Shown here one piece after another: positions 1 to 64,000 of a DNA stretch of 64,000 nt (the stretch's first letter is position 1; each line of letters begins with the position of its first letter). Both the position numbers and the translations under genes were made by a program. Origin of the DNA: Stentor roeselii (taxonomy: Eukaryota > Ciliophora > Heterotrichea > Heterotrichida > Stentoridae); the NCBI GenBank assembly GCA_006503475.1, contig RSEH01000258.1:1-64000 (forward strand). Reading direction: 5' to 3'. Under the pieces are notes generated by a model. That model was given only the letters and a program-made list of their open reading frames with translations. It searched no databases and had not been told where the DNA came from.

Positions 1-889
1 ATGTATTTGGTAACGATTATACAAGTAATCTTTCATCCAAGTATAACAAAAAGTGACCTAGAGCAGGAATTGTTAGTTAATAGTTAGTATAAACATTTCT
101 TAGATTACTTAGTTCATTTAATATTCTTATTGAACACAGTTACAAAATTAATCTTCAATACAGAAATTATCTTTGAAACTCTTAAATACATTCATTATTT
201 TAGACTTAAATCAAATATTTCACAAATTTTATCCCGAATACAGAAATTATCTCTAAGAACTCTTAAATCGATTCATTATTCTTTTTTCTGATAAAATTTA
301 GATTTAAATCACTATTTACCCATAAAATTTATAAACTATTCAAAAAAATCTATAAATCTTGAGTTTCTGTTAATGATTTTAAGATCTTGAATTCAATATA
401 TATCAAAGAAAAAAATAATCAAAAGTTATTTGTGTTTGAAGAGAAAGTTACTTTCAACATTTTTAATAGTTAAATAATATAGACTTGCTAATTCGAATTA
501 TATAACAAAAATTTATCGAATGATAAGCAACTTTGAATATTAATTGACTGTTATTTAAATATATTATTAAAAGTTTACTAACGATAGCTTGAATCTTTCC
601 CATTTCTTAAGTTTAAAATTATCAATAAGTAGAAATCTATCGTAACTTGAGTAAATTATTCAAATTGTAAACAAATTTTTATGTATATATGAAATAAAGT
701 TGATATTTTTCGAATATTAATTAAAACTTTAGATTCAAGCATAAGAATATTTAGGAAGCCTTAATAATTCAAATAGATGATAAAAGTTTCCTTAACTGAC
801 CTTATGTAAATTCAGTGCCCAATCAATCCTGAAAAGAATCAAATTTTCTGTTTTTTGATAAATTAAACTTTATCGAAATTATAATAAAT
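1..889. other. AT-rich gene-free stretch with an imperfect direct repeat
   Basis: I see no gene here. All frames are densely stopped. A block of about 43 bp near 154-198 recurs imperfectly at about 237-282; both copies begin AATACAGAAATTATCT and end TTCATTATT. This looks like a decayed local duplication. The last 30 bp before 890 should hold the start region of the WD40 gene. Confidence 0.6.
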
Positions 890-2814
890 ATGCAAAATCT
901 GATGTCAGATTACAAGAAATTCAAATGCTCTTGTCAAAAAAAAATCATTTTACCTCAACAGCTCACAACCCACTTAAAAACACCTTCAATTCATCTTATA
1001 AAACTCCTCAAAACAAAACCAAAAAAACCAAAAAATCATAAAAAAGCTAAACAAAGGTGCAATTTTATAAAATCGTCTAATTTCGATTCAGATTTTTCTT
1101 TCCTTATCAAAACCTTGATTCTCTTCTTTTTTAAAAACTTTTCAAAAATCCTCTTTCCAAAACAAACTTACTTTAAACTATCTCTTAAAATCATTCAAAT
1201 ATTAAAAAAGCCCATTATCAAAGAGATAACAACTTTCAAACACCAAAAACAGCAAATCAAAACCAATTTCACTCATTTTTTACATAAAAAAATCGGACAT
1301 CAGGTAACTTTGTATCTCTCAGAACATATTTTAATGAGTGGTGGAGCTGATGGAACAGTGCGACTATTCAACCCTCAAAACCTTGAACAGATCGCGTCTT
1401 TAAACTTCCATCAAGCAAGTATATATGATCTTGATATTTCTGGGAATTATGGACTTTCAGGTTCTCAAGATCAATCAATATGTTTGTGGAATATCAACAA
1501 ACAAAAAATCAAAACAGTCTTCAAAGGACATCAAAAATGTATTCTTTCATTGAAGTTCTTCCATAATTCAAGACTTTTTGTGAGTGGGTCCCAAGATAAA
1601 ACTGTTCGAATTTGGAATTCTTTTAAAAAATCACTTGTTTTTCTTATTCATTTAAACTTTTCAGTGAAATTTGTATCAATGAAGAATCAAGAATTTATTT
1701 TTGTTTGTGAAGATGGAAAAATTCAAAAGTTGACCAGTTCTAAGTCTCTTTCACGAACAACTCGTAGAGGAAAAGTCTGTTGCTGTAGACTAGTTGAAGA
1801 AATTGAGGCTCTTGTGATTGGGGATGAAGATGGATGGATTCAATTAATAAATTCAAAATCTCTTTGCTTATTTGATCGTTTAAAGGCTCATAATTCTAGA
1901 GTTAATTCAATTGGATTTTGTAAATACTCAAAAAATTTTGTTAGTTGTTCTGCCGATTGCTCTTTAAAACTATGGAGTTCAAATCCTTTTAAACTCTGAG
2001 AATCTTCAAAGGTTTTTATTATCCAGTAATTTGTGTTGAAATATTAAAAAATGAGATTTACTTGGGAACTGTTAAAATAGAAAAATTGAATATTCAGACG
2101 AATACAACAATAAACCAAACAAGTTTATCCAGTTATTTTCGTTTTTCTATTTCAATAAAACTTAAATTGATTGTTTCTGGTTATGATGAAGTTTGTTTAA
2201 TGAGTTTAAAATCGTTGAAATATGTAAACTCGAAGTCTTTTAATTGCAAAGTTGTTAGTTTGTGCTTTGTTAAGTCAATGATTGTATGTGGATTAGAAAG
2301 AGGTGATATTTTGTTTATAGATTGTCCTTCTCTGAGGGTAAAAAGGAGATATTTATTTGAAAGATTGATGATTTATTTTATTCTACCATCAAATGATTTT
2401 AATGTTCTGGTTTATTCAACTCAAAATAAAACATTTTTTGTTGATTTGAAATCAATGAAAAGTTTACTGAGTCTTAATAATAGAATTTGTAATGGCAAGT
2501 TTACATCATCGAGTTTTGTGTTCGTAGATTATGATTTAAGTTTTTATATTGTTAAAAATTTTGAAAAATGCAGGAAAATAAATGGGATTAGAGATTTTTT
2601 GTTTGGATCTCAATTATATTTGTTTAAATGTGAGAATTATGTTCTTATTAAAGAAAGTAATTTTAATCTTATTTTGATAAATTTAGAACCTGAAAAATAT
2701 GAAAGATTGAAAAGTTTGAATGAAGTAGTGAAGAAGGTAAACAAAAGAGACTTTTTGATGGAAAGAAGTAATTTGATTTTATCATCTCTTACTGGTTCCA
2801 TGTTAATAAGCTGA
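890..2814 (+). pseudogene. WD40-repeat protein, paralogue 1, interrupted by one frameshift
   Basis: The first reading frame (890-1999) begins with a C-x-C...H segment (about residues 13-29) and continues as a WD40 propeller from about residue 140. Blades end in VRLFN, ICLWN, VRIWN and LKLWS. It stops at TGA 1997-1999. A second frame, open from 1993 without needing its own ATG, carries on as propeller-like sequence to 2814. The offset between the frames cannot be removed by a 15- or 16-nt intron and no suitable GT-AG pair exists, so this is a real frameshift or an assembly indel near 1990. The broken paralogue at 12837-14749 aligns across both halves, which shows that they belong together. If the indel is an artefact, this is an intact protein of about 640 aa. 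No function can be assigned beyond a WD40 scaffold. Confidence 0.7.
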
Positions 2815-3376
2815 TATATTTTTTGTCTAATTTTCTTAAATATCAATCCATATATATGTTATTATCCCAGTCATTCAAGCTGCACAGTACTTCGTTTTCG
2901 AGAATCCTATTTAAGATTAATCATTAGTTCATAGATGCTATGATTAAAATTACATCTATTCTTTTGTTTAGAAAGTAACTTCTTGATAAGTGAAGCTACT
3001 TTAGATGTGAGTTTAATTTTTAAGTTATTAATACTGAGGTAAGTTTGATTCCTTGATTGATGTGAGTTTAATTTTTAAATTATTAATACTGAGGTAAGTT
3101 TGATTCCTTGATTGATGTGAGTTTAATTTTTAAATTATTAATAGTGAGTTTTTATTATAATTTTGAAATCAACACCTTTATATAGTAATAATCATTTTCC
3201 AATATGATCATTTTTCTTTAATTGACGAAACGAATGTGTTTATACTTAGAATTTTTTTTAAGGTTTAATCTTCCGGTAGCTAGACTACTAAGGAACATTT
3301 TCAAATCTAATTGAAATTAGTTATTTAATCAATTTGTATTATCCAGGGATAAATTTAATTGAAAAAGAAGAGATAA
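2815..3376. other. Gene-free spacer containing a 55-bp tandem repeat
   Basis: This lies between convergent genes and has no open frame of note. It carries the 55-bp tandem repeat listed separately. Confidence 0.6.
3004..3150. repeat. 55-bp tandem repeat, about 2.6 copies
   Basis: Units start at 3004, 3059 and 3114, each with GATGTGAGTTTAATTTTTAA or a one-base variant. The first two copies differ at one or two bases and the third is partial. This is a simple recent tandem duplication. Confidence 0.9.
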
Positions 3377-6300
3377 CTAAATTAATTTATTTTTTGAGTT
3401 CATGATTTCTAGTATCTTGCAAAGCTGGGAATTGATCTCATTAATCTTTTTAGAGCTCTCATCAAATTTTTCATCTATTTTTTCAATCTTTTTAGTGTTT
3501 TCTTCAATCTTTTTAGTGTTCTCATTAAACTTTTCATCAATTTTCTCAATTTTTTTAGTGTTCTCATCAATTTTTTCATTCATCTTTTTATTAACCTGGT
3601 CGATCTGAATCCCTATTTCATCAATTCTGTTCTCTTGTCTTTGTTCTGAATACATTAATCTCCCTTGCCAATCTTCATTTTCTCCTCTATTATCAAATTG
3701 ACTTTCAAGAAAGTGAACAAAATACCAATTATTCAACTGTTTGTTCCAAAAGAGAGCAGTTTGAACTTCTAATGCAAGAGAAATTCGTTCCTTATAATCA
3801 ATCATATTTTTATCTAAAGAAAACTGATCATAGCTATCTCCAAGTATTGAAATAAGCATATTCAACATCAGAATTAAATTAAAAATAGTTGATAAAAATA
3901 CGATAAAGAAAATGATTCCATGTTGACTTTCTATTCCAGTATCCCCTCCAACACTAAGAGCCCATGATTTTTTTAGAACATCAAAATAGTTTGAGTTGTC
4001 TTCTTTATCATTCAAGAGAATGATATATAAGAGTAATGAGAAAAAGAGGGTAGAGTAAATGAATATGATCAAAAAGTATTTGATATTATTCAATGACTGG
4101 AAGATTAAACGAATGTAGTGTCTAGTCCCGTTGAATATTCTAAATGAAGCTATTCCTCGGATCATCAAGAGTATAGCAAGAATCAAATCGGTATATAGTA
4201 AGTCGATTTTTAAAATTCTAAAAGTACTCCAAATAGGTGTCAAAATTAAGAGCATAGCATCAGCGATATTCCAAGGATTGAAGTAATATTTTTTGTAGTT
4301 AGATCTGATCTGTAAAACTTCCCAAATAAATATAAAGCAATAGGTTACCCAGAATGGAATCATATAATATAATGAGGTATTATGAATAAATGATAAGCCA
4401 TAAAACACTATGTGAAACCAGATTAATATTGAATACGTAGCAACCCATTTATATACTGATATCCAATTATAATCTATGAAGTATTGTATCAGAGGATCGT
4501 CATAAATTTTTTTATTGGAACAATTCAATAAAACTTGAAGTGCTTCTATATTCTCTTGCGAATAAGGTTGAATTGGTAATGGTATTGCAGTATGCTTCAA
4601 GACGCTACTAATCATTTTAAGATTTTCATTAAATTTTTTATTGAATTTTTCTTTGAATTCTTCAAATCTAGGATTTAAAGTTTGCTTGATAAAATAAATA
4701 GGTAGATTTGCTGACATAGGTACTTCCAACTTATTTCTTGCCTCCAAAACTATTTTAGATAAATAATTTGGTATATTTATAGATGAAGTTTCTATGATCA
4801 AAAAAAAGTCATTTCTTGTTGAGTGTAAACTGCTTATTAGCTTGTATTTATCTTTCTCATCAAGATCAATCAAATACAACAACACAATTTCAAAGCAATC
4901 TATCTGTTTATTTATAATTGCATAGTAAAGAGGAGATTTCCCAAATACATCAGCCATAATTATTACTTTTACTTCAGTTTCGTTAATAAGTAATTTTTTA
5001 AGTGATTTTGAATCACCATGAATACAAATAAAATGAACAATAGTATATTTGTATTCAGAAATCAAAACATTGCAGTTTTTTTGTAACAGTTTTGTGTAGT
5101 TATTAAATTTTACTGCTTCCAATGAAAAGTAATATGTAGCTCCTTCATAGCAAAAATGGTCACTTACTGAGTATGGTCTGAAAATACCATCTGAAGGAAC
5201 AACTTTAGAGTCAATATCTATTATAGTGTTGTTTATATTTTGATAGCTTAGAAGATCTTTATATATCTTATTCTGAATTAGAGGTTTATCTAAGATAAAT
5301 GTAACTCTTACTGAATTGATTACAAGTGTCAGCTCTAGATTTTCATATTTTTCTATTTGAAAATATTGTAGCTTGTCGTTTGAGCAATATATTTCAAAAC
5401 CATTAAATCTGTGAACAATTGTATAATTACCATTTTTATTTATATTTTGTTTTTTTTGCTGATCACGTAAAACCTCTAATTTGGTTTTTTCTTCTACTTG
5501 CTCAACAAATATAAAAGACTCTTGCTCTGTAAATGGAAAATTCATTTGATCGTTTTTAGTATAGGTATCTGTAATATCATTATCACCGTTAAATACCTTT
5601 TGCTTTTCTTCAATTATATGATTTATTTGGTCTTTATTTTTATAAATTTCTGAAAGTTTCCAAATCTTGATAACTCCTTCATTAAGTCCAACAGCGAAAA
5701 CTTGATCTATCCTTGAAAAGCGAACACATTGAACATGGCTTGAATACACTTTACTAAAGAGTAAAGTCTTCTGATTAATATCCCAAACTTTGAAGGTTTT
5801 ATCTAAAGAGCCTGAGATCAATAGAGCTCCATCTTTAGATATTGATACTGAAGTGATTTCTTTAGAATGATCTGTGAATGTAGCTAAAGAATATTGGCTT
5901 TCAATACTCCAGACTCTTACTGTGCTGTCAGATGATCCTGAAGCAAATAAATTTCGAAAAGTTGAAAAACTTATCGAATTTACGGAATTGAAGTGTTCAT
6001 CAAATTGAAATTTTAATAGTCCTTCTTGCACACTCCATATTTTAATGCCTCCATCAAGTGAACCAGAAGCTAGAAGTTCATCATAAAATGAAAAGCACAA
6101 AGATTTGACTGAGGATTGATGCCCTTCTAGTTGGTAATCTATACTCATTTCTTCAAGTTTCCATAAAGTAATAATTGAATCTTCAGAACCTGAAGCAAAA
6201 TATATTCCTGAATTACTGAAACAAGTTGAAGTTACCTGGTTTTGATATTGAATATGTTGATATTCTTTATTTTCTTGAATATCGAATAGCGTTATATCAT

Positions 6301-9300
6301 GTTTGGATAGCCCAAATGCAATTATTTTCCCATCATTTGAGAAGCTAGTGGATTCAGGGTAGCCTTCTAGATCACAAAAGAAATTGATAGTTTCAAGTTT
6401 GGATATTCTTATCGAATTTTTTAATGAATTTCCTGATGTAAATAGATCTAAATTTGAAGAAAAACAGATAGAAAAATTATTTTCTTGTTTCGCTTCCAAA
6501 ATGTCAAAGTATCTCAAAGAGTCTGAATGCCCGGTAAATTCTTCTCGTTGTTCTTTTAAACTCCATACTTTTACTGTATAGTCTCCAGACCCAGAAGCTA
6601 AAAAGTTCCCATCAGTTGAGAAAGAAACAGAATAAACACTCTTCAAATGGTTTCCTGTGAATTGTTCTCGTTTTTCTATCAAATTCCATACTTTAACTGT
6701 ATTATCTGCAGATGCTGAAGCTACAAAATTTCCATCAGATGAGAGGCAAACAGAATAAATGCTTCCTAAATGGTTTCCAGAAAATTCTTCTCTTTTTTCT
6801 TTTACATTCCACACTTTTACTGTGTTGTCGTTAGATCCTGAAGCTACAAAATTGCCATCAAATGAGAAAAAAACAGAATAAACACGCCCTGAATGGTTCC
6901 CAGTAAACTCTTCTCGATTTTCTTTTAAATTCCATATTTTTACTGTCTTGTCATCAGATCCTGAAGCTATGAAATTCCCATCGCATGAGAAACAAACAGA
7001 TCTCACATTGGCAGAATGGTTTCCTGTAAATTTTTCTTCTTTTGATTGTAAATTCAATACTTTTACTGTATTGTCTTCGGATCCTGAAGCTACAAAATTA
7101 CCGTCGAATGAGAAACAAACTGAATATACAAATTTAGAGTGGCTTCCAGAATATTCTTCTTGTTTCGTTTTTAAATTCCATACTTTAACTGTATTATCAT
7201 TAGATCCTGATGCTACAAAATTCCCATCAGATGAGAAACAAACAGAATTCACATAATTTATATGGTACCCAGTAAATACTTCTTGTTTGTCTTTAAAATT
7301 CCAAACCTTTACTGTGTAATCAAATGATCCTGAAGCTACTAAATTTCCATCAGGCGAGAAACAAACAGAACAGACGGCACCTGAATGTTCTCCAGTAAAC
7401 TCTTCTCGTTTTTCTTTTACATTCCATACTTTTAATGTCTTATCGTCAGATCCTGAAGCTACAAATTTCCAATCAGACGAAAAACAAACACATAAAACAC
7501 TCCCTGAATGATTTCCAGTGAGATTTTCTCTTTTTTCTTTTAAATTCCATACTTTTACTGCTTTATCGTAAGATCCTAAGGCTAAAAAATTCCAATCATA
7601 TGAGAAACAAGCAGATCTTATAGAAGATGAATGGTTTATCGTAAATTCTTCTCGTTTTTCTTGTATATTCCATACTTTTACTGTATTATCGTCAGATCCT
7701 GAAGCTACAAAATTTACATCAGATGAGAAACAAACAAAATAAACACTTCCTAAATGGTTTCCTGTAAAATCTTCTCGTTTTTCTTTTATATTCCATACTT
7801 TTACTGTCTTGTCTCCAGATCCTGAAGCTACAAATTTTCCATCTGATGAGAAACAAACAGAGTTCACATATTTTGAGTGGTTTCCAGTGAACTCTTCTCG
7901 TTTTTCTTTCAAATTCCATACTTTTACTCTCTTGTCTATAGATCCGGATGCTGCGAAACTCCCATCAAATGAGAAACAAACAGAAAGAATACCTGATGAA
8001 TGGTTTCCTTTAAATTCTTCTCTTTTTTCTTTTAAATTCCACACTTTTATTGTTTGGTCGTCAGATCCTGAAGCTGCGAAATTTCCATCAGATGAGATGC
8101 AAACAGATCTCACACAATTGAAATGACTTCCAGAAAATTCTTCTCGTTTTTCTTTTACATTCCATAGTTTTAATGTTTTGTCTCCAGATCCTGAAGCTAC
8201 AAAATTTCCATCAGGTGAGAAAAAAACAGAATAAACGCGATCTAAATGGTTACCAGAAAATTCTTGTCGTTTTTCTTTTAAATTCCATACTTTGACTGTC
8301 TTGTCGTTAGATGCTGAAGCTACAAAATTGCTATCATATGAAAAACAAACAGAATTAACAATATCTGAATGGTTTCCAGTAAACTCTTCTCTTTTTTCTT
8401 TTACGTTCCATACTTTTACTGTTTTGTCATCAGATCCTGAAGCTACAAAATTCCCATCTGATGAGATACAAACAGAATTAACACTCCCTGAATGGTTTCC
8501 AATAAAATCTTCTGGTTTTTCTTTAAAATTCCATACTTTTGCTGTCTTATCTCCAGAACATGAAGCGATAAAATTTCCATCAGATGAGAAACAAACAGAT
8601 TGGACATAATTTGAATGGTTTCCTGTAAATTGTTCTCGTTTTTCTTTAAAATTCCACACTTTGACTGTCTTATCATCAGATGCTGAAGCTACAAAATTTC
8701 CATCTGATGAGAAACAAACAAAATTAACAATATCTAAATGGTTTCCAGTAAAATCTTCTCGCTTTTCTTTTAAATTCCATACTTTAAATGTCTTGTCATC
8801 AGATCCTGAAGCTACAAAATTTCCATCATATGAGAAGCAAACAGAATTGACAGGACCTTTATGGTTCCCATTAAATTCTTCCTTTTTTTCTCTTAAATTC
8901 CATACTTTAACTGTTTCGTCGTCAGATCCTGAAGCTACAAAATTTCCATCAGATGAGAAACAAACAGATCTCACATATTCTGAATGGTTTCCAGTGAACT
9001 CTTCTCTTTTTTCTTTTATATTCCATACTTTTACTGTTTCGTCGTCAGATCCTGAAGCTACAAAATTTCCATCTGATGAGAAACAGACAAAATTAACAAT
9101 TTCTGAATGGTTTCCGGTAAAATCTTCTCGTTTTTCTTTTATATTCCATACTTTGACTGTATTGTCGTCAGATCCTGAAGCTACAAAATTTCCATCAGGT
9201 GAGAAACAAACAGAATTGACTGGGCCTTTATGTTCTTCGTTAAATTCTTCTCGATTTTCTTTTAAATTCCATACTTTGACTCTTTTGTCCATGGATCCTG

Positions 9301-9667
9301 AAGCTATGAAATTCCCATTAGATGAAAAACAAACAGATAAAACACTCTCTAAATGGTTTCCAGTTAATTCTAAACGATCCTCAATAAGGTTCCAGACTCT
9401 CAAAACTTTATCATCTGATCCAGTAGCAACAAATCTTCCACAATTAGAGAATGATACCGAATTAACATTTGCACCATGCTGAAATTCGACATACGGGATC
9501 GCTCTGATCTCAGATATCTTTCTCTTTATGCAATAGTTAAGGTACTCGCTAAGCTTCGTTGATGTTGCTTTCTGCGATAAACTTGAAGTATTAATGCTCT
9601 TGACTGAATCTCCAGGTACTACCTTGCCTACAGCGCTTGCACCATATTGAGGTCCAAAATAACTCAT
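3377..9667 (-). CDS. Giant WD40-ankyrin-TRP-type cation channel fusion protein (2,096 aa)
   Basis: Residues about 60-1342 form roughly 31 WD40 repeats of about 42 aa; the first 24 are very alike (typical blade end TVKVWNLKEKREEFTGNH). After a linker come two ankyrin-like units (about 1542-1600, with SPLYYAI). Residues about 1732-1940 hold six hydrophobic segments, a pore region with GGDTG, and a last helix running LNMLISILGDSYD, which matches the S6 end of TRPV-type channels (LNLLIAxMG). A charged coiled coil of KIEKIDEK-type heptads fills about 2022-2090. The expected role is a gated cation channel whose large cytosolic propellers sense or scaffold; that is inference. The order ankyrin, 6TM, coiled coil is TRP-like, but a 31-blade WD40 head is not part of any TRP family I know. 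The frame is a single exon ending at TAG with no breaks. Repeat units are close at DNA level (period 126 bp), suggesting ongoing duplication or conversion. Confidence 0.93.
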   Translation of the reverse strand: MSYFGPQYGASAVGKVVPGDSVKSINTSSLSQKATSTKLSEYLNYCIKRKISEIRAIPYVEFQHGANVNSVSFSNCGRFVATGSDDKVLRVWNLIEDRLELTGNHLESVLSVCFSSNGNFIASGSMDKRVKVWNLKENREEFNEEHKGPVNSVCFSPDGNFVASGSDDNTVKVWNIKEKREDFTGNHSEIVNFVCFSSDGNFVASGSDDETVKVWNIKEKREEFTGNHSEYVRSVCFSSDGNFVASGSDDETVKVWNLREKKEEFNGNHKGPVNSVCFSYDGNFVASGSDDKTFKVWNLKEKREDFTGNHLDIVNFVCFSSDGNFVASASDDKTVKVWNFKEKREQFTGNHSNYVQSVCFSSDGNFIASCSGDKTAKVWNFKEKPEDFIGNHSGSVNSVCISSDGNFVASGSDDKTVKVWNVKEKREEFTGNHSDIVNSVCFSYDSNFVASASNDKTVKVWNLKEKRQEFSGNHLDRVYSVFFSPDGNFVASGSGDKTLKLWNVKEKREEFSGSHFNCVRSVCISSDGNFAASGSDDQTIKVWNLKEKREEFKGNHSSGILSVCFSFDGSFAASGSIDKRVKVWNLKEKREEFTGNHSKYVNSVCFSSDGKFVASGSGDKTVKVWNIKEKREDFTGNHLGSVYFVCFSSDVNFVASGSDDNTVKVWNIQEKREEFTINHSSSIRSACFSYDWNFLALGSYDKAVKVWNLKEKRENLTGNHSGSVLCVCFSSDWKFVASGSDDKTLKVWNVKEKREEFTGEHSGAVCSVCFSPDGNLVASGSFDYTVKVWNFKDKQEVFTGYHINYVNSVCFSSDGNFVASGSNDNTVKVWNLKTKQEEYSGSHSKFVYSVCFSFDGNFVASGSEDNTVKVLNLQSKEEKFTGNHSANVRSVCFSCDGNFIASGSDDKTVKIWNLKENREEFTGNHSGRVYSVFFSFDGNFVASGSNDNTVKVWNVKEKREEFSGNHLGSIYSVCLSSDGNFVASASADNTVKVWNLIEKREQFTGNHLKSVYSVSFSTDGNFLASGSGDYTVKVWSLKEQREEFTGHSDSLRYFDILEAKQENNFSICFSSNLDLFTSGNSLKNSIRISKLETINFFCDLEGYPESTSFSNDGKIIAFGLSKHDITLFDIQENKEYQHIQYQNQVTSTCFSNSGIYFASGSEDSIITLWKLEEMSIDYQLEGHQSSVKSLCFSFYDELLASGSLDGGIKIWSVQEGLLKFQFDEHFNSVNSISFSTFRNLFASGSSDSTVRVWSIESQYSLATFTDHSKEITSVSISKDGALLISGSLDKTFKVWDINQKTLLFSKVYSSHVQCVRFSRIDQVFAVGLNEGVIKIWKLSEIYKNKDQINHIIEEKQKVFNGDNDITDTYTKNDQMNFPFTEQESFIFVEQVEEKTKLEVLRDQQKKQNINKNGNYTIVHRFNGFEIYCSNDKLQYFQIEKYENLELTLVINSVRVTFILDKPLIQNKIYKDLLSYQNINNTIIDIDSKVVPSDGIFRPYSVSDHFCYEGATYYFSLEAVKFNNYTKLLQKNCNVLISEYKYTIVHFICIHGDSKSLKKLLINETEVKVIIMADVFGKSPLYYAIINKQIDCFEIVLLYLIDLDEKDKYKLISSLHSTRNDFFLIIETSSINIPNYLSKIVLEARNKLEVPMSANLPIYFIKQTLNPRFEEFKEKFNKKFNENLKMISSVLKHTAIPLPIQPYSQENIEALQVLLNCSNKKIYDDPLIQYFIDYNWISVYKWVATYSILIWFHIVFYGLSFIHNTSLYYMIPFWVTYCFIFIWEVLQIRSNYKKYYFNPWNIADAMLLILTPIWSTFRILKIDLLYTDLILAILLMIRGIASFRIFNGTRHYIRLIFQSLNNIKYFLIIFIYSTLFFSLLLYIILLNDKEDNSNYFDVLKKSWALSVGGDTGIESQHGIIFFIVFLSTIFNLILMLNMLISILGDSYDQFSLDKNMIDYKERISLALEVQTALFWNKQLNNWYFVHFLESQFDNRGENEDWQGRLMYSEQRQENRIDEIGIQIDQVNKKMNEKIDENTKKIEKIDEKFNENTKKIEENTKKIEKIDEKFDESSKKINEINSQLCKILEIMNSKNKLI
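6541..9360 (-). repeat. Intragenic array of about 22 near-identical 126-bp WD40 repeat units
   Basis: Inside the channel gene the 126-bp unit recurs with few changes. On the plus strand each unit shows GATCCTGAAGCTACAAAATT, then GAGAAACAAACAGA, then GGTTTCC. Variation is concentrated in the few codons after the conserved NH (GNH) dipeptide. Flanking WD40 units are far more divergent. Confidence 0.9.
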
Positions 9668-10275
9668 TTATAAGGAAATATCTAGAATTAAACTAACTAA
9701 AGAAGTTTTATATAAGAGAAAAATATTCATAGAATTTATATGTTTCATGTAATGTTTAATTTCCCTTTATGTAGAAACTTAAATTTAAAAATTCCAAGAA
9801 ATTTTCTTTCAATAGAGATTCAAATCTTCTTAAATTTCTCAAGAATTTGATTGAAGAAGGATTTTAATAGAAACTCTTGATTTTTTACACAATATCTTGA
9901 AATATTTTCAGGAATGAATTGAAATTTCTGAAGATCTGTATTTGAGTTGGTTTTATATGAGTAAGTATTTTTATTTTAGTTACTTTTTCTTGAAAGTCTT
10001 GAGTGAAAGAGCAAGGCTTATGAAAGTGTATTTGAAAAAATCCAAATATTTTAGAAAATATTATTATAACTTATTGATATATATGCAAGATTTAAGAGAA
10101 CGGTAAATATTAAAAGGTTTTTATATTATTTGTGTTGATTTTTATCATAAGTGCTGTGTAGACCCATTTTTAGTGAAAACTGCTCAACACTGACTGAATC
10201 ATTTGTGTGGAAGTGAAGCTTAATTAAGTAATAAATGCTTCAGCCTGCAAGAAGATTTGAAAGATCAGTACCCTG
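9668..10275. other. Gene-free stretch upstream of the WD40-channel gene
   Basis: AT-rich and closed in all frames. This should contain the promoter of the minus-strand channel gene that starts at 9667. I see no defined element. Confidence 0.5.
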
Positions 10276-11097
10276 TTATTTTCGCTTCACACTTATTTCC
10301 TCGAAACCGCCGGCGACAAATGAAAGAAAAAATGATTCCCTTTCAAGACCTGTCCATTTTTCAAGTTTTCTGAAAGAGTGACTTTTCGACTTGTGATACC
10401 CGGATTGGCTACGACTGTCATTGAGATATCTAAAGCGCCCTTCACAGTTTATCTTTAATTCCATGAAGTCTTCTGACTGGAAAACTTTTGGTCTTGCCTT
10501 AATCTTTAAAAGGCAGATCATTTTCGTGAATTTTCAACAAATTCACGATCTTTGAAGAATTTTCAAACTTTTTTCAAGTTAAATTACTAAAATCCTCGAG
10601 ATTATTTTTCGAATATCTTGACATTTAGTAAATATATCCGTAATACATCATCACTCAGCAAAGCGCAAAGCGATGCCGGTGAATAACCTCTGATGAAATT
10701 AATCTGAACAACTTCCGGGTAATTTTTCTCTACCTTGTTGAAAGAGCAAAAAGATGTTTTTGCATCTAAAAAGTTTACGAAATGATGAAATGTAAGACAG
10801 TGAAAAAAATGATTAAGGCTTTTTGAGTTGCTTATTTCTGGTTGATCCGGTGAAGAGAGATTTAAACGCTTCAAAGCAGCTGGTCCACTCTGCGTATTTC
10901 TGAAAGACGCCGTGAAACCACCTGTGAAGTAATAAAAAAGTACAGAAAAGATTGCAAGGGCTGTGATGCCTGTATTTTCGAATAGATTGAAGATGGACAG
11001 TACTTGTAAGTGTGAACCATGTCTTCTTGAAGTTCAGGGAAACTTTGGTCTTATCCACAAAATATGTCATAAGCCTCATTGATATGAAAGGGTTCAT
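10276..11097 (-). pseudogene. Coding-like relic or divergent gene in three overlapping minus-strand frames
   Basis: This patch has higher GC than its surroundings and three coding-like minus-strand frames: 11097-10813, 10874-10602 and 10521-10276. The middle frame stays open upstream of its ATG back to about 11025 and there encodes a hydrophobic helix (ALAIFSVLFYYFTGGF), which suggests that the first two frames are one broken gene. No 15- or 16-nt GT-AG intron joins them cleanly. The last frame contains DFMELKINCEGRFRYLNDS, which weakly recalls the FLEFEFRPDGKLRYANNS stretch of Mago nashi, but the rest does not match. I read this as one or two decayed genes. A divergent live gene is possible. 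Confidence 0.35.
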
Positions 11098-11982
11098 GTC
11101 AAAGTTAAAATGAATCTCCAGAATTTCAAGGCTTAATTAGAGAAAATATATGAAAAGCTTTTGAATTTAACACTTAATATACAGAACTATACTTTGCTTA
11201 GGTAACATCTAACTTGAAAGTCGAGTATAAATGATGATTGACTATCAGTGATTACAAATTCTGAAATAAATGTAAATTTTTAAGTTTTATATATATTTCA
11301 GTAATTTTTATTGATATAAATGACAAAAATACTCCACAGTAATCGATAGTTTCTTTTAGGAGAAATTATTAATTTATTAAAGTTTAAAAAAAGAAAACTT
11401 TGGCTTCGACTTGAATAAAAAAAAGATTATGAATCCTTGACGAAAAAGATTGAAGAAAATATTGTGAAGAGACTATTATTAATCTGAATATTGAATCAGG
11501 CTTTAAAAAAAATACAAGAATATGAGAATCACCTCATATTATTTAATTTTGAAGCGAAATTGATCTGCTTTCGATATTGAAAATTTTACCAGGTATTTGA
11601 AAGTTAAAAAAATGAAAATGAGAATTTAAAGACTGGAGTATTGAGGCTGGCTTTGCTTTAGTAGGTTAATTCATGAATTCATTAAAAAGTTGTTTAGATA
11701 TGTGATTAGAGACTAAAATTATATCTTAGAATTAGTAATATTTCTTAGTTTAACTCAATTTGATAATAATAGAAATATTCAATTTATCTTATTATTAAAC
11801 TTCTAAATTTTACTTATGGAGACCTTTTAGAATCAATTTAACAAGAGTTGTGTTATGTAAAGCTTCCTTTACCATACTGATTGTTTAAAATACTTATAAT
11901 TCAACTAATTACTTGATAAAAGATTCTCATCTGCATATATCTGATAATAATAAAATATCTCATTTATCTTCAACTTTTTATG
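11098..11982. other. Gene-free AT-rich stretch
   Basis: I see no open frame, repeat or RNA gene here. Confidence 0.5.
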
Positions 11983-12296
11983 AAAATTACTCAGAACTTT
12001 AGAACACTCATTCCAGGACCCGATCATTATAAAACCAGGAAAAATAGCAAATAAGCCAGAATTTATATCTGGGTGAAGAATTTTTGAATGAAAAGTGATT
12101 TTTGGTGTTTAGATGGATAGTCTTTTCGAAGTTCAAAATAAATCTCGATTAAACCACTTTCATAAAAACTTGATTTAAGACCATGAAGAACCAGTTTCTA
12201 GTAAAAAGGAATTTCATTCACTTGTTTGATGGGATCAATAAATTCAAATTTATTGCCAGTGATTTCACTGAACTCTTTTAATAATCTTTTACAGGA
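11983..12296 (-). pseudogene. Relic of an E2 ubiquitin-conjugating enzyme
   Basis: From 12296 leftward one frame reads KRLLKEFSEITG, then about 30 residues later GLKSSFYESG and IYFELRKDYPSKH. This follows the E2 (UBC) fold order: N-terminal helix, GP..SPYEGG strand turn, then FP.DYP.KPP. A change of frame then gives HPDINSG at about 12075 and W-N-E-C-S-K-V-L, matching the E2 HPN...G...W.P...VL run. There is one in-frame stop, one frameshift and a degraded catalytic-cysteine region, so it cannot encode a working enzyme. It lies on the same strand as, and about 125 bp downstream of, the P-type ATPase relic. Confidence 0.7.
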
Positions 12297-12421
12297 TTAT
12301 TTGTTTTGGATCAATTTGTACTTGAAATCAATACAGCGAACCTGAAGATTATTTATAATAAAACATTAAATCTTATCTTTAAATACTATTTTTAGTTTTA
12401 GGATTCCTACCATAACCAATT

Positions 12422-12547
12422 TACTCCATCTAGAATTGATGCGAAGTTTTCGTCCATCAATGACATATCAGCTGCGTCTTTAGCGAATTAACTTCCGACG
12501 ATTGCCATTGCGATGTCAGCTTTTATACCTGGACTATCATTGACACC
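12422..12547 (-). pseudogene. Relic of a P-type ATPase hinge region
   Basis: Forty-two codons read GVNDSPGIKADIAMAIVGS, one stop, then FAKDAADMSLMDENFASIL. This is the conserved hinge of P-type cation ATPases (GDGVNDSPALKKADIG.AMG..GSDV.K.AADM.L.DDNFASI), closest in wording to the Na/K-, H/K-type (P2C) group. Nothing recognisable of the pump flanks it, so it is a short fragment left after decay or transposed from an intact gene elsewhere. Confidence 0.85.
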
Positions 12548-12836
12548 TCTGAAATTTTCGATTTGTTTTAAAAATGATTAATTTCTTGCTTTTACCTCGA
12601 ATTTTTACGTTTATTATTTAAAGTTCTGAAGAGGTATATTTAAATCAACATTACTTTTAGATAAAGAGTCTAGATAAGATATATTCGTTTATTTTCTCCT
12701 TATTAATCTAAATCGTTTGAATTTAAACAAGCATATGCAAAGAATATAATCAAATATATCATATTACTAGGAAAGTATTTTAAAAATGCTTAAAGTTGGT
12801 CTATTTAAATATATTTGAGAGTTTAATAATATAAAT

Positions 12837-14749
12837 ATGGAAAGTCTGACGTCAGATTCAAGAAAATATAATTGCATTTGTCAAATATATCTTATTCCAG
12901 CTAAAGATTTAAAAGAACACTTAAGGAAGCCTTTAAATCATAAAGTTGTCCCTAATCAAATCAATTTGGTTTTGGAATTATATATCATATAAAGCTCTCG
13001 ACTATGTAATTCTTTTTCATATAAATTCAAAATCATGTAAAAATCAAGATTCAATTGAAATTCCTAATTCATTTGACATAAAAACGAAAACTAATCAATC
13101 AAATATCTCTTCTTAAATAATGAATAGACTTAACAGACAAGTATTAAAAGAAATTTCAGTATTTAAACTTTTAAAACGTAAAATTAATTTGAATTTTAAT
13201 CAATTCTTTAAAAATCGAATTCAAAGCATTTATTCACTTTGTCTTTCTCAAGATAAGAAAGTTCTCATCATTGTAGGGTATGATGGAAAAGTCAGTTCTG
13301 GGACCCAATAGAACTTTATCAAAATGCATGTCTTTCATATCACAAGTCATATATTTGGGCTCTTGATATTGATTCATCATCAAAATATGCACTTTCCGGT
13401 AGTGGCGACTGCTCAATTTGTTTATGGAATATTAAAAAAAATCAAAACAATCTTTAAGGGCTATAAAGAGCATGTCAATGCCATAAAGTTTAAAGGTCCA
13501 AATATTTTTGTCAGTGGATCAGATGACAAAACCATCAGAATATGGAGAATTTATACACCTTCACTAATTCGTGAGATCTCAGCAGATTCATTAATAAAAT
13601 TCATTTCATTCGAATACAAAACTCAATTATTAGTTGTTGTGTATGAAGATGGATGCATTCAAAACATTAATCCAAACAAGCGATATCCTTTGAAAAAAAC
13701 TTACTTTAAAACAGGTGTTATTTGCAGTATTTTAGCTGAAGAACTTCAGATCCTGGTAACTGGACATAAAAATGGATTAGTGCAGTTTATATATTCAAAA
13801 ACTCTTCGTTTGTTGAAAAGTTCAAAACTTCACTCTGATAAGGTAAATTTAATTGATTTTTGTGGAAACGCTCAAATAATTGCAACGTGCTCAGATGATT
13901 TTCAATAAAACTATGGTGTTCAAATTCTTTTCAAGTTAAAAAATCGTTTGATCACTTTCGCAATAAAATCATAAGTGTTCAAATTTCGAATAATAGCCTT
14001 TACTTCGGAGGGCATGATTGTCAGATCGGAATGCTTAATTTTAATGATTTAACAACGAATACAACTGAAATAAAAAAATTGATCAAAATTGTTTTTGTGT
14101 ATCAATTAAATTGAATTTGATTGTTTATGGATATGATAAAATTTACTTCTTTAGTTTGAAATCATTGAACGATATAAAATCGATAAACTTTGGTTGTGAA
14201 ATCAAAAGTTTATGTCTTTTGAAGTCGATATTAGTATGCGAAACTATTAAAGGTGATATTTTGGTTGTTGATTATTGTAATCAAGAAATAAAGAGCAGGT
14301 ATTATTTTGGAAATTCTATCATTTATTTTGTTTGTTTATCAAGAGATTTGAAAATTCTGTGTTTTTCCACTCAAAATAAATCAAAAATGATTAAATTGAG
14401 GTCATCTAAAGGTTTATTAGACTTACCGCATAGAATAGTTTCAGGTAAGTTTTCATCGAATTGTTTTGTGTTTTTAGATTTGAATTGTGATGTTTTTGTT
14501 TATGATAAGTCTGGTAAATTATTGAAAATAGGAAGATATTATGGCATTCAATTTTATTTTTGTAAGGATTTGAATTTTATATTGTTTAAAGATTTTCTTT
14601 CAAGATATTCTTTGATAGATTTGAGTGATGGAAGAATGACTGGAACTAGTGAAAGGCTGAGTGAAATCTTTAAAAACAAAAAAAATCTCAGAATTTGCAA
14701 AGAATCATTGATTTTATCATCTTTTAGATTTAATTACTATCTTAACTAA
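12837..14749 (+). pseudogene. WD40-repeat protein, paralogue 2, with several frameshifts
   Basis: The start at 12837 encodes ESLTSDSRKYNCICQ, matching the N-terminus of the paralogue at 890. The match continues through WD40 blades (FWDPIELYQ, ICLWNI, IRIWRI, IKLWCS) to the C-terminal region ending at 14749 (LILSS near the end in both genes). Continuity needs about five frame changes (around 12990-13120, 13297, 13440, 13905 and 14100) and there are extra stops. None fits a 15-nt intron, which would not change frame. It is therefore a dead copy. Several segments stay open for 60-210 codons, so decay looks fairly recent. Confidence 0.85.
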
Positions 14750-15300
14750 TATAAAACCAATAGGCAATAATCAACCCTTCTCATATTAATTTCTTTTACT
14801 TAAGTTAATAATCTATTATAATTCCTAGGGACTACTATATAACCTCATGGAAATACTTATAAGTAGTTGATCAATTTATCATCAGAAGTTTGATTGTTAT
14901 AATAAAGATAAAACCCTGATTATCATATTATCAAATAATTGAATTAATGAACTCTGATATAAGAAGTATTTTTACTTTGTAATTAATAAATAACCACTTT
15001 AAACAAATTTATTCAAGTATTTTGTAGAATTTCTTTCAATTACCTTTTTAAACTATAAAGAATATATATTAAAAAATACTAGGAAAAAATAGTTGAAATC
15101 CTTATGATTGTCTATTAAATTAAGAGCTGTGCTATAACTTTAAATAAAGATAAATTGCTCTTTAAAAAGTAAGAAACGACTACCGATTTAAATTTGATTC
15201 TTTATTCCTATATAAATAATTTTGAATAGCAGCTTATGCTTAATAATTATTTTATAAATTTCATCTACCCTGTATATTCTAAAATATAGAACATTATAAA
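14750..15300. other. Gene-free upstream region of the WD40-peptidase gene
   Basis: AT-rich and closed in all frames. This presumably includes the promoter of the gene starting at 15301. No element is recognised. Confidence 0.5.
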
Positions 15301-18300
15301 ATGGCCGAAGAAGATAAACAAAAAATTTTCAAAGCTTCTGAAGATAAAAGTCTTAAAGACCTTATTTTAACAGCAGAATCCGAAGTGACTAATAAAATCA
15401 GTAGATTCCCTTCACTATTAAATTCTTCACAAACAAATAATCAATCCTTTTTCCAAGAAATAGATACCAAGATAGCACAAAAATTGAAAAAAGGTATCAA
15501 GCTTACCAATAATTTAAATACAATTACCCCTATTGCAATTTCAATAAACTATAAATATATTGCAAGAGTTTCTAATTCCAATTCAATTTTTATTTGGAAA
15601 CTGAAATATCTAAAAAAACATTTCAAATTTCAAGGTCATTCCTCTTGTATTAATGCCTTATGCTTCTCTCAAGATTCAAGGTTGATTGCAAGTGCAGGTG
15701 ATGACCGTTTAGTAAAAGTTTGGAATATTAAAGATAAGTGCCAAGAAGCTATTATTTACATTCACTTCTTTACTGTAGACTATGTTCTTTTCGCGAATGA
15801 TCAAAAATTTCTTGCAAGTGCAGGAGATTTGAGCATAAATATACTGAACTATGGAGAAAACTTCGATAGTTTTACCTTAGGTAGTCATGATATGAAAGTA
15901 AAATCTATCGCAATCTCACCAGACTCCAATTTTTTAGCAAGTTGTTCAAAAGACTGCATTCGGATGTGGAATCTTCATGAAAAAAGAGAATTTTATAATT
16001 TTCAAGCTATTTCTATTTTCCTTTTATTTCATCCAATTCAAAAATTTTTAATATCAAGTTCCAACACTTCTAAAATCGTGATCTGGAACTTGGAAACTAA
16101 AAGAACAGAAGAAATTTTAAATGGGCATAATGGTTCTGTGAATTTTATCAGTTTTTCAAATGACGGTGACTTAATGCTTAGCAGTTCAGTTGATAAATGT
16201 ATCAAGATATGGGATTTCATGACCTTTAGTGAAAAATTCAACTTTTACTTCAAGTCATCAACAATTTCATGTGCACTTTTTTTACCAAATAATTTATCAA
16301 TAGTGTCTGTGACAAGAAATAGCATTATCCGAGTTTGGGACTTTAATGATAAAACAGAACTTTATTGTCTAAATGGACACAAGGCTGAAGTCAATGCAAT
16401 CAGTTGCTATCCTGATGGACAGTATATTGCGAGTTGTTCATCAGACTGCACCATTAGACTCTGGAATTTAAAAGAAAAAGTAAAAGAATTTTTGTTTCCT
16501 ATTCAAAAATCAGATGTTCTTACTGTTAACTTTTCAAAAAATGGGAAACTCATTGCATGGGGATCTGGAAATACTTTGAATGTTTGGAGTTTAAGCGCGA
16601 TGAAAGAAAAGTTGAAAATTAAAGGAAAATTTCATTTAATAACATCAGTTGTATTCTCACCTAACTCAAATTATATTGCAAGTTCAGGAGACACTACCAT
16701 TAAAATTTTTAACGTTCAAAGGAAAGAAGAAGAATTTCTGCTTCAAGGCCATTTAAAATCAGTGAACTCCCTTTGTTTTAGTCCTGAAGGTAAATTATTG
16801 GCAAGTGGTTCGAATGATAAAACTATTAGAATTTGGAATTTTGAAGAAAGAAATTTAGAATTTATTCTCTTAGGACATTTAAATCCTGTGAATTCAGTTA
16901 ATTTTAATGCAAATGGAGACTTTCTTGCTAGTGCCTCTGATGATACTACAATCAAAATATGGAACTTGACTGAAAGAAGGCAAGAATTTTCACTTAAAGG
17001 CCATTCTAAACCAGTGAAAACTGTTTGTTTTTCTCAAAATAACAAGTTAATAGCAAGTGGTTCAGTTGACTCCAAAATAAAAGTTTGGAATTTTGAAAAA
17101 AAAATAGAAATTTTCACATTTTCCAGTCATTTTTCATCAGTTTTATGTGTTTGTGTTTCACAGGACAGTAAGTATCTTTACTCTGGGTCAGAAGACAAAA
17201 CGATAAAGGTCTGGGATATAGAAGAACCAAATGAAGATATCAATTTTTGTACCCATTCAAAAAGAGTGACTTCACTAAACTTTTCCCCTGATAACCTGCT
17301 AATCCTAAGCGGGTCTGAAGATTCAACTATTAAACTTTGGAATCTGAATAATAATGAATTAGAAACATCTTTCAATAATCATTCAGATACTATAAATTTT
17401 GTTATCTTTTCTCCTGATGGATCTTTGATTGCAAGTTGCTCAGATGATTGTAAAGTTTTAATCTGGAATGTTAATAAGAAAAAATTAGATTTTGAACTTT
17501 TTGATCATAAGGGTCCAGTTAACTGTATAAGTTTTTCACCAGATAGTTTATTTATTGCAGATTGTTCAGATGATACTACATTAAACATTTGGGAATTAAA
17601 AACTAGAAAAGTAAAAACTTCTTTCAAGGGTCATTTATTGAGTATCACATGCATTTCGTATTCTTCTGACGGCAGGTTCATTGCGAGTGGCTCATACGAT
17701 AATACTTTAAAATTATGGAATATTCAATCATCAGAGTTGGAATTTACATTCATTGGCCATTCATCTTTTGTAAATACTCTTTGTTTTTTACCAAACGAAA
17801 AGTATATCATCTCTGGTTCACGTGATAAAAAGTTAAAAGTATGGAGTTTGAAAACTCGAAAAGAAAAATTTACTCTTGAAGGTCATTCAAAGTCAGTTAA
17901 ATCTGTTTGTGTATCTTTTGATGGATGTTTTATTGTAAGTGGTTCAGCAGATAAGTTGATAAAAGTTTGGAATTTCTATGAAAGAAAGGAAGTGTTTTCA
18001 ATTAACGCGCATTCAAATTCAGTTAAAACTGTCTGCATATCTCCTGATGGCAGTACAATCGCTAGTGCATCAACTGACTCTAAAGTAAAACTCTGGAAAT
18101 TCAACCTATATAAAAAATCCATAAATGAAAACCCGAAATGTTCTTTAAAACAAGGGAAATTTACACCATTTAAAATCCAATTAGGTCGAAAAGTTCTTTC
18201 AATTGCCTCTGAAATGCAAGAGAAACTATTTTATCCTATTATAAAGAACTCTACAAAAATACTGGAATATTCTGATTTGATTAAAATTCTCTCTACAGCT

Positions 18301-19281
18301 AACAAAATATATGAAAAATCAAAAAGAAAATTAGGAGCGTTGTCTGAGTCTTTTTGGATAAAGAATAAATCAGAAGATTTCAGCATAAATGAAGGACTTT
18401 CTGCAGTGATTTTAAATCTTGCTAAAAATCTTTTAGAAATTTACAAAATTTCTTTAGTTCATGAATCTTTTCAAGGTAAAAAGAACTTTAACTTGATCAA
18501 GATTTTAACAAACTGCATAAACAGCAGGAAGTTGATTCCTTTTTATATAACAGGACTTGTCCTATTCACAAACTTTCAAGATTACAACGCATTTGAAAAC
18601 GAAATAGATTTTTGGAGCAGTTTTACTTATTCCAAAACTACCAGAATGAATGAAAAGGAATATGCAAGATCATTTCTTTTAAACATTCTTAATACTTCAT
18701 ATTTACAAAATTTTTATCTAGAAATAATAAAACCATTCACTGATCTTGAAAAAGTGATTTCTGATGCAATTAACAGAACTTTTATTGTAACTAGTGGATT
18801 AAAAGAGTATGGTGTTGATGGCTTAACAACATATGAACTCTTCATTTTTATACGGAAACTTGGTAATGACCCAGAACAAGAAAAGTTCTCAACTTTTTAC
18901 GTTTTCTTGCATGAACTATGCCATTTCTGTCGAAGGTATTTTTGCCAATCAAGAAGAGATTCACTAGAATGCCGTAGTCAAGTTACTAATTTTAATTCGG
19001 AGAAGGTTGAAGATTATGGATATATCTTCGAGTTTAAAATTTTTGGATCTCCTCAAAGGTTCATTAATCCAGAAGCTGGAGATTATTTGTTTGCCAAAAG
19101 TGGAATATCTGAAGAAGAACAGATTCAGTTTTATGAGGAAAGAACTCTTGAAGATTTTCAAAAAGGCTTTCTGGATAAAAATAAAACGAAAGATGTACAT
19201 GCTGTTGAGTTATTTCGAAGAAGGGAGAATCTTCCTCCGGGCTATGTTAGTTTTTTGGGATGTGGCTTTAGAAGACGTTGA
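15301..19281 (+). CDS. WD40-repeat protein with C-terminal HExxH metallopeptidase-like domain (1,326 aa)
   Basis: Residues about 80-940 hold 21 WD40 repeats, enough for three seven-bladed propellers (blade ends such as IRIWNFEERN, IKVWDIEEPN, LKLWNIQSSE). These repeats are more diverged from each other than those of the channel gene. A helical region (about 950-1190) leads to FLHELCHFCRRYF, in which HELCH (1204-1208) is the zincin HExxH motif. About 36 residues on, VEDYGYIFEFKIFG places a glutamate (about E1244) as a likely third zinc ligand, as in gluzincin-type proteins with an E-G..FE..IFG run. The C-terminus is short and basic (GFRRR) and ends TGA then TAA. I infer a cytosolic metalloprotease carried by WD40 propellers; activity is not proven. 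The start follows a typical A-rich context (ATAAAATGG). Confidence 0.9.
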   Translation: MAEEDKQKIFKASEDKSLKDLILTAESEVTNKISRFPSLLNSSQTNNQSFFQEIDTKIAQKLKKGIKLTNNLNTITPIAISINYKYIARVSNSNSIFIWKLKYLKKHFKFQGHSSCINALCFSQDSRLIASAGDDRLVKVWNIKDKCQEAIIYIHFFTVDYVLFANDQKFLASAGDLSINILNYGENFDSFTLGSHDMKVKSIAISPDSNFLASCSKDCIRMWNLHEKREFYNFQAISIFLLFHPIQKFLISSSNTSKIVIWNLETKRTEEILNGHNGSVNFISFSNDGDLMLSSSVDKCIKIWDFMTFSEKFNFYFKSSTISCALFLPNNLSIVSVTRNSIIRVWDFNDKTELYCLNGHKAEVNAISCYPDGQYIASCSSDCTIRLWNLKEKVKEFLFPIQKSDVLTVNFSKNGKLIAWGSGNTLNVWSLSAMKEKLKIKGKFHLITSVVFSPNSNYIASSGDTTIKIFNVQRKEEEFLLQGHLKSVNSLCFSPEGKLLASGSNDKTIRIWNFEERNLEFILLGHLNPVNSVNFNANGDFLASASDDTTIKIWNLTERRQEFSLKGHSKPVKTVCFSQNNKLIASGSVDSKIKVWNFEKKIEIFTFSSHFSSVLCVCVSQDSKYLYSGSEDKTIKVWDIEEPNEDINFCTHSKRVTSLNFSPDNLLILSGSEDSTIKLWNLNNNELETSFNNHSDTINFVIFSPDGSLIASCSDDCKVLIWNVNKKKLDFELFDHKGPVNCISFSPDSLFIADCSDDTTLNIWELKTRKVKTSFKGHLLSITCISYSSDGRFIASGSYDNTLKLWNIQSSELEFTFIGHSSFVNTLCFLPNEKYIISGSRDKKLKVWSLKTRKEKFTLEGHSKSVKSVCVSFDGCFIVSGSADKLIKVWNFYERKEVFSINAHSNSVKTVCISPDGSTIASASTDSKVKLWKFNLYKKSINENPKCSLKQGKFTPFKIQLGRKVLSIASEMQEKLFYPIIKNSTKILEYSDLIKILSTANKIYEKSKRKLGALSESFWIKNKSEDFSINEGLSAVILNLAKNLLEIYKISLVHESFQGKKNFNLIKILTNCINSRKLIPFYITGLVLFTNFQDYNAFENEIDFWSSFTYSKTTRMNEKEYARSFLLNILNTSYLQNFYLEIIKPFTDLEKVISDAINRTFIVTSGLKEYGVDGLTTYELFIFIRKLGNDPEQEKFSTFYVFLHELCHFCRRYFCQSRRDSLECRSQVTNFNSEKVEDYGYIFEFKIFGSPQRFINPEAGDYLFAKSGISEEEQIQFYEERTLEDFQKGFLDKNKTKDVHAVELFRRRENLPPGYVSFLGCGFRRR

Positions 19282-21330
19282 TAATTAAGATTAAAAATAT
19301 ATTGGGTTTTAGTATATAGTAATTTATAAATAAATTGATTAAAGTAGTAATATTGCTAAGAAACTTCAAGGAAATCTTTTATTCTAGTATTCGAAAGCTT
19401 CAATAAGTTATATTCATGTAAAAAACAAATAAACCTCAGTATTCCCAAATGTCTTATAGTAAATTCTACTCATTTTTCTTTTATTATCTTTATGATTGTA
19501 AATTAAGCTATTCTTTGAACTCTCGCTGATCATGCTTATAAGCGAGATAGTATCTTAAATATAGCAAATGGTAAACTTTCGAAACCAGCCCAATTGAATT
19601 TCGTTGCAGATCGATGATCCTCATTTTTTAGCCAGAAAACCTCATAAATATTGGAAATTAAAGAGTAAATAGAATATAAATAAAAACAATTATTTGAATC
19701 AGTAATCAAAGAGTTAAAAGAATCAGTAATTAAAGCTGTTTACTTGAGTTTTCAGTGAAAAGAGTTAGGAAAATGGGATTTTGAAATAATTTCAGTGGGG
19801 ATTAAATTTAATCGTTTAAGAGAATTTCAACTAAAGAAAATTTGGTGTGAAGAATAAAATGTTTGTTAAATTATAATTGTTTATCTTTATTGTTGTTTCA
19901 AGGAATAAAGAATTTTTTTCAAATAAGATAATCATTTATAGTTTCATAAGATTGATTTGATTCGAATTAACTTGGATATTTCAAAAAAATAACTAATCGA
20001 ACTGTTTACCCTTTTAAATTAAATGATCAACTAAATCATATATCATTTTTTAATCTATATCGATTTTCATTACTTTAGGAAAATTAAGCTACCTCTCTGC
20101 TCATGTATCAAAGTCAACCAAATCGATAGATTTCTGAAAATTAATAAATTTTCATTCATTTTTTCCAAAATCAGAAAAGCCATAAAGGATTCTTATCCTC
20201 TGTATTATTCATATATAAAATAATATCTTGAATTCGAACAGAGAGTTGCTAGTAACTATTTTGTGTTAGCATTTCTAACTTCGCGCGAAATCACAATACA
20301 TTAATAAAAACTAAACAGTGTTATTATGATTGTCCAAAGAAATGGAATTTATGCTCATTTTTAATTTGTATGAAAAGTTTCACAACATTTTCAGTACTGC
20401 ACAAATCTTATTAAGGTATTATTAATGTCTGTAAGGTTAAGAAATAAAAAATAGCACTTGTAAGCATGTACAATACATAAAATATTATAATTATAAAAAA
20501 ATTCAAAGAGTTACCCAAAATTATGTCTTGAATTCAAATTTGATACAATGTAACTCAATTGTGGAAAAAATTTGTATTATAAGGTTTGAATGCTTTATTA
20601 TCAAAAACTATTTTTCTGCAAATCATGAGTATTCAATGAATATTTCATCAGCTTTAGTTTTTCTAAAACTTATGGAAGCTCCTTCAAAATAAACTGATTG
20701 AAGTTTAAATAAATGAAAAATCTTTAACTTTGAAACCTCAAGTAGTTCAACTCTTAAATTAAAAAATACTCAGGAAATTATATCATTTATATCATTTCTT
20801 TTAGAATATTTCAAAAGTCTATTACTTATCAGAATAACTTCCTGTCGAAACTTCTGATAGGCTTTATTTGATTGACAGAAGATAAAAACGAGAAAAGAAC
20901 TGAATGAAATATAGCTTCTGTTAAAGAAATAGGTACTCGAGGAATTTCTTCTGAACATGCTGTTGGACTACTGTTTCAATTTAAGATCCTATATGTCTTT
21001 ACTTTACCAAAATCAGAAATATTTCATATGCTTTATTTTTAGACTTTGAACTCAACCTGATTCTAGAAAATTTTCTTAATAATCAAACATCAGGATAAAA
21101 TTTCAAAAATATTCCTAATTATGTAAGATATTAAAAAAGTTTAATAAATCTATACTGAATATTTCCATAAAACTTTGATTTATATTCTTTATCAAGGTTC
21201 CGCTATAATAAAATCCCCTAAACCTTCGAAAATCATCTTTTCCCTAAAGCAGCATATCATAATCTCCCTTCTAAATATCCTTTTAAAATCAACTCTCCAA
21301 ATATTCACATCAAACCATAATGGTCTATAA
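19282..21330. other. Two-kilobase gene-free stretch with one coding-like scrap
   Basis: Mostly AT-rich and closed. At 19521-19613 (+) a 31-codon open piece (KRDSILNIANGKLSKPAQL) has coding-like composition and overlaps a perfect 6-bp inverted repeat (CTCGCT...AGCGAG, about 19521-19545). It may be a gene scrap. The last 110 bp before 21331 are poor in G and rich in C and A, as seen before other plus-strand genes here. Confidence 0.4.
21284..21293 (+). promoter_or_regulatory. Shared upstream element TAAAATCAAC
   Basis: The element sits 37 bp before the ATG at 21331 in a G-poor leader. Identical copies precede the genes at 25757 and 30894, and TAAAATCGAC precedes 34003. The function is unknown; a transcription-start or core-promoter element is possible. 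Confidence 0.35.
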
Positions 21331-23841
21331 ATGGGTGCCTCAGAGACCAAATCCTCAACCTCGACTCCTCTAGTTCAAGGACATCCAAAGGAGCAATTTC
21401 CATGGCTTCAAGATCTTTACCATCAAATCCCAGCAGCAGACTACGACTGTCAAGGTCTGAACTCCGCCTTCATAACCGAGTACCTGAAAATAAACCCTGG
21501 CGACATAATCGTCACTTCCATCGGCGAGCAAAGTTTAGGAAAGTCTTATCTTCTAAACAAGTTATTCGACGCTGACTTCAAGACGAAAGTGACGTACGAC
21601 GAAGGGAAGTGCACGATGAACATGAACTCACAGAACAAGAACGACGTTCACTTGATGGACTTTGAAGGGTTTGACAGTAACGACAATACAATAAAAAGAG
21701 ATAATACGAATGTTTCACTTGCTTTTGCATTTTCTCATGTGATCTTGCTTCACATTGAACACAAAAAATTAGACTCTCGGTTCATTGAAAGATTCGCATT
21801 TAGCTATTGGCTCGCTATTAAAAAAATGAAGTACAATGGAATCAAGTTGCCTAAAATTGTTTTACTTATCAGAGACCCCAAAATCAATAAAAACTTAGAT
21901 GATGACCAGAACCATATTCAGATGGAAACATCGATCAATGCTTTTCGTGAAAAAGTTAATAAAAATATAAGTGTTTATAATCAAAAACTTGCGGAAATCA
22001 TCGCGAAAGACAAGAAAATTCAGAATAAAGATGAAATTATTGGAACTGTTGTTCCTAGTGACCCTGAATACGAATTTACTTATTGTTTTTTTTATGTGGT
22101 TCACTGGGATCCGATGGGAGAAGAGTATAAAAGTCGCAAGAATAATAAATACGTTGATTTTGATAACAATGACTTTTTACATCTTTTTAACATAATCAAG
22201 GGAGAGACGAGGAAGTTGCTTGGGTCACATTTGAGAGAATCTAATACATTAGACGAAAAAATCAATAATAACATCAGTTTACAAGAAGATTACAAAGTGA
22301 TCCTTGATAACCTCAGGCTTAGCAAGCTTTCCTTAGAACGGTACTTAGAAGATATTAAAATAAACGAGCAGTTCCTTCGAGAGTACTGTCTTAGCATCGA
22401 ACTTGACCATCACTACAACTGCACCAACTTCATCCAATTGTCACTGACCATGGAACATCTCGACACCATTACTCATAATCTAAAGAAAGAAGATAAAAAT
22501 AAATTGAAATCTTCGAATTCAGCTAAGGGAAATATTGCTGAAAATAAAGCTAAACATGCAAAATTGTTAGAAGAAAAATTCTCAGTTATTGGAGAAAGCG
22601 AAACTAAAGTCAAAGTCCTTGAATCTTTAATAGCGGATTCAGCTTTTAACTACAATAAATATCTTGGATTTACTATTTCTTCGGTTTTAGGATCTGAGAG
22701 AAGGCTAAGTAATGGATCTTTGAAGGATATTTCAATGATTTTCAGAAAGTTTACTAATTCAAATGATGAGAACTTTTTAGTATTTGTTCTGGAAGTTATT
22801 TTGAAGTACTCGGGACCTGAATATGAAAAGCTCATTGATAATGAATTCAATAAAATTATAAAAGTCAGAAATCACTTCAAATCTCTTTGTTATTATGAGA
22901 GAACTGAGAGGTTTTACCTTGAAAAATACCAGAAAACCAAAATCAGGAACTTTTTCACAATCATTTTTTGCTACTTAAATGAAAGAATAGATAATATGTT
23001 CCATGCAGAAATCAACTGGGAAACAAATAATATAAGCATAGAAGAAACAGAAAAAAAGATAAATATGCTTGACTGGAACATGATGAAACTAAAGATAACA
23101 ATCCTCATAAGGACTTTAGAACTTCCAATAATCAACGAATTTAACAACTTCTACGATTTATTAAGAGATTACTTTCAAAAATACATCAGAATGATCATTT
23201 GGGAAGCCAAAACAAAATACTTCGAACCTTCTCAAGAAAAAATGGTTTACTTTGAAAAAAGTCATCCTCTTATCAAAGACAGCATAAATATCTCCACAGT
23301 TTCAGTCGGAGCTGCGATGTTAACAGGCCACTTAATCAGAGCTGCTAATGTTCTCATTTCCGCAAGTCAAATACTTGGATATGCTTTATCTTGGAGTGCC
23401 ATTGTTGCAGAGTTCGGATTAGGAATTGTTCTTACCAGTGTTGGCCTCACAGCAGCGATTTTAGCTGTTCCTTTCATTGCAGGGACTTTCTTGGTTAAGT
23501 TCGGTAAAAGAAAACTTGCTGTTTATAATGGAGTTAGAGGAGAATTTTGTGATTATATCAGAGTCGGAGTTGAAATTGAAGAAGGTTTGAATATTATCAC
23601 TGTTGATGTCAGAGATCTTAAAAGAAACTGCATCTTTGAAGAAAATTATCCGAAAGCTACTAAAAAGTCTTCGAGTCATTATTACAATGAAAGTATTTTA
23701 ACTCGATCTAATGATAACTCACTTTCAGCACTTGTTTATTTTGAGTATTCTGTTAAGGTTACGAGGACTGCGAGAAGTATTACTGCTATGATGAACTCTG
23801 GAGAAATTAATAGAAGGATACAGTTCTTGCTTAGGAAATAG
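21331..23841 (+). CDS. GBP/VLIG-like dynamin-superfamily large GTPase (836 aa)
   Basis: The GTPase domain has a P-loop GEQSLGKS (65-72), a switch-II DFEG (110-113) and an RD dipeptide (181-182, LLIRDP) in place of the usual NKxD. That RD is the mark of the GBP/atlastin/Sey1 and VLIG groups. A helical region follows, and residues about 650-724 hold two or three hydrophobic segments likely to insert in a membrane. The start MGASETKS fits an N-myristoylation site (Gly2, Thr6), so both ends may be membrane-bound. The expected role is nucleotide-driven membrane remodelling or, as for GBPs and VLIGs in animals, cell-autonomous defence. I cannot tell which. It is a single exon ending TAG, isolated by about 2 kb on each side. 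Confidence 0.85.
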   Translation: MGASETKSSTSTPLVQGHPKEQFPWLQDLYHQIPAADYDCQGLNSAFITEYLKINPGDIIVTSIGEQSLGKSYLLNKLFDADFKTKVTYDEGKCTMNMNSQNKNDVHLMDFEGFDSNDNTIKRDNTNVSLAFAFSHVILLHIEHKKLDSRFIERFAFSYWLAIKKMKYNGIKLPKIVLLIRDPKINKNLDDDQNHIQMETSINAFREKVNKNISVYNQKLAEIIAKDKKIQNKDEIIGTVVPSDPEYEFTYCFFYVVHWDPMGEEYKSRKNNKYVDFDNNDFLHLFNIIKGETRKLLGSHLRESNTLDEKINNNISLQEDYKVILDNLRLSKLSLERYLEDIKINEQFLREYCLSIELDHHYNCTNFIQLSLTMEHLDTITHNLKKEDKNKLKSSNSAKGNIAENKAKHAKLLEEKFSVIGESETKVKVLESLIADSAFNYNKYLGFTISSVLGSERRLSNGSLKDISMIFRKFTNSNDENFLVFVLEVILKYSGPEYEKLIDNEFNKIIKVRNHFKSLCYYERTERFYLEKYQKTKIRNFFTIIFCYLNERIDNMFHAEINWETNNISIEETEKKINMLDWNMMKLKITILIRTLELPIINEFNNFYDLLRDYFQKYIRMIIWEAKTKYFEPSQEKMVYFEKSHPLIKDSINISTVSVGAAMLTGHLIRAANVLISASQILGYALSWSAIVAEFGLGIVLTSVGLTAAILAVPFIAGTFLVKFGKRKLAVYNGVRGEFCDYIRVGVEIEEGLNIITVDVRDLKRNCIFEENYPKATKKSSSHYYNESILTRSNDNSLSALVYFEYSVKVTRTARSITAMMNSGEINRRIQFLLRK

Positions 23842-25756
23842 ATTATTTAGGTAATAGTTGTTGAGAATATTTTTTTAAGAGATAATGAATTATCATCTGT
23901 AATTATGTATTTTATTATAGAATTTTTAGGATGATTATGATTGATAAATTGATGATCGGTTAATTTCAATACAAATCTATCTTTGAATCATTTAATATTA
24001 ATTATGGTAAAGTAGGCACCATTGAAAGTTAGTGCATTTAAGGTAAACTTAAAGAATAATCATGAATGTCAATTCCTATAGCATCCATAAATTAATCAAA
24101 TTCTTTCAAATTAAATATTCCAAATATATAATATATTGATAAGCTATGGGTTGTTTTTTTTACTAGAATCCAATATGATTGTAATCCTTAATGTATTAAT
24201 AAATAAACCATAATCTCTTATTATATTTTTCTTATATCTTGATATATTTCCAAAACATACGAACTTTAAATTTAATTTAGTTGATCAGCGACTCTATTCA
24301 AAAATGAATTGCATTTCAAGATTTCTCAAGGTTGGCCATACCATTATAAACAACATTAGATTTCTTGATTGTTTACCCGATTGAATATTTTGATTATAAA
24401 AAATGACCTGTAATGATTTTAGCACAAGTTTTAATAATTTTACAGTATAGCAATATCTTAAATTTCTGATTCTATAGATAAAGTTAATTACTCCTAAAAT
24501 TACTATTGTTAAAGAGTTTTCTAAGATGGTTTTACTACTGCCTACTCAATCCTAAATTGGAATCAGCTATTATCTATTTGATAAGAAGTAAAATAATAAG
24601 ATATTCTATTTGTTGATGTTTTAAGGTTTAGCTGAGCAATTCGAATCTTCAATCTGCTTTAAGCAATACCATTTGTATTCAGGAATTATTAACATTACAA
24701 CTTACCAAAACAGTTTTAATTTCATTTTACCCAACGAAGAGACATCTTTTAAATAATTTAGTATCGAATTTGTATATTCAATAGGAATCCCATGAAGTAG
24801 CCATAGATTACCATATTTTCTTTTGAAAGCCTTGAAACAATTAATTCATTTCCGGTTTAAGATTTATGTAAAAAAATCCCTTTTCTCTTGTTGTTTTATT
24901 TCTATAATAATACTTTGCATATATATTGGTTTGAGGATGAGATAAATGTAAATATTTTGTGACTAGGGCATAGTAATCGTAATACATTTAGTATTTTTGA
25001 GATTATCTTCAGGATTTGAGTTACAAGACCTGAGTTTTTCGTTTATTTAAAAAATTTAAGGATGAATTATTTTAGTTATAGATTGCAGATATAATTTCCT
25101 AAATTTAGGCAGCACTGTTATCGACTTATGCTGAATTAATGCTAATATCTTTAAAAAAGCTGAGATTATCTATAAAACTATTAACCTTAAATGAACAGAG
25201 GATTAAGATGAGTACCTCAGAGATTATATTTTCGACTTATCTCTAATGAAAGGTTTTAAAAGTAGTTTTAATCATAGATTAATTAAAATTTAAAAATATT
25301 CAATTTAAAAGAAAGATATTAAGAACTAAAACCGATTTTAAATTCAGATAAAAACCAATAGGTGTCTTAGAATTTAAAAATTGTTATTTAAAGCAGTTCT
25401 TCCTCTAAGAATTCTTGACTAGTGAATGGGACCTACTTCCATAAATGATATGTTGCTTGAATGAATCGAACCTCTGGTAATCTTCTGATAACCCCAGGTA
25501 GAACTTCAAACCCATTCAATAGTCTCTCTGTTTTCACCATAATATTTTAGTTCTTATTCATCCCACAAAAGAAAATCATTCAATCATCAACTTTCATTAC
25601 CCAAAGCTTTATTCACCCCAAATAAAACAATAATTCCATCATCAACTTTATTACCCAAACCTTTAAACCCTTACCTAAATACTATGAAAAACCCTCTAAA
25701 ATCAACCATTTGGCAAACAACCCATATTATCATCTAATTCTCATCCAATATAAATA
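23842..25756. other. Gene-free stretch of 1.9 kb
   Basis: AT-rich and closed in all frames. I see no RNA gene or repeat. The last 200 bp before 25757 become poor in G and rich in C and A. Confidence 0.5.
25697..25706 (+). promoter_or_regulatory. Shared upstream element TAAAATCAAC
   Basis: Identical to the copies at 21284 and 30827. It lies 50 bp before the ATG at 25757, preceded by CTC as at 30827 (TTC). Confidence 0.35.
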
Positions 25757-26335
25757 ATGAGCTCTCGTTCAGGATGGCTAAATCACACCAGAGACTATTT
25801 AAAGCAAAACCTGATGGGTAAGAAATACTTCAAAGTGCATAAAAACCTGCACATCGTCGAACTATCTCCAAAATCAGTTTCCCCAATAAATAACCGAAGG
25901 CAGGTCCCAGAAGAGAACGATCATCAAATTCCTTTGAAACTTGAAAAAATCGCCCGTCCTCAAGGTTTGACACCAGATCTGGGGCGAATGTTGAAGGAAA
26001 AAGACTCAGAAATTCGTAACTTACGAAAGCTGTATCATGAAGCAACAAGTAAGCTACAAGGAATAAGTTCATCCAAAGAAACACCAGTCAATTTAAGATC
26101 TGACCTTGCTTCTTCCAGCTTTAAAAAAATTCAGCTGGATGAAAACTCAAGTATTTTCCGTCCTATGGTGGGTAGTCACAACTTTACGACTAGGAATAAA
26201 AGCACCCAAAACGCACGTGGTGAAAAATTCCCCGATTTTTCCGCTTTAAACTCAGTGCGATTCACGAAAAACCGTCCAAAGCTCGTTCTAAGTAGTCCAA
26301 TCACAGGTATTCCATTAAACTTTCCTAATAGTTGA
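25757..26335 (+). CDS. Hypothetical protein (192 aa), short coiled coil
   Basis: I do not recognise this protein. It is basic and largely unstructured, with one short coiled-coil stretch (about 72-98, RMLKEKDSEIRNLRKLYHEA). A proline marks the end of the ordered part. The codon pattern and G-poor upstream leader support a real gene. It ends in TGA and converges with the gene ending at 26360, leaving 24 bp. Confidence 0.7.
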   Translation: MSSRSGWLNHTRDYLKQNLMGKKYFKVHKNLHIVELSPKSVSPINNRRQVPEENDHQIPLKLEKIARPQGLTPDLGRMLKEKDSEIRNLRKLYHEATSKLQGISSSKETPVNLRSDLASSSFKKIQLDENSSIFRPMVGSHNFTTRNKSTQNARGEKFPDFSALNSVRFTKNRPKLVLSSPITGIPLNFPNS

Positions 26336-26359
26336 ATCTGTAAGTTTTATTAAATTATC

Positions 26360-28456
26360 CTACATTTCCAACAAGGCAAAACTTTTCGACTTAGGTACTT
26401 TTGAAGGTTGTGCCAGTTGTTTGAGTCTAAAAGAAGGGTTTTTATCATAAGGGTTCAAATACGGAGAAGGCAGAAGTTTCAAGTCACTTTTTCTTTTCCC
26501 CGTATCTTCCTTCTGTTTATCCTTCGCAGCGCTGGGTGGTCTAGAAGATCGATTAGAGTAATTTCTGCTAACATCACAAACCGACATTCTAACAACTTTT
26601 TCCCTGACACGACTCAAAACACAGAATTTCTCATAAGCCGAAAGACTCATGGCATGTTTGATTTCATTGACAAGAGACTGATTTAAACTAGTAAATCCTT
26701 CAAATATCTTTCGAAGTTCTTCACTTGCAGCAGTTTCATATTGTTTCTCATGTTTCAAAAGTTCCACCTCTTCAAGCAGCACTTCTTTTAACTTCGCGCA
26801 AGCTTCAGGGTCAGCGATTGTTTTTTCTAGTTTAACTTGATGATCACTTTTGTAAAATTCAATTGAAAGTTGCCGGAAATTCAAAGTTTTAGAAATTATT
26901 TCCAAAGCTTGACTTCCCAGCACTTTTCCTAAAATTGAAGAAGGTTTGATTGACCCTCTCCATAAAAGTCCTGCTTGAATAGCAGACCACAACTCAAATG
27001 CAGGAAGAGAAGTTTTTTTATTTCGATTTAAAAGATTGATACATTGATGAAGACGACAGAAATCGTTTCCTGTGACTTTTTTCAGTTTTTTACGAGTTTT
27101 AGGAAGTTCTGCAAGTTTAAAGTCCACTGGTGATTGAAGTTTCGCTGATAAGCACCCTGGGTATGCGCAGATTGCCTGGTCTGTGATTTTTTCAGTGCTT
27201 TTTTCGAGTTGCACAAGCCAATTGCGACTTGCAGTGCTTGATCTTGACTGAAGACTGTTGTTGACGATGATGTATTCGTAGTTAAAATTGTCTTGGTCCG
27301 CTTCAGGGATGATCGAAGGGTGAAGGACTGGCGAGTTGACACTTGTGTAAATCCTTTGAAGTTCACTTCTCTCTAACTCAGTGATTTGACGAACTCTAGT
27401 CTGTCCTCTTCGCAGAAATCTTGAAACATCAATGGAAAAAATATCTTGATTCGTTAAAAGACTCTGCAAAGTCGCTAGTGATAAATCTATTTTTACTTCT
27501 GACTCTTCTAAAAGTAACTCGAAAGATGTTGATGTCTTTTTTAAGTCTTTTATTGATAGTTCTGAATCACAGTTTAACAGAGATTTTAATAAACCTTTCG
27601 GCTCCAGGTAAAAATGTAAAGTTAAAGGCTTCCAGTGAGGACTGCTTAAATGGGAGATCACTGTTTAGAAATTACTGCTTCTTGATAAAATTGTTTGGTG
27701 CTTGAAACGCTTTTTACCCTCGACGACGCTGGATGAAGTGTTTTGCAATGTGAGAAAACTTGAGAATAAATCTTTTACGTCGTCGAGACTTTTACTGTGG
27801 TTTGATAAACGAGTTGTTACCTTTTTGTGGGAAATTTCACTTAGATAAAGATTTTCGATGCACACAAGTCTTGAGACTTTTACTGGGTGCTTGAAAAAAT
27901 CTTCGATTTTTTCCTTTGCTGACTTGCTTAGCTTCTTTTCAGAGACTTTTGCCACGCCTTGAGATAAGATTTTTAAATAATGGAAAAACCGCTTCCAGCT
28001 GAAGTCGTTCATGAACTCTTTGAGCTTCTCTGAATAGTTTTCAGAGGAACTTCTCATGTTGATCATGCATGTTTTTTTTTCTTTTTCGAGATGAGCTATT
28101 GCTTTGAATATCCATTTTCGTGTTTTGGATAAACTTGATCTGATGAAGGCTCTTTGGTATCTGGCAAAGTACTGACTTGAAAGTTCCGCCAGTGCAATAA
28201 GTTTTTTAATAGTATTTTCAAATCCACTCTTATTCACAACAGGATTCTGTTTTTTACTCAACCAGCAGCGGCGCTCTCTATAATCTGATTTGATTTTCTT
28301 CTTCAAATATCCCTTATAAGTAGGGAGTTTATTGAGAATAATGCCAATCGCAGACTCATTAGGAACAGGGTCTTGAGAGTAATTGATTTGTTTGTTCTGT
28401 TCAAGCGAAAAGCTCAGACAATCAAATAAAATTGAGAAAGTCTCAATTATTTCCAT
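26360..28456 (-). CDS. Hypothetical two-exon protein (693 aa) with a Cys/His cluster
   Basis: Exon 1 is 28456-27676 and exon 2 is 27660-26360, joined by a 15-nt intron. The first frame otherwise stops five bases into the intron (TAA), while the second exon has open frame flush to the acceptor. The spliced junction reads SRSMISHLSS. The protein is mostly helical and basic. A C-x4-C ... C-x2-H-x-C cluster (about residues 425-475, CAYPGC then FCRLHQC) may bind zinc. The C-terminal 60 residues are disordered and rich in S, P and K. No family is recognised. It starts 7 bp after the stop of the small gene at 28464-28709 on the same strand. Confidence 0.85.
27661..27675 (-). other. 15-nt spliceosomal intron
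   Basis: Minus-strand sequence GTAATTTCTAAACAG. Removing it deletes an in-frame TAA and joins two long coding frames. Confidence 0.92.
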
Positions 28457-28463
28457 TTAATTA

Positions 28464-28709
28464 TTACTCTGCCTTCGAAGAGTCTCGGAATTCAATCAAC
28501 TTTCGCATCAGTTCTTCTCTTTTCTTCAGGTGCTCTGCGTATTCTTCTGACTTACGCTGCAGGAAGTAACCTCTGTAGTCGCGGAATAATGAGTAAAAAC
28601 CGAATAAACTACCTAAGAATAGTCCTGCTACTGCAAATTTGTGAGTCTTGTTCGCTGCTTTGTATCCGAAATTCTCAAACTTCTCGAGAAGATTATCGAA
28701 TACTCCCAT
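28464..28709 (-). CDS. Small single-pass membrane protein (81 aa)
   Basis: One hydrophobic helix (about 26-44, FAVAGLFLGSLFGFYSLF) is flanked by basic residues and followed by a charged helix (about 52-78). This layout is common in small mitochondrial inner-membrane subunits, but no family is recognised, so the location is a guess. It ends in TAA TAA. The next minus-strand start is only 7 bp downstream. Confidence 0.75.
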   Translation of the reverse strand: MGVFDNLLEKFENFGYKAANKTHKFAVAGLFLGSLFGFYSLFRDYRGYFLQRKSEEYAEHLKKREELMRKLIEFRDSSKAE

Positions 28710-28941
28710 TTTTATAGTTGGTTTAGGAGGTTGATAGGTTTATGATTTTTACTTGGAAATAGGTTAGATGATTTTCTTTGAGGATTTTCTTTTTTTGAAA
28801 TTGGTGAGTGATTAGATATTGAAAATAGGATAAATATATTTTTTCATTTTGTGGATGAAGATTGTTTATTTCGGTTTATCTTAAGAGTGTTTTCTAAACT
28901 GTCGTACCACCACCAAACCCCATCCATTCCGCAATAAATAA

Positions 28942-29670
28942 ATGCATTCAGATTCCGAATGTGCATCAAACCCAGAATCATTCCCACAAGAATACTCAAA
29001 CGATTCCTCAAATCCAATCCAAGAAGAGTCCAAATCAGAAAGCAAGTATCTCAATCTTCCCCATTCTAAAACAATACATGTAAGAGAAATCAATGGCAAA
29101 GAAGACTTAACCGACTCAGACCTCTGCAAGACTGTCTCCCCAATGCAAACAGAAGAACTTCTCATAAACGAAAAAATCGAGCTTCTTTCAAGCGAAAATC
29201 TTTCCATTTCCGACAATTTTTCCTTAACCTACACGAAAACCTTAGGTTCAGAAGCATCTTCAAGTTTCGGAATGCGAGTTTCTAATGTTTTCATCAATTC
29301 ATCCCCAGAAAGCCACAATCAAAGCTTTTTCAATGGAAAAAAAAACATGAACGGCGGTAGATTGATTCGAAGTCAGACTGAAAATCGAATCGATTATCTT
29401 AAAATCCCGAATCTTACTTTAAAGTCTTTAAAAGATGATAAAGTAAAAATCTTTATTGAAGAAAGTTTGAGACAGAAGACTTGTGAAGACTTGAATGGAA
29501 AAAATGTTGAAGGTTTTTTTTTAGATGCTGAAGACTTGTTCTTGGAGAAGGCGGAGGAAAAGGAGGATGAGCTGAGAGGTGATGACTTGATCACCACTGG
29601 AAGGGTTTTTGAAATGAAGACTGAAAGAGCTCATGGACTGTGTTATTGTCACTGGTGCAAGATTTTCTAA
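28942..29670 (+). CDS. Hypothetical Ser/Glu-rich protein (242 aa)
   Basis: I do not recognise this protein. The first 130 residues are acidic and serine-rich and look disordered. The rest is weakly helical, and the protein ends in a Cys/His group (CYCHWCKIF) that could bind metal or be lipidated. It is divergent from the gene at 28464-28709 across 232 bp. It ends TAA, 46 bp before the next plus-strand frame. Confidence 0.7.
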   Translation: MHSDSECASNPESFPQEYSNDSSNPIQEESKSESKYLNLPHSKTIHVREINGKEDLTDSDLCKTVSPMQTEELLINEKIELLSSENLSISDNFSLTYTKTLGSEASSSFGMRVSNVFINSSPESHNQSFFNGKKNMNGGRLIRSQTENRIDYLKIPNLTLKSLKDDKVKIFIEESLRQKTCEDLNGKNVEGFFLDAEDLFLEKAEEKEDELRGDDLITTGRVFEMKTERAHGLCYCHWCKIF

Positions 29671-29767
29671 TGGAATTAATTCAGCTTTTCTAATTAACTA
29701 GTTGACAAAATAAGAAATGAATCGAATTAACTATTTCATGATCAAATTTAAAAAAGAACTAAATAAA

Positions 29768-30601
29768 ATGGGCTGCTCACCATTAAAATCTCAATCAAAA
29801 GACCATTCAAAACCTAGACTTTCTCTTCTCAAGCTGAGGGCAACTTCTCTGATCAGCAGGTATTCAACAGTTAATTTAACCGAAACCACAACAAAAGACT
29901 TGCATTTTATTTCAAACAAATGCCTTAAGATCAGAATTTTCAGCCCGAATCCAAAATTCGCTCTTCAAGCCTTAGACATGGAAAAAACACAACTAAAAGC
30001 AGAAAGTCTTGAAGTAGTCACGATTCTAAACGACATCAGGCTTTTATATTCAAGGTATTCCACAGCAGTCTCTTGTTTTTACTCTGAAGTGCATGAGCAG
30101 TGCATTTCTGACTTTTCAATCAGCAAAGCATTGGAGGTCATGATAATAAGTTTAGTCAACAATGACAAAATTCAAATGAAACTCATGAAAAACAATCCTT
30201 TTGTTGAAGTTTTTGAACCGGTCCATGATAAAACTTCTAATATTCTTAATGTCTGGGTAAAGTTTTTGAAGACAATTGAAGAACTCAATGGGACTAAACT
30301 GGAAATACTGGACAAGGGGGTTCAGGTACTCAAAGATTTTCATGATAAAGTTGATGAGTACTCACAGTTTGTATTGAAACCTGCTAGATATGTTAAGGCT
30401 GCTAAGGTACTGGCTTCTTGTATTGAAACTTATGAAAAAATTGTCAGTGAAGCTCAAAGATTCTTGAGCGAAATTCATAGATTTTTTGGAAAAGTTTCAG
30501 TGAAAAATATTGAAAAACGAATAAAAAAGTTTAAAGTTCAGTCATGTTTTTCAGGGAAGAAGATTGTTCATTGCTTATACAGCACTCAAACTGAAGAGTA
30601 A
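29768..30601 (+). CDS. Predicted dually acylated helical protein (277 aa)
   Basis: The frame opens at 29717, but the second in-frame ATG at 29768 gives MGCSPLKSQS, a classic N-terminus for myristoylation at Gly2 and palmitoylation at Cys3, and sits in a better A-rich context (AATAAAATGG). I therefore place the start there. The rest is helical with no clear motif (leucine-rich stretches such as LEVVTILNDIRLL). A membrane-anchored ciliate-specific adaptor is possible. No enzyme signature is visible. Confidence 0.7.
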   Translation: MGCSPLKSQSKDHSKPRLSLLKLRATSLISRYSTVNLTETTTKDLHFISNKCLKIRIFSPNPKFALQALDMEKTQLKAESLEVVTILNDIRLLYSRYSTAVSCFYSEVHEQCISDFSISKALEVMIISLVNNDKIQMKLMKNNPFVEVFEPVHDKTSNILNVWVKFLKTIEELNGTKLEILDKGVQVLKDFHDKVDEYSQFVLKPARYVKAAKVLASCIETYEKIVSEAQRFLSEIHRFFGKVSVKNIEKRIKKFKVQSCFSGKKIVHCLYSTQTEE

Positions 30602-30826
30602 GTGGATATCGTAATTTTTTTATGATAATTTTAAATTGAGTAATGGGATAGATGCTCTTATTAACTGGATTAGACTAAAAGACTTCTGAGATTTTTTATT
30701 AAAATTTAGAAAATTGAGTTCTTATTTTTCAGCTTTCAGTGATAACCCAGCAGCTTTCATCAAAAAAAAAAAAAATCTTCCTTATTTCAATTAATTTTCC
30801 CAAACCTCCAACAACACAAACCCTTC

Positions 30827-30836
30827 TAAAATCAAC
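30827..30836 (+). promoter_or_regulatory. Shared upstream element TAAAATCAAC
   Basis: It lies 57 bp before the TRAPPC5 start in a leader almost free of G (about 30775-30893). It is identical to the copies at 21284 and 25697. Confidence 0.35.
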
Positions 30837-30893
30837 CTAAAAAATCATCTCCAAAACCTTCACATCAAACAACAAACATCCATAAACCTAAAA

Positions 30894-31472
30894 ATGAAAA
30901 AATCAAACATCTACGAAAAAAACTTAAAAACTCGTAAAGAAGTCTCATCCAGTTCCTTTTACTTCCTCTTCTCCGAGATCGTTCAAAGCTGTATCCGTCA
31001 GAACCAAGACCTGGAAAAGCAACTTGAAGATCTGGGTCTTCCTCTAGGAAGTCGTTTTCTGGAGCTGATAAACATTCGAGAAAAAGGTTTAAAGAAAGAA
31101 ACTTCTGTTGTGAACATGTTGATGCTGATAAAAAACAACCTTTGGCCTCTTCTATTCAACAAAAACAACTGCGTCGTCGAGCAGCACATGGAACAAGAAA
31201 ATATTTACATGATTAAAGAAGTCGAGCCTAACATCTGCAACCTTTACGCAAGTTTACCTCGAGGCCAGTATCATAGTAATTGCGCTGCTTTTATTGCTGG
31301 AATTATTCAGGGACTTTTAGAAGCTGCGAAGTTCTCGGCTACTGTCACTGCTGTCTTTGATGAAGGACATGAACCTCGCCCTGATGAAATTGTGGAGGAG
31401 AAGAAAACTGTTTATTTGATTAAGTTTGAAGAGGAGGTCATGGCTAGGGAAAATAAGGGGAAAAGAGGTTAA
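30894..31472 (+). CDS. TRAPPC5: TRAPP complex subunit 5 (Bet3 family, Trs31)
   Basis: Core subunit of the TRAPP tethering complex, the Rab/Ypt1 exchange factor in ER-Golgi traffic. Family signatures appear in order: SFYFLFSEIVQ near the N-terminus, LGLPLGSRFLELINIREKG, a NMLMLIKNNLWPLLF helix, then NCAAFIAGIIQGLLEAAKF and a closing TVYLIKFEEEV strand. The length (192 aa) is normal for the family. A short charged tail follows. It is a single exon. Confidence 0.93.
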   Translation: MKKSNIYEKNLKTRKEVSSSSFYFLFSEIVQSCIRQNQDLEKQLEDLGLPLGSRFLELINIREKGLKKETSVVNMLMLIKNNLWPLLFNKNNCVVEQHMEQENIYMIKEVEPNICNLYASLPRGQYHSNCAAFIAGIIQGLLEAAKFSATVTAVFDEGHEPRPDEIVEEKKTVYLIKFEEEVMARENKGKRG

Positions 31473-31841
31473 ATATATTGAGTTTTAAGTAGGAAGGAAG
31501 ATTTTTGCCTTTGATATGATGTTGGAAAAGGATTTTTTTTTAAATGGTCTTTTTGTACCTCGATGTTAAATTTAGAGAATTGAATCGACTTCTATTGATG
31601 AAGATTTCGAAGAAGATGCTTTATGATTATTTCTTTAAGTTTTAAACACAGGATTATAGATTTTTTATTAAAATCTTTTCTGATTCACAAGGAAATCTCT
31701 TGGTAAAAGTCCTCTTCACTAAAATCCTAATTTTTTTTTTTTTAGAATTTTCTGAGAATTTTTCGAAATCCTAGTTTTTGTATAAACAAAACATTTTTCT
31801 TAAAATTTGAGATTATCTTAAAGCGAAATTATAAATTTTAC
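31473..31841. other. Convergent gene-free spacer
   Basis: Between convergent genes. AT-rich with a T tract near 31730; no gene seen. Confidence 0.55.
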
Positions 31842-32615
31842 CTAAAAAACTTCACATGAACTGCAAGCTCCTTGTTTTTTCTGAGGTTTTTGAATAGATC
31901 CCTTCCTCATTTCAGCTGGGGAAGGATTAGAAGTTTTAAACAACTCATGATATTTACTTAGAACTCTTGAAAAACAACTGGTGCAAACGATTCTTTTCAC
32001 TAGTCTCACAGGTACCTGCAATTTGATGAATTCTCTTAACTCATTGAGTTCAGAGCTGATAATATTCCTTTCTCTAGTAAAAGCTTTCAATCTTTCATTC
32101 GTCACTTCATTTTCTTTTAAATTTTCAGCATGTTTTATTTTGGCGATTTTAATAGAATCTCGATTAATTTCAATTTCTTTCTTTTTTTTCTCAATGTTTT
32201 CATCGACTTCCTTTAATTTTTCTTCCATTTCTTTCTTTTCCAGAGTTAATTTCAACTCTTGTTTCTTCATTTCTTCTAAATCTGCTTCAACTTCATTCTT
32301 TTTATGCATAAAAGAAGCACTTAACTTGCAGAGGTTTATAGTATTTTCCTCTCTTTCATTAACGATTCTCTGTATTTCATCAGAAATGGCTTCGACAGTA
32401 GTTTCAGAATCAGGCAAATCTGCCATAAGATGAATTTCTAAACAATCATCGCAGATCCTTCTCGATGACTCAAGTGTCAAGAAGCTGGAATGGACGAGAC
32501 AATGAGCTTTTTGACACTTGATGCATAAAGAGTTGGTTTTTGTTGACTTTTCACAAACATTGCAAGGAAGTTTCGTGCTGTTGAAAGAGTCTTCTTGATT
32601 AGCTCGGGCAGCCAT
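31842..32615 (-). CDS. Zinc-finger/coiled-coil protein (257 aa)
   Basis: The N-terminus holds a cross-brace Cys/His array (C-x2-C...C-x2-C...HC..H...C-x2-C, about residues 18-60), like B-box or degenerate FYVE/RING fingers. A coiled coil of about 100 residues follows (about 85-195, with runs such as EEKLKEVDENIEKKKKEIEI). A second C-x2-C pair and a CSSCEVF tail end the protein, so a second zinc site or a lipidated C-terminus is possible. The exact family is uncertain. It is divergent from the next gene with 49 bp between start codons. Confidence 0.82.
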   Translation of the reverse strand: MAARANQEDSFNSTKLPCNVCEKSTKTNSLCIKCQKAHCLVHSSFLTLESSRRICDDCLEIHLMADLPDSETTVEAISDEIQRIVNEREENTINLCKLSASFMHKKNEVEADLEEMKKQELKLTLEKKEMEEKLKEVDENIEKKKKEIEINRDSIKIAKIKHAENLKENEVTNERLKAFTRERNIISSELNELREFIKLQVPVRLVKRIVCTSCFSRVLSKYHELFKTSNPSPAEMRKGSIQKPQKKQGACSSCEVF

Positions 32616-32664
32616 AAATTTTATAATAAAGAACTTAGATCAGCTTTAATAAATTTATAATTAA

Positions 32665-33630
32665 ATGATTTTTAGTCAAAACAAACAGCTTATTTATTTC
32701 AAATCGCCTTCGCCGATGAGAGTCATTCACTATCAAAGCCCTGTTCTTCCGAAAACAACTTGCAAATTGCTTTATGAGTCTCATGATATCAGCTCTTCAA
32801 ATGAATTTAATCTTATTTCTGCTAAGCTTGACAAATTGAAATCGTTAAACATTACTTGCTTGAATTGTCAGAAAATGATTCACCCTGAAGATGTGGAAAA
32901 ACATTCTTTTGAATGCACTTCAACGACAAGTGAAATTTTGAATTTAGAAGAAGGGTGCTACTTAAACGAACTTCTTTATAAGATTGGAAAACTTGAAGAG
33001 TGCTTGGCTGGACTGGCTTTAATGTCGAAAAAGACTGAAAATAAGACTTGTATTCATATCCTTTTGAAATACTGTAGAGCTTGTAAGACTCAGAATCTTG
33101 CGAGTATTCGTGACAGTCTTCAGTCACTAACTTCTTGGCTTTCCTCATTTAGGGGAACGATCAGCATCAGGGTTTACGCTGATAGACTTCAAAGCTTAAT
33201 GGTTGAAATAGTCAGGATGGTAGAAGAAAAAGAAATCGAAACCACCAGGTACGAGTTAGACCGAATCAAGAGCGAAGTCGAAAAATACAAAGTTCGAACT
33301 GAAATGATAAAGAAAGGAATTCTAAAAACCACTTCTTCATCAAAAATCCGAAATTTCGTTAAAAACGTTGAAGAAGCCAAAAATGATGGAAATTGTGGAG
33401 CTTCCACTCAAAGAATTTTCAGAGATGAAGAAAGTGAAAATAATCCTGACGAACTTAAAAAAGTCTTTTATAGTCTTTGCTTAGCTTTGAAAATGAAAAT
33501 GCCTCAAAGAACCAGGACTGCCAAGATTAACATGCAGAAATTGTTTAATGAAGCTATGTCTCAAAATGTGGAGCCTGAGAAATGGTATGATTTTATATCG
33601 AAAAAGCTTTTATCTTTGAGTAGTTATTAA
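32665..33630 (+). CDS. C2HC zinc-finger protein (321 aa)
   Basis: Residues 65-84 form a C-x2-C-x11-H-x3-C finger (CLNCQKMIHPEDVEKHSFEC), like the ZC2HC type found in several ciliary proteins. The rest is helical with coiled-coil propensity (about 190-235). Four further cysteines at about 130-160 may form another site. No enzyme domain is seen. It shares a 49-bp divergent upstream region with the minus-strand zinc-finger gene. Confidence 0.78.
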   Translation: MIFSQNKQLIYFKSPSPMRVIHYQSPVLPKTTCKLLYESHDISSSNEFNLISAKLDKLKSLNITCLNCQKMIHPEDVEKHSFECTSTTSEILNLEEGCYLNELLYKIGKLEECLAGLALMSKKTENKTCIHILLKYCRACKTQNLASIRDSLQSLTSWLSSFRGTISIRVYADRLQSLMVEIVRMVEEKEIETTRYELDRIKSEVEKYKVRTEMIKKGILKTTSSSKIRNFVKNVEEAKNDGNCGASTQRIFRDEESENNPDELKKVFYSLCLALKMKMPQRTRTAKINMQKLFNEAMSQNVEPEKWYDFISKKLLSLSSY

Positions 33631-34002
33631 TGATAATGTTTAGTTTCAGGTAAATCTCTTAGTTCAAATTTTCCTTTCTAAAAATTTTATCCTTCAAATT
33701 TTATTCTTAAAACCTAAAATCCTTCAAAAATCTCTTATTTTTCATGTATTGATCAAAGAAAATATCTTATCACTTAATCATCTTCCCTCTTACCAATCAT
33801 CATGAAAAATAATTATTAAGCCAACTAAAAACACTATAAGATAAAATAAATTCGATTTTTTTCACCAAAACGCTTCCCTAACACCCTACTTTATCCACCC
33901 TTCAAAAAACCATGCGAAACTTTTTCTCACATCTTCTTCGATGAAAATCGTCAGGATAATAAAATCGACTTAAATTCAATCCACAATAATAACCACAAAT
34001 CA
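33631..34002. other. Upstream region of the DYRK gene
   Basis: No gene seen. The second half is poor in G and rich in C and A. TAAAATCGAC at 33960-33969, 33 bp before the start, is a one-base variant of the element upstream of 21331, 25757 and 30894. Confidence 0.4.
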
Positions 34003-35439
34003 ATGCAGAACTCTCTTCATCTACGCATTTCAGATTTTCAGTCATCTAAGCTAAAACGACTAACAAATGCTCCACTTTGCACTATTCCTGAATCAAGACC
34101 ATTCAACCAGAACAGTCCTTTGGACTCATCATCTTCTCCATCAAATATTTACAAGATTCGTGAAAAATCGATAAACCCGAAAGAATACTCAAAGCCAACT
34201 TTGAAAGAACCTGAAAAACTTTCACCTTCAAGGGCGTTGATTAAAAGGACTTCAAGCCTATCGCCGGCAAGATTAAGCGATCGCGAAGAGAATTGGGCGA
34301 AAAAGAAGTTTCATTTTCCGATGCCGGGCAGCCAAGCAGTACTTCTTTACCCTGAATTGCTATCCTCAACCGAAAAGAAAGAAATACTGAAATACCCAGA
34401 AGTCTACTTTTTAGGTTTAAAATCAGTGAAAGTCGAGAGTCACTTTCACGATGCTGAAGGCCGATACAAGGCAATTCCAGGAGACCACATTTCATTCCGA
34501 TATGAAATTTACGCCCTTCTCGGCAAAGGTACTTTCGGCAATGTTTACAAGTGTTACGATCACAAAAGAAACTTATTTGTTGCTCTGAAGGTAATGAGAA
34601 ACCTTCCAATAATAAAGGAACAAGCAGAGATCGAAATCGAAAACCTAGAAAAAATATCTGATAGTGACCCTGACGACTCAAAATGTTGCATCAAATATCG
34701 TCAAAGTTTTGACTTCCGAGGACACATTTGCATTGCCTTTGAACTATTAAGTATCAGTCTTTACCAATTTTTAAGAGAAAACGGTTTTCAAGGCATCGGA
34801 AAAGGAGTACTCAGAAGAATCGCAGTTCAAATTCTAATCGCTTTAAGACATATCCACGACTTAGGCTTCATCCACTGCGACATAAAGCCAGAGAACATTT
34901 TATTAAAAAATGCGAATAAATCATCAATCAAGTTAATCGACTTCGGCTCAGCGACTTACAAATGCGCACCTTTTACTTCTTATCTGCAAAGTCGGTATTA
35001 CAGGGCTCCTGAAGTCATTTTAGGCTGCGGGTACTGCAATAAAATCGACATCTGGTCTTTCGGATGTGTTATTTTCGAACTTCATACCGGGTACCCACTG
35101 TTCACAGGGTACAGCGAAATCGATCAACTTGGAAGAATCATGCACATCATTGGAATGCCTCCTGAAAAAATTTTCAACAAAGCGACGAGAACTCAAGAAT
35201 TTTTCCTTGATAATGGAGAAGCAATACTTGAACCGGACTCACGGGGCATGATTAATAAACCTGGACAACTTAATTTAAGTGAACTTGTTCAGGATAGTGA
35301 TCTTTGTGCTTTTCTTAAAAAATGTCTGGAATGGGACCCTGAAATGAGATTTACTGCTGAAGAGGCTTTGAGACATCCTTGGATTTCGAAAAGTGTTAAT
35401 TCAAGAGGTGAAAGAGGAAGGGTCTGGAAAAAACTTTAG
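34003..35439 (+). CDS. DYRK-family dual-specificity protein kinase (478 aa)
   Basis: A disordered N-terminus leads to a DYRK homology box (GDHISFRYEIYALLGKG). The kinase domain has a glycine loop GKGTFGNV (174-181), catalytic Lys196 (ALKV), HCDIKPEN (291-298), DFG (313-315) and QSRYYRAPEVIL (from 329). In DYRKs the activation loop carries Y-x-Y; here only the second tyrosine, the one autophosphorylated during maturation, is kept (Tyr327) and the first position is Thr. HCD is typical of DYRK, where most kinases have HRD. It is most like class II (DYRK2/3/4, Pom1-type), which act in cell polarity, size and cytoskeleton. A single exon ending TAG. Confidence 0.93.
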   Translation: MQNSLHLRISDFQSSKLKRLTNAPLCTIPESRPFNQNSPLDSSSSPSNIYKIREKSINPKEYSKPTLKEPEKLSPSRALIKRTSSLSPARLSDREENWAKKKFHFPMPGSQAVLLYPELLSSTEKKEILKYPEVYFLGLKSVKVESHFHDAEGRYKAIPGDHISFRYEIYALLGKGTFGNVYKCYDHKRNLFVALKVMRNLPIIKEQAEIEIENLEKISDSDPDDSKCCIKYRQSFDFRGHICIAFELLSISLYQFLRENGFQGIGKGVLRRIAVQILIALRHIHDLGFIHCDIKPENILLKNANKSSIKLIDFGSATYKCAPFTSYLQSRYYRAPEVILGCGYCNKIDIWSFGCVIFELHTGYPLFTGYSEIDQLGRIMHIIGMPPEKIFNKATRTQEFFLDNGEAILEPDSRGMINKPGQLNLSELVQDSDLCAFLKKCLEWDPEMRFTAEEALRHPWISKSVNSRGERGRVWKKL

Positions 35440-35480
35440 AGTTTATTTTGAATTTTAGATGAGTTTTTTTAGGTCGGGTT

Positions 35481-35554
35481 TTTTTTGGGATTTGGAGAGG
35501 TTTTGAATATTTTTTGGGATTTGGAGAGGTTTTGAATATTTTTTGGAATGTGGA
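35481..35554. repeat. 29-bp tandem repeat, about 2.5 copies
   Basis: Units begin at 35481, 35510 and 35539 with TTTTTTGGGATTTGGAGAGG; the third copy has diverged. The run is G/T-rich and lies just downstream of the DYRK gene. Confidence 0.85.
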
Positions 35555-35908
35555 GATTTTTAAGTATTGGTTTGAGTTAGGTTAATAAGGGGGGATTTAG
35601 CTTTAGGTTTAGAAGGAGATTATTGATTAGAATTAGTGCTTGGTTTGAAATGATAGCTGAATTGTTTAATTTTGTTTGAGTTTTATTGGATTAGAATTAA
35701 GATTGAAGTTGCTAATTTTTGTCTAAATTTAACTGAATTTCCTTTGATGAACATATTTTTGTAGCTGGCTACTACTTAAAAATACATCTTTTCTGATATG
35801 CAGATTTCTGAATCTTTCGCTTGAATATTAACCTGATATCTGGTATCAGATAATGAGGACAACTATTTTTCGATTTTTAAGTAAATTGATGATATCCTTC
35901 TTCTAGGA

Positions 35909-36010
35909 CCTGCTTTCGATTATTGGTTGAGGAAATTTATTTGAGAAGGCTATGCCATACCTGCTTTCGATTATTGGTTGAGGAAATTTATTTGAGAAGG
36001 CTATGCCATA
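35909..36010. repeat. Perfect 51-bp tandem duplication
   Basis: Two identical head-to-tail copies (35909-35959 and 35960-36010), each starting CCTGCTTTCGATTATTGGTT. Perfect identity implies a very recent duplication, or an assembly join. Confidence 0.95.
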
Positions 36011-38909
36011 CTCAAGTTTTTGTGCACTTAAAGGTATTTCTACCTACCAGGTTTCTTTAAGTAGTCTCTAGTGTAATTAGCCATCATGAACTAGAGCTAA
36101 TTATTTATATTGGAAGTGAATTAGATTTCAAATGTTTATCTCAATTAGTTGTTTAATAGTTGAATTTATATGTTCAAATAATAATTATTTCAGGACTTTA
36201 AGCTTTGGGTATTAAAAAGTTTATGCTTATGACTGTTTATTTAGATAAATAGGAACTTAAGACTAATTTTGAAAACAGAGTGAATGAAGAGTCTCAAGGA
36301 TTTCCAGGACTGCCTGAGGTTATCAAAAGGCTATCAGGGCTCAATTTTCAAGCAAAAGGTTTAAAATGAAGCAGATCCTTATTCACTACTTAAGAATTCC
36401 TTAAAGGCAAAGCTACTTTCAACAACAAATCCTGAACCTAACTGCCCAAAATATCTTTATATGAGTTAATCAGCTTTATTTCCGAATCTCTTTATCTTAA
36501 ATCAATCATTTTCCAAATTTTAAACTTCCCAAATTAGAAATACTGGAGAAAAGCTTTACATCAGCGTTAAGTCGGATTTTTGGTATTATTTGAATGTGGA
36601 AGGGACTTAACTTATATTTCAGTTCATTAAAGTTCCAATAATTTCCGATAATCTCAGCTTGATTTAAAGACCTTTAAATTAATTCAGAACAATTTTCTCT
36701 AACTTAAAAGCTTATTTCTTGAATCGTTAACTTAAACAATATGTTTTCAAAATTTGAATATAAATGAAAAAACTCAGGTCTCCAAAGTCACTTCCTAAAG
36801 ATCTGCTAAAAACATCGGGTTTATATGCCCCAGTGATAAACAATTATCTTTCCTTACAGCCTTCAATGATATGTATGCAAAAGTAATGATTATGAAAATA
36901 AAGCAAAAATCGATAGGAATAACCTTTTATATTTTCCATAATTCTGAGCAATCAAATGAATTAATTGATTCAAGGCTTTCAGAAACAAAGAAGATATCTT
37001 TCAGCTTATTAGATAAAATTATTTTCTGAAAACAAATTCGAATATACATGATTTTGAATTAGTCGCTGGTTGAAAATGAAATTAAAAATTTTATTTCTGA
37101 ATTAAGAAGTGAAAATCATCAATAAAAAATAAGTGAGTTAGAAATTCTTTTAACATAGCTTGCAGAAAAATCATGAAAATTGAAAATTTTTAAAAGTCTG
37201 TATCTTCATTAGTAATGAGTTTGATGATATTGAAGTAACTGGACGAATCAGGTCTTTTAAGGCTTATGCGATTCTTGTCTCTTTGATGTAAATTTTATTG
37301 AAAATAGTTACCAAAGTATTTTAATCGAAGTGAACAGTAATTCCAGAAATCTTAAACTTTATTAACTAATGTTATCCTCATGAAAGAATCACTAATGTAA
37401 AAAGATTGCTATTATAGATATACTCTATCAGCTAGTCTGTTAGGAGGAGAACAATTTAAGGATAAGGTGAAATATTGTATTACTTAATTATGGTACAAAT
37501 TGATAAAATTTTTGAAAAATCAAATTGGTTCGATTATATAATTAGATTTTTTATCCTTTGTTCAGAAAATATGAAAATTCGACCTTGAATGAAATATTTA
37601 AAATAAATCGATTTAATCAAACTCTCTAAAAAAATATGTTTAGTCTCATTACCTTCTTAAATACGAGGCTTACCTTGTTCAACACTCATAAATTGATCAT
37701 ATTTTCTGTTGATTGATCGATATCAAAAAAAAAAGGATAAAAAGTACCTTTTAATGAAGCTTCTTTAAAAAAGATATATCTAGTCCATTATCTTCTTCAC
37801 TACTAGGCTTGATTTTTTTAAACTCTAAAATTTTGATCAAATTTCCTGATCCCTAAGACATCAATTTAGTTATATTTCATCTAAAGTTTTTATACTTCTA
37901 ACAATAATCCACGAGCATGGTCATGTCATGCAAAGAATAAGCTTCAGATTTAAAAGCGAATAATTTATCCATAATTCTCTTAAAAGGACAATGTAATAAT
38001 CAGTATCTTGGGATCTGACATTACTTACTAAGGGTCCCTCTATGTTCTGAACCTGTTAACTAGAAAAATAAGTTTAAGAATGAGCTATTAAATGAAATTA
38101 ATAAAAGAAGGAATAGCAATGCCTAAATATAGATCACAGATACTTTATTTCTTTAGGACCAAGATGCAAGCGACAATGTGATCAATAAGGTAATCAGATA
38201 GTTAAATTAATAGATTATATTTAAAAGCTCTTAAGTTTATAGATCTATGTTTCCAATTAAACTAGTTAATTGAAATGTTTTTATGAATATAACTTACTAT
38301 ATTTGAAGAAATACTCTAGCGTTTAAATTAACTAAACAATCCTTCAACCACTTAAATTCAATTAGGATTAGCTTGCCTGATACAAAAATGGTTTGATTGG
38401 ATTAAGTTTGTCTACAATATGAAAGTGGATATTCCAAGGAATAATTCATCTTGAAAAGGAAAAATATGCATAATAAACATGAAGTTTATCAGGAAGCCAC
38501 TCAAAGAAGCTAAAAAATTTCATGAAAAATTCTGAAGAAGCATTTTTTCGATTATCTAAAAATCCATCGTAAGGAGTAATAAGGCTTCTGAGCAAGTGAG
38601 CAAAGGAAAAACTGAGGATTTCTTAAAACATAAGGAAAAGTCTCAAGACTTGTGGCCGGAAATGACTTCTGTTGACTTTATCAATGCATCAATCTGCAAA
38701 ATCAATTCAAAAAAACAACTCAGTACCTTTAGTCTGTAATTTAAGCAAGTCTTTAATGGCGAGGCTTGATCAAATCATCTTATATAATTTATTCATTTAA
38801 ATCATTTATTCTTACTAAAATCCTCTCTAAATTTCCCCTTGTTATTCTATAAAATTCAAATAAAAAAACTATCCTCTCTTTCTCCATCAAAATTCAACGT
38901 TTAAATAAA

Positions 38910-39875
38910 ATGAACATCCCAAAGACGAAATCCGTAAAAACCTTATCCCAATCCAAAACCCTAAAATCTGAAGCCGAAGAAACAGTTTCCTTCAAATCCT
39001 ACCTAAAAGGTTTCGACCGCAGCCGTCCTTCAGCCTCTTCTAAAACCCTTTCCTCTCAAAAAACTTCAACATCAAGTTCACGTCTAACCCCAAGACTAAA
39101 GCCAAGCTTAGAAGTCGAAAACGTCGGCGAAGAAGGAACAGCTCAAATAATCCGAAGTCCAATCGTAAAGCGAGGAAAGTCATCAAACCAAAGCCTTGAC
39201 CTGAACCATTCAGCTCTTCCAGACCCTCGAAAATTTGACTTAAAATCACGATCATTAGACCAGGAAAACAAGTTTTTAATGAAAGAAAATCAACTTTTAA
39301 AAAATCAGCTGAAAATAATGCAGAGTGCTTTAAATGACTCGAAGCAAAAACTTGATAAAAGCTTGAAAAGTGCTGAAGTTTTAAGAGAAAATAATACAGA
39401 ATTGGTAATGAAGAATAAGAAACTTATGCAAGAAGTTGATAGACTTGTTACTATTATTAATTCTTTTGAAGCTGAAAGTTGTAGATCTAGTCGAGTTAAT
39501 TTTCAGGATGATTTGGAAGCAAAGATTCTTAGTCTTGATAAGGAAAAAGAAGAGAAGTTTGAAATGTATCAGTCGGTTTTGATTAAACTTGTAGCTTGTC
39601 TTAATGAGTTTGTCACTTGTGAAGAGTGGGTCTTGGGACTTGTTTTGTCACCTTTTGTGCAGAGGGAATTACTTGAAAATGAAGAGGTTGTTAGAAATCG
39701 GGTTGAAAGACTGCAAAATGACCTCTTTTTTTATCAGTCTCAGATTAAAACTGAAAGGTTTAATGATAAGTCGTACTTTACATCGATTTCTAGCTCGATT
39801 AACCCCAGTCCTCTGCTTTCTCCGAAACCCACTCTTCGATCAAGTGAGGTGGTCCAATTAAAATTTTCTAATTAA
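38910..39875 (+). CDS. Coiled-coil protein (321 aa)
   Basis: The first 110 residues are basic, serine-rich and disordered. Residues about 115-185 form a clear coiled coil (LKSRSLDQENKFLMKENQLL and following), and a shorter helix follows. The C-terminus is again low-complexity (SSSINPSPLLSPKPT). No family is assigned; this layout suits a cytoskeletal or basal-body protein. The stop TAA is followed after 2 bp by the next gene's ATG on the same strand. Confidence 0.8.
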   Translation: MNIPKTKSVKTLSQSKTLKSEAEETVSFKSYLKGFDRSRPSASSKTLSSQKTSTSSSRLTPRLKPSLEVENVGEEGTAQIIRSPIVKRGKSSNQSLDLNHSALPDPRKFDLKSRSLDQENKFLMKENQLLKNQLKIMQSALNDSKQKLDKSLKSAEVLRENNTELVMKNKKLMQEVDRLVTIINSFEAESCRSSRVNFQDDLEAKILSLDKEKEEKFEMYQSVLIKLVACLNEFVTCEEWVLGLVLSPFVQRELLENEEVVRNRVERLQNDLFFYQSQIKTERFNDKSYFTSISSSINPSPLLSPKPTLRSSEVVQLKFSN

Positions 39876-39877
39876 TA

Positions 39878-41299
39878 ATGTTCGTGAGCACTCTTTTCAG
39901 ACTGGTCCGAACCACCCTAGGTTCCTCAAAATGGCAAACCTCAGGCAAAGGTCCCATCCCCGAAAAGTCCCCAAATCCAAACAAGCAAAACCCCCCTTCA
40001 TCAAATCCAGAAAAATCAAAACCTCATCAAAAAAATTCCTCAAGAATCAAAAAGTCTCCAAAACTCGAACTTCCAGAAGAGCTAAAAAAAGCTGGAGTCT
40101 CTTCAAAAGGCTTCGATGCCGAAATGCTAAACCTTTACAAGAAAATGAAAGCTCAAGGCGCTGACCAATACGCAAAAGATCAAATCGATAAAATGATGAG
40201 CTTTGAAAAATTCACATCCCCGAGTGACTTTCCCTTCGAAAAACAAAAAAAAACTCGAACCCAAATAGACCCTCGATCACTTTTTCCAGGAAGGCAAAAA
40301 TTGGACCCTCTTTACAAAGAAGAAACTTTCAGCAAAGCCGCTCAGTCAAAAGCTGAATCAATCTTGAAACAACACGTAATGAAAAAGTAGGAAGAACACG
40401 AAAAAATCTTCAGAAATAAAGACCTGGAAAATCTGAAAAAGAAAGAATTTAAAGATTTGGTCAATAAAGACTCAGAAAAAACTCGTGAAAAAGTCATCAA
40501 CAAGGAATTTGGATGGATGGACAAAATGAAAATTCAAGACGAAAAAACAGGCGAGTTAAAAAAAATGATTGATTCTTTGCATCCTTCTCAAAAAGATCTA
40601 TTTGAAAAAAAAGAAGAAAGAGAAGAACGAATACTTAATAAAGAACTTAGAAAATTGTAAAAAATATAAAGTGAACGAATTAAACAACGAAGAAAAATCC
40701 GTGAAAATTACAAAAACTTTAAAATCACTACAGAACCCGAAGAAATCAACGACATTCACCATAAACGTAGCAAAAGGTACATTCAAAGCGTATTAGAAGA
40801 AATTCTAGAAGACTCAAAACAATGTAAAATAAAATCAGCGATATCTATAGGAATCTTCAAAGGGATGTTTATATCAATCCACGATATAATCCTAAGTAAA
40901 AGTTTCAGTGTGATCAACGTTTTCTTCACTCTCGACTTCATAGAAACCAAGGAACGTTCTTTCACAGAAATGAAGGAAAAACACGAGTACGTCCGTCGAA
41001 AACTAGTCCATTCCTCACCTTATCTAAAAGCTCAATTAACAGAAAAAGCAGGTTTAAAGTACGCTCCAGATCTCAGGTTCTACCCTTACGACCCTGCAGG
41101 AGGTCCAATCCAAGTTCTGGTACTTAAGACATAGACAGGTTTACAAGACACCAACTCTTACTACTCAGAACTACCTGAAAAAGACCCAAGTGAATCTTAC
41201 ATCGTTGAAAGTCCGAGACTTCCAGGGAAGTACATGAAGAAGAAGTTTTTATCAGAATCAGGAAAAATGAAAAAACATTCAAAAAACAGGAAAAAGTAA
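39878..41299 (+). CDS. Mitochondrial RbfA-like ribosome-binding factor, four or five exons (458 aa)
   Basis: Exons 39878-40375, 40391-40656, 40672-41119 and 41135-41299 are joined by three 15-nt introns, each of which otherwise places a stop in frame. The N-terminus (MFVSTLFRLVRTTLGSSKW) is a likely mitochondrial presequence: basic, with no acidic residue. Residues about 290-395 fit the RbfA KH-type fold: a helix RYIQSVLEEIL, strands with INVFFTLDF, then EYVRRKLVHSSPYLKAQL and LKYAPDLRFYPYD, matching the RbfA end (L...L.LRYVPELRF..D). RbfA matures the small ribosomal subunit. The long charged middle region (about 120-280) and basic tail are extra. A further 15-nt candidate intron (40824-40838) is frame-neutral; removing it leaves 453 aa. 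It converges with the Atg8 gene, 4 bp away. Confidence 0.75.
40376..40390 (+). other. 15-nt spliceosomal intron
   Basis: GTAATGAAAAAGTAG, phase 0. It ends in an in-frame TAG; removal extends the frame. Confidence 0.9.
40657..40671 (+). other. 15-nt spliceosomal intron
   Basis: GTAAAAAATATAAAG. It contains two in-frame TAA codons (one shared with the upstream codon). Removal joins AAATT to TGAACG, keeping the frame open. Confidence 0.85.
40824..40838 (+). other. Probable 15-nt intron, frame-neutral
   Basis: GTAAAATAAAATCAG matches the shared pattern, including A at position 10, but contains no in-frame stop, so the protein reads through either way. Splicing would give DSKQSISIG. Confidence 0.5.
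41120..41134 (+). other. 15-nt spliceosomal intron
   Basis: GTACTTAAGACATAG, phase 0. It ends in an in-frame TAG; removal adds a 54-codon basic terminal exon. Confidence 0.85.
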
Positions 41300-41303
41300 A
41301 ATT

Positions 41304-41669
41304 TTAACTCACATATCCCCAGACCTGCTGAGAGGAATAGGTTAGATAAAGGTAGCCGTCTGGGTCTTTGAACTCGTTGTAAATTGACAGCATTGTTCTG
41401 TTCATCGCTGGCAGGTGACTGTTTCCTACAACCACATATAAACTTTCGCTTTTCTCCATTTTAATCTTCCTTCTGATGTGAAAGATAAACTCGTGGAAAG
41501 TGTAAAGTCGAGGCACTAAAAACCTGTTCTGTTCTAGTTCAAAACGAATGTCATGTCCTTTGTAAGCCTCTACCACGATTGGAAGGCGATCACAATGAAC
41601 CCTCATTAATTCTTCAGCTTCTTCTTTCCGTTTCTCCATGTCAGAAACGATTTCTTTGTAAAATTTCAT
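41304..41669 (-). CDS. ATG8: Atg8/LC3-family autophagy ubiquitin-like protein (121 aa)
   Basis: Ubiquitin-like modifier conjugated to phosphatidylethanolamine on autophagosomes. Starting at the ATG at 41669 gives MKFYKEIVSDMEKRKEEAEE, which aligns with the Atg8 start (MKWQFKEEHPFEKRRAEAE) at about the right length; an upstream ATG at 41699 would overlap the divergent gene. Family landmarks are DRLPIVVEA, FLVPRLYTFHEFIFHIRRKI (LDS-binding surface), SLYVVVGNSHLPAMN and YNEFKDPDGYLYLTYS. The end reads QQVWGYVS: Trp-Gly corresponds to the usual aromatic-Gly, so Atg4 would trim three residues to expose Gly. Several surface residues differ from the norm (GHDIRFELEQN in place of KSDIPDLDKKK), so it is a diverged family member. 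Confidence 0.9.
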   Translation of the reverse strand: MKFYKEIVSDMEKRKEEAEELMRVHCDRLPIVVEAYKGHDIRFELEQNRFLVPRLYTFHEFIFHIRRKIKMEKSESLYVVVGNSHLPAMNRTMLSIYNEFKDPDGYLYLTYSSQQVWGYVS

Positions 41670-41682
41670 TATATCGAATAAC

Positions 41683-42198
41683 ATGAATGCAAAACCCATC
41701 GGGTTGAAAATGAAGCACTTTGGACTGAAGTGGGTAAAAATTGATGATAATTTTTCTCAGATTCAAAAAGAACCGAGTCAGGTTTTCACTGGTTCTGATG
41801 ATGAAATTTTTGACAGTTTTCCGAATCGTCGAGTTTTTGATTCTTTGAACAACGTCACTTTTGATATTCCTGAAGAACCTGAGTATTCTGGACCTGTTCC
41901 TGGAAAACTTGTCCTTGATGAGTACCCTGAAAGACTTGTACATCGAAAAGTCCTCAGTCAGGTCTCGAGGTCCTTTGACTCTTCTCAAACCAAGCGAAAA
42001 ACATTAAAAACTCTTCCAAATGAAGGACGAAAAGTACAAAATCTTTATTATTATCTACACCAGCCTTTTAAACCTACCTGGGAAAAACATCAATCTCTTC
42101 AAAGTTCAATTCGAAAGTCTGAAGCTGCCCCAAGATTCATCGCGTATCTTCAAAAGCGAAACATGCGAGTACCTAGTTACTTGCAAGGACTTCATTAA
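41683..42198 (+). CDS. Hypothetical protein (171 aa), divergent from Atg8
   Basis: I do not recognise this protein. It is polar with a proline/acid-rich middle (FDIPEEPEYSGPVPGKL) and a basic C-terminal third (about 125-171, with RFIAYLQKRNMRVPSYLQG). A later in-frame ATG at 41710 is a possible start. It is divergent from Atg8 with 13 bp between starts and converges with the gene ending at 42206, 7 bp away. Confidence 0.72.
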   Translation: MNAKPIGLKMKHFGLKWVKIDDNFSQIQKEPSQVFTGSDDEIFDSFPNRRVFDSLNNVTFDIPEEPEYSGPVPGKLVLDEYPERLVHRKVLSQVSRSFDSSQTKRKTLKTLPNEGRKVQNLYYYLHQPFKPTWEKHQSLQSSIRKSEAAPRFIAYLQKRNMRVPSYLQGLH

Positions 42199-42205
42199 TA
42201 AATAA

Positions 42206-44806
42206 CTACTTCAACATCCTTTTAAAAGGTGTTTCCTGTTCAGATATTTTACTATTTCTTCTCTTCCAGTTTCTTTGGATTTTTCGAATAGCTCTTTTTG
42301 TACTCAGCTTGTAAATCACAAGATTTTCAAGCAAATCGACGAAACTTCTGCAGGACTCAGGACCTGAGGCGAGGTCTTCACTTGCCAGGCTGTTTGAGTA
42401 GAAAGGAAGGAAGTTAGACGTGTTGACTTCAGAGTAAACACTCGAGATTTGACGTACTAAGGTCCAAAGACTTTTGAATAGAAATTTTAAACTGGTCGTT
42501 CCTTGACTGCTGTCTTTTGACATGATTGTTTGTTCGAGAAAGTTGAAATTAAAGAGGATGTCACTAACTCCAAGAGTTTTTATCACGTCGCGGATTAAGT
42601 TAAGGTCTGCCTTTCGAGAAGTAAATAAAGAGTAAAGATGCATCATCTCTGACTCTCTTGGCACTCGGTCACTTTTTAGTCTTAAAGAATGGAAGAAAAA
42701 AGATGACTCGTTACAAGCGATAAAAATGATATCGGGTGTTAAAATTCCATTTCCTATAACATGAGAATCTCTGAAAAGTCGAGAAATTATCTGCTCACTG
42801 GTGTTAGGGTTTAAATTTGAGATGATTTCTTTGAAAGAGTTGTAATCTAGATGAATTGAATGAGAATTTTTTGAGACTAGGTTGAATAAAGTGCGAATTG
42901 CGACGTATTTTGATTTTTTTTCTCTGATGTAGTACTCAAGCATCAGTCTAAGTACTAAACCTGAGTCTATTGTATAAGTTCCTTCTTTTAACTTAGCCTT
43001 TTTTCCTAAAAGACTTTTAAGTTCCTCTCTTTCAAGAGAGTTGATTTTTTCCATGACCAAGTCGATGGCTTCTTCAACTCTTTTCATTGGAAGGACGTGA
43101 TAAGCTGAAAACTGCCCAATTGCAATGCTTAGTTGAGGACCTTTAAATAACAGGTTCCGACAATGCAAAAAAAAACCGAGTTCATCTAAAGTCATCTCTT
43201 CGTTTAAGAACTCGATAAATGTTTGAACTTCCCAGTTTTTTTTAAACTTGTCTTGAGATAGGCCTAGGATCAGGTCAAGTCTTATTTTGTCGGCTCCTGG
43301 CTTTTTCCAGATTTCGAGTTCTTTTACACATCTTGTTGCTTTGTCTACTGTGAAACTGCCCAGCCAGGAAAATGCAAATTCTGGAAATCTTGAAGGTGCT
43401 CGGCCTGTTTCTGCGGAACAGAGAAGATGCTCGTGGTACTTTGAGTCGTATATGCCTCGGATTGTGGCTTCAATCCAATTATTAAAAGGACTTTCATAAG
43501 GCATACGACTATCATTAATCTCTAAAAACACAGCAAAGCTAGGTCTATTCATTTTGAGTTCAGTTAAATTAATCTCAGACAAGTCAATCGCTACATCAAA
43601 ATTGCTTTTTCTCCTCCCCTTCGATGACATAGAAGCATAATCAAGTCTATTCATGGAAGATCCCTGAGCATGTTGACTGACAAGATTAAAGCAAGCTCCT
43701 TTCCTAAAAATAGCGAAAATAGGATCATTTAAATCAACCCAAACGACTCCTTCTTGATTAAGAGTCAAATTTCCAGACATGACATTAAGTTCAAGTTGCA
43801 AATATTTATTTTTCCAAACATTCAAATTTTCCATGGCGCCGTCAAACATCTCTTTATAATTAAAAAATCTGACCATGTCTTCTCTAAACAAGGCAAGTCT
43901 TTCAACAGACTCAAAAAATTTTTCTCTAATATTTTCAGCCTCTTCTTTCACCCTCTTCAATTCATTTTCCATCTTCTGTTCCTTAATCTGGTAGTTTGCC
44001 AAGTAGTCCTTATTTGCACTTAACTCATTTTTTAACATTCCGATTTCTTGTTGGAACTTGTAAATGTGAGTTTCTTTTTCTTTACTGTAAAGTCGGTATT
44101 CTTTACTGAGCTTTTCATATAAATTTCGGTAATTTTCAAGTTTTGAAGAAATCTGCTCGATTTTTGTGACACTTTTCAGTTCTGAGATGTGTTCTTCAAG
44201 CATTTGGATTTTTTCAAGAAGTTTCTCTCTTTCAATCAAATACTTTCGTGAAGCCTGTTCATTTGAATTTGAAGTTTCTAGCTTTGACTTGTCAAAATTA
44301 ACGCGATGAAGAATTGAATTTAACTGAGACTGAAGAGATTTATTAGCAATCATCGAATCTTTCAACTTTTCCTTCTCCTGGTCAAGGTCTTTCCCTGTTT
44401 TCTTCAAAGAAGTCTTTACCTTTGACAGTTCCTCAAAAGAAATCGAGAGATTTTCCAAGACATTTCGAAACAACTTACAAAAAACTGTTCTATCATTTTG
44501 ATTCAAATTCATTCCAAGTCTTAAAAGTGGCTTCAAGTTCATAAAAGTGACATGAAAGTTATCAAATCCTTTTGATTTTTCAACAAGTTTAAGAAGTGAA
44601 TTTTCGTTTTTTGAAAACTCGTCAGTGCGCATTTGTGTCAAGTCTCTCGGTGAACGTATTTGAAAAAGTGAAGAATCCGGAGAAGAGTTAAGATTTCTCG
44701 ATACTGACTGACTCAAAGGCAAATAATTCCAACTAGTTTTCGGAGAAATGACAGGATTTTCAGTCCTTTCAGTTTTTTCACTATTATTCATGCGGAACCT
44801 GTCCAT
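42206..44806 (-). CDS. Coiled-coil protein with C-terminal IQ motif (866 aa)
   Basis: Residues about 120-330 form long coiled coils. A globular middle (about 340-800) has no family I recognise. Near the C-terminus AIRKIQRNWKRRNSK resembles an IQ calmodulin-binding motif. Such layouts are common in ciliate basal-body and axoneme proteins, so a cytoskeletal role is likely but unproven. The start lies 5 bp after the stop of the 197-aa gene upstream on the same strand. Single exon, TAG stop. Confidence 0.82.
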   Translation of the reverse strand: MDRFRMNNSEKTERTENPVISPKTSWNYLPLSQSVSRNLNSSPDSSLFQIRSPRDLTQMRTDEFSKNENSLLKLVEKSKGFDNFHVTFMNLKPLLRLGMNLNQNDRTVFCKLFRNVLENLSISFEELSKVKTSLKKTGKDLDQEKEKLKDSMIANKSLQSQLNSILHRVNFDKSKLETSNSNEQASRKYLIEREKLLEKIQMLEEHISELKSVTKIEQISSKLENYRNLYEKLSKEYRLYSKEKETHIYKFQQEIGMLKNELSANKDYLANYQIKEQKMENELKRVKEEAENIREKFFESVERLALFREDMVRFFNYKEMFDGAMENLNVWKNKYLQLELNVMSGNLTLNQEGVVWVDLNDPIFAIFRKGACFNLVSQHAQGSSMNRLDYASMSSKGRRKSNFDVAIDLSEINLTELKMNRPSFAVFLEINDSRMPYESPFNNWIEATIRGIYDSKYHEHLLCSAETGRAPSRFPEFAFSWLGSFTVDKATRCVKELEIWKKPGADKIRLDLILGLSQDKFKKNWEVQTFIEFLNEEMTLDELGFFLHCRNLLFKGPQLSIAIGQFSAYHVLPMKRVEEAIDLVMEKINSLEREELKSLLGKKAKLKEGTYTIDSGLVLRLMLEYYIREKKSKYVAIRTLFNLVSKNSHSIHLDYNSFKEIISNLNPNTSEQIISRLFRDSHVIGNGILTPDIIFIACNESSFFFHSLRLKSDRVPRESEMMHLYSLFTSRKADLNLIRDVIKTLGVSDILFNFNFLEQTIMSKDSSQGTTSLKFLFKSLWTLVRQISSVYSEVNTSNFLPFYSNSLASEDLASGPESCRSFVDLLENLVIYKLSTKRAIRKIQRNWKRRNSKISEQETPFKRMLK

Positions 44807-44811
44807 AGTTA

Positions 44812-45405
44812 TTAATTACTTAACAAACTTGCAGGCTTCCACAGTTCTGCCTTGTCAAACTTACTAAGAGGCTCCTTTCTTCCATAGACCTGCATTTCAC
44901 TAACAGAAGGAATATATTCTCCTTCATTATACCTCTTCGCATATCTTTTCTTTTCAGTTTCCGCAATCCAGTCAACATTTTTATCAGAAATCTTGAAATT
45001 CATCGGCTTTGCCACAACAGGCGAGAAATGGTCAGGGTCGAAGCGAATTGGCGAATTTATCTGAAGAGGAGAGATTTTTTTTCCATATATCGCGCTTTGG
45101 TCTGTGACAGTTTCAGTCACTCGGGCCAAACTTTTACTTTTATTTGAGTTTTTTGAAAGGCGTTCACTTGAAGAAGCTGATAAGAAGATTGAGTTGCTCA
45201 TTATTTGTTGACCTGTTGTTTGAAGAGAATGATTTTTTTTTGGACTTGGACTGTAAGTCGTCGCGTATGAAGTTTTTTGGTTAAATGATTTTGACACGTT
45301 TTTCCATGGAGTCTCGATTTTTATCGGGGAAAAGACCTGCGGTTGACGGTCTTGAGGGAAACTGTAAAGAGGACGCATGTAACTTGGGACTTCTGAAGAT
45401 TTCAT
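44812..45405 (-). CDS. Hypothetical disordered protein (197 aa)
   Basis: I do not recognise this protein. It is basic, serine/proline-rich and low in predicted order, with short aromatic motifs (YMRPLYSF, FDPDHFSPV). It may be a microtubule-associated or regulatory protein. Its gene lies between TypA (39 bp upstream) and the IQ protein (5 bp downstream), all on the minus strand. Confidence 0.72.
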   Translation of the reverse strand: MKSSEVPSYMRPLYSFPQDRQPQVFSPIKIETPWKNVSKSFNQKTSYATTYSPSPKKNHSLQTTGQQIMSNSIFLSASSSERLSKNSNKSKSLARVTETVTDQSAIYGKKISPLQINSPIRFDPDHFSPVVAKPMNFKISDKNVDWIAETEKKRYAKRYNEGEYIPSVSEMQVYGRKEPLSKFDKAELWKPASLLSN

Positions 45406-45444
45406 TGGATAAAATGGCTTTATTAGGCAAAGGTATCTATAAAC

Positions 45445-47244
45445 TTACAGGTCTTTCGTGGGGATCTTCTTCTTGCGGACCTCGAAGTTGAGTTCTTTTT
45501 TCCTGAGTCTTATGGACTTCGGAGTGACTTCGACCAGTTCGTCTTCATTGATGTAAGCCACAGCTTCTTCTACGGTAAAGACTCGATGAGGACTTAGTTT
45601 CGAGTACTCTTCTTTTTGAACACTTCTTACATTTGTCAGTCGTTTTTCCTTTCCAGGATTTAACAAAATCTCATTGTCCACCTGGGTCTCTCCAATGAGC
45701 ATGCCTTCATAGACTGTGATTCCTGGATAGACAAAAGCTGTTCCTTTCTCTTCAAGATGAGAGATTCCGTATTCAGTACAAACAGCTTTTGAAGTCGATA
45801 CCACGACTTTAGAGTTCCTTCTTTTCAAGGCGCCTTTGTAAGGCTGGTAGTCAAAAATATGAGACTCGATCGTGATGTTGCCTTTGGTCAACCCGAGTAA
45901 AATCGGCTTGAAACCCATCATAGTTCGAGTCGGACAGTAAAAAATAAGTCTTGTATGAGTTGAAGAGATTTCTTTCATATCTTCAAAATGTGCAAGTCTC
46001 GTTAAAAACTGCTCAGTTACTGAAGTTTGGAATTCATTTGGCACCTCAACAATCACTTCTTCAATAGGCTCTAAAATATTCCCTTCATTGTCTTCTTTAG
46101 TTACAATCATCGGAGCTTCAATGGCGAGTTCGAAGTCTTCTCTTCTCAGCTGTTCAATTAAAATTCCTAAATGAAGTTCTCCACGTCCAGCGATTTCGAC
46201 GTATCCAGGAAATTCTTTTACTTTAAGTGCCAGGTCATTTTCAGCTTCTTGGAAAAGTCTTTCTTTTAAAAACAAAAAAGATGTTTTTTTGCCTTCTAAG
46301 CCGTTTAAAGGTGAATCATTTACTCTAATACGCAAGGTGATTGTAGGTAAGTCGATAGGATGAGCTTTGATGACTTGTTGACTTTCTGGAGAAGAAATAG
46401 TGTCGTTTACCAAGGCCTGTACCCCTGCAATAGTGATGATGTCTCCAGCGATGCCTTTGTTTATCTCGACTTTTTCCTGTCCGACCATTTTAAAGATAAT
46501 ATTCGCTTTGCCTTTTAAGTCTTTTCTGCCAGGAACGTGAATTGAGTCCCCGACGTTTATTTCGCCTTGTTGAACTCGCCCGATTAGAAGTTTGCCGTGA
46601 TAGGTGCTGTTCTCGGTCATGGAGACCAACATTCGGAAAGGACCTGATTCTGTTTCTTTTGGAGGAGGAATGTAGTTTATTATCTTCTCGAGAAGAGGGT
46701 CGCAGTTCTGCCTTGGACCGTTCACTGATGTGTCAACCCAACCTGAACGACCTGATGCGTAGAGGATCGGGTAGTCCAGAAGATCTTCTTTTACGTCTAG
46801 GGAACAGAATAAGTCGAAGATCTTGCCTTCTACTTCACCGGGACGAGATGTTTGACGGTCGAGCTTGTTCATTACTACTATTGGACGAAGACCTGCACCT
46901 AAGGCTTTTTGGAGAACGTATCTTGTTTGGGGCATTGGACCTTCGGTTGCGCAGACTACGAGTAAGACTCCATCAACAATGCTCATGACTCTCTCAACCT
47001 GTCCTCCGAAGTCAGCGTGACCTGGCGTATCAACGAAGTTAATGAAATAGTTCTTATATGGGATCCCTGTAACTTTCGACAATATCGTAATTCCTCGTTC
47101 TTTCTCAAGGTCTAGGGTGTCCATCGACGTTACTTTCGATCCCATTTGCTTCAGGATAGAATCAACCAAAGTAGTTTTTCCGTGATCGACGTGAGCGATG
47201 ACTGCAAGGTTACGAAGAAACTTCTGACTTAGGCCTGAAAGCAT
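45445..47244 (-). CDS. typA: TypA/BipA translational GTPase, probably mitochondrial (599 aa)
   Basis: Ribosome-binding GTPase of the EF-G family. Motifs: G1 AHVDHGKT (17-24), G2 RGITI (50-54), G3 DTPGH (72-76) and G4 NKLD (126-129). The order of domains and the length match bacterial TypA/BipA (about 600 aa), and the C-terminal end carries the usual [11 protein letters not shown]. The bacterial type and the presence of an RbfA-like gene nearby suggest action on the mitochondrial ribosome. The N-terminus before G1 is only 16 residues ([16 protein letters not shown]), short but Arg/Ser-containing and free of acids. Single exon, TAA stop. Confidence 0.93.
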
Positions 47245-47791
47245 GATTTTTTATATCCAGACATTTTATGATTAAAATGATCAGAGTTCTGAAGCGGAAT
47301 TCAAAAGTTTTTGACATCAGGAGAAAGAAAAAAACTTTTACGAAGTTTAAAAGTATTAAAGAAGACTATTGGATTAGTTTTAAGATGCTAGAGAGATTAT
47401 TGGAAAATTTCTTAAGATACAAAAAATTAATTGTTTTTTGATTGGAATGTGGAAAATGTTTAGATAATTAAATAACAGTGGGTAGTTCTAGGGTAATTAT
47501 TAAATAATATTGATGGAAAATAGGTATTATAAGAGTTTGGATTGATCAGATATATAAATCTTTTAACTTTAAATTTTTACTAAGAAATCTTTTGAGTTTA
47601 TATTTTCATCAGTTATAAGATGAATATTAATCTTTTAACTATAAATTTTTACAGAGAAATCTTTTGGGTTTTATTATTCTCAATTAATAGATGAAAAAAA
47701 TCAACCTAAGACTTTCAAGTTTAATTGAAAAAATCATTTCAATTATCAGACCTCAAAACTCTTATTACTAAACCTCAATTATCTTAAATAA
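47245..47791. other. Gene-free spacer upstream of TypA
   Basis: No gene seen. The part nearest TypA is G/T-biased on the plus strand, the mirror image of the C/A-rich leaders before plus-strand genes. A degenerate repeat (ATCTTTTAACTTTAAATTTTT, twice) lies near 47560-47660. Confidence 0.45.
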
Positions 47792-50700
47792 TTAAGCTTG
47801 TATAATGTCCACTTTCGAAGTCTGCACCGATTTAACAAATTGCAAAGCACGTATCTTTTCAAGTTTCCTATAAACCCTAGCCACTCCTTTACAAAACTGG
47901 TAAAACCCAACAGCAGTCTGAAAAACCATAACAAAAACAACAGTAAAAATAAAAACCATCTCCAATATTTCACTTCTATTCTTTCCACCCAAGGCAAGCA
48001 TAAGATCCACAACAAAAGCAACCAAACATCCAATTTCTCCAAAAAACGACGACAACAAAATAGAATTTTCCTTATAAGGTCTAAAAGCAATCAAAAAAAT
48101 CATGATCAAAACAGTGAAACCAATATGAACACCAGACTTAAAAGCAGGCCAAGGTTCAAGATAAAAGTGTGCAAGGACATAAGAAAGCCTTCTAATAAAG
48201 AAAATCGTGTAATACTGTGAACTAAGAAATCCTTTATCATTTTTGAACTCATAAAACAAAGACCCATACATCGATTCAAATTCAGAATCCTCTGCATCTT
48301 GAAGGCGATTCATCGAAACATAACTAGAAATAAACAAAAAAGGTGAAGTCAGCGTTACCATCAACTAAATAACTCTTACCATGCAAACAGTCGCTGAAGC
48401 CAAGTTGAAATACCCAGCTTCTGGTTTAATTATCTCTGACCTCATCTGAATCAAGCTAAAAATACTAAGATCAAGGTAAGTTTGTATCCAAAACCTCAAA
48501 AAAAGTCCATATTTATAGTTTTTCAGCACTTTAAACAAAGTAAGAGCGATTTTTCCATAAGTCACTTTCGACAAACATCTGATAAAAGGATACAAAGCGA
48601 TTAAAAACACTAAAAACCCCAGATTTTGCCCTCCATTAATCCAGAAAACAGAAGAATCGATGCCTGCCTCTCGTTGCGACCTGCTCGGGCTACCTGAGGT
48701 CGACTGAGAAAAAATAAAAAGCATCGGATTCGGCAGAAGGTTGAAGCCTGTTAAAGCTGTGCAAAAGTCGCGTATCAAGAAGGTCAAGTTATTTTCACTG
48801 AGAGGCAAGTACATCACAAGTTGCAGGGTGTTAACCAAAATCCACGCTGAAGCTGGATTCGAGATGATTGAAACTCCAACTGCTGATGATACTGAAACTT
48901 GACTTAAAGACCTGGAAGACTGAATGATTTGATTTAGGACTTCATTTGTTTTGTTTAGGTGAAAACTTTCGAGAAGTAGTGATTTTTCGTAGTTGAGAAG
49001 AATTGAACCTGAATCACTTTTTATTGGGTTTTTTAAGATTTTTAAAGAAAATAAGGTGTTGTTGGAGAAACTTTCTCTTGGGTTTAAGGATATGATGTAT
49101 TTTTTTCGGGTTATATTTGTGAAGGTATAGGAAAATTTTAAATTTTTTCCGATTTTTATCTTGAATTCTGAACGTTTTAAGGAATTTTCTAGTTTTTCGG
49201 TAAATGTGATAAAAATTCGAGTGGAGTCTTTGGAAATTGAAAAGTCAAAGTACCGAATTATGCAGGTTTTTTTAGATTTTGTGGAATTTCTGCTACATTC
49301 GCAGAGACCTTCTACCAGTTCAGCATTTTCAGAGCAAGAAGTGCAAGTGGTGAAATTTTTACAATCATTGCATAGTTCAGGACATTCCTGGCAGTTTCCA
49401 AGTAACGAATCAAAAAATGTCCCTTTCTGGCATTTTTTTAGACATTTTCCATTAATTTGATCAGCATAGTGTTCTTGATTCAAACAAGTAATACAAAAAG
49501 TTTCATTTCTGCAGGTGTTGCATGGATTTCGACATCGAAGACAGTCATCGCCTCCAGGCTGGGCATAAAACCCTTGATCACAAACGCAGAGGTTTTCATT
49601 TTTATGTTGATTTTCCCTGCAAGGTGTGTAACAGCCTCCAGTTTCTTTTTCAGCAATTTGAAGAGGATTGATACAACTGATACAAAATTGAAGATTTTTA
49701 CATGTTTTGCAAGGATCTTGACAAATTTTGCATTCAAGTAAACCGGTTTCTGAGTAGCTTGAATAAAAGCCTTCAAGGCAAGTGCATTTTTGATTATTTA
49801 ACTGAGACCCAGCAGGACATTCACAACTTGAATGATTATTTGGAAGACTGTCTTGAGCTAAGCATGTCAAACATCTTTTTTCATCACAAGTCAAGCAAGT
49901 TACATCACAAGATAAACATTCATCAAAAGAAGATAAAAAAAACCCTTCAGGACATTTGCAAAAATTTTCATCATTTGTAACAATCAAGTTATTTTTGCAC
50001 TCATCACATGAAAAAGGGTCAGAACACCGAAGACATTTTGAATTACAAGAAAAACAATCATTATTCAACAGGTAAAAACCACTTTCACAAGAGCAGACTC
50101 CTTTCAAATCAGCAGTCAATTTTTTATTCAAGCAACTTAAACAAAAATTCAAACTTGTGCAGTCATCACAAAAACCCTGGCAATTCAAACATTTCCTTAA
50201 AGTTCCAGATTCAACTGACAGATAAAACCCTTTCTTACATTCACAAGACTTCCCATCAAAAACTGCATTCAAATCTTTACAACTATCACAAGTCGCCACA
50301 TCAGAGCAAGTGCTACAAATATCAAGACAACCTTCACAACTCCATTCATCAGTCAAACTTCCTTTCAAGTAAAATCCAGAAAGACATTCACATTTCCCAG
50401 AACTATTTAAAATCGAGTTACTTTTCGTGCAAAGACTTACACAAGGACTTGCATCAGTGCATTGACTACAAGAACTATCACAAGCTTTACATGCATCAGA
50501 AGAGTCCAGCGCAGGGTTCAAAGTAAAAAACTTTTCTTTACATTTACATCCTTGAAAGCCATTCACTTCTGCATTTTCAGCTTTACATTCATTACAAGAG
50601 TAAGAATTTGAACAAGTTTTGCAATGATTGTGACATTTTAAGCATTTATCTGATAATGCGATTTCGTAGAAACCTTCTCCGCATTTACAGACTCCTGATG

Positions 50701-52357
50701 AAAAGGTTGAGAATTGCTTTTTGCAGACTTTGCAAGATGTGGAATTTTCACATTCTTGACATATTGACATGCAGACTTGACAGGCGCTTTTGGTTGTTAA
50801 TGATAAGGAAGAGAAGAAGCCTGGCTTGCAGATGCAGATGTTGTTGAAGATTATTGTGTTGTCTGAAATGCAGCTTGTGCATGATGGACCGTTGCAGGAA
50901 CTGCAGGTTGGCCCACAGGTCAAAGGAGATGTTGAGTCACAGGAAGTAACTTGGACTTTTGGATAGGTGCCGTAGTATCCGTAGTTGCATTGACAACCAC
51001 CGTTGCTTGAATAGGATTTAGGAGAATAGCAAGTTGCACAACTGGAGGCATCTCCACAGGTTTTGCATTCAACATTGCAGGCTTTGCATGCAGTTGCTGT
51101 CGTTAAAGGAGGGGTTCCAAAGTAGCCATCCTTACATTTGCATCCGGTAGTGGTTGAGGGCACAGCAAAAGTAGCTTTACAAGTAAGACAAATACTATTA
51201 TTGCTACAAGTAGCACATTCCTGCTGACAAATCACACAAGACCCAGCGACCAAGACATGATTTCCACCATACCCATTTTTACAAGAGCATCCAATAGAAG
51301 CAACAACAGCATTCGAATCAGCACAATTAGAGCATTTTTCTGAATAAGAACTGACACAACTGCCACATTCTAAATAACAACATCCACTACCAACTATTCT
51401 ATGAGTAGAAACACAAGAATTCACTAAAGAACTAGCAGATCCTAAGCTTAAATCACTAAAACAACTGATAATCCCTGCAGGCGTGTTGAGTAGACATGAA
51501 AGAGAATCACAATTCATACATTTCAAAGCAATTCCCGCAGAACAAGCAGTTCCAGAAGGACAATCAAAAGACCTAGAGTCCTTATTCGGGTCATTTTCAA
51601 CAGAAATGCATCCTTCAGCACTTCCAATAACAACAGCAGGGAAGCAAGAAGATTCACAAGAATCAAAAAGTGTAAGACAAGCAGAAGAGACTTTCATAGA
51701 AATGTAACTAGGCGTGTTTAATGACTCTGAAATCGAAAAAAGCGCAATAAACCCTTTAATCGTATCTTCCGTCACATGCCCCAAGCAAGAAGAATAATCT
51801 CCTGACTCAGAAAATGCAAAAGTCGATTGTCCAACCTGCTCTAAATTCTTCAACAAAGTAAAAGTATCAGAAATCTTCGTAACTGCAACTAACACCCAAA
51901 AAGCTGATTAAAGTTTACAAGAAGGAAAACTTTTTGATTGTCCTGATATTGTGAAAGTGAAAGATTTTGTGTATTTTAATTCAAGAATTTCATTTTGCTG
52001 TTTACGAGAAATTGTCAGTCGTGATGATGGGTTTTGTACTCTGTCGAATAGGATCCCGTCTTTCGTGTCTTCTACTTTTGTCCAGGCTTGGATTGAAAAA
52101 GATGAAGGGAATGATAAAGGTGATGATGAATAGTCATTTTGGGGAAGTTTTACTTGGCTTCCTGAACCTTGGAAAAATATTCCTCGGTCTGAGGGATTCA
52201 CGTTTGAGGATTCGGAAGTTGAACTGTCGCCGTTTACTCCGTGATTGTTATTACCTGAGAAATCTCGGAAGACTTCTCCGAAATTTTGTAAAAAACGATA
52301 TTCAAGCAGGGCTGAAGATATAATAGAAAGAAAAGTGAGGTGAAATAAATTCAACAT
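47792..52357 (-). CDS. Cysteine-rich LamG multi-pass membrane protein A (1,511 aa, three exons)
   Basis: Exons 52357-51919, 51903-48380 and 48364-47792. A signal peptide (LNLFHLTFLSIISSALL) is followed by a LamG/ConA-like domain (DFSGNNNHGVNGD start) to about residue 230. A long furin/growth-factor-receptor-like array of C-x2-C units follows (about 250-960; ETCATC/GCKCKDGY-type repeats of 45-50 aa), then a juxtamembrane beta domain and about eight transmembrane helices (SNPASAWILVNTLQL to the end). The last region (FFIRRLSYVLAHFYL, then FRPYKEN) recalls the membrane domain of fungal TRP-like/Flc-Pkd2 proteins, but that link is tentative. A cell-surface adhesion, sensing or surface-antigen role is likely. 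Both introns remove in-frame TAA or TAG. Confidence 0.88.
48365..48379 (-). other. 15-nt intron, shared position with paralogue B
   Basis: Minus-strand GTAAGAGTTATTTAG, after codons TGC ATG. It ends in an in-frame TAG. The downstream exon is 573 nt, exactly as in paralogue B. Confidence 0.95.
51904..51918 (-). other. 15-nt intron near the LamG domain
   Basis: Minus-strand GTAAACTTTAATCAG, containing an in-frame TAA. Splicing gives FPSSFWVLVAVT, aligning with FPSSNLYLETWVLISVT of paralogue B. Confidence 0.93.
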
Positions 52358-52630
52358 TTTGATTATTAGTATGAAAATATTGATTGGAAATAGTGAAGGT
52401 TTTTAGATTTGAAGGAGATCCTGAAACTGTTTATTGTGTTTTGATTAGGTTTTCAAAGTAAATTATTTAAATTTACTTACCTTTCCACAGACCTTAATAA
52501 TCCCTGATGATTTTTTTTCAATATTTATTTCTCACTGAATCTATGATACTAAACTTGAAATCTTAATCTACTCAAGCAACCTAACTTAAACCTCAAACTC
52601 TTAATTCAACCCATTAAAAATCCACAATAA

Positions 52631-55600
52631 TTAAAATCTAAAAAAGCTATTATCCCTTGATGCTTCAAAAGCTTTTTTAAAAGCCAAAGCTCTCTGTTTT
52701 TCAAACTTTCGATAGATGTCTAATAAATTCTTGCAAAACTCATATATTCCAACTAAAGTTTGGAAAATAATAGTTAGAACCACAGAGTAAATAAAACAAG
52801 CTTCAATGTTTTTATTGTTTTCAAACTTTTTGAAGCAGAGCATAAAACTCAAGATAAATGCAATCATTGCTGCGAATTCTCCTGATAAAGATGAGAGATA
52901 TATCGAATTCTCTTTGTATGGTCTGTATATCAAGAGAAAGATTATCATCATTGAGGTGAAACCAATATGCAACCCTATCTTTAGCATTGGTTGTGAGTCT
53001 AAATAAAAATGGGCAAGAATATAAGCCAGTCTTCTAATAAAAAACAATGTATAATACTGACTACTAAAAAACCCTTTATCATTTTTAAACTCATAAAACA
53101 GAGACCCATACATACTAGTATAATCAGCATCATGATCCTGAAGTCTTTCATAAGAAATATAACTGCTAACAAACAAAAAAAAAGGAGTCAATACTACCAA
53201 AAGCTACCTAAAAATTACCATGCAAACTGTGGCAGCACCCAAGTTAAAATAACCAGCAAAAGGTTCTCGAATCTCAGACCTAATCTGCACAAGTGCAAAA
53301 ATTCCAAGATCAAGATAAGCCTGTATCCAATACCTTAAAAACATCCCATATTTGTAATTTTTCAACATTTTAAACATTGCCAAAGTGATTCTGCCAAGAG
53401 GCATCTTCGAGATAATCAAAATAAACGGATATAAAACAAGCAACATTAAAATAACTCCTAAGTTTTGACCTCCGTTTATTAAAAAGACGGAAGTTTCAAT
53501 TCCAGTGTTTTGCTGATTTTTTGATGGCTTCTCTGTAGAGGACTTGGAAAAGATGTACTGAATTGGATTTGGTAAAAAGTTGATGTCTCCGAAAGATGTG
53601 CAAAATTTTCGGATTCCTGGAGTTAAACTGTTTTTACTTATTGGTAGGTAGAGGATTAGCTGAAGGGTGTTTATTAGAAGCCAAGCTGAGGCTGGATTGG
53701 ATATCATTGAGACTCCGAGACCTGTTGATACTGAGGTTTGGGCTAAAGGTTTTGCTACTTTTGCAACTTGTGAGAGTTGAGCAGTGGCCTCTTCATAAGC
53801 TATCTCATCTAATTGAATACTTTTCTGATATTTTAATAGTAATGAACCTTTCTCGCTAAAAAAAGGGTTTTTTAGGACTTTTACAGTAAGTGTCATATTT
53901 TTCGGAATTGTTTCTAAAGGATATATAGTCAACACCACCTTTTTCTTTGAAACCAGTGAAATATCAAATGAAAATCTCTTACTTTCTGATACTGAAACAT
54001 TTACTAAAGACTTGTCTAATGTCGAGTTGATACTTTCATTGAAAGCCATGAAAATTCTATTCGAATTTTTCAATAAATCAAAATAAAAATAGTTCAAAAA
54101 GCATTTTCCATTTCTCCTAGTGCTTGTTTTGTTGCATTCACATAACCCATCCACCATATCAGCACCTTCCACACAACTAATGCAAGAATCCAAACTTATA
54201 CACTCCAAACAAAGCTCCTCACAACTTTCACAAATAATCCCATTAAAAAAACTTCCTTTTTCACAATCATCAACACAAATTCCATCTTTAACCCGAAATT
54301 CTCCAACACAAGAAATACAAAAAGTTTTATTTTTACATTCCTTGCAAGGCTCTTCACAACTCAAGCACTGTTCCAATCCATTCTCATCAAAATTCTTAAA
54401 TTTTCCATCATCACAAACACAAAAACCATCCAAGTCTATCCTAAACCCTTTTCCACATTTTTCAACACATTTTCCAGTAGATTCATTCAAGATTTCTGAG
54501 GAATTCGCACAAGTTAAGCAAGTTTCCAACTCTTCGCAAGTCTTGCAAGAAGAGTCACAAGGAGAGCATTCGAATGAATTTTCTGGATTTTTAATGAAAA
54601 AAGAACCTTGAGGACATAAACATTGCCCTTCGGCATCAGGCTGCAAGTTCCAAGCAAGGCATTTTGTGCAGAAGGTTTTTGAAGTACATTCTTGACAAGG
54701 GTTCACGCAATCAGTGCAGGTTATGAAGGGGCTTGAAGAGTCGATGATGTAAGTGCCTGTTGAACATTCGCAACCTTTGGAAGGTGATGGTTTTGAATTT
54801 CCTTTACAGGCTAGACATGTGTTGATGTTGTCGCAGGTTTGGCAGTGGGCGTGGCAGAGAGAGCATGATGGAGTGGATGGAATTGTGGAGTCTAGGTAGT
54901 AGCCTGTTTTACATTTGCATTGGCCTGTTAGGTCTTGCTCTGAATTGGCGATATTGCAAGATGAGGGAGTGCAGGGATCTGGATTAGTGCAAGTGGTACA
55001 ACTTGTATGACAAGCCACACAGGCATCTTGAGTATTAAGATTAGGATTATTAGGAAAATACCCAGACATGCAAATACATCCTTGATTTCCATTTGTTTTT
55101 GCATAGGTTGCTTTGCATTCTGAGCAGGAAGTTGAATCTGAACATTTTGAGCAGTGACTAAAGCATGATAAACATAAATAGATTCCGTTTTGTAAGCTTT
55201 TGAAATATCCAACTGCACAGGTATCGCATGAATTCGCAGTTGAACATGCTTCACAGTTAGCTAAACACTGTATACTTGAGGTGCATGAATTAATCTTGTT
55301 TAATGGAGGAATTCCAGAATAACCATATTTACAAACACATCCTGTTGCTGAGGATGAATCTGAATTAGCTTGTTCAGCGATGCAAGAGTTACAACTGTTA
55401 GCATCTCCACATGTTTTGCAATCAGGCTTGCAAGAATTGCATATAACATTTGAATATAGACTGGTGGAGCCGTAGTATCCAGGAGCACAAGCACACCCAT
55501 TTTGGGTTGCTATTGCATTATTACCGTTGCAAGTAAGACAAATTGTAGAATTAGTGCAAGTTGCACAAGCAGGTTTACATTGAACACAACTTCCTAAAAC

Positions 55601-56698
55601 CAAAGGATGATTCCCTCCATACCCAGCAGGACAAGAGCATCTTCCAGAAGTACTGAGGACAGCACCAGTCTCAACACAACCTAAACATTTTTCCGAATAA
55701 ATCCCCTCACAAATAGTACATTCTTTATAACAGCATTTATTCGACAAAGCTCTATGAGTAATCAAGCAATCCTTTGCGATTTCCAAGGCAATTCCATTAC
55801 TAAGATCATTAATACATTTAACAATCAGAGTATCATAACTAATACTACATGATTTAGAAGCACATGATTGACAACTAAGCAAAAATCCAGCAGTACAAAA
55901 TTGCCCTGAATAACAAGTAAATGATCGAGAATCTTTATAAGGGTCGTCTTCAAGCGAGATGCATCCTGCAACGTTGTTGATGATGACAGCTGGATCACAA
56001 GGAAGTTGACAAGAATCTACAAGTGTCAAGCAATTCAAGGATTGTTGGAAATTTATAAAATTTTTTGGAGGAATAGTGTTTAATATTGAAAATGAAGAAA
56101 TGAATCCTTTTATTGTTGAAGAAGATTTATGACCGATGAATGTTGCTGTTGGGGTTGAATCGGAATAGGTTACTGTTGAGATGCCGACTTGGTTTTGGTT
56201 TTTTAGTAAATATATTTTGTTTGAAGAATAGGTCACTGATATTAGCACCCAGGTTTCTAAGTATAAATTACTTGAAGGAAAACTTGATACTGATCCGGAT
56301 ATTGGGGAAGAACTCCCGAGGATAACCTCTAGGACTTCATTGATTTTTGACCTTTTTATAGTCATTATAGGTGATCCACTATTTTCTCTGAGGTACAAAA
56401 TCCCATCATCAGTATCTTCAACTTTCGTCCAGCAGTCAATAGAAAAAGAGGTTGGCAAAGTTATAGAACTCGATAAATCATTTATCGGAGGTCTTACATA
56501 CGCTTGAGATCCTTTCAAAAACACTCCACGATCAGTACAATATGCATTATCATTTAAGGTATCCGACCGATCTCCATTGACTCCATGATTACCAGATCCT
56601 GAGTAATCATAAAAGACTTCTCCAAAATTAGTAAGAAATCGATACTCAAAGACTTGAGACAATGATAGCAAGAAGAAGCAGCTCAGTAACTTCACCAT
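52631..56698 (-). CDS. Cysteine-rich LamG multi-pass membrane protein B (1,350 aa, two exons)
   Basis: Exons 56698-53219 and 53203-52631. It has the same architecture as its neighbours: signal peptide (VKLLSCFFLLSLSQVF), then EYRFLTNFGEVF and the LamG-like domain with DYSGSGNHGVNGD. About 14 cysteine-rich units follow (for example CKTCGDANSCNSC), then an 840-990 beta region and about eight membrane helices (SNPASAWLLINTLQLILYL; FFIRRLAYILAHFYL). The single 15-nt intron lies after TGC ATG, the same site as in A. Protein B matches A far better in the LamG and membrane parts than in the cysteine array, as expected if the array adapts to ligands. Confidence 0.9.
53204..53218 (-). other. 15-nt intron, shared position with paralogue A
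   Basis: Minus-strand GTAATTTTTAGGTAG; its TAG pairs would otherwise end the protein before half of the membrane domain. Confidence 0.95.
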
Positions 56699-57612
56699 TA
56701 GTTATTAAAAGACTTAACCATTACTTATTCTATCGATGCCTTGAAGTTATTAAAGCAAAAGAGAAATATTGGTACTTTGAAACATTTCTTAAGTGATTCA
56801 AACTGATCTGGCTAGTCTTCACTATTAGAAAAACCTTAAATTATGTAGAAAATTTAAGTTTCAACTCGAATTAAAACTTTTATATCTAGTTTTAGATAAA
56901 TCTTTAAAGAGACCTGAAATAGTTTATTTGATCTTCTAAGCATGAGTATATCGGATTGCACTCTCACTATTTGGATTACTAGAATTAAGATAATCATACG
57001 GCCTTCAAAAGAACTTAGTGGCGCAAGTGGTATATAAGTGGAAGTTAAAGACATAAATTTTTTATAGAATTACAAGTTTTTTTATTAATCTTGTTTCAGT
57101 GAATCAAGTTTGGATTGTGTGCTTTAGGTAAACAATTACGAAGATTATTGAAGAAGCTTATATATAGTAAAGTTTGATGAATATTCAACAAATCTTCAAA
57201 TAAAATTGTTTGAAATTCAGATTAAAACTAGGAAAATTAAAGAGTTTCTAAGTATAACTTTAAATATTAAATAGAGGGAACTAGGATGATTTGTAAAGGA
57301 AATAGCTTGATAAAATATAAAGTTTGGAAAAAAATGCTATATATGAATATTATTGACTAATTCAAATATCAATTACACCCAAAATTGAACTCTTATAAAA
57401 AGCTTTTTTACAGTGTTTAAATCTTTTAGAATTTTAAAAATTTTGAAACCGTGTGTCTAAACCCTTGAAAATTTAATTTTATACCTAAACTTAATTCAAC
57501 CAAATTATTTATTTCCAAAGACAACTTGTTACTCCATTTATTCAATTAACTTAAATGCTTCCACCTCATCAAATCTTCACTAATCAAAATATTCTTAAAA
57601 TTATTAATCTAT
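56699..57612. other. Gene-free spacer between paralogues B and C
   Basis: AT-rich. A 66-codon minus-strand frame at 57054-56854 has no cysteine repeat or other similarity to the neighbours and no coding bias that convinces me. Upstream of B the plus strand is not clearly G/T-biased. Confidence 0.5.
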
Positions 57613-60600
57613 TTATTTGATAGATAGAGTAGAATGCGCTCCAACAAATTTCATGGCTCTTTCCTTTTCAAGTTTCTTATAAATCTCAAAAACCACTACA
57701 AAGAACTCAAAAAGACTAATCAAAGTTTGCAAAGCCATACACAAAAACGTTCCAAAAATAAAAAACCCATCTAAAACCTCTGCATTTTCATTGACTCCTG
57801 GAATAGCAAGTAATAAATTAACCATCATAGCATTAAAAACAGCGATTTCTCCAATAAAACAAGAAATAATAACAGTTTTTTCTTTATGCGGTCTGAAATA
57901 AACAATAAAACCCAAGGTAAAGACAGTGAATGCAAGATGAATACCCATCTTAACAAAATGCCACTGATCAAGGTAAAAATGCGCCAAGACATACGAAAGT
58001 CTTCTAACAAAGAAAATCGTGTAAAACTGTGTGCTAATCAATCCTTTATCATTTTTAAACTCATAAAAAAGTGACCCATACTTGATTTTATACTCCTCAT
58101 CTCTTTGATCTTTAATCCTGCTGAAAGAAACATAGCTACAAACAAACAGAAAAGGAGCAGTAAGCACAACGATAATCATCACCACAGTAGCTGAACCCAA
58201 ATTAAAATACCCTTGTCCCGGGATATTAATTGAAGCCATCATCTGAACCAAAGCGAAAATCGCCAGGTCGAGGTACGCCTGAATCCAATATCTAAGAAAA
58301 AGTCCATATCTGTAATTTTTCAAAATTCTCTGCAATTTCAAAGACATCTCCGTTAAAGGTACTTTTGAAAGCATTACAATAAAAGGACATAAAATAATCA
58401 TCAATATCAGAACACTTGCATTTTGTCCTGCATTCACCCAAAAAACAGATGTTTCGATTCCCGCTGATTGCAAGTCGTCGTTCGGAGGGTCTGATGCGTC
58501 CTCGTCGAACATGTAACTTATTGGGTTTGGAAGAATGTTGAAACCGGCCAACGCAGTACAGAAATTTTTTATGTTGGTTGTCATGAAGTTTGAACTTATT
58601 GGAAGGTAGGAGATTAATTGAAGAGTGTTCACAAGGATCCATGCTGAGGCTGGGTTAGACATCAATGATATGCCAAGAGTCGTGAAAACTGATGATGAGG
58701 CCATCGCCTTTGCCTTGTTTATTACTGCTTTTACTGCAGGACTTGTTACGTTTAAAAGGAATTCGTCTAAAGTTATGGAAGCTGAATATTTTAGAAGGGT
58801 TGAGCCCTGAGCGCTTTCGAGTGGGTTTTGGGTTATTTTTATTTTTAGTTCTGTGTTTTTGGAGATCGATGATTTGAAGTGCAGGGAAAATATGTATTTT
58901 TTGGTAGATTTCGCAGAAAAGTCGAAGTCTGGCTCACCTTTACCCGCAATGTAAAGGCTGAAGTTATTCCGACTTAAATCCTCTTCTAATGATTCATTAA
59001 AAGTCAAAAAGATTCTTTTTCCATCCTTTGACAACTCAAACTTAAAAACCTCTTTAACACATTTTCCATCAACATTTTTACTTTTTTTACATTCACAAGT
59101 CTCTTTTTCATTATTCCACTCAGCATGTTCAGTGCAATTACTACAACTCACAGAATTTTCACAAATTTCACAAAGATCCTGACATTTCTCACAAGTTGTT
59201 ACATTTGGAAATTCACCTTCATCACATTGAAGAGTGCAAGTTCCATCATTTGTATTAAGAGTATGATAACTATGAATGCATTTCGTGCAAAAAATTTCAT
59301 TTTTGCAGTATTCACAAGGATCTTCACATTTTTCACAAACATATATATTATCTGAAATAGTTTTCATATAAAAACCTTTTGAGCAAACACAATTTTCATC
59401 ACTTTTAGATGAATTTTGAGGGCAATTGCAGGATCCATCAGCTAAATTCAAGGTTTCGAAGCAATTCGTGCATTTTGATTCTTCGCATTCCTTGCATCCG
59501 GTTTCGCATTTAATGCATTTCGAATCTTTTTTGTAAAACCCTTCCTGGCAGCCACAGATTCCATTTTCAGCAATGCTTCCATCTTCGCAAATAATACAAT
59601 AATCCTTTTTAGAACAAGTTTTGCATTTTTCACTGCATTGCTCACAAGAATCATCAGACAAGAAATATCTATCTTTACATTCACACTTTCCAGAATTTAA
59701 TATTGAATTTTCTCCACAACTTGTGCAGCTTTCATCACTTGTGCACTCAGAACATCTCTTTGGACAGTCTTCACATTTATGCTTTGACAAAAACTTTCCT
59801 GGTGAACATGAAAGACATTCATCAGCACTTTCACAAGTATTACATTTTTCAGGGCATTTTTTACATTTCGAACCATTATCATGGCCTTCGTAATACCCAT
59901 CTTCACAATCTTCTAATTTTCTTTGACTTGAATTTTTAGGATTTGATTCGAATTTTTGTTTGGAGCAAGATTCGGAAGTGTTCAGATGAAGGTTCATTGG
60001 AGTGAAACTTGTTTTGCATTTACAGCCTGCTGGAAAAGTAGGCTCAGCGTTTTCAGCTTTGCAGATAAGACATTTGGATGAATCGATACAAGATTTGCAA
60101 TGATCGTGACAAGGAATGCAAGAATCTCCAAAATTTCCTAGAAAATACCCCTCCTTGCATGAAAGACATGACAATCTCTGAGTACAAACTGAGCAATACT
60201 TCAAGCATGGCATGCAAAAAGCAGTCTTGTTATTATGAAACGAAATAAAAAACCCTTCAAAACATGTGCAACTATTTCCAATAAATACCGAATTTTCAGG
60301 GCAAATACAATTTCCTAACTCACAGAGCAAGCAGCTTCTATCACAACTAAAACCAATAAGCTCTCCATTAATCTCTTTACTTTTTCGATCAAAATCAATA
60401 CAAGAAAACATGTCAAAATTCATTCCGCTTTCACAAGAAGAGCAAGACTCACACTTTAAAAATTTCAGAATTTCTGAATACTCCGAATTAATCTTCAAAT
60501 CTTTTTCAAATCCTGAAGGAAGACACCCCGAACTATTCCCTATTAAAATTGATGGAAAACAAGAAGATTCACAACGTTCAACCTTCGAAAAGCACCTACT

Positions 60601-61263
60601 CGACTCACTCTCCGAAATCAAAACATTATAACTAAAAAGGTCTGATAACGAAAACAAAGCAATCAAAGCTTTTGCACTGTGAAGAGAAGAATGTCCAATA
60701 AAACTAGTTCTGATGCTCGTTTCAAAGTAATTCATTTCGAAAGATTTTAAAACTTTCCTATTTTTTAAAATAGTCATTTTACCTGAAGAGCAACTGATTG
60801 ACAAGTAAAACCATTCAGCTAAATAAAGTTTACAAATAGAAAAATAACTTGGAATTGTTTCTATCTTTGAAAGTTGAAAGTCTCTGAGGATAACTTCTAG
60901 ACCTTCTTTTTCAGAACTTTGAGAAATAATCAACTCTGAAAAAAATGGCTGACTTCTGAAAAATATTATACCTGGCGATGTGTCTAATGGTAAAATCCAC
61001 ATCTGCATCAGAAAAGAACTCCCAAGGCTTGGGCTGTCCTTTACTATGTCATTCGGGGGAAGCTGGACACATCCTGCTTCTCCATTCAAGAAAATTCCTC
61101 GGTCTGAGACCTGAAGATTTCCAGTGGTCGTGAATGAGTTCACCCCATTCACCCCATGCAGGCCATTTCCTGAATAATCGAAGAAAACTTCACCGAAATT
61201 GTGAAGAAATCTATATTCTTGTGCATGGGAATACATGAAGATTAGCAGAAATCGGAGAACCAT
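57613..61263 (-). CDS. Cysteine-rich LamG multi-pass membrane protein C (1,216 aa, intronless)
   Basis: Signal peptide (VLRFLLIFMYSHA) and EYRFLHNFGEVF with DYSGNGLHGVNG open a LamG-like domain (to about 230). The cysteine array (about 255-745) is shorter than in A and B and contains a highly charged insert (about 430-460). A beta region and eight membrane helices follow (SNPASAWILVNTLQLISYL; FFVRRLSYVLAHFYL; FRPHKEK). At the site of the A/B intron the frame simply continues (ATVVMIIVVLTAPFLF), so this copy has lost the intron or never had it. Third member of a head-to-tail array on the minus strand; TAA stop. Confidence 0.92.
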   Translation of the reverse strand: MVLRFLLIFMYSHAQEYRFLHNFGEVFFDYSGNGLHGVNGVNSFTTTGNLQVSDRGIFLNGEAGCVQLPPNDIVKDSPSLGSSFLMQMWILPLDTSPGIIFFRSQPFFSELIISQSSEKEGLEVILRDFQLSKIETIPSYFSICKLYLAEWFYLSISCSSGKMTILKNRKVLKSFEMNYFETSIRTSFIGHSSLHSAKALIALFSLSDLFSYNVLISESESSRCFSKVERCESSCFPSILIGNSSGCLPSGFEKDLKINSEYSEILKFLKCESCSSCESGMNFDMFSCIDFDRKSKEINGELIGFSCDRSCLLCELGNCICPENSVFIGNSCTCFEGFFISFHNNKTAFCMPCLKYCSVCTQRLSCLSCKEGYFLGNFGDSCIPCHDHCKSCIDSSKCLICKAENAEPTFPAGCKCKTSFTPMNLHLNTSESCSKQKFESNPKNSSQRKLEDCEDGYYEGHDNGSKCKKCPEKCNTCESADECLSCSPGKFLSKHKCEDCPKRCSECTSDESCTSCGENSILNSGKCECKDRYFLSDDSCEQCSEKCKTCSKKDYCIICEDGSIAENGICGCQEGFYKKDSKCIKCETGCKECEESKCTNCFETLNLADGSCNCPQNSSKSDENCVCSKGFYMKTISDNIYVCEKCEDPCEYCKNEIFCTKCIHSYHTLNTNDGTCTLQCDEGEFPNVTTCEKCQDLCEICENSVSCSNCTEHAEWNNEKETCECKKSKNVDGKCVKEVFKFELSKDGKRIFLTFNESLEEDLSRNNFSLYIAGKGEPDFDFSAKSTKKYIFSLHFKSSISKNTELKIKITQNPLESAQGSTLLKYSASITLDEFLLNVTSPAVKAVINKAKAMASSSVFTTLGISLMSNPASAWILVNTLQLISYLPISSNFMTTNIKNFCTALAGFNILPNPISYMFDEDASDPPNDDLQSAGIETSVFWVNAGQNASVLILMIILCPFIVMLSKVPLTEMSLKLQRILKNYRYGLFLRYWIQAYLDLAIFALVQMMASINIPGQGYFNLGSATVVMIIVVLTAPFLFVCSYVSFSRIKDQRDEEYKIKYGSLFYEFKNDKGLISTQFYTIFFVRRLSYVLAHFYLDQWHFVKMGIHLAFTVFTLGFIVYFRPHKEKTVIISCFIGEIAVFNAMMVNLLLAIPGVNENAEVLDGFFIFGTFLCMALQTLISLFEFFVVVFEIYKKLEKERAMKFVGAHSTLSIK

Positions 61264-61454
61264 TTATCAGAAAAGTTCATCTTATAACTTAGGAGAACAA
61301 GTGAAATTTTAATAAAAAACATAGCTAAAGATTAACGAGTATTGTTGAAAACTTCGAAGTGATCACAATAAAATACCTGAAGTTTTTTGTATTCTTTAGT
61401 ATTATTAACAATTGATTTATTATTCCTCTACTTCCCTAATACTAAAAAATCAAT

Positions 61455-62969
61455 TTACTTATTGTTATCAAATAAACTATTATAAGTCTTTTTATTCCAG
61501 TGCTCTTTATCACTGTAAAAACCTGGTCCAGGACTCGGGTTTTCCTTTAACTTAAATCTTTTGTCTTTCGAGGTGATGACTGATTTTGAAGGACTCATAT
61601 CCTTCAATCGATACGAGGTCGGCCCAGGAACATTATTTTTTTTATCCTTGACCCATCTCTCAGACTGTGCATTAAAAGCAATTTTAGGACTATCATCTCT
61701 TAAATTGATATGAGTCCTAACTTCACTTTTCACCCTTCCAAAGTCATTAGTCACTTCATAAGACCCAGGAGGTGGAATGCTCCTCAAAGAAGACTCTTCA
61801 GGCATTCTTTTCGACTTACTCACAAATACTGAACTGCCCTTGTGCAAAGCTGAGTTATGCACCCCGACCTGTCTTTCAGATTCATAATGCCCTGGGCCAG
61901 GAATTGCGCTTTTATTGTCATTAAATCTTTTTTCAGTACATCCAAAGACTCCATATTTTCCCCAGACCTTCTTCTGAAACTCGTCTCCATGATAAGAACC
62001 TGGACCTGGACTTAAAAATGAATTTTCTTTGAATCTCGTTTCTTTAGTAGTGAATGGAACTTTAGAACTACTCAATTTTTGCTTGTCTGGAGTTAATTGA
62101 AAGTTGTAGCTTCCAGGACCTAGATTAGTGTTATGAGAAGGTGAGGAACTGAATCTTTGAACACAACTTCCGAAGTTTTGAGGCGAGTAAGGATTTGGGT
62201 TTGGAGTGAAAGCTCCTCGAAAGTCGTATTTTCCAGGACCTGGAACACTAACAGCTTCATTTATTTCCGCATTGACATCTGTAGGTCTTTTACTTGCACT
62301 GATGAAAACAGCATTAGGCTTGATTTTGTATTTTGGCTCGATTTCTACTTTTGAGTAACTTCCAGGACCTGGGCATTCGTTTTTATTAACAAAAGTGTCA
62401 CGTTGGCTGTTTTTGCTTTTTTTCCAATCTAGACCTTTGCTGAGGTTTGAAGGTTTCAAGTTGTAATGACCTGGCCCTACTGATTCTTTTGAATCTCCTC
62501 CAATAACGGCTGGACCTTTGTGGATTACCAACTCTCCTGTCGTTGTTTCTTCATATCCGTACCCGAGACGGGGAATTGAAGGAGCTGATGGCAAACGAAC
62601 CCAATTTGCTGAGTTTTCAAGTCTTGCTGGTAATCTTTTGCTTGTCCAGCTTGCTTTTATGTTGTAGCTTCCTGGACCTGGAACTGCCTCTTTTTTTAAG
62701 TCGAATCTTGAACTGTGACTTGCAAAAGCTGATGAATGGCCTGGGCCTTGTCTACCACGGTGCTTGGGGTACAGGTCCAAATAAGACCCAGGTCCGGGAG
62801 TATAAATTTTTTTATCAGTCGACTTTTCAACCGATGAGCTAAAAGGAGCGAAATTAGTGACTTTCTTATAATCATTAATCCCGATATACGACCCAGGTCC
62901 AAGTTCTCCATTCTGTCCAGTTAAAACAAGTTTCCGTTCAGCCCTCGCAACAAAAGCCATTATATCCAA
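61455..62969 (-). CDS. STPGR/SHIPPO-repeat protein (504 aa)
   Basis: About 13 sperm-tail PG-rich repeats (PGPGSY, GPGHY, PGPGKY and variants) are spread along the whole length, about 30-40 residues apart. The spacing and sequence match SHIPPO1/ODF3-type and CFAP microtubule-lumen or axoneme-associated proteins of cilia. That fits a ciliate with many cilia and cortical microtubules. Single exon, TAA stop. The start lies 19 bp after the stop of the secreted-protein gene upstream. Confidence 0.93.
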   Translation of the reverse strand: MDIMAFVARAERKLVLTGQNGELGPGSYIGINDYKKVTNFAPFSSSVEKSTDKKIYTPGPGSYLDLYPKHRGRQGPGHSSAFASHSSRFDLKKEAVPGPGSYNIKASWTSKRLPARLENSANWVRLPSAPSIPRLGYGYEETTTGELVIHKGPAVIGGDSKESVGPGHYNLKPSNLSKGLDWKKSKNSQRDTFVNKNECPGPGSYSKVEIEPKYKIKPNAVFISASKRPTDVNAEINEAVSVPGPGKYDFRGAFTPNPNPYSPQNFGSCVQRFSSSPSHNTNLGPGSYNFQLTPDKQKLSSSKVPFTTKETRFKENSFLSPGPGSYHGDEFQKKVWGKYGVFGCTEKRFNDNKSAIPGPGHYESERQVGVHNSALHKGSSVFVSKSKRMPEESSLRSIPPPGSYEVTNDFGRVKSEVRTHINLRDDSPKIAFNAQSERWVKDKKNNVPGPTSYRLKDMSPSKSVITSKDKRFKLKENPSPGPGFYSDKEHWNKKTYNSLFDNNK

Positions 62970-62988
62970 GTAGTCATTATCTTACTAA

Positions 62989-63465
62989 CTAATTCAGACT
63001 CCAGCCAACAAGTTTCTCAAAAGCGTCTCCATAGGCTTTTCCACAATTGTAATAATTGGAAGCGCAGTTCATGATGGTCTGATAGTCTTGGAAGATGGCC
63101 TGTCCATTGGTCAGGTAGTTCTGGACCAAGATTTCCCAGCCACCCTTTGATAAGATCTTCTTCAGCTGGGTATTCAGCGAAGCGAAGTCGCAGGAATAAG
63201 CTGAGTTATAAGTAGTGACCACTGCTTGCATCGCGTTTAAAGTGTTGATCACGTCTTGCATGTTCTGGTTCTTCACTTTGAAGTCGTCAGCAACCGTGTA
63301 AATCGCGTTGGTCAGGCTGATCAGGCTCGCGCTGCAGGTGCCTGGAAGGTTTCCTTTCGCTCCGATTCCGTCGAAGAAGCCGTTCACAAAGTCTTGAGTT
63401 GGGGTCGCTGTCAGATCGGCCGCGGAGAAGGCTATCAAAGCTGCTAAGAGAGTCACTTTGAACAT
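62989..63465 (-). CDS. Small secreted protein (158 aa) with signal peptide
   Basis: The only in-frame ATG that gives a sensible start is at 63465 (ATAAAAATGTTC). It yields the signal peptide FKVTLLAALIAFSAADL. The mature part is helical with four cysteines, likely two disulfides (GTCSAS, YSCDF, MNCAS, YNCGK). The gene is clearly richer in G and C at third positions than its neighbours, which suggests high expression. The family is not recognised; a lumenal, vacuolar or secreted protein is expected. TAG stop. Confidence 0.85.
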   Translation of the reverse strand: MFKVTLLAALIAFSAADLTATPTQDFVNGFFDGIGAKGNLPGTCSASLISLTNAIYTVADDFKVKNQNMQDVINTLNAMQAVVTTYNSAYSCDFASLNTQLKKILSKGGWEILVQNYLTNGQAIFQDYQTIMNCASNYYNCGKAYGDAFEKLVGWSLN

Positions 63466-64000
63466 TTTTATTATATTCGCCAAAAATGGCAGCGTTGGTG
63501 AAGGATGTTTTGGAAATTTTATTTGGAATGATGGGATCTGAGGTGTTTTAAGGAATTTGGCTCTGGATTTTAATGAGTCAAAATAAAGGCTTTAGCGGAG
63601 GGTCACTTCGGGAATGGAAATAGGGACGGCTTGACTGCTGTGATCGGTTTTGAATTGATGTTGGATGTGATGGGTAAGGGCTTTGAGGAATTTCGATTGT
63701 TTTGGAAGGTTTTGATTTTTCTTCTGAGATTCGCTGGGGTTAGTTTGGGATAAGGTTTATTCATTTATAGGAGATTTGATGGGGTTTAGAATGGATTGGA
63801 TTAGAAATTAGTTTATTGTGAGAGGGTGAGAATTGGTTTTGTTTGGGTCGATTTGGGGTGATGGGTGAGGAGTGAGGAGTTTTTCAAGTTTGAATGGGGT
63901 TGGGTTGACTTGGTACTGATGATTTTCTTTTTTGGTATTTGAGATTAGTTCAACCTTAAGTAATACCTAAAATGATTTTGAAAAACTATTAAATAATCAC
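63466..64000. other. G/T-rich upstream region of the secreted-protein gene
   Basis: No gene seen. The plus strand is rich in G and T and poor in C (runs such as GGGGTTTAGAATGGATTGGA), so the coding strand of the gene at 63465 has a C/A-rich, G-poor leader, as seen before plus-strand genes elsewhere. Confidence 0.55.

What the first reader, a model, noticed from the sequence alone, without database searches (positions are those of the whole stretch)
3377..9667. WD40-ankyrin-TRP channel fusion with about 31 blades
A single unbroken frame joins about 31 WD40 repeats to ankyrin units, a six-helix TRPV-like pore domain and a coiled coil. TRP channels commonly carry ankyrin heads; a head of four or more WD40 propellers is not a known TRP class to me. 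It would be a channel gated or scaffolded by very large propellers.
Basis: partly seen in the sequence, partly recalled or inferred. Interest (0 to 1): 0.85.

Follow-up and report, generated by a model that had tools for sequence, protein, structure and literature searches.

The report
TRP channels with giant WD40 heads
A ciliate carries a large family of membrane ion channels, related to our heat- and touch-sensing TRPV channels, with huge heads made of WD40 repeats (about 31 in this one), and the repeat units have been swapped around between gene copies in a way known from fungal self/non-self recognition genes.

Summary
Window 3377-9667, minus strand, is one uninterrupted 2096-aa ORF: 31 WD40 units, an ankyrin-like stretch, six membrane helices with a pore loop, a TRP-type helix and a coiled coil. 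It is not a one-off. The genome (44 Mb, heterotrich-ciliate features) gives 63 match rows for the C-terminal half; 56 lie in stop-free frames of at least 1084 aa. In 28 of 29 stop-free members examined (this gene included, down to 26% identity) WD40 units precede the channel in frame, and the 6TM part is under purifying selection. A pore-plus-TRP-helix profile of 29 members finds TRPV channels first in the PDB; the whole-6TM profile does not discriminate. So: a multigene family of TRPV-class channels with WD40 heads. New here: units 2-24 have largely lost positional correspondence between close paralogs (concerted evolution), and the four unit positions that are under diversifying selection in fungal HET-D/E WD40 repeats vary here at about the neutral rate while the rest is constrained. 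Positive selection was tested and not found. Gating by the head is inferred. Both structure predictions failed (pLDDT 39 and 36). No RNA data; no eukaryote genome collection could be searched.

The parts
3377..9667 (-). whole ORF, 2096 aa, WD40-ANK-6TM-coiled coil
   Evidence: paralogs
6560..9511 (-). 24 regular 41-aa WD40 units (residues 53-1036), period 123 bp
   Evidence: (TRF 123 bp x 23.1)
5657..6559 (-). 7 degenerate or 42-aa WD40 units (residues ~1037-1337)
   Evidence: Pfam; the split into seven is by hand
4850..5116 (-). ankyrin-like stretch (residues ~1518-1606)
   Evidence: Ank_2 E=2.8e-7; 18 of 26 paralog pieces at E<=0.01
3863..4444 (-). six membrane helices and pore loop (residues ~1742-1935)
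   Evidence: family-averaged hydropathy; Ion_trans in 13 of 26 paralog pieces at E<=0.01; PDB profiles
3743..3865 (-). end of S6 and TRP-type helix (residues ~1935-1975)
   Evidence: A3 profile aligns to TRPV3 through this helix; family alignment
3380..3640 (-). C-terminal coiled coil (residues ~2010-2096)
   Evidence: period 3.50, 0 of 200 shuffles as strong

Best explanation
The gene encodes a subunit of a TRPV-class cation channel whose cytosolic N-terminal head is a chain of WD40 beta-propellers, about 31 blades, followed by a short ankyrin domain, six membrane helices with a re-entrant pore, a TRP helix and a coiled coil that probably holds four subunits together. SHOWN: one ORF, the domain order, conservation of that order in a large gene family, purifying selection on the membrane part, TRPV as nearest solved pore, and concerted evolution of WD40 units 2-24 with much of the variation at top-face positions. 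INFERRED: propeller folding of the array (by family membership, not modelled); tetramer; cation (probably Ca2+) conduction; the head binds protein partners through its variable faces, and binding or tension passes through the ankyrin/pre-S1 region and TRP helix to open the pore. Paralogs would then differ mainly in what the head recognises.
For: Single 2096-aa frame. Family: 64 listed matches, that is 63 rows plus a short second stretch in C27; 56 of 63 stop-free and >=1084 aa, this gene included. WD40 units in frame upstream in 25 of 25 members whose upstream lay in the locus and in 3 of 3 distant members read (26-29% identity; L071 only weakly, 4 unit hits, Pfam WD40 6e-14). One further stop-free member (L032) has none, so 28 of 29. 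dN/dS in 6TM 0.14-0.35 over 15 pairs. Ion_trans in 13 of 26 and Ank_2 in 18 of 26 at E<=0.01. S5-to-TRP-helix profile (29 members): of the 60 PDB hits listed (98 in all), 57 are named TRPV, and the other three are Inactive, Osm-9-like TRP channel 1 and an MBP-TRP fusion with its name cut; best 4.3e-7, TRPV3. Array units: best match at the same index in 12 of 136 comparisons over six gene pairs, about 6 expected by chance, while unit 1 keeps 85-92% DNA identity in place. Recent unit pairs: pN/pS 0.85 at positions 15, 17, 33, 35 against 0.34 at the 36 positions left after also setting 14 aside.
Against: The window protein alone does not reach Ion_trans, and its own best channel match in the PDB is TRPV3 at only E=0.004. 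The whole-6TM profile scores Kv1.3 (2.2e-5), CrTRP1 (3.3e-5), TRPM8 (1.1e-4) and several Nav, Cav and PKD2L1 chains above TRPV3 (0.009), so TRPV rests on the pore and TRP helix. One Ank_2 match, not six repeats; TRPVs lack the coiled coil (recalled). Both AlphaFold jobs were unusable. No expression, localisation or current data. Positive selection at the variable positions was not detected. A little positional signal remains in the array: same-index units are 0.009-0.017 more alike than different-index ones.
Confidence: 0.6

Rival explanations
1. Mechanosensory tether: the propeller chain is a long cytoskeletal anchor, as the 29 ankyrin repeats of NOMPC/TRPN are (recalled), so the channel opens by pull. 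Variation among units is then of no functional use.
For: Ankyrin part and coiled coil are retained. The first 24 units are kept in 9 of 9 members of at least 51% identity whose array was read, which suits a fixed-length element. WD40 proteins of the EML type bind microtubules (FAP16/EML passage of PMC5068960). The ankyrin profile matches NOMPC (E=1e-13), but designed ankyrins score higher, so this is generic.
Against: Much of the variation sits at positions that form the binding face in the Podospora repeats (passages of PMC1805685 and PMC2873952). Five more distant members read give 29, 22, 13, 11 and 4 unit hits, so length is not fixed across the family. Tens of paralogs are many for a tether.
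Confidence: 0.25
2. The WD40 array is an evolutionarily loose ornament: units are homogenised by gene conversion, top-face positions drift neutrally, and the channel works without the head.
For: The four top-face positions look neutral, pN/pS 0.85, p=0.67; with position 14 added 0.69, p=0.27. One stop-free member (L032) starts after the head. 5 of 63 family rows carry stops.
Against: The other 36 unit positions are constrained, pN/pS 0.34, p=3e-11. The head is present in 28 of 29 members examined.
Confidence: 0.12
3. Two genes misread as one, or a pseudogene.
For: No RNA data were available.
Against: Same frame in paralogs down to 26-29% identity; no 15-nt intron candidate in the ORF; 6TM dN/dS 0.14-0.35.
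Confidence: 0.03

Closest known systems
TRPV channels (TRPV1-6, OSM-9/Iav)
   Same: Pore, S6 and TRP helix profile hits TRPV first in the PDB (57 of 60 listed hits named TRPV); cytosolic ankyrin part before S1
   Different: 31-unit WD40 head in front; one Ank_2 match instead of six repeats (six recalled); C-terminal coiled coil
TRPN/NOMPC and TRPA1 (recalled)
   Same: very long cytosolic repeat head before a TRP pore
   Different: WD40 units instead of an ankyrin solenoid; neither is among the 60 hits listed for the pore profile
Fungal HNWD NLRs (HET-D, HET-E, HET-R of Podospora)
   Same: WD40 units very alike, exchanged within and between genes, and variable at unit positions with the same spacings (2, 16, 2) around the same conserved residues (passages of PMC1805685 and PMC2873952)
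   Different: cation channel instead of a NACHT/HET effector; first 24 units kept in 9 of 9 of the closer members read, whereas repeat number varies in the fungi; no positive selection detected here
CrTRP1 of Chlamydomonas (PDB 6pw4, 'TRP-like ion channel')
   Same: protist TRP; third row of the 6TM profile search, E=3.3e-5
   Different: not among the 60 hits listed for pore and TRP helix; no WD40 head known to me
TRPV-annotated proteins of the ciliate Oxytricha
   Same: A domain table of the Oxytricha nuclear proteomes counts 6 proteins with the InterPro entry for TRPV, 5 with an ion transport domain and 26 with WD40-like domains in the micronucleus-enriched set (passages of PMC9958989)
   Different: The table does not say whether these domains share a protein; the supplement could not be opened

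Membership tests
TRP channel, TRPV class | six TM helices with pore loop between S5 and S6 | tested here: met
   hydropathy; Ion_trans in 13 of 26 members at E<=0.01, (the window protein alone: no)
TRP channel, TRPV class | pore, S6 and TRP helix closest to TRPV | tested here: met
   A3 profile: 57 of 60 listed PDB hits named TRPV, best 4.3e-7; the whole-6TM profile does not discriminate
TRP channel, TRPV class | N-terminal domain of six ankyrin repeats (recalled) | tested here: inconclusive
   one Ank_2 match (three-copy model), residues ~1518-1606; 18 of 26 members
TRP channel, TRPV class | S4 without a regular voltage-sensor arginine ladder | tested here: inconclusive
   S4 region has sparse arginines by eye (print); not modelled
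TRP channel, TRPV class | tetramer conducting cations | not testable with these tools
   AlphaFold jobs at pLDDT 39 and 36; no experiment
Fungal-type HNWD recognition receptor (NLR) | NACHT/NB domain | tested here: not met
   none among the Pfam hits shown for the full protein (best 25 of 49) or among the 13 for its C-terminal 751 aa
Fungal-type HNWD recognition receptor (NLR) | concerted evolution of WD40 units | tested here: met
   14 of 18 reciprocal nearest unit pairs lie in the same gene
Fungal-type HNWD recognition receptor (NLR) | diversifying selection at top-face codons 7, 9, 25, 27 (here 15, 17, 33, 35) | tested here: not met
   high variability at these positions, but pN/pS 0.85, p=0.67, and no unit position with p_pos<0.05

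The most novel reading that the evidence does not exclude
The family is a recognition repertoire wired directly to ion flux: each paralog displays a different, recombining set of WD40 top faces, as fungal allorecognition NLRs do, and ligand binding opens the attached TRPV pore. It would be a one-protein counterpart of a receptor plus calcium-channel resistosome in a single-celled eukaryote, for mate, self/non-self, prey or pathogen recognition.
Probability: 0.2. Interest if true: 0.92.

Novelty: new variant of a known kind. Interest (0 to 1): 0.7.

Why it matters
TRP channels are sorted partly by their cytosolic heads, and the ankyrin solenoid is the textbook one. A family with 56 long open frames, whose members read so far carry WD40 heads from about 14 (L069) to 38 unit hits (L075), L071 being a weak case, would add a class and a natural test of how head size and binding affect gating. 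If the head is a recombining recognition surface, it links repeat-based recognition to ion flux in one protein. Heterotrich ciliates are classic cells for behaviour, contraction and regeneration, and RNAi by feeding has been used in Stentor (passage of PMC10762896), so the question is testable.

Tried and rejected
Single-sequence AlphaFold of residues 1507-1994 (488 aa, pLDDT 39.1) and of 627 aa of the WD40 array (35.7): not used, and no fold search was run on them.

Relatives elsewhere: genome contigs, 585 pattern stretches, none confirmed; viral contigs, 251, none. These are prokaryote and virus collections; presence in other ciliates is untested. 'Heterotrich' rests on the ORF ends in the window (TAA 14, TAG 10, TGA 4 of 28 ORFs; at least two of the TAG are the ends of introns), two in-frame 15-nt introns with A at position 10 (window 48365-48379 and 53204-53218, read; compare passages of PMC9505925) and CCCTAACA repeats at 6 of 20 contig ends looked at (Blepharisma passage of PMC9942806).

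Diversifying selection was looked for twice and not found. Parsimony counts saturate at fast sites and units recombine, so weak selection is not excluded. Subtelomeric location: members of >=44% identity lie near contig ends (12 of 16 within 10 kb, 6.7 expected), those below 44% do not (1 of 13, 3.2 expected); but repeats also break assemblies and only some of these ends carry telomere repeats, so it is left open.

Papers: no report of a WD40-headed TRP or other ion channel in a ciliate was seen in the listings (open-access PMC library). Two listed papers were opened to check: in PMC5068960 the TRP (ADF1) and the WD40 protein (FAP16) are different genes; PMC9958989 tabulates TRPV-annotated and WD40 proteins in Oxytricha without saying whether they coincide. 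Passages only were read of these and of PMC1805685, PMC2873952, PMC4986451, PMC9942806, PMC9505925 and PMC10762896. Subscription papers and protein databases were not searched.
Full report
What is there. The ORF 3377..9667 is on the minus strand: 2096 codons plus stop, ATG to TAG, no internal stop. Residues 53-1036 are 24 WD40 units with an exact 41-residue period (123 bp). Seven further units, one with an insert, run to about residue 1337 (divided by hand), which makes 31. Pfam marks 28 WD40 stretches. Residues ~1518-1606 match Ank_2 (E=2.8e-7). Six hydrophobic segments follow at 1742-1935 with a pore-like loop between the last two, then a TRP-type helix and a heptad-patterned tail. No 15-nt intron candidate lies in the ORF.

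Whose genome. The assembly is 44.4 Mb in 522 contigs. Of 28 ORFs listed in the window, 14 end in TAA, 10 in TAG and 4 in TGA. Two neighbouring ORF pairs are split by 15-nt GT..AG stretches with A at position 10, the form described for Stentor introns (passages of PMC9505925). Six of 20 contig ends looked at carry CCCTAACA repeats, the Blepharisma telomere unit (passage of PMC9942806). Blepharisma reads TGA as sense (recalled), so a Stentor-like heterotrich is the best guess; no rRNA was recovered.

It is a family. The C-terminal 711 aa finds 64 matches: 63 rows, this gene among them, plus one short second stretch in C27. Of the 63, 56 are stop-free frames of at least 1084 aa, 5 carry stops and 2 are short; the tool calls such counts lower bounds. 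Four members read first (L039, L040, L041, L042; 84, 53, 31 and 35% identity) are each one open frame with WD40 units, ankyrin-like part, 6TM and coiled coil. Of the 30 loci, 26 were aligned (L014, L016, L020, L027 dropped for stops or truncation). Twenty-five of them, this gene included, had upstream frame in the locus, and all 25 carry WD40 units there. The 26th, L032, starts after a stop and has none. Three distant members (26, 29 and 27% identity) also carry WD40 heads: L069 with 13 unit hits, read by eye as 14 (two seven-bladed propellers), L070 with 11, L071 only weakly with 4. The membrane part evolves at dN/dS 0.14-0.35 in 15 pairs of six members.

What kind of channel. The window protein alone matches TRPV3 at E=0.004 and does not reach Pfam Ion_trans. 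Thirteen of 26 relatives do at E<=0.01, best 1.1e-10. A 6TM profile (26 members) hits Kv1.3 (2.2e-5), CrTRP1 (3.3e-5), TRPM8 (1.1e-4) and others above TRPV3 (0.009): this settles the superfamily only. A profile from S5 to the TRP helix (29 members) hits TRPV3 first (4.3e-7). Of the 60 hits listed out of 98, 57 are named TRPV; the others are Inactive and Osm-9-like TRP channel 1 (both TRPV, recalled) and an MBP-TRP fusion whose name is cut. The alignment runs through the TRP helix. 'TRPV-class pore' is therefore supported, at modest E-values.

How the head evolves. The 24 units are 75% identical in DNA on average within this gene. In four close paralogs (window, L039, L047, L048) a unit's best match in another gene sits at the same index in 12 of 136 cases, where about 6 are expected by chance; same-index units are still slightly more alike on average (by 0.009-0.017). 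Unit 1 (85-92% DNA identity) and the tail units stay in place, except two comparisons in which the L047 tail unit near residue 1165 was missed by the unit pattern and gave 0.48 and 0.50. Fourteen of 18 reciprocal nearest unit pairs, among 100 units (23, 23, 21, 21, 11 and 1 from six genes), lie in the same gene. This is concerted evolution. Yet 24 unit hits precede the first gap or degenerate unit in 9 of 9 members of at least 51% identity whose array was read (window, L039, L047, L048, L040, L072-L075). L040 and L075 carry seven or eight more before the tail, and L072 and L073 lack the seven-unit tail. The five more distant members read have 29 (L041), 22 (L042), 13, 11 and 4 unit hits.

Where units vary. 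In the window gene the most variable positions are 15, 14, 33, 17 and 23; position 35 is only about ninth. Across 88 units of four genes (unit 1 and units missed by the pattern left out) the five highest nonsynonymous counts are at 14, 17, 33, 15 and 35. In Podospora HET-D/E the codons under diversifying selection are 7, 9, 25 and 27, flanking conserved codons 8 and 26, on the top face of the propeller (passages of PMC1805685 and PMC2873952). With an offset of eight these are 15, 17, 33 and 35, flanking conserved V16 and D34. I saw the variability before reading the papers and set the register myself, so the match is a post hoc observation. In 18 recent unit pairs pN/pS is 0.85 at these four (p=0.67 against neutrality), 0.69 with position 14 added (p=0.27) and 0.34 at the remaining 36 (p=3e-11); positions 11, 1, 7 and 23 also rank high there. 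So the four positions show no detectable constraint, but positive selection is not shown. Top-face positions vary in WD40 proteins generally (recalled), so the likeness to Podospora is suggestive and not proof of recognition.

Mechanism. Most likely the protein works as a TRPV-class tetramer, held by the coiled coil, with some 124 blades (4 x 31) on the cytosolic side. The head binds partners through its top faces, and the ankyrin/pre-S1 part and TRP helix carry the effect to the pore. Only the anatomy, the family, the selection and the unit exchange are shown. A cytoskeletal tether in the manner of NOMPC is the main rival.

Known or new. No paper on WD40-headed TRP channels was seen in the searches (listings of an open-access library). 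A table in a paper on Oxytricha counts 6 TRPV-annotated proteins and many WD40 proteins without saying whether they coincide (PMC9958989, passages), so relatives may already lie unremarked in ciliate databases, which could not be searched. I rate it a new variant of a known kind: TRPV-class pore, new head, large family.

Noticed in passing
15301-19281 (+): 1326-aa WD40 protein (about 20 units) whose C-terminal ~376 aa has no Pfam match at E<=0.01 and contains an HELCH (HExxH-like) motif: possible WD40-metalloprotease-like fusion.
   Followed up: partly
890-1999 and 13324-13908 (+): Further WD40-containing ORFs near the gene, possibly parts of other genes; the window's left end is rich in WD40 sequence.
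   Followed up: no
48365-48379 and 53204-53218 (-): 15-nt GT..AG intron-like stretches that end in an in-frame TAG and split ORFs: 47792-48364 from 48365-51895, and 52631-53200 from 53204-56698.
   Followed up: partly
45445-47244 (-): TypA/BipA-type GTPase, a bacterial ribosome-assembly factor, as a eukaryotic gene (PDB BipA E about 1e-129).
   Followed up: partly
G000 contigs C296, C55, C100, C91, C97, C46, C131, C80, C502 (two), C27, C83, C512, C249, C522, C175: 16 stop-free ORFs of about 1400-1860 aa with four Ion_trans matches each: a large family of four-domain voltage-gated-type channels in this genome (counted by hand).
   Followed up: no
G000 contigs C427 (L039), C438, C403, C146: Four family members (C403 a broken one) lie on contigs that end in CCCTAACA telomere repeats a few kb or less from the gene; subtelomeric placement would fit the unit exchange.
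   Followed up: partly
3004-3148: 2.6 copies of a 55-bp tandem repeat (97% matches) beyond the gene's 3' end, about 230 bp from the stop codon.
   Followed up: no
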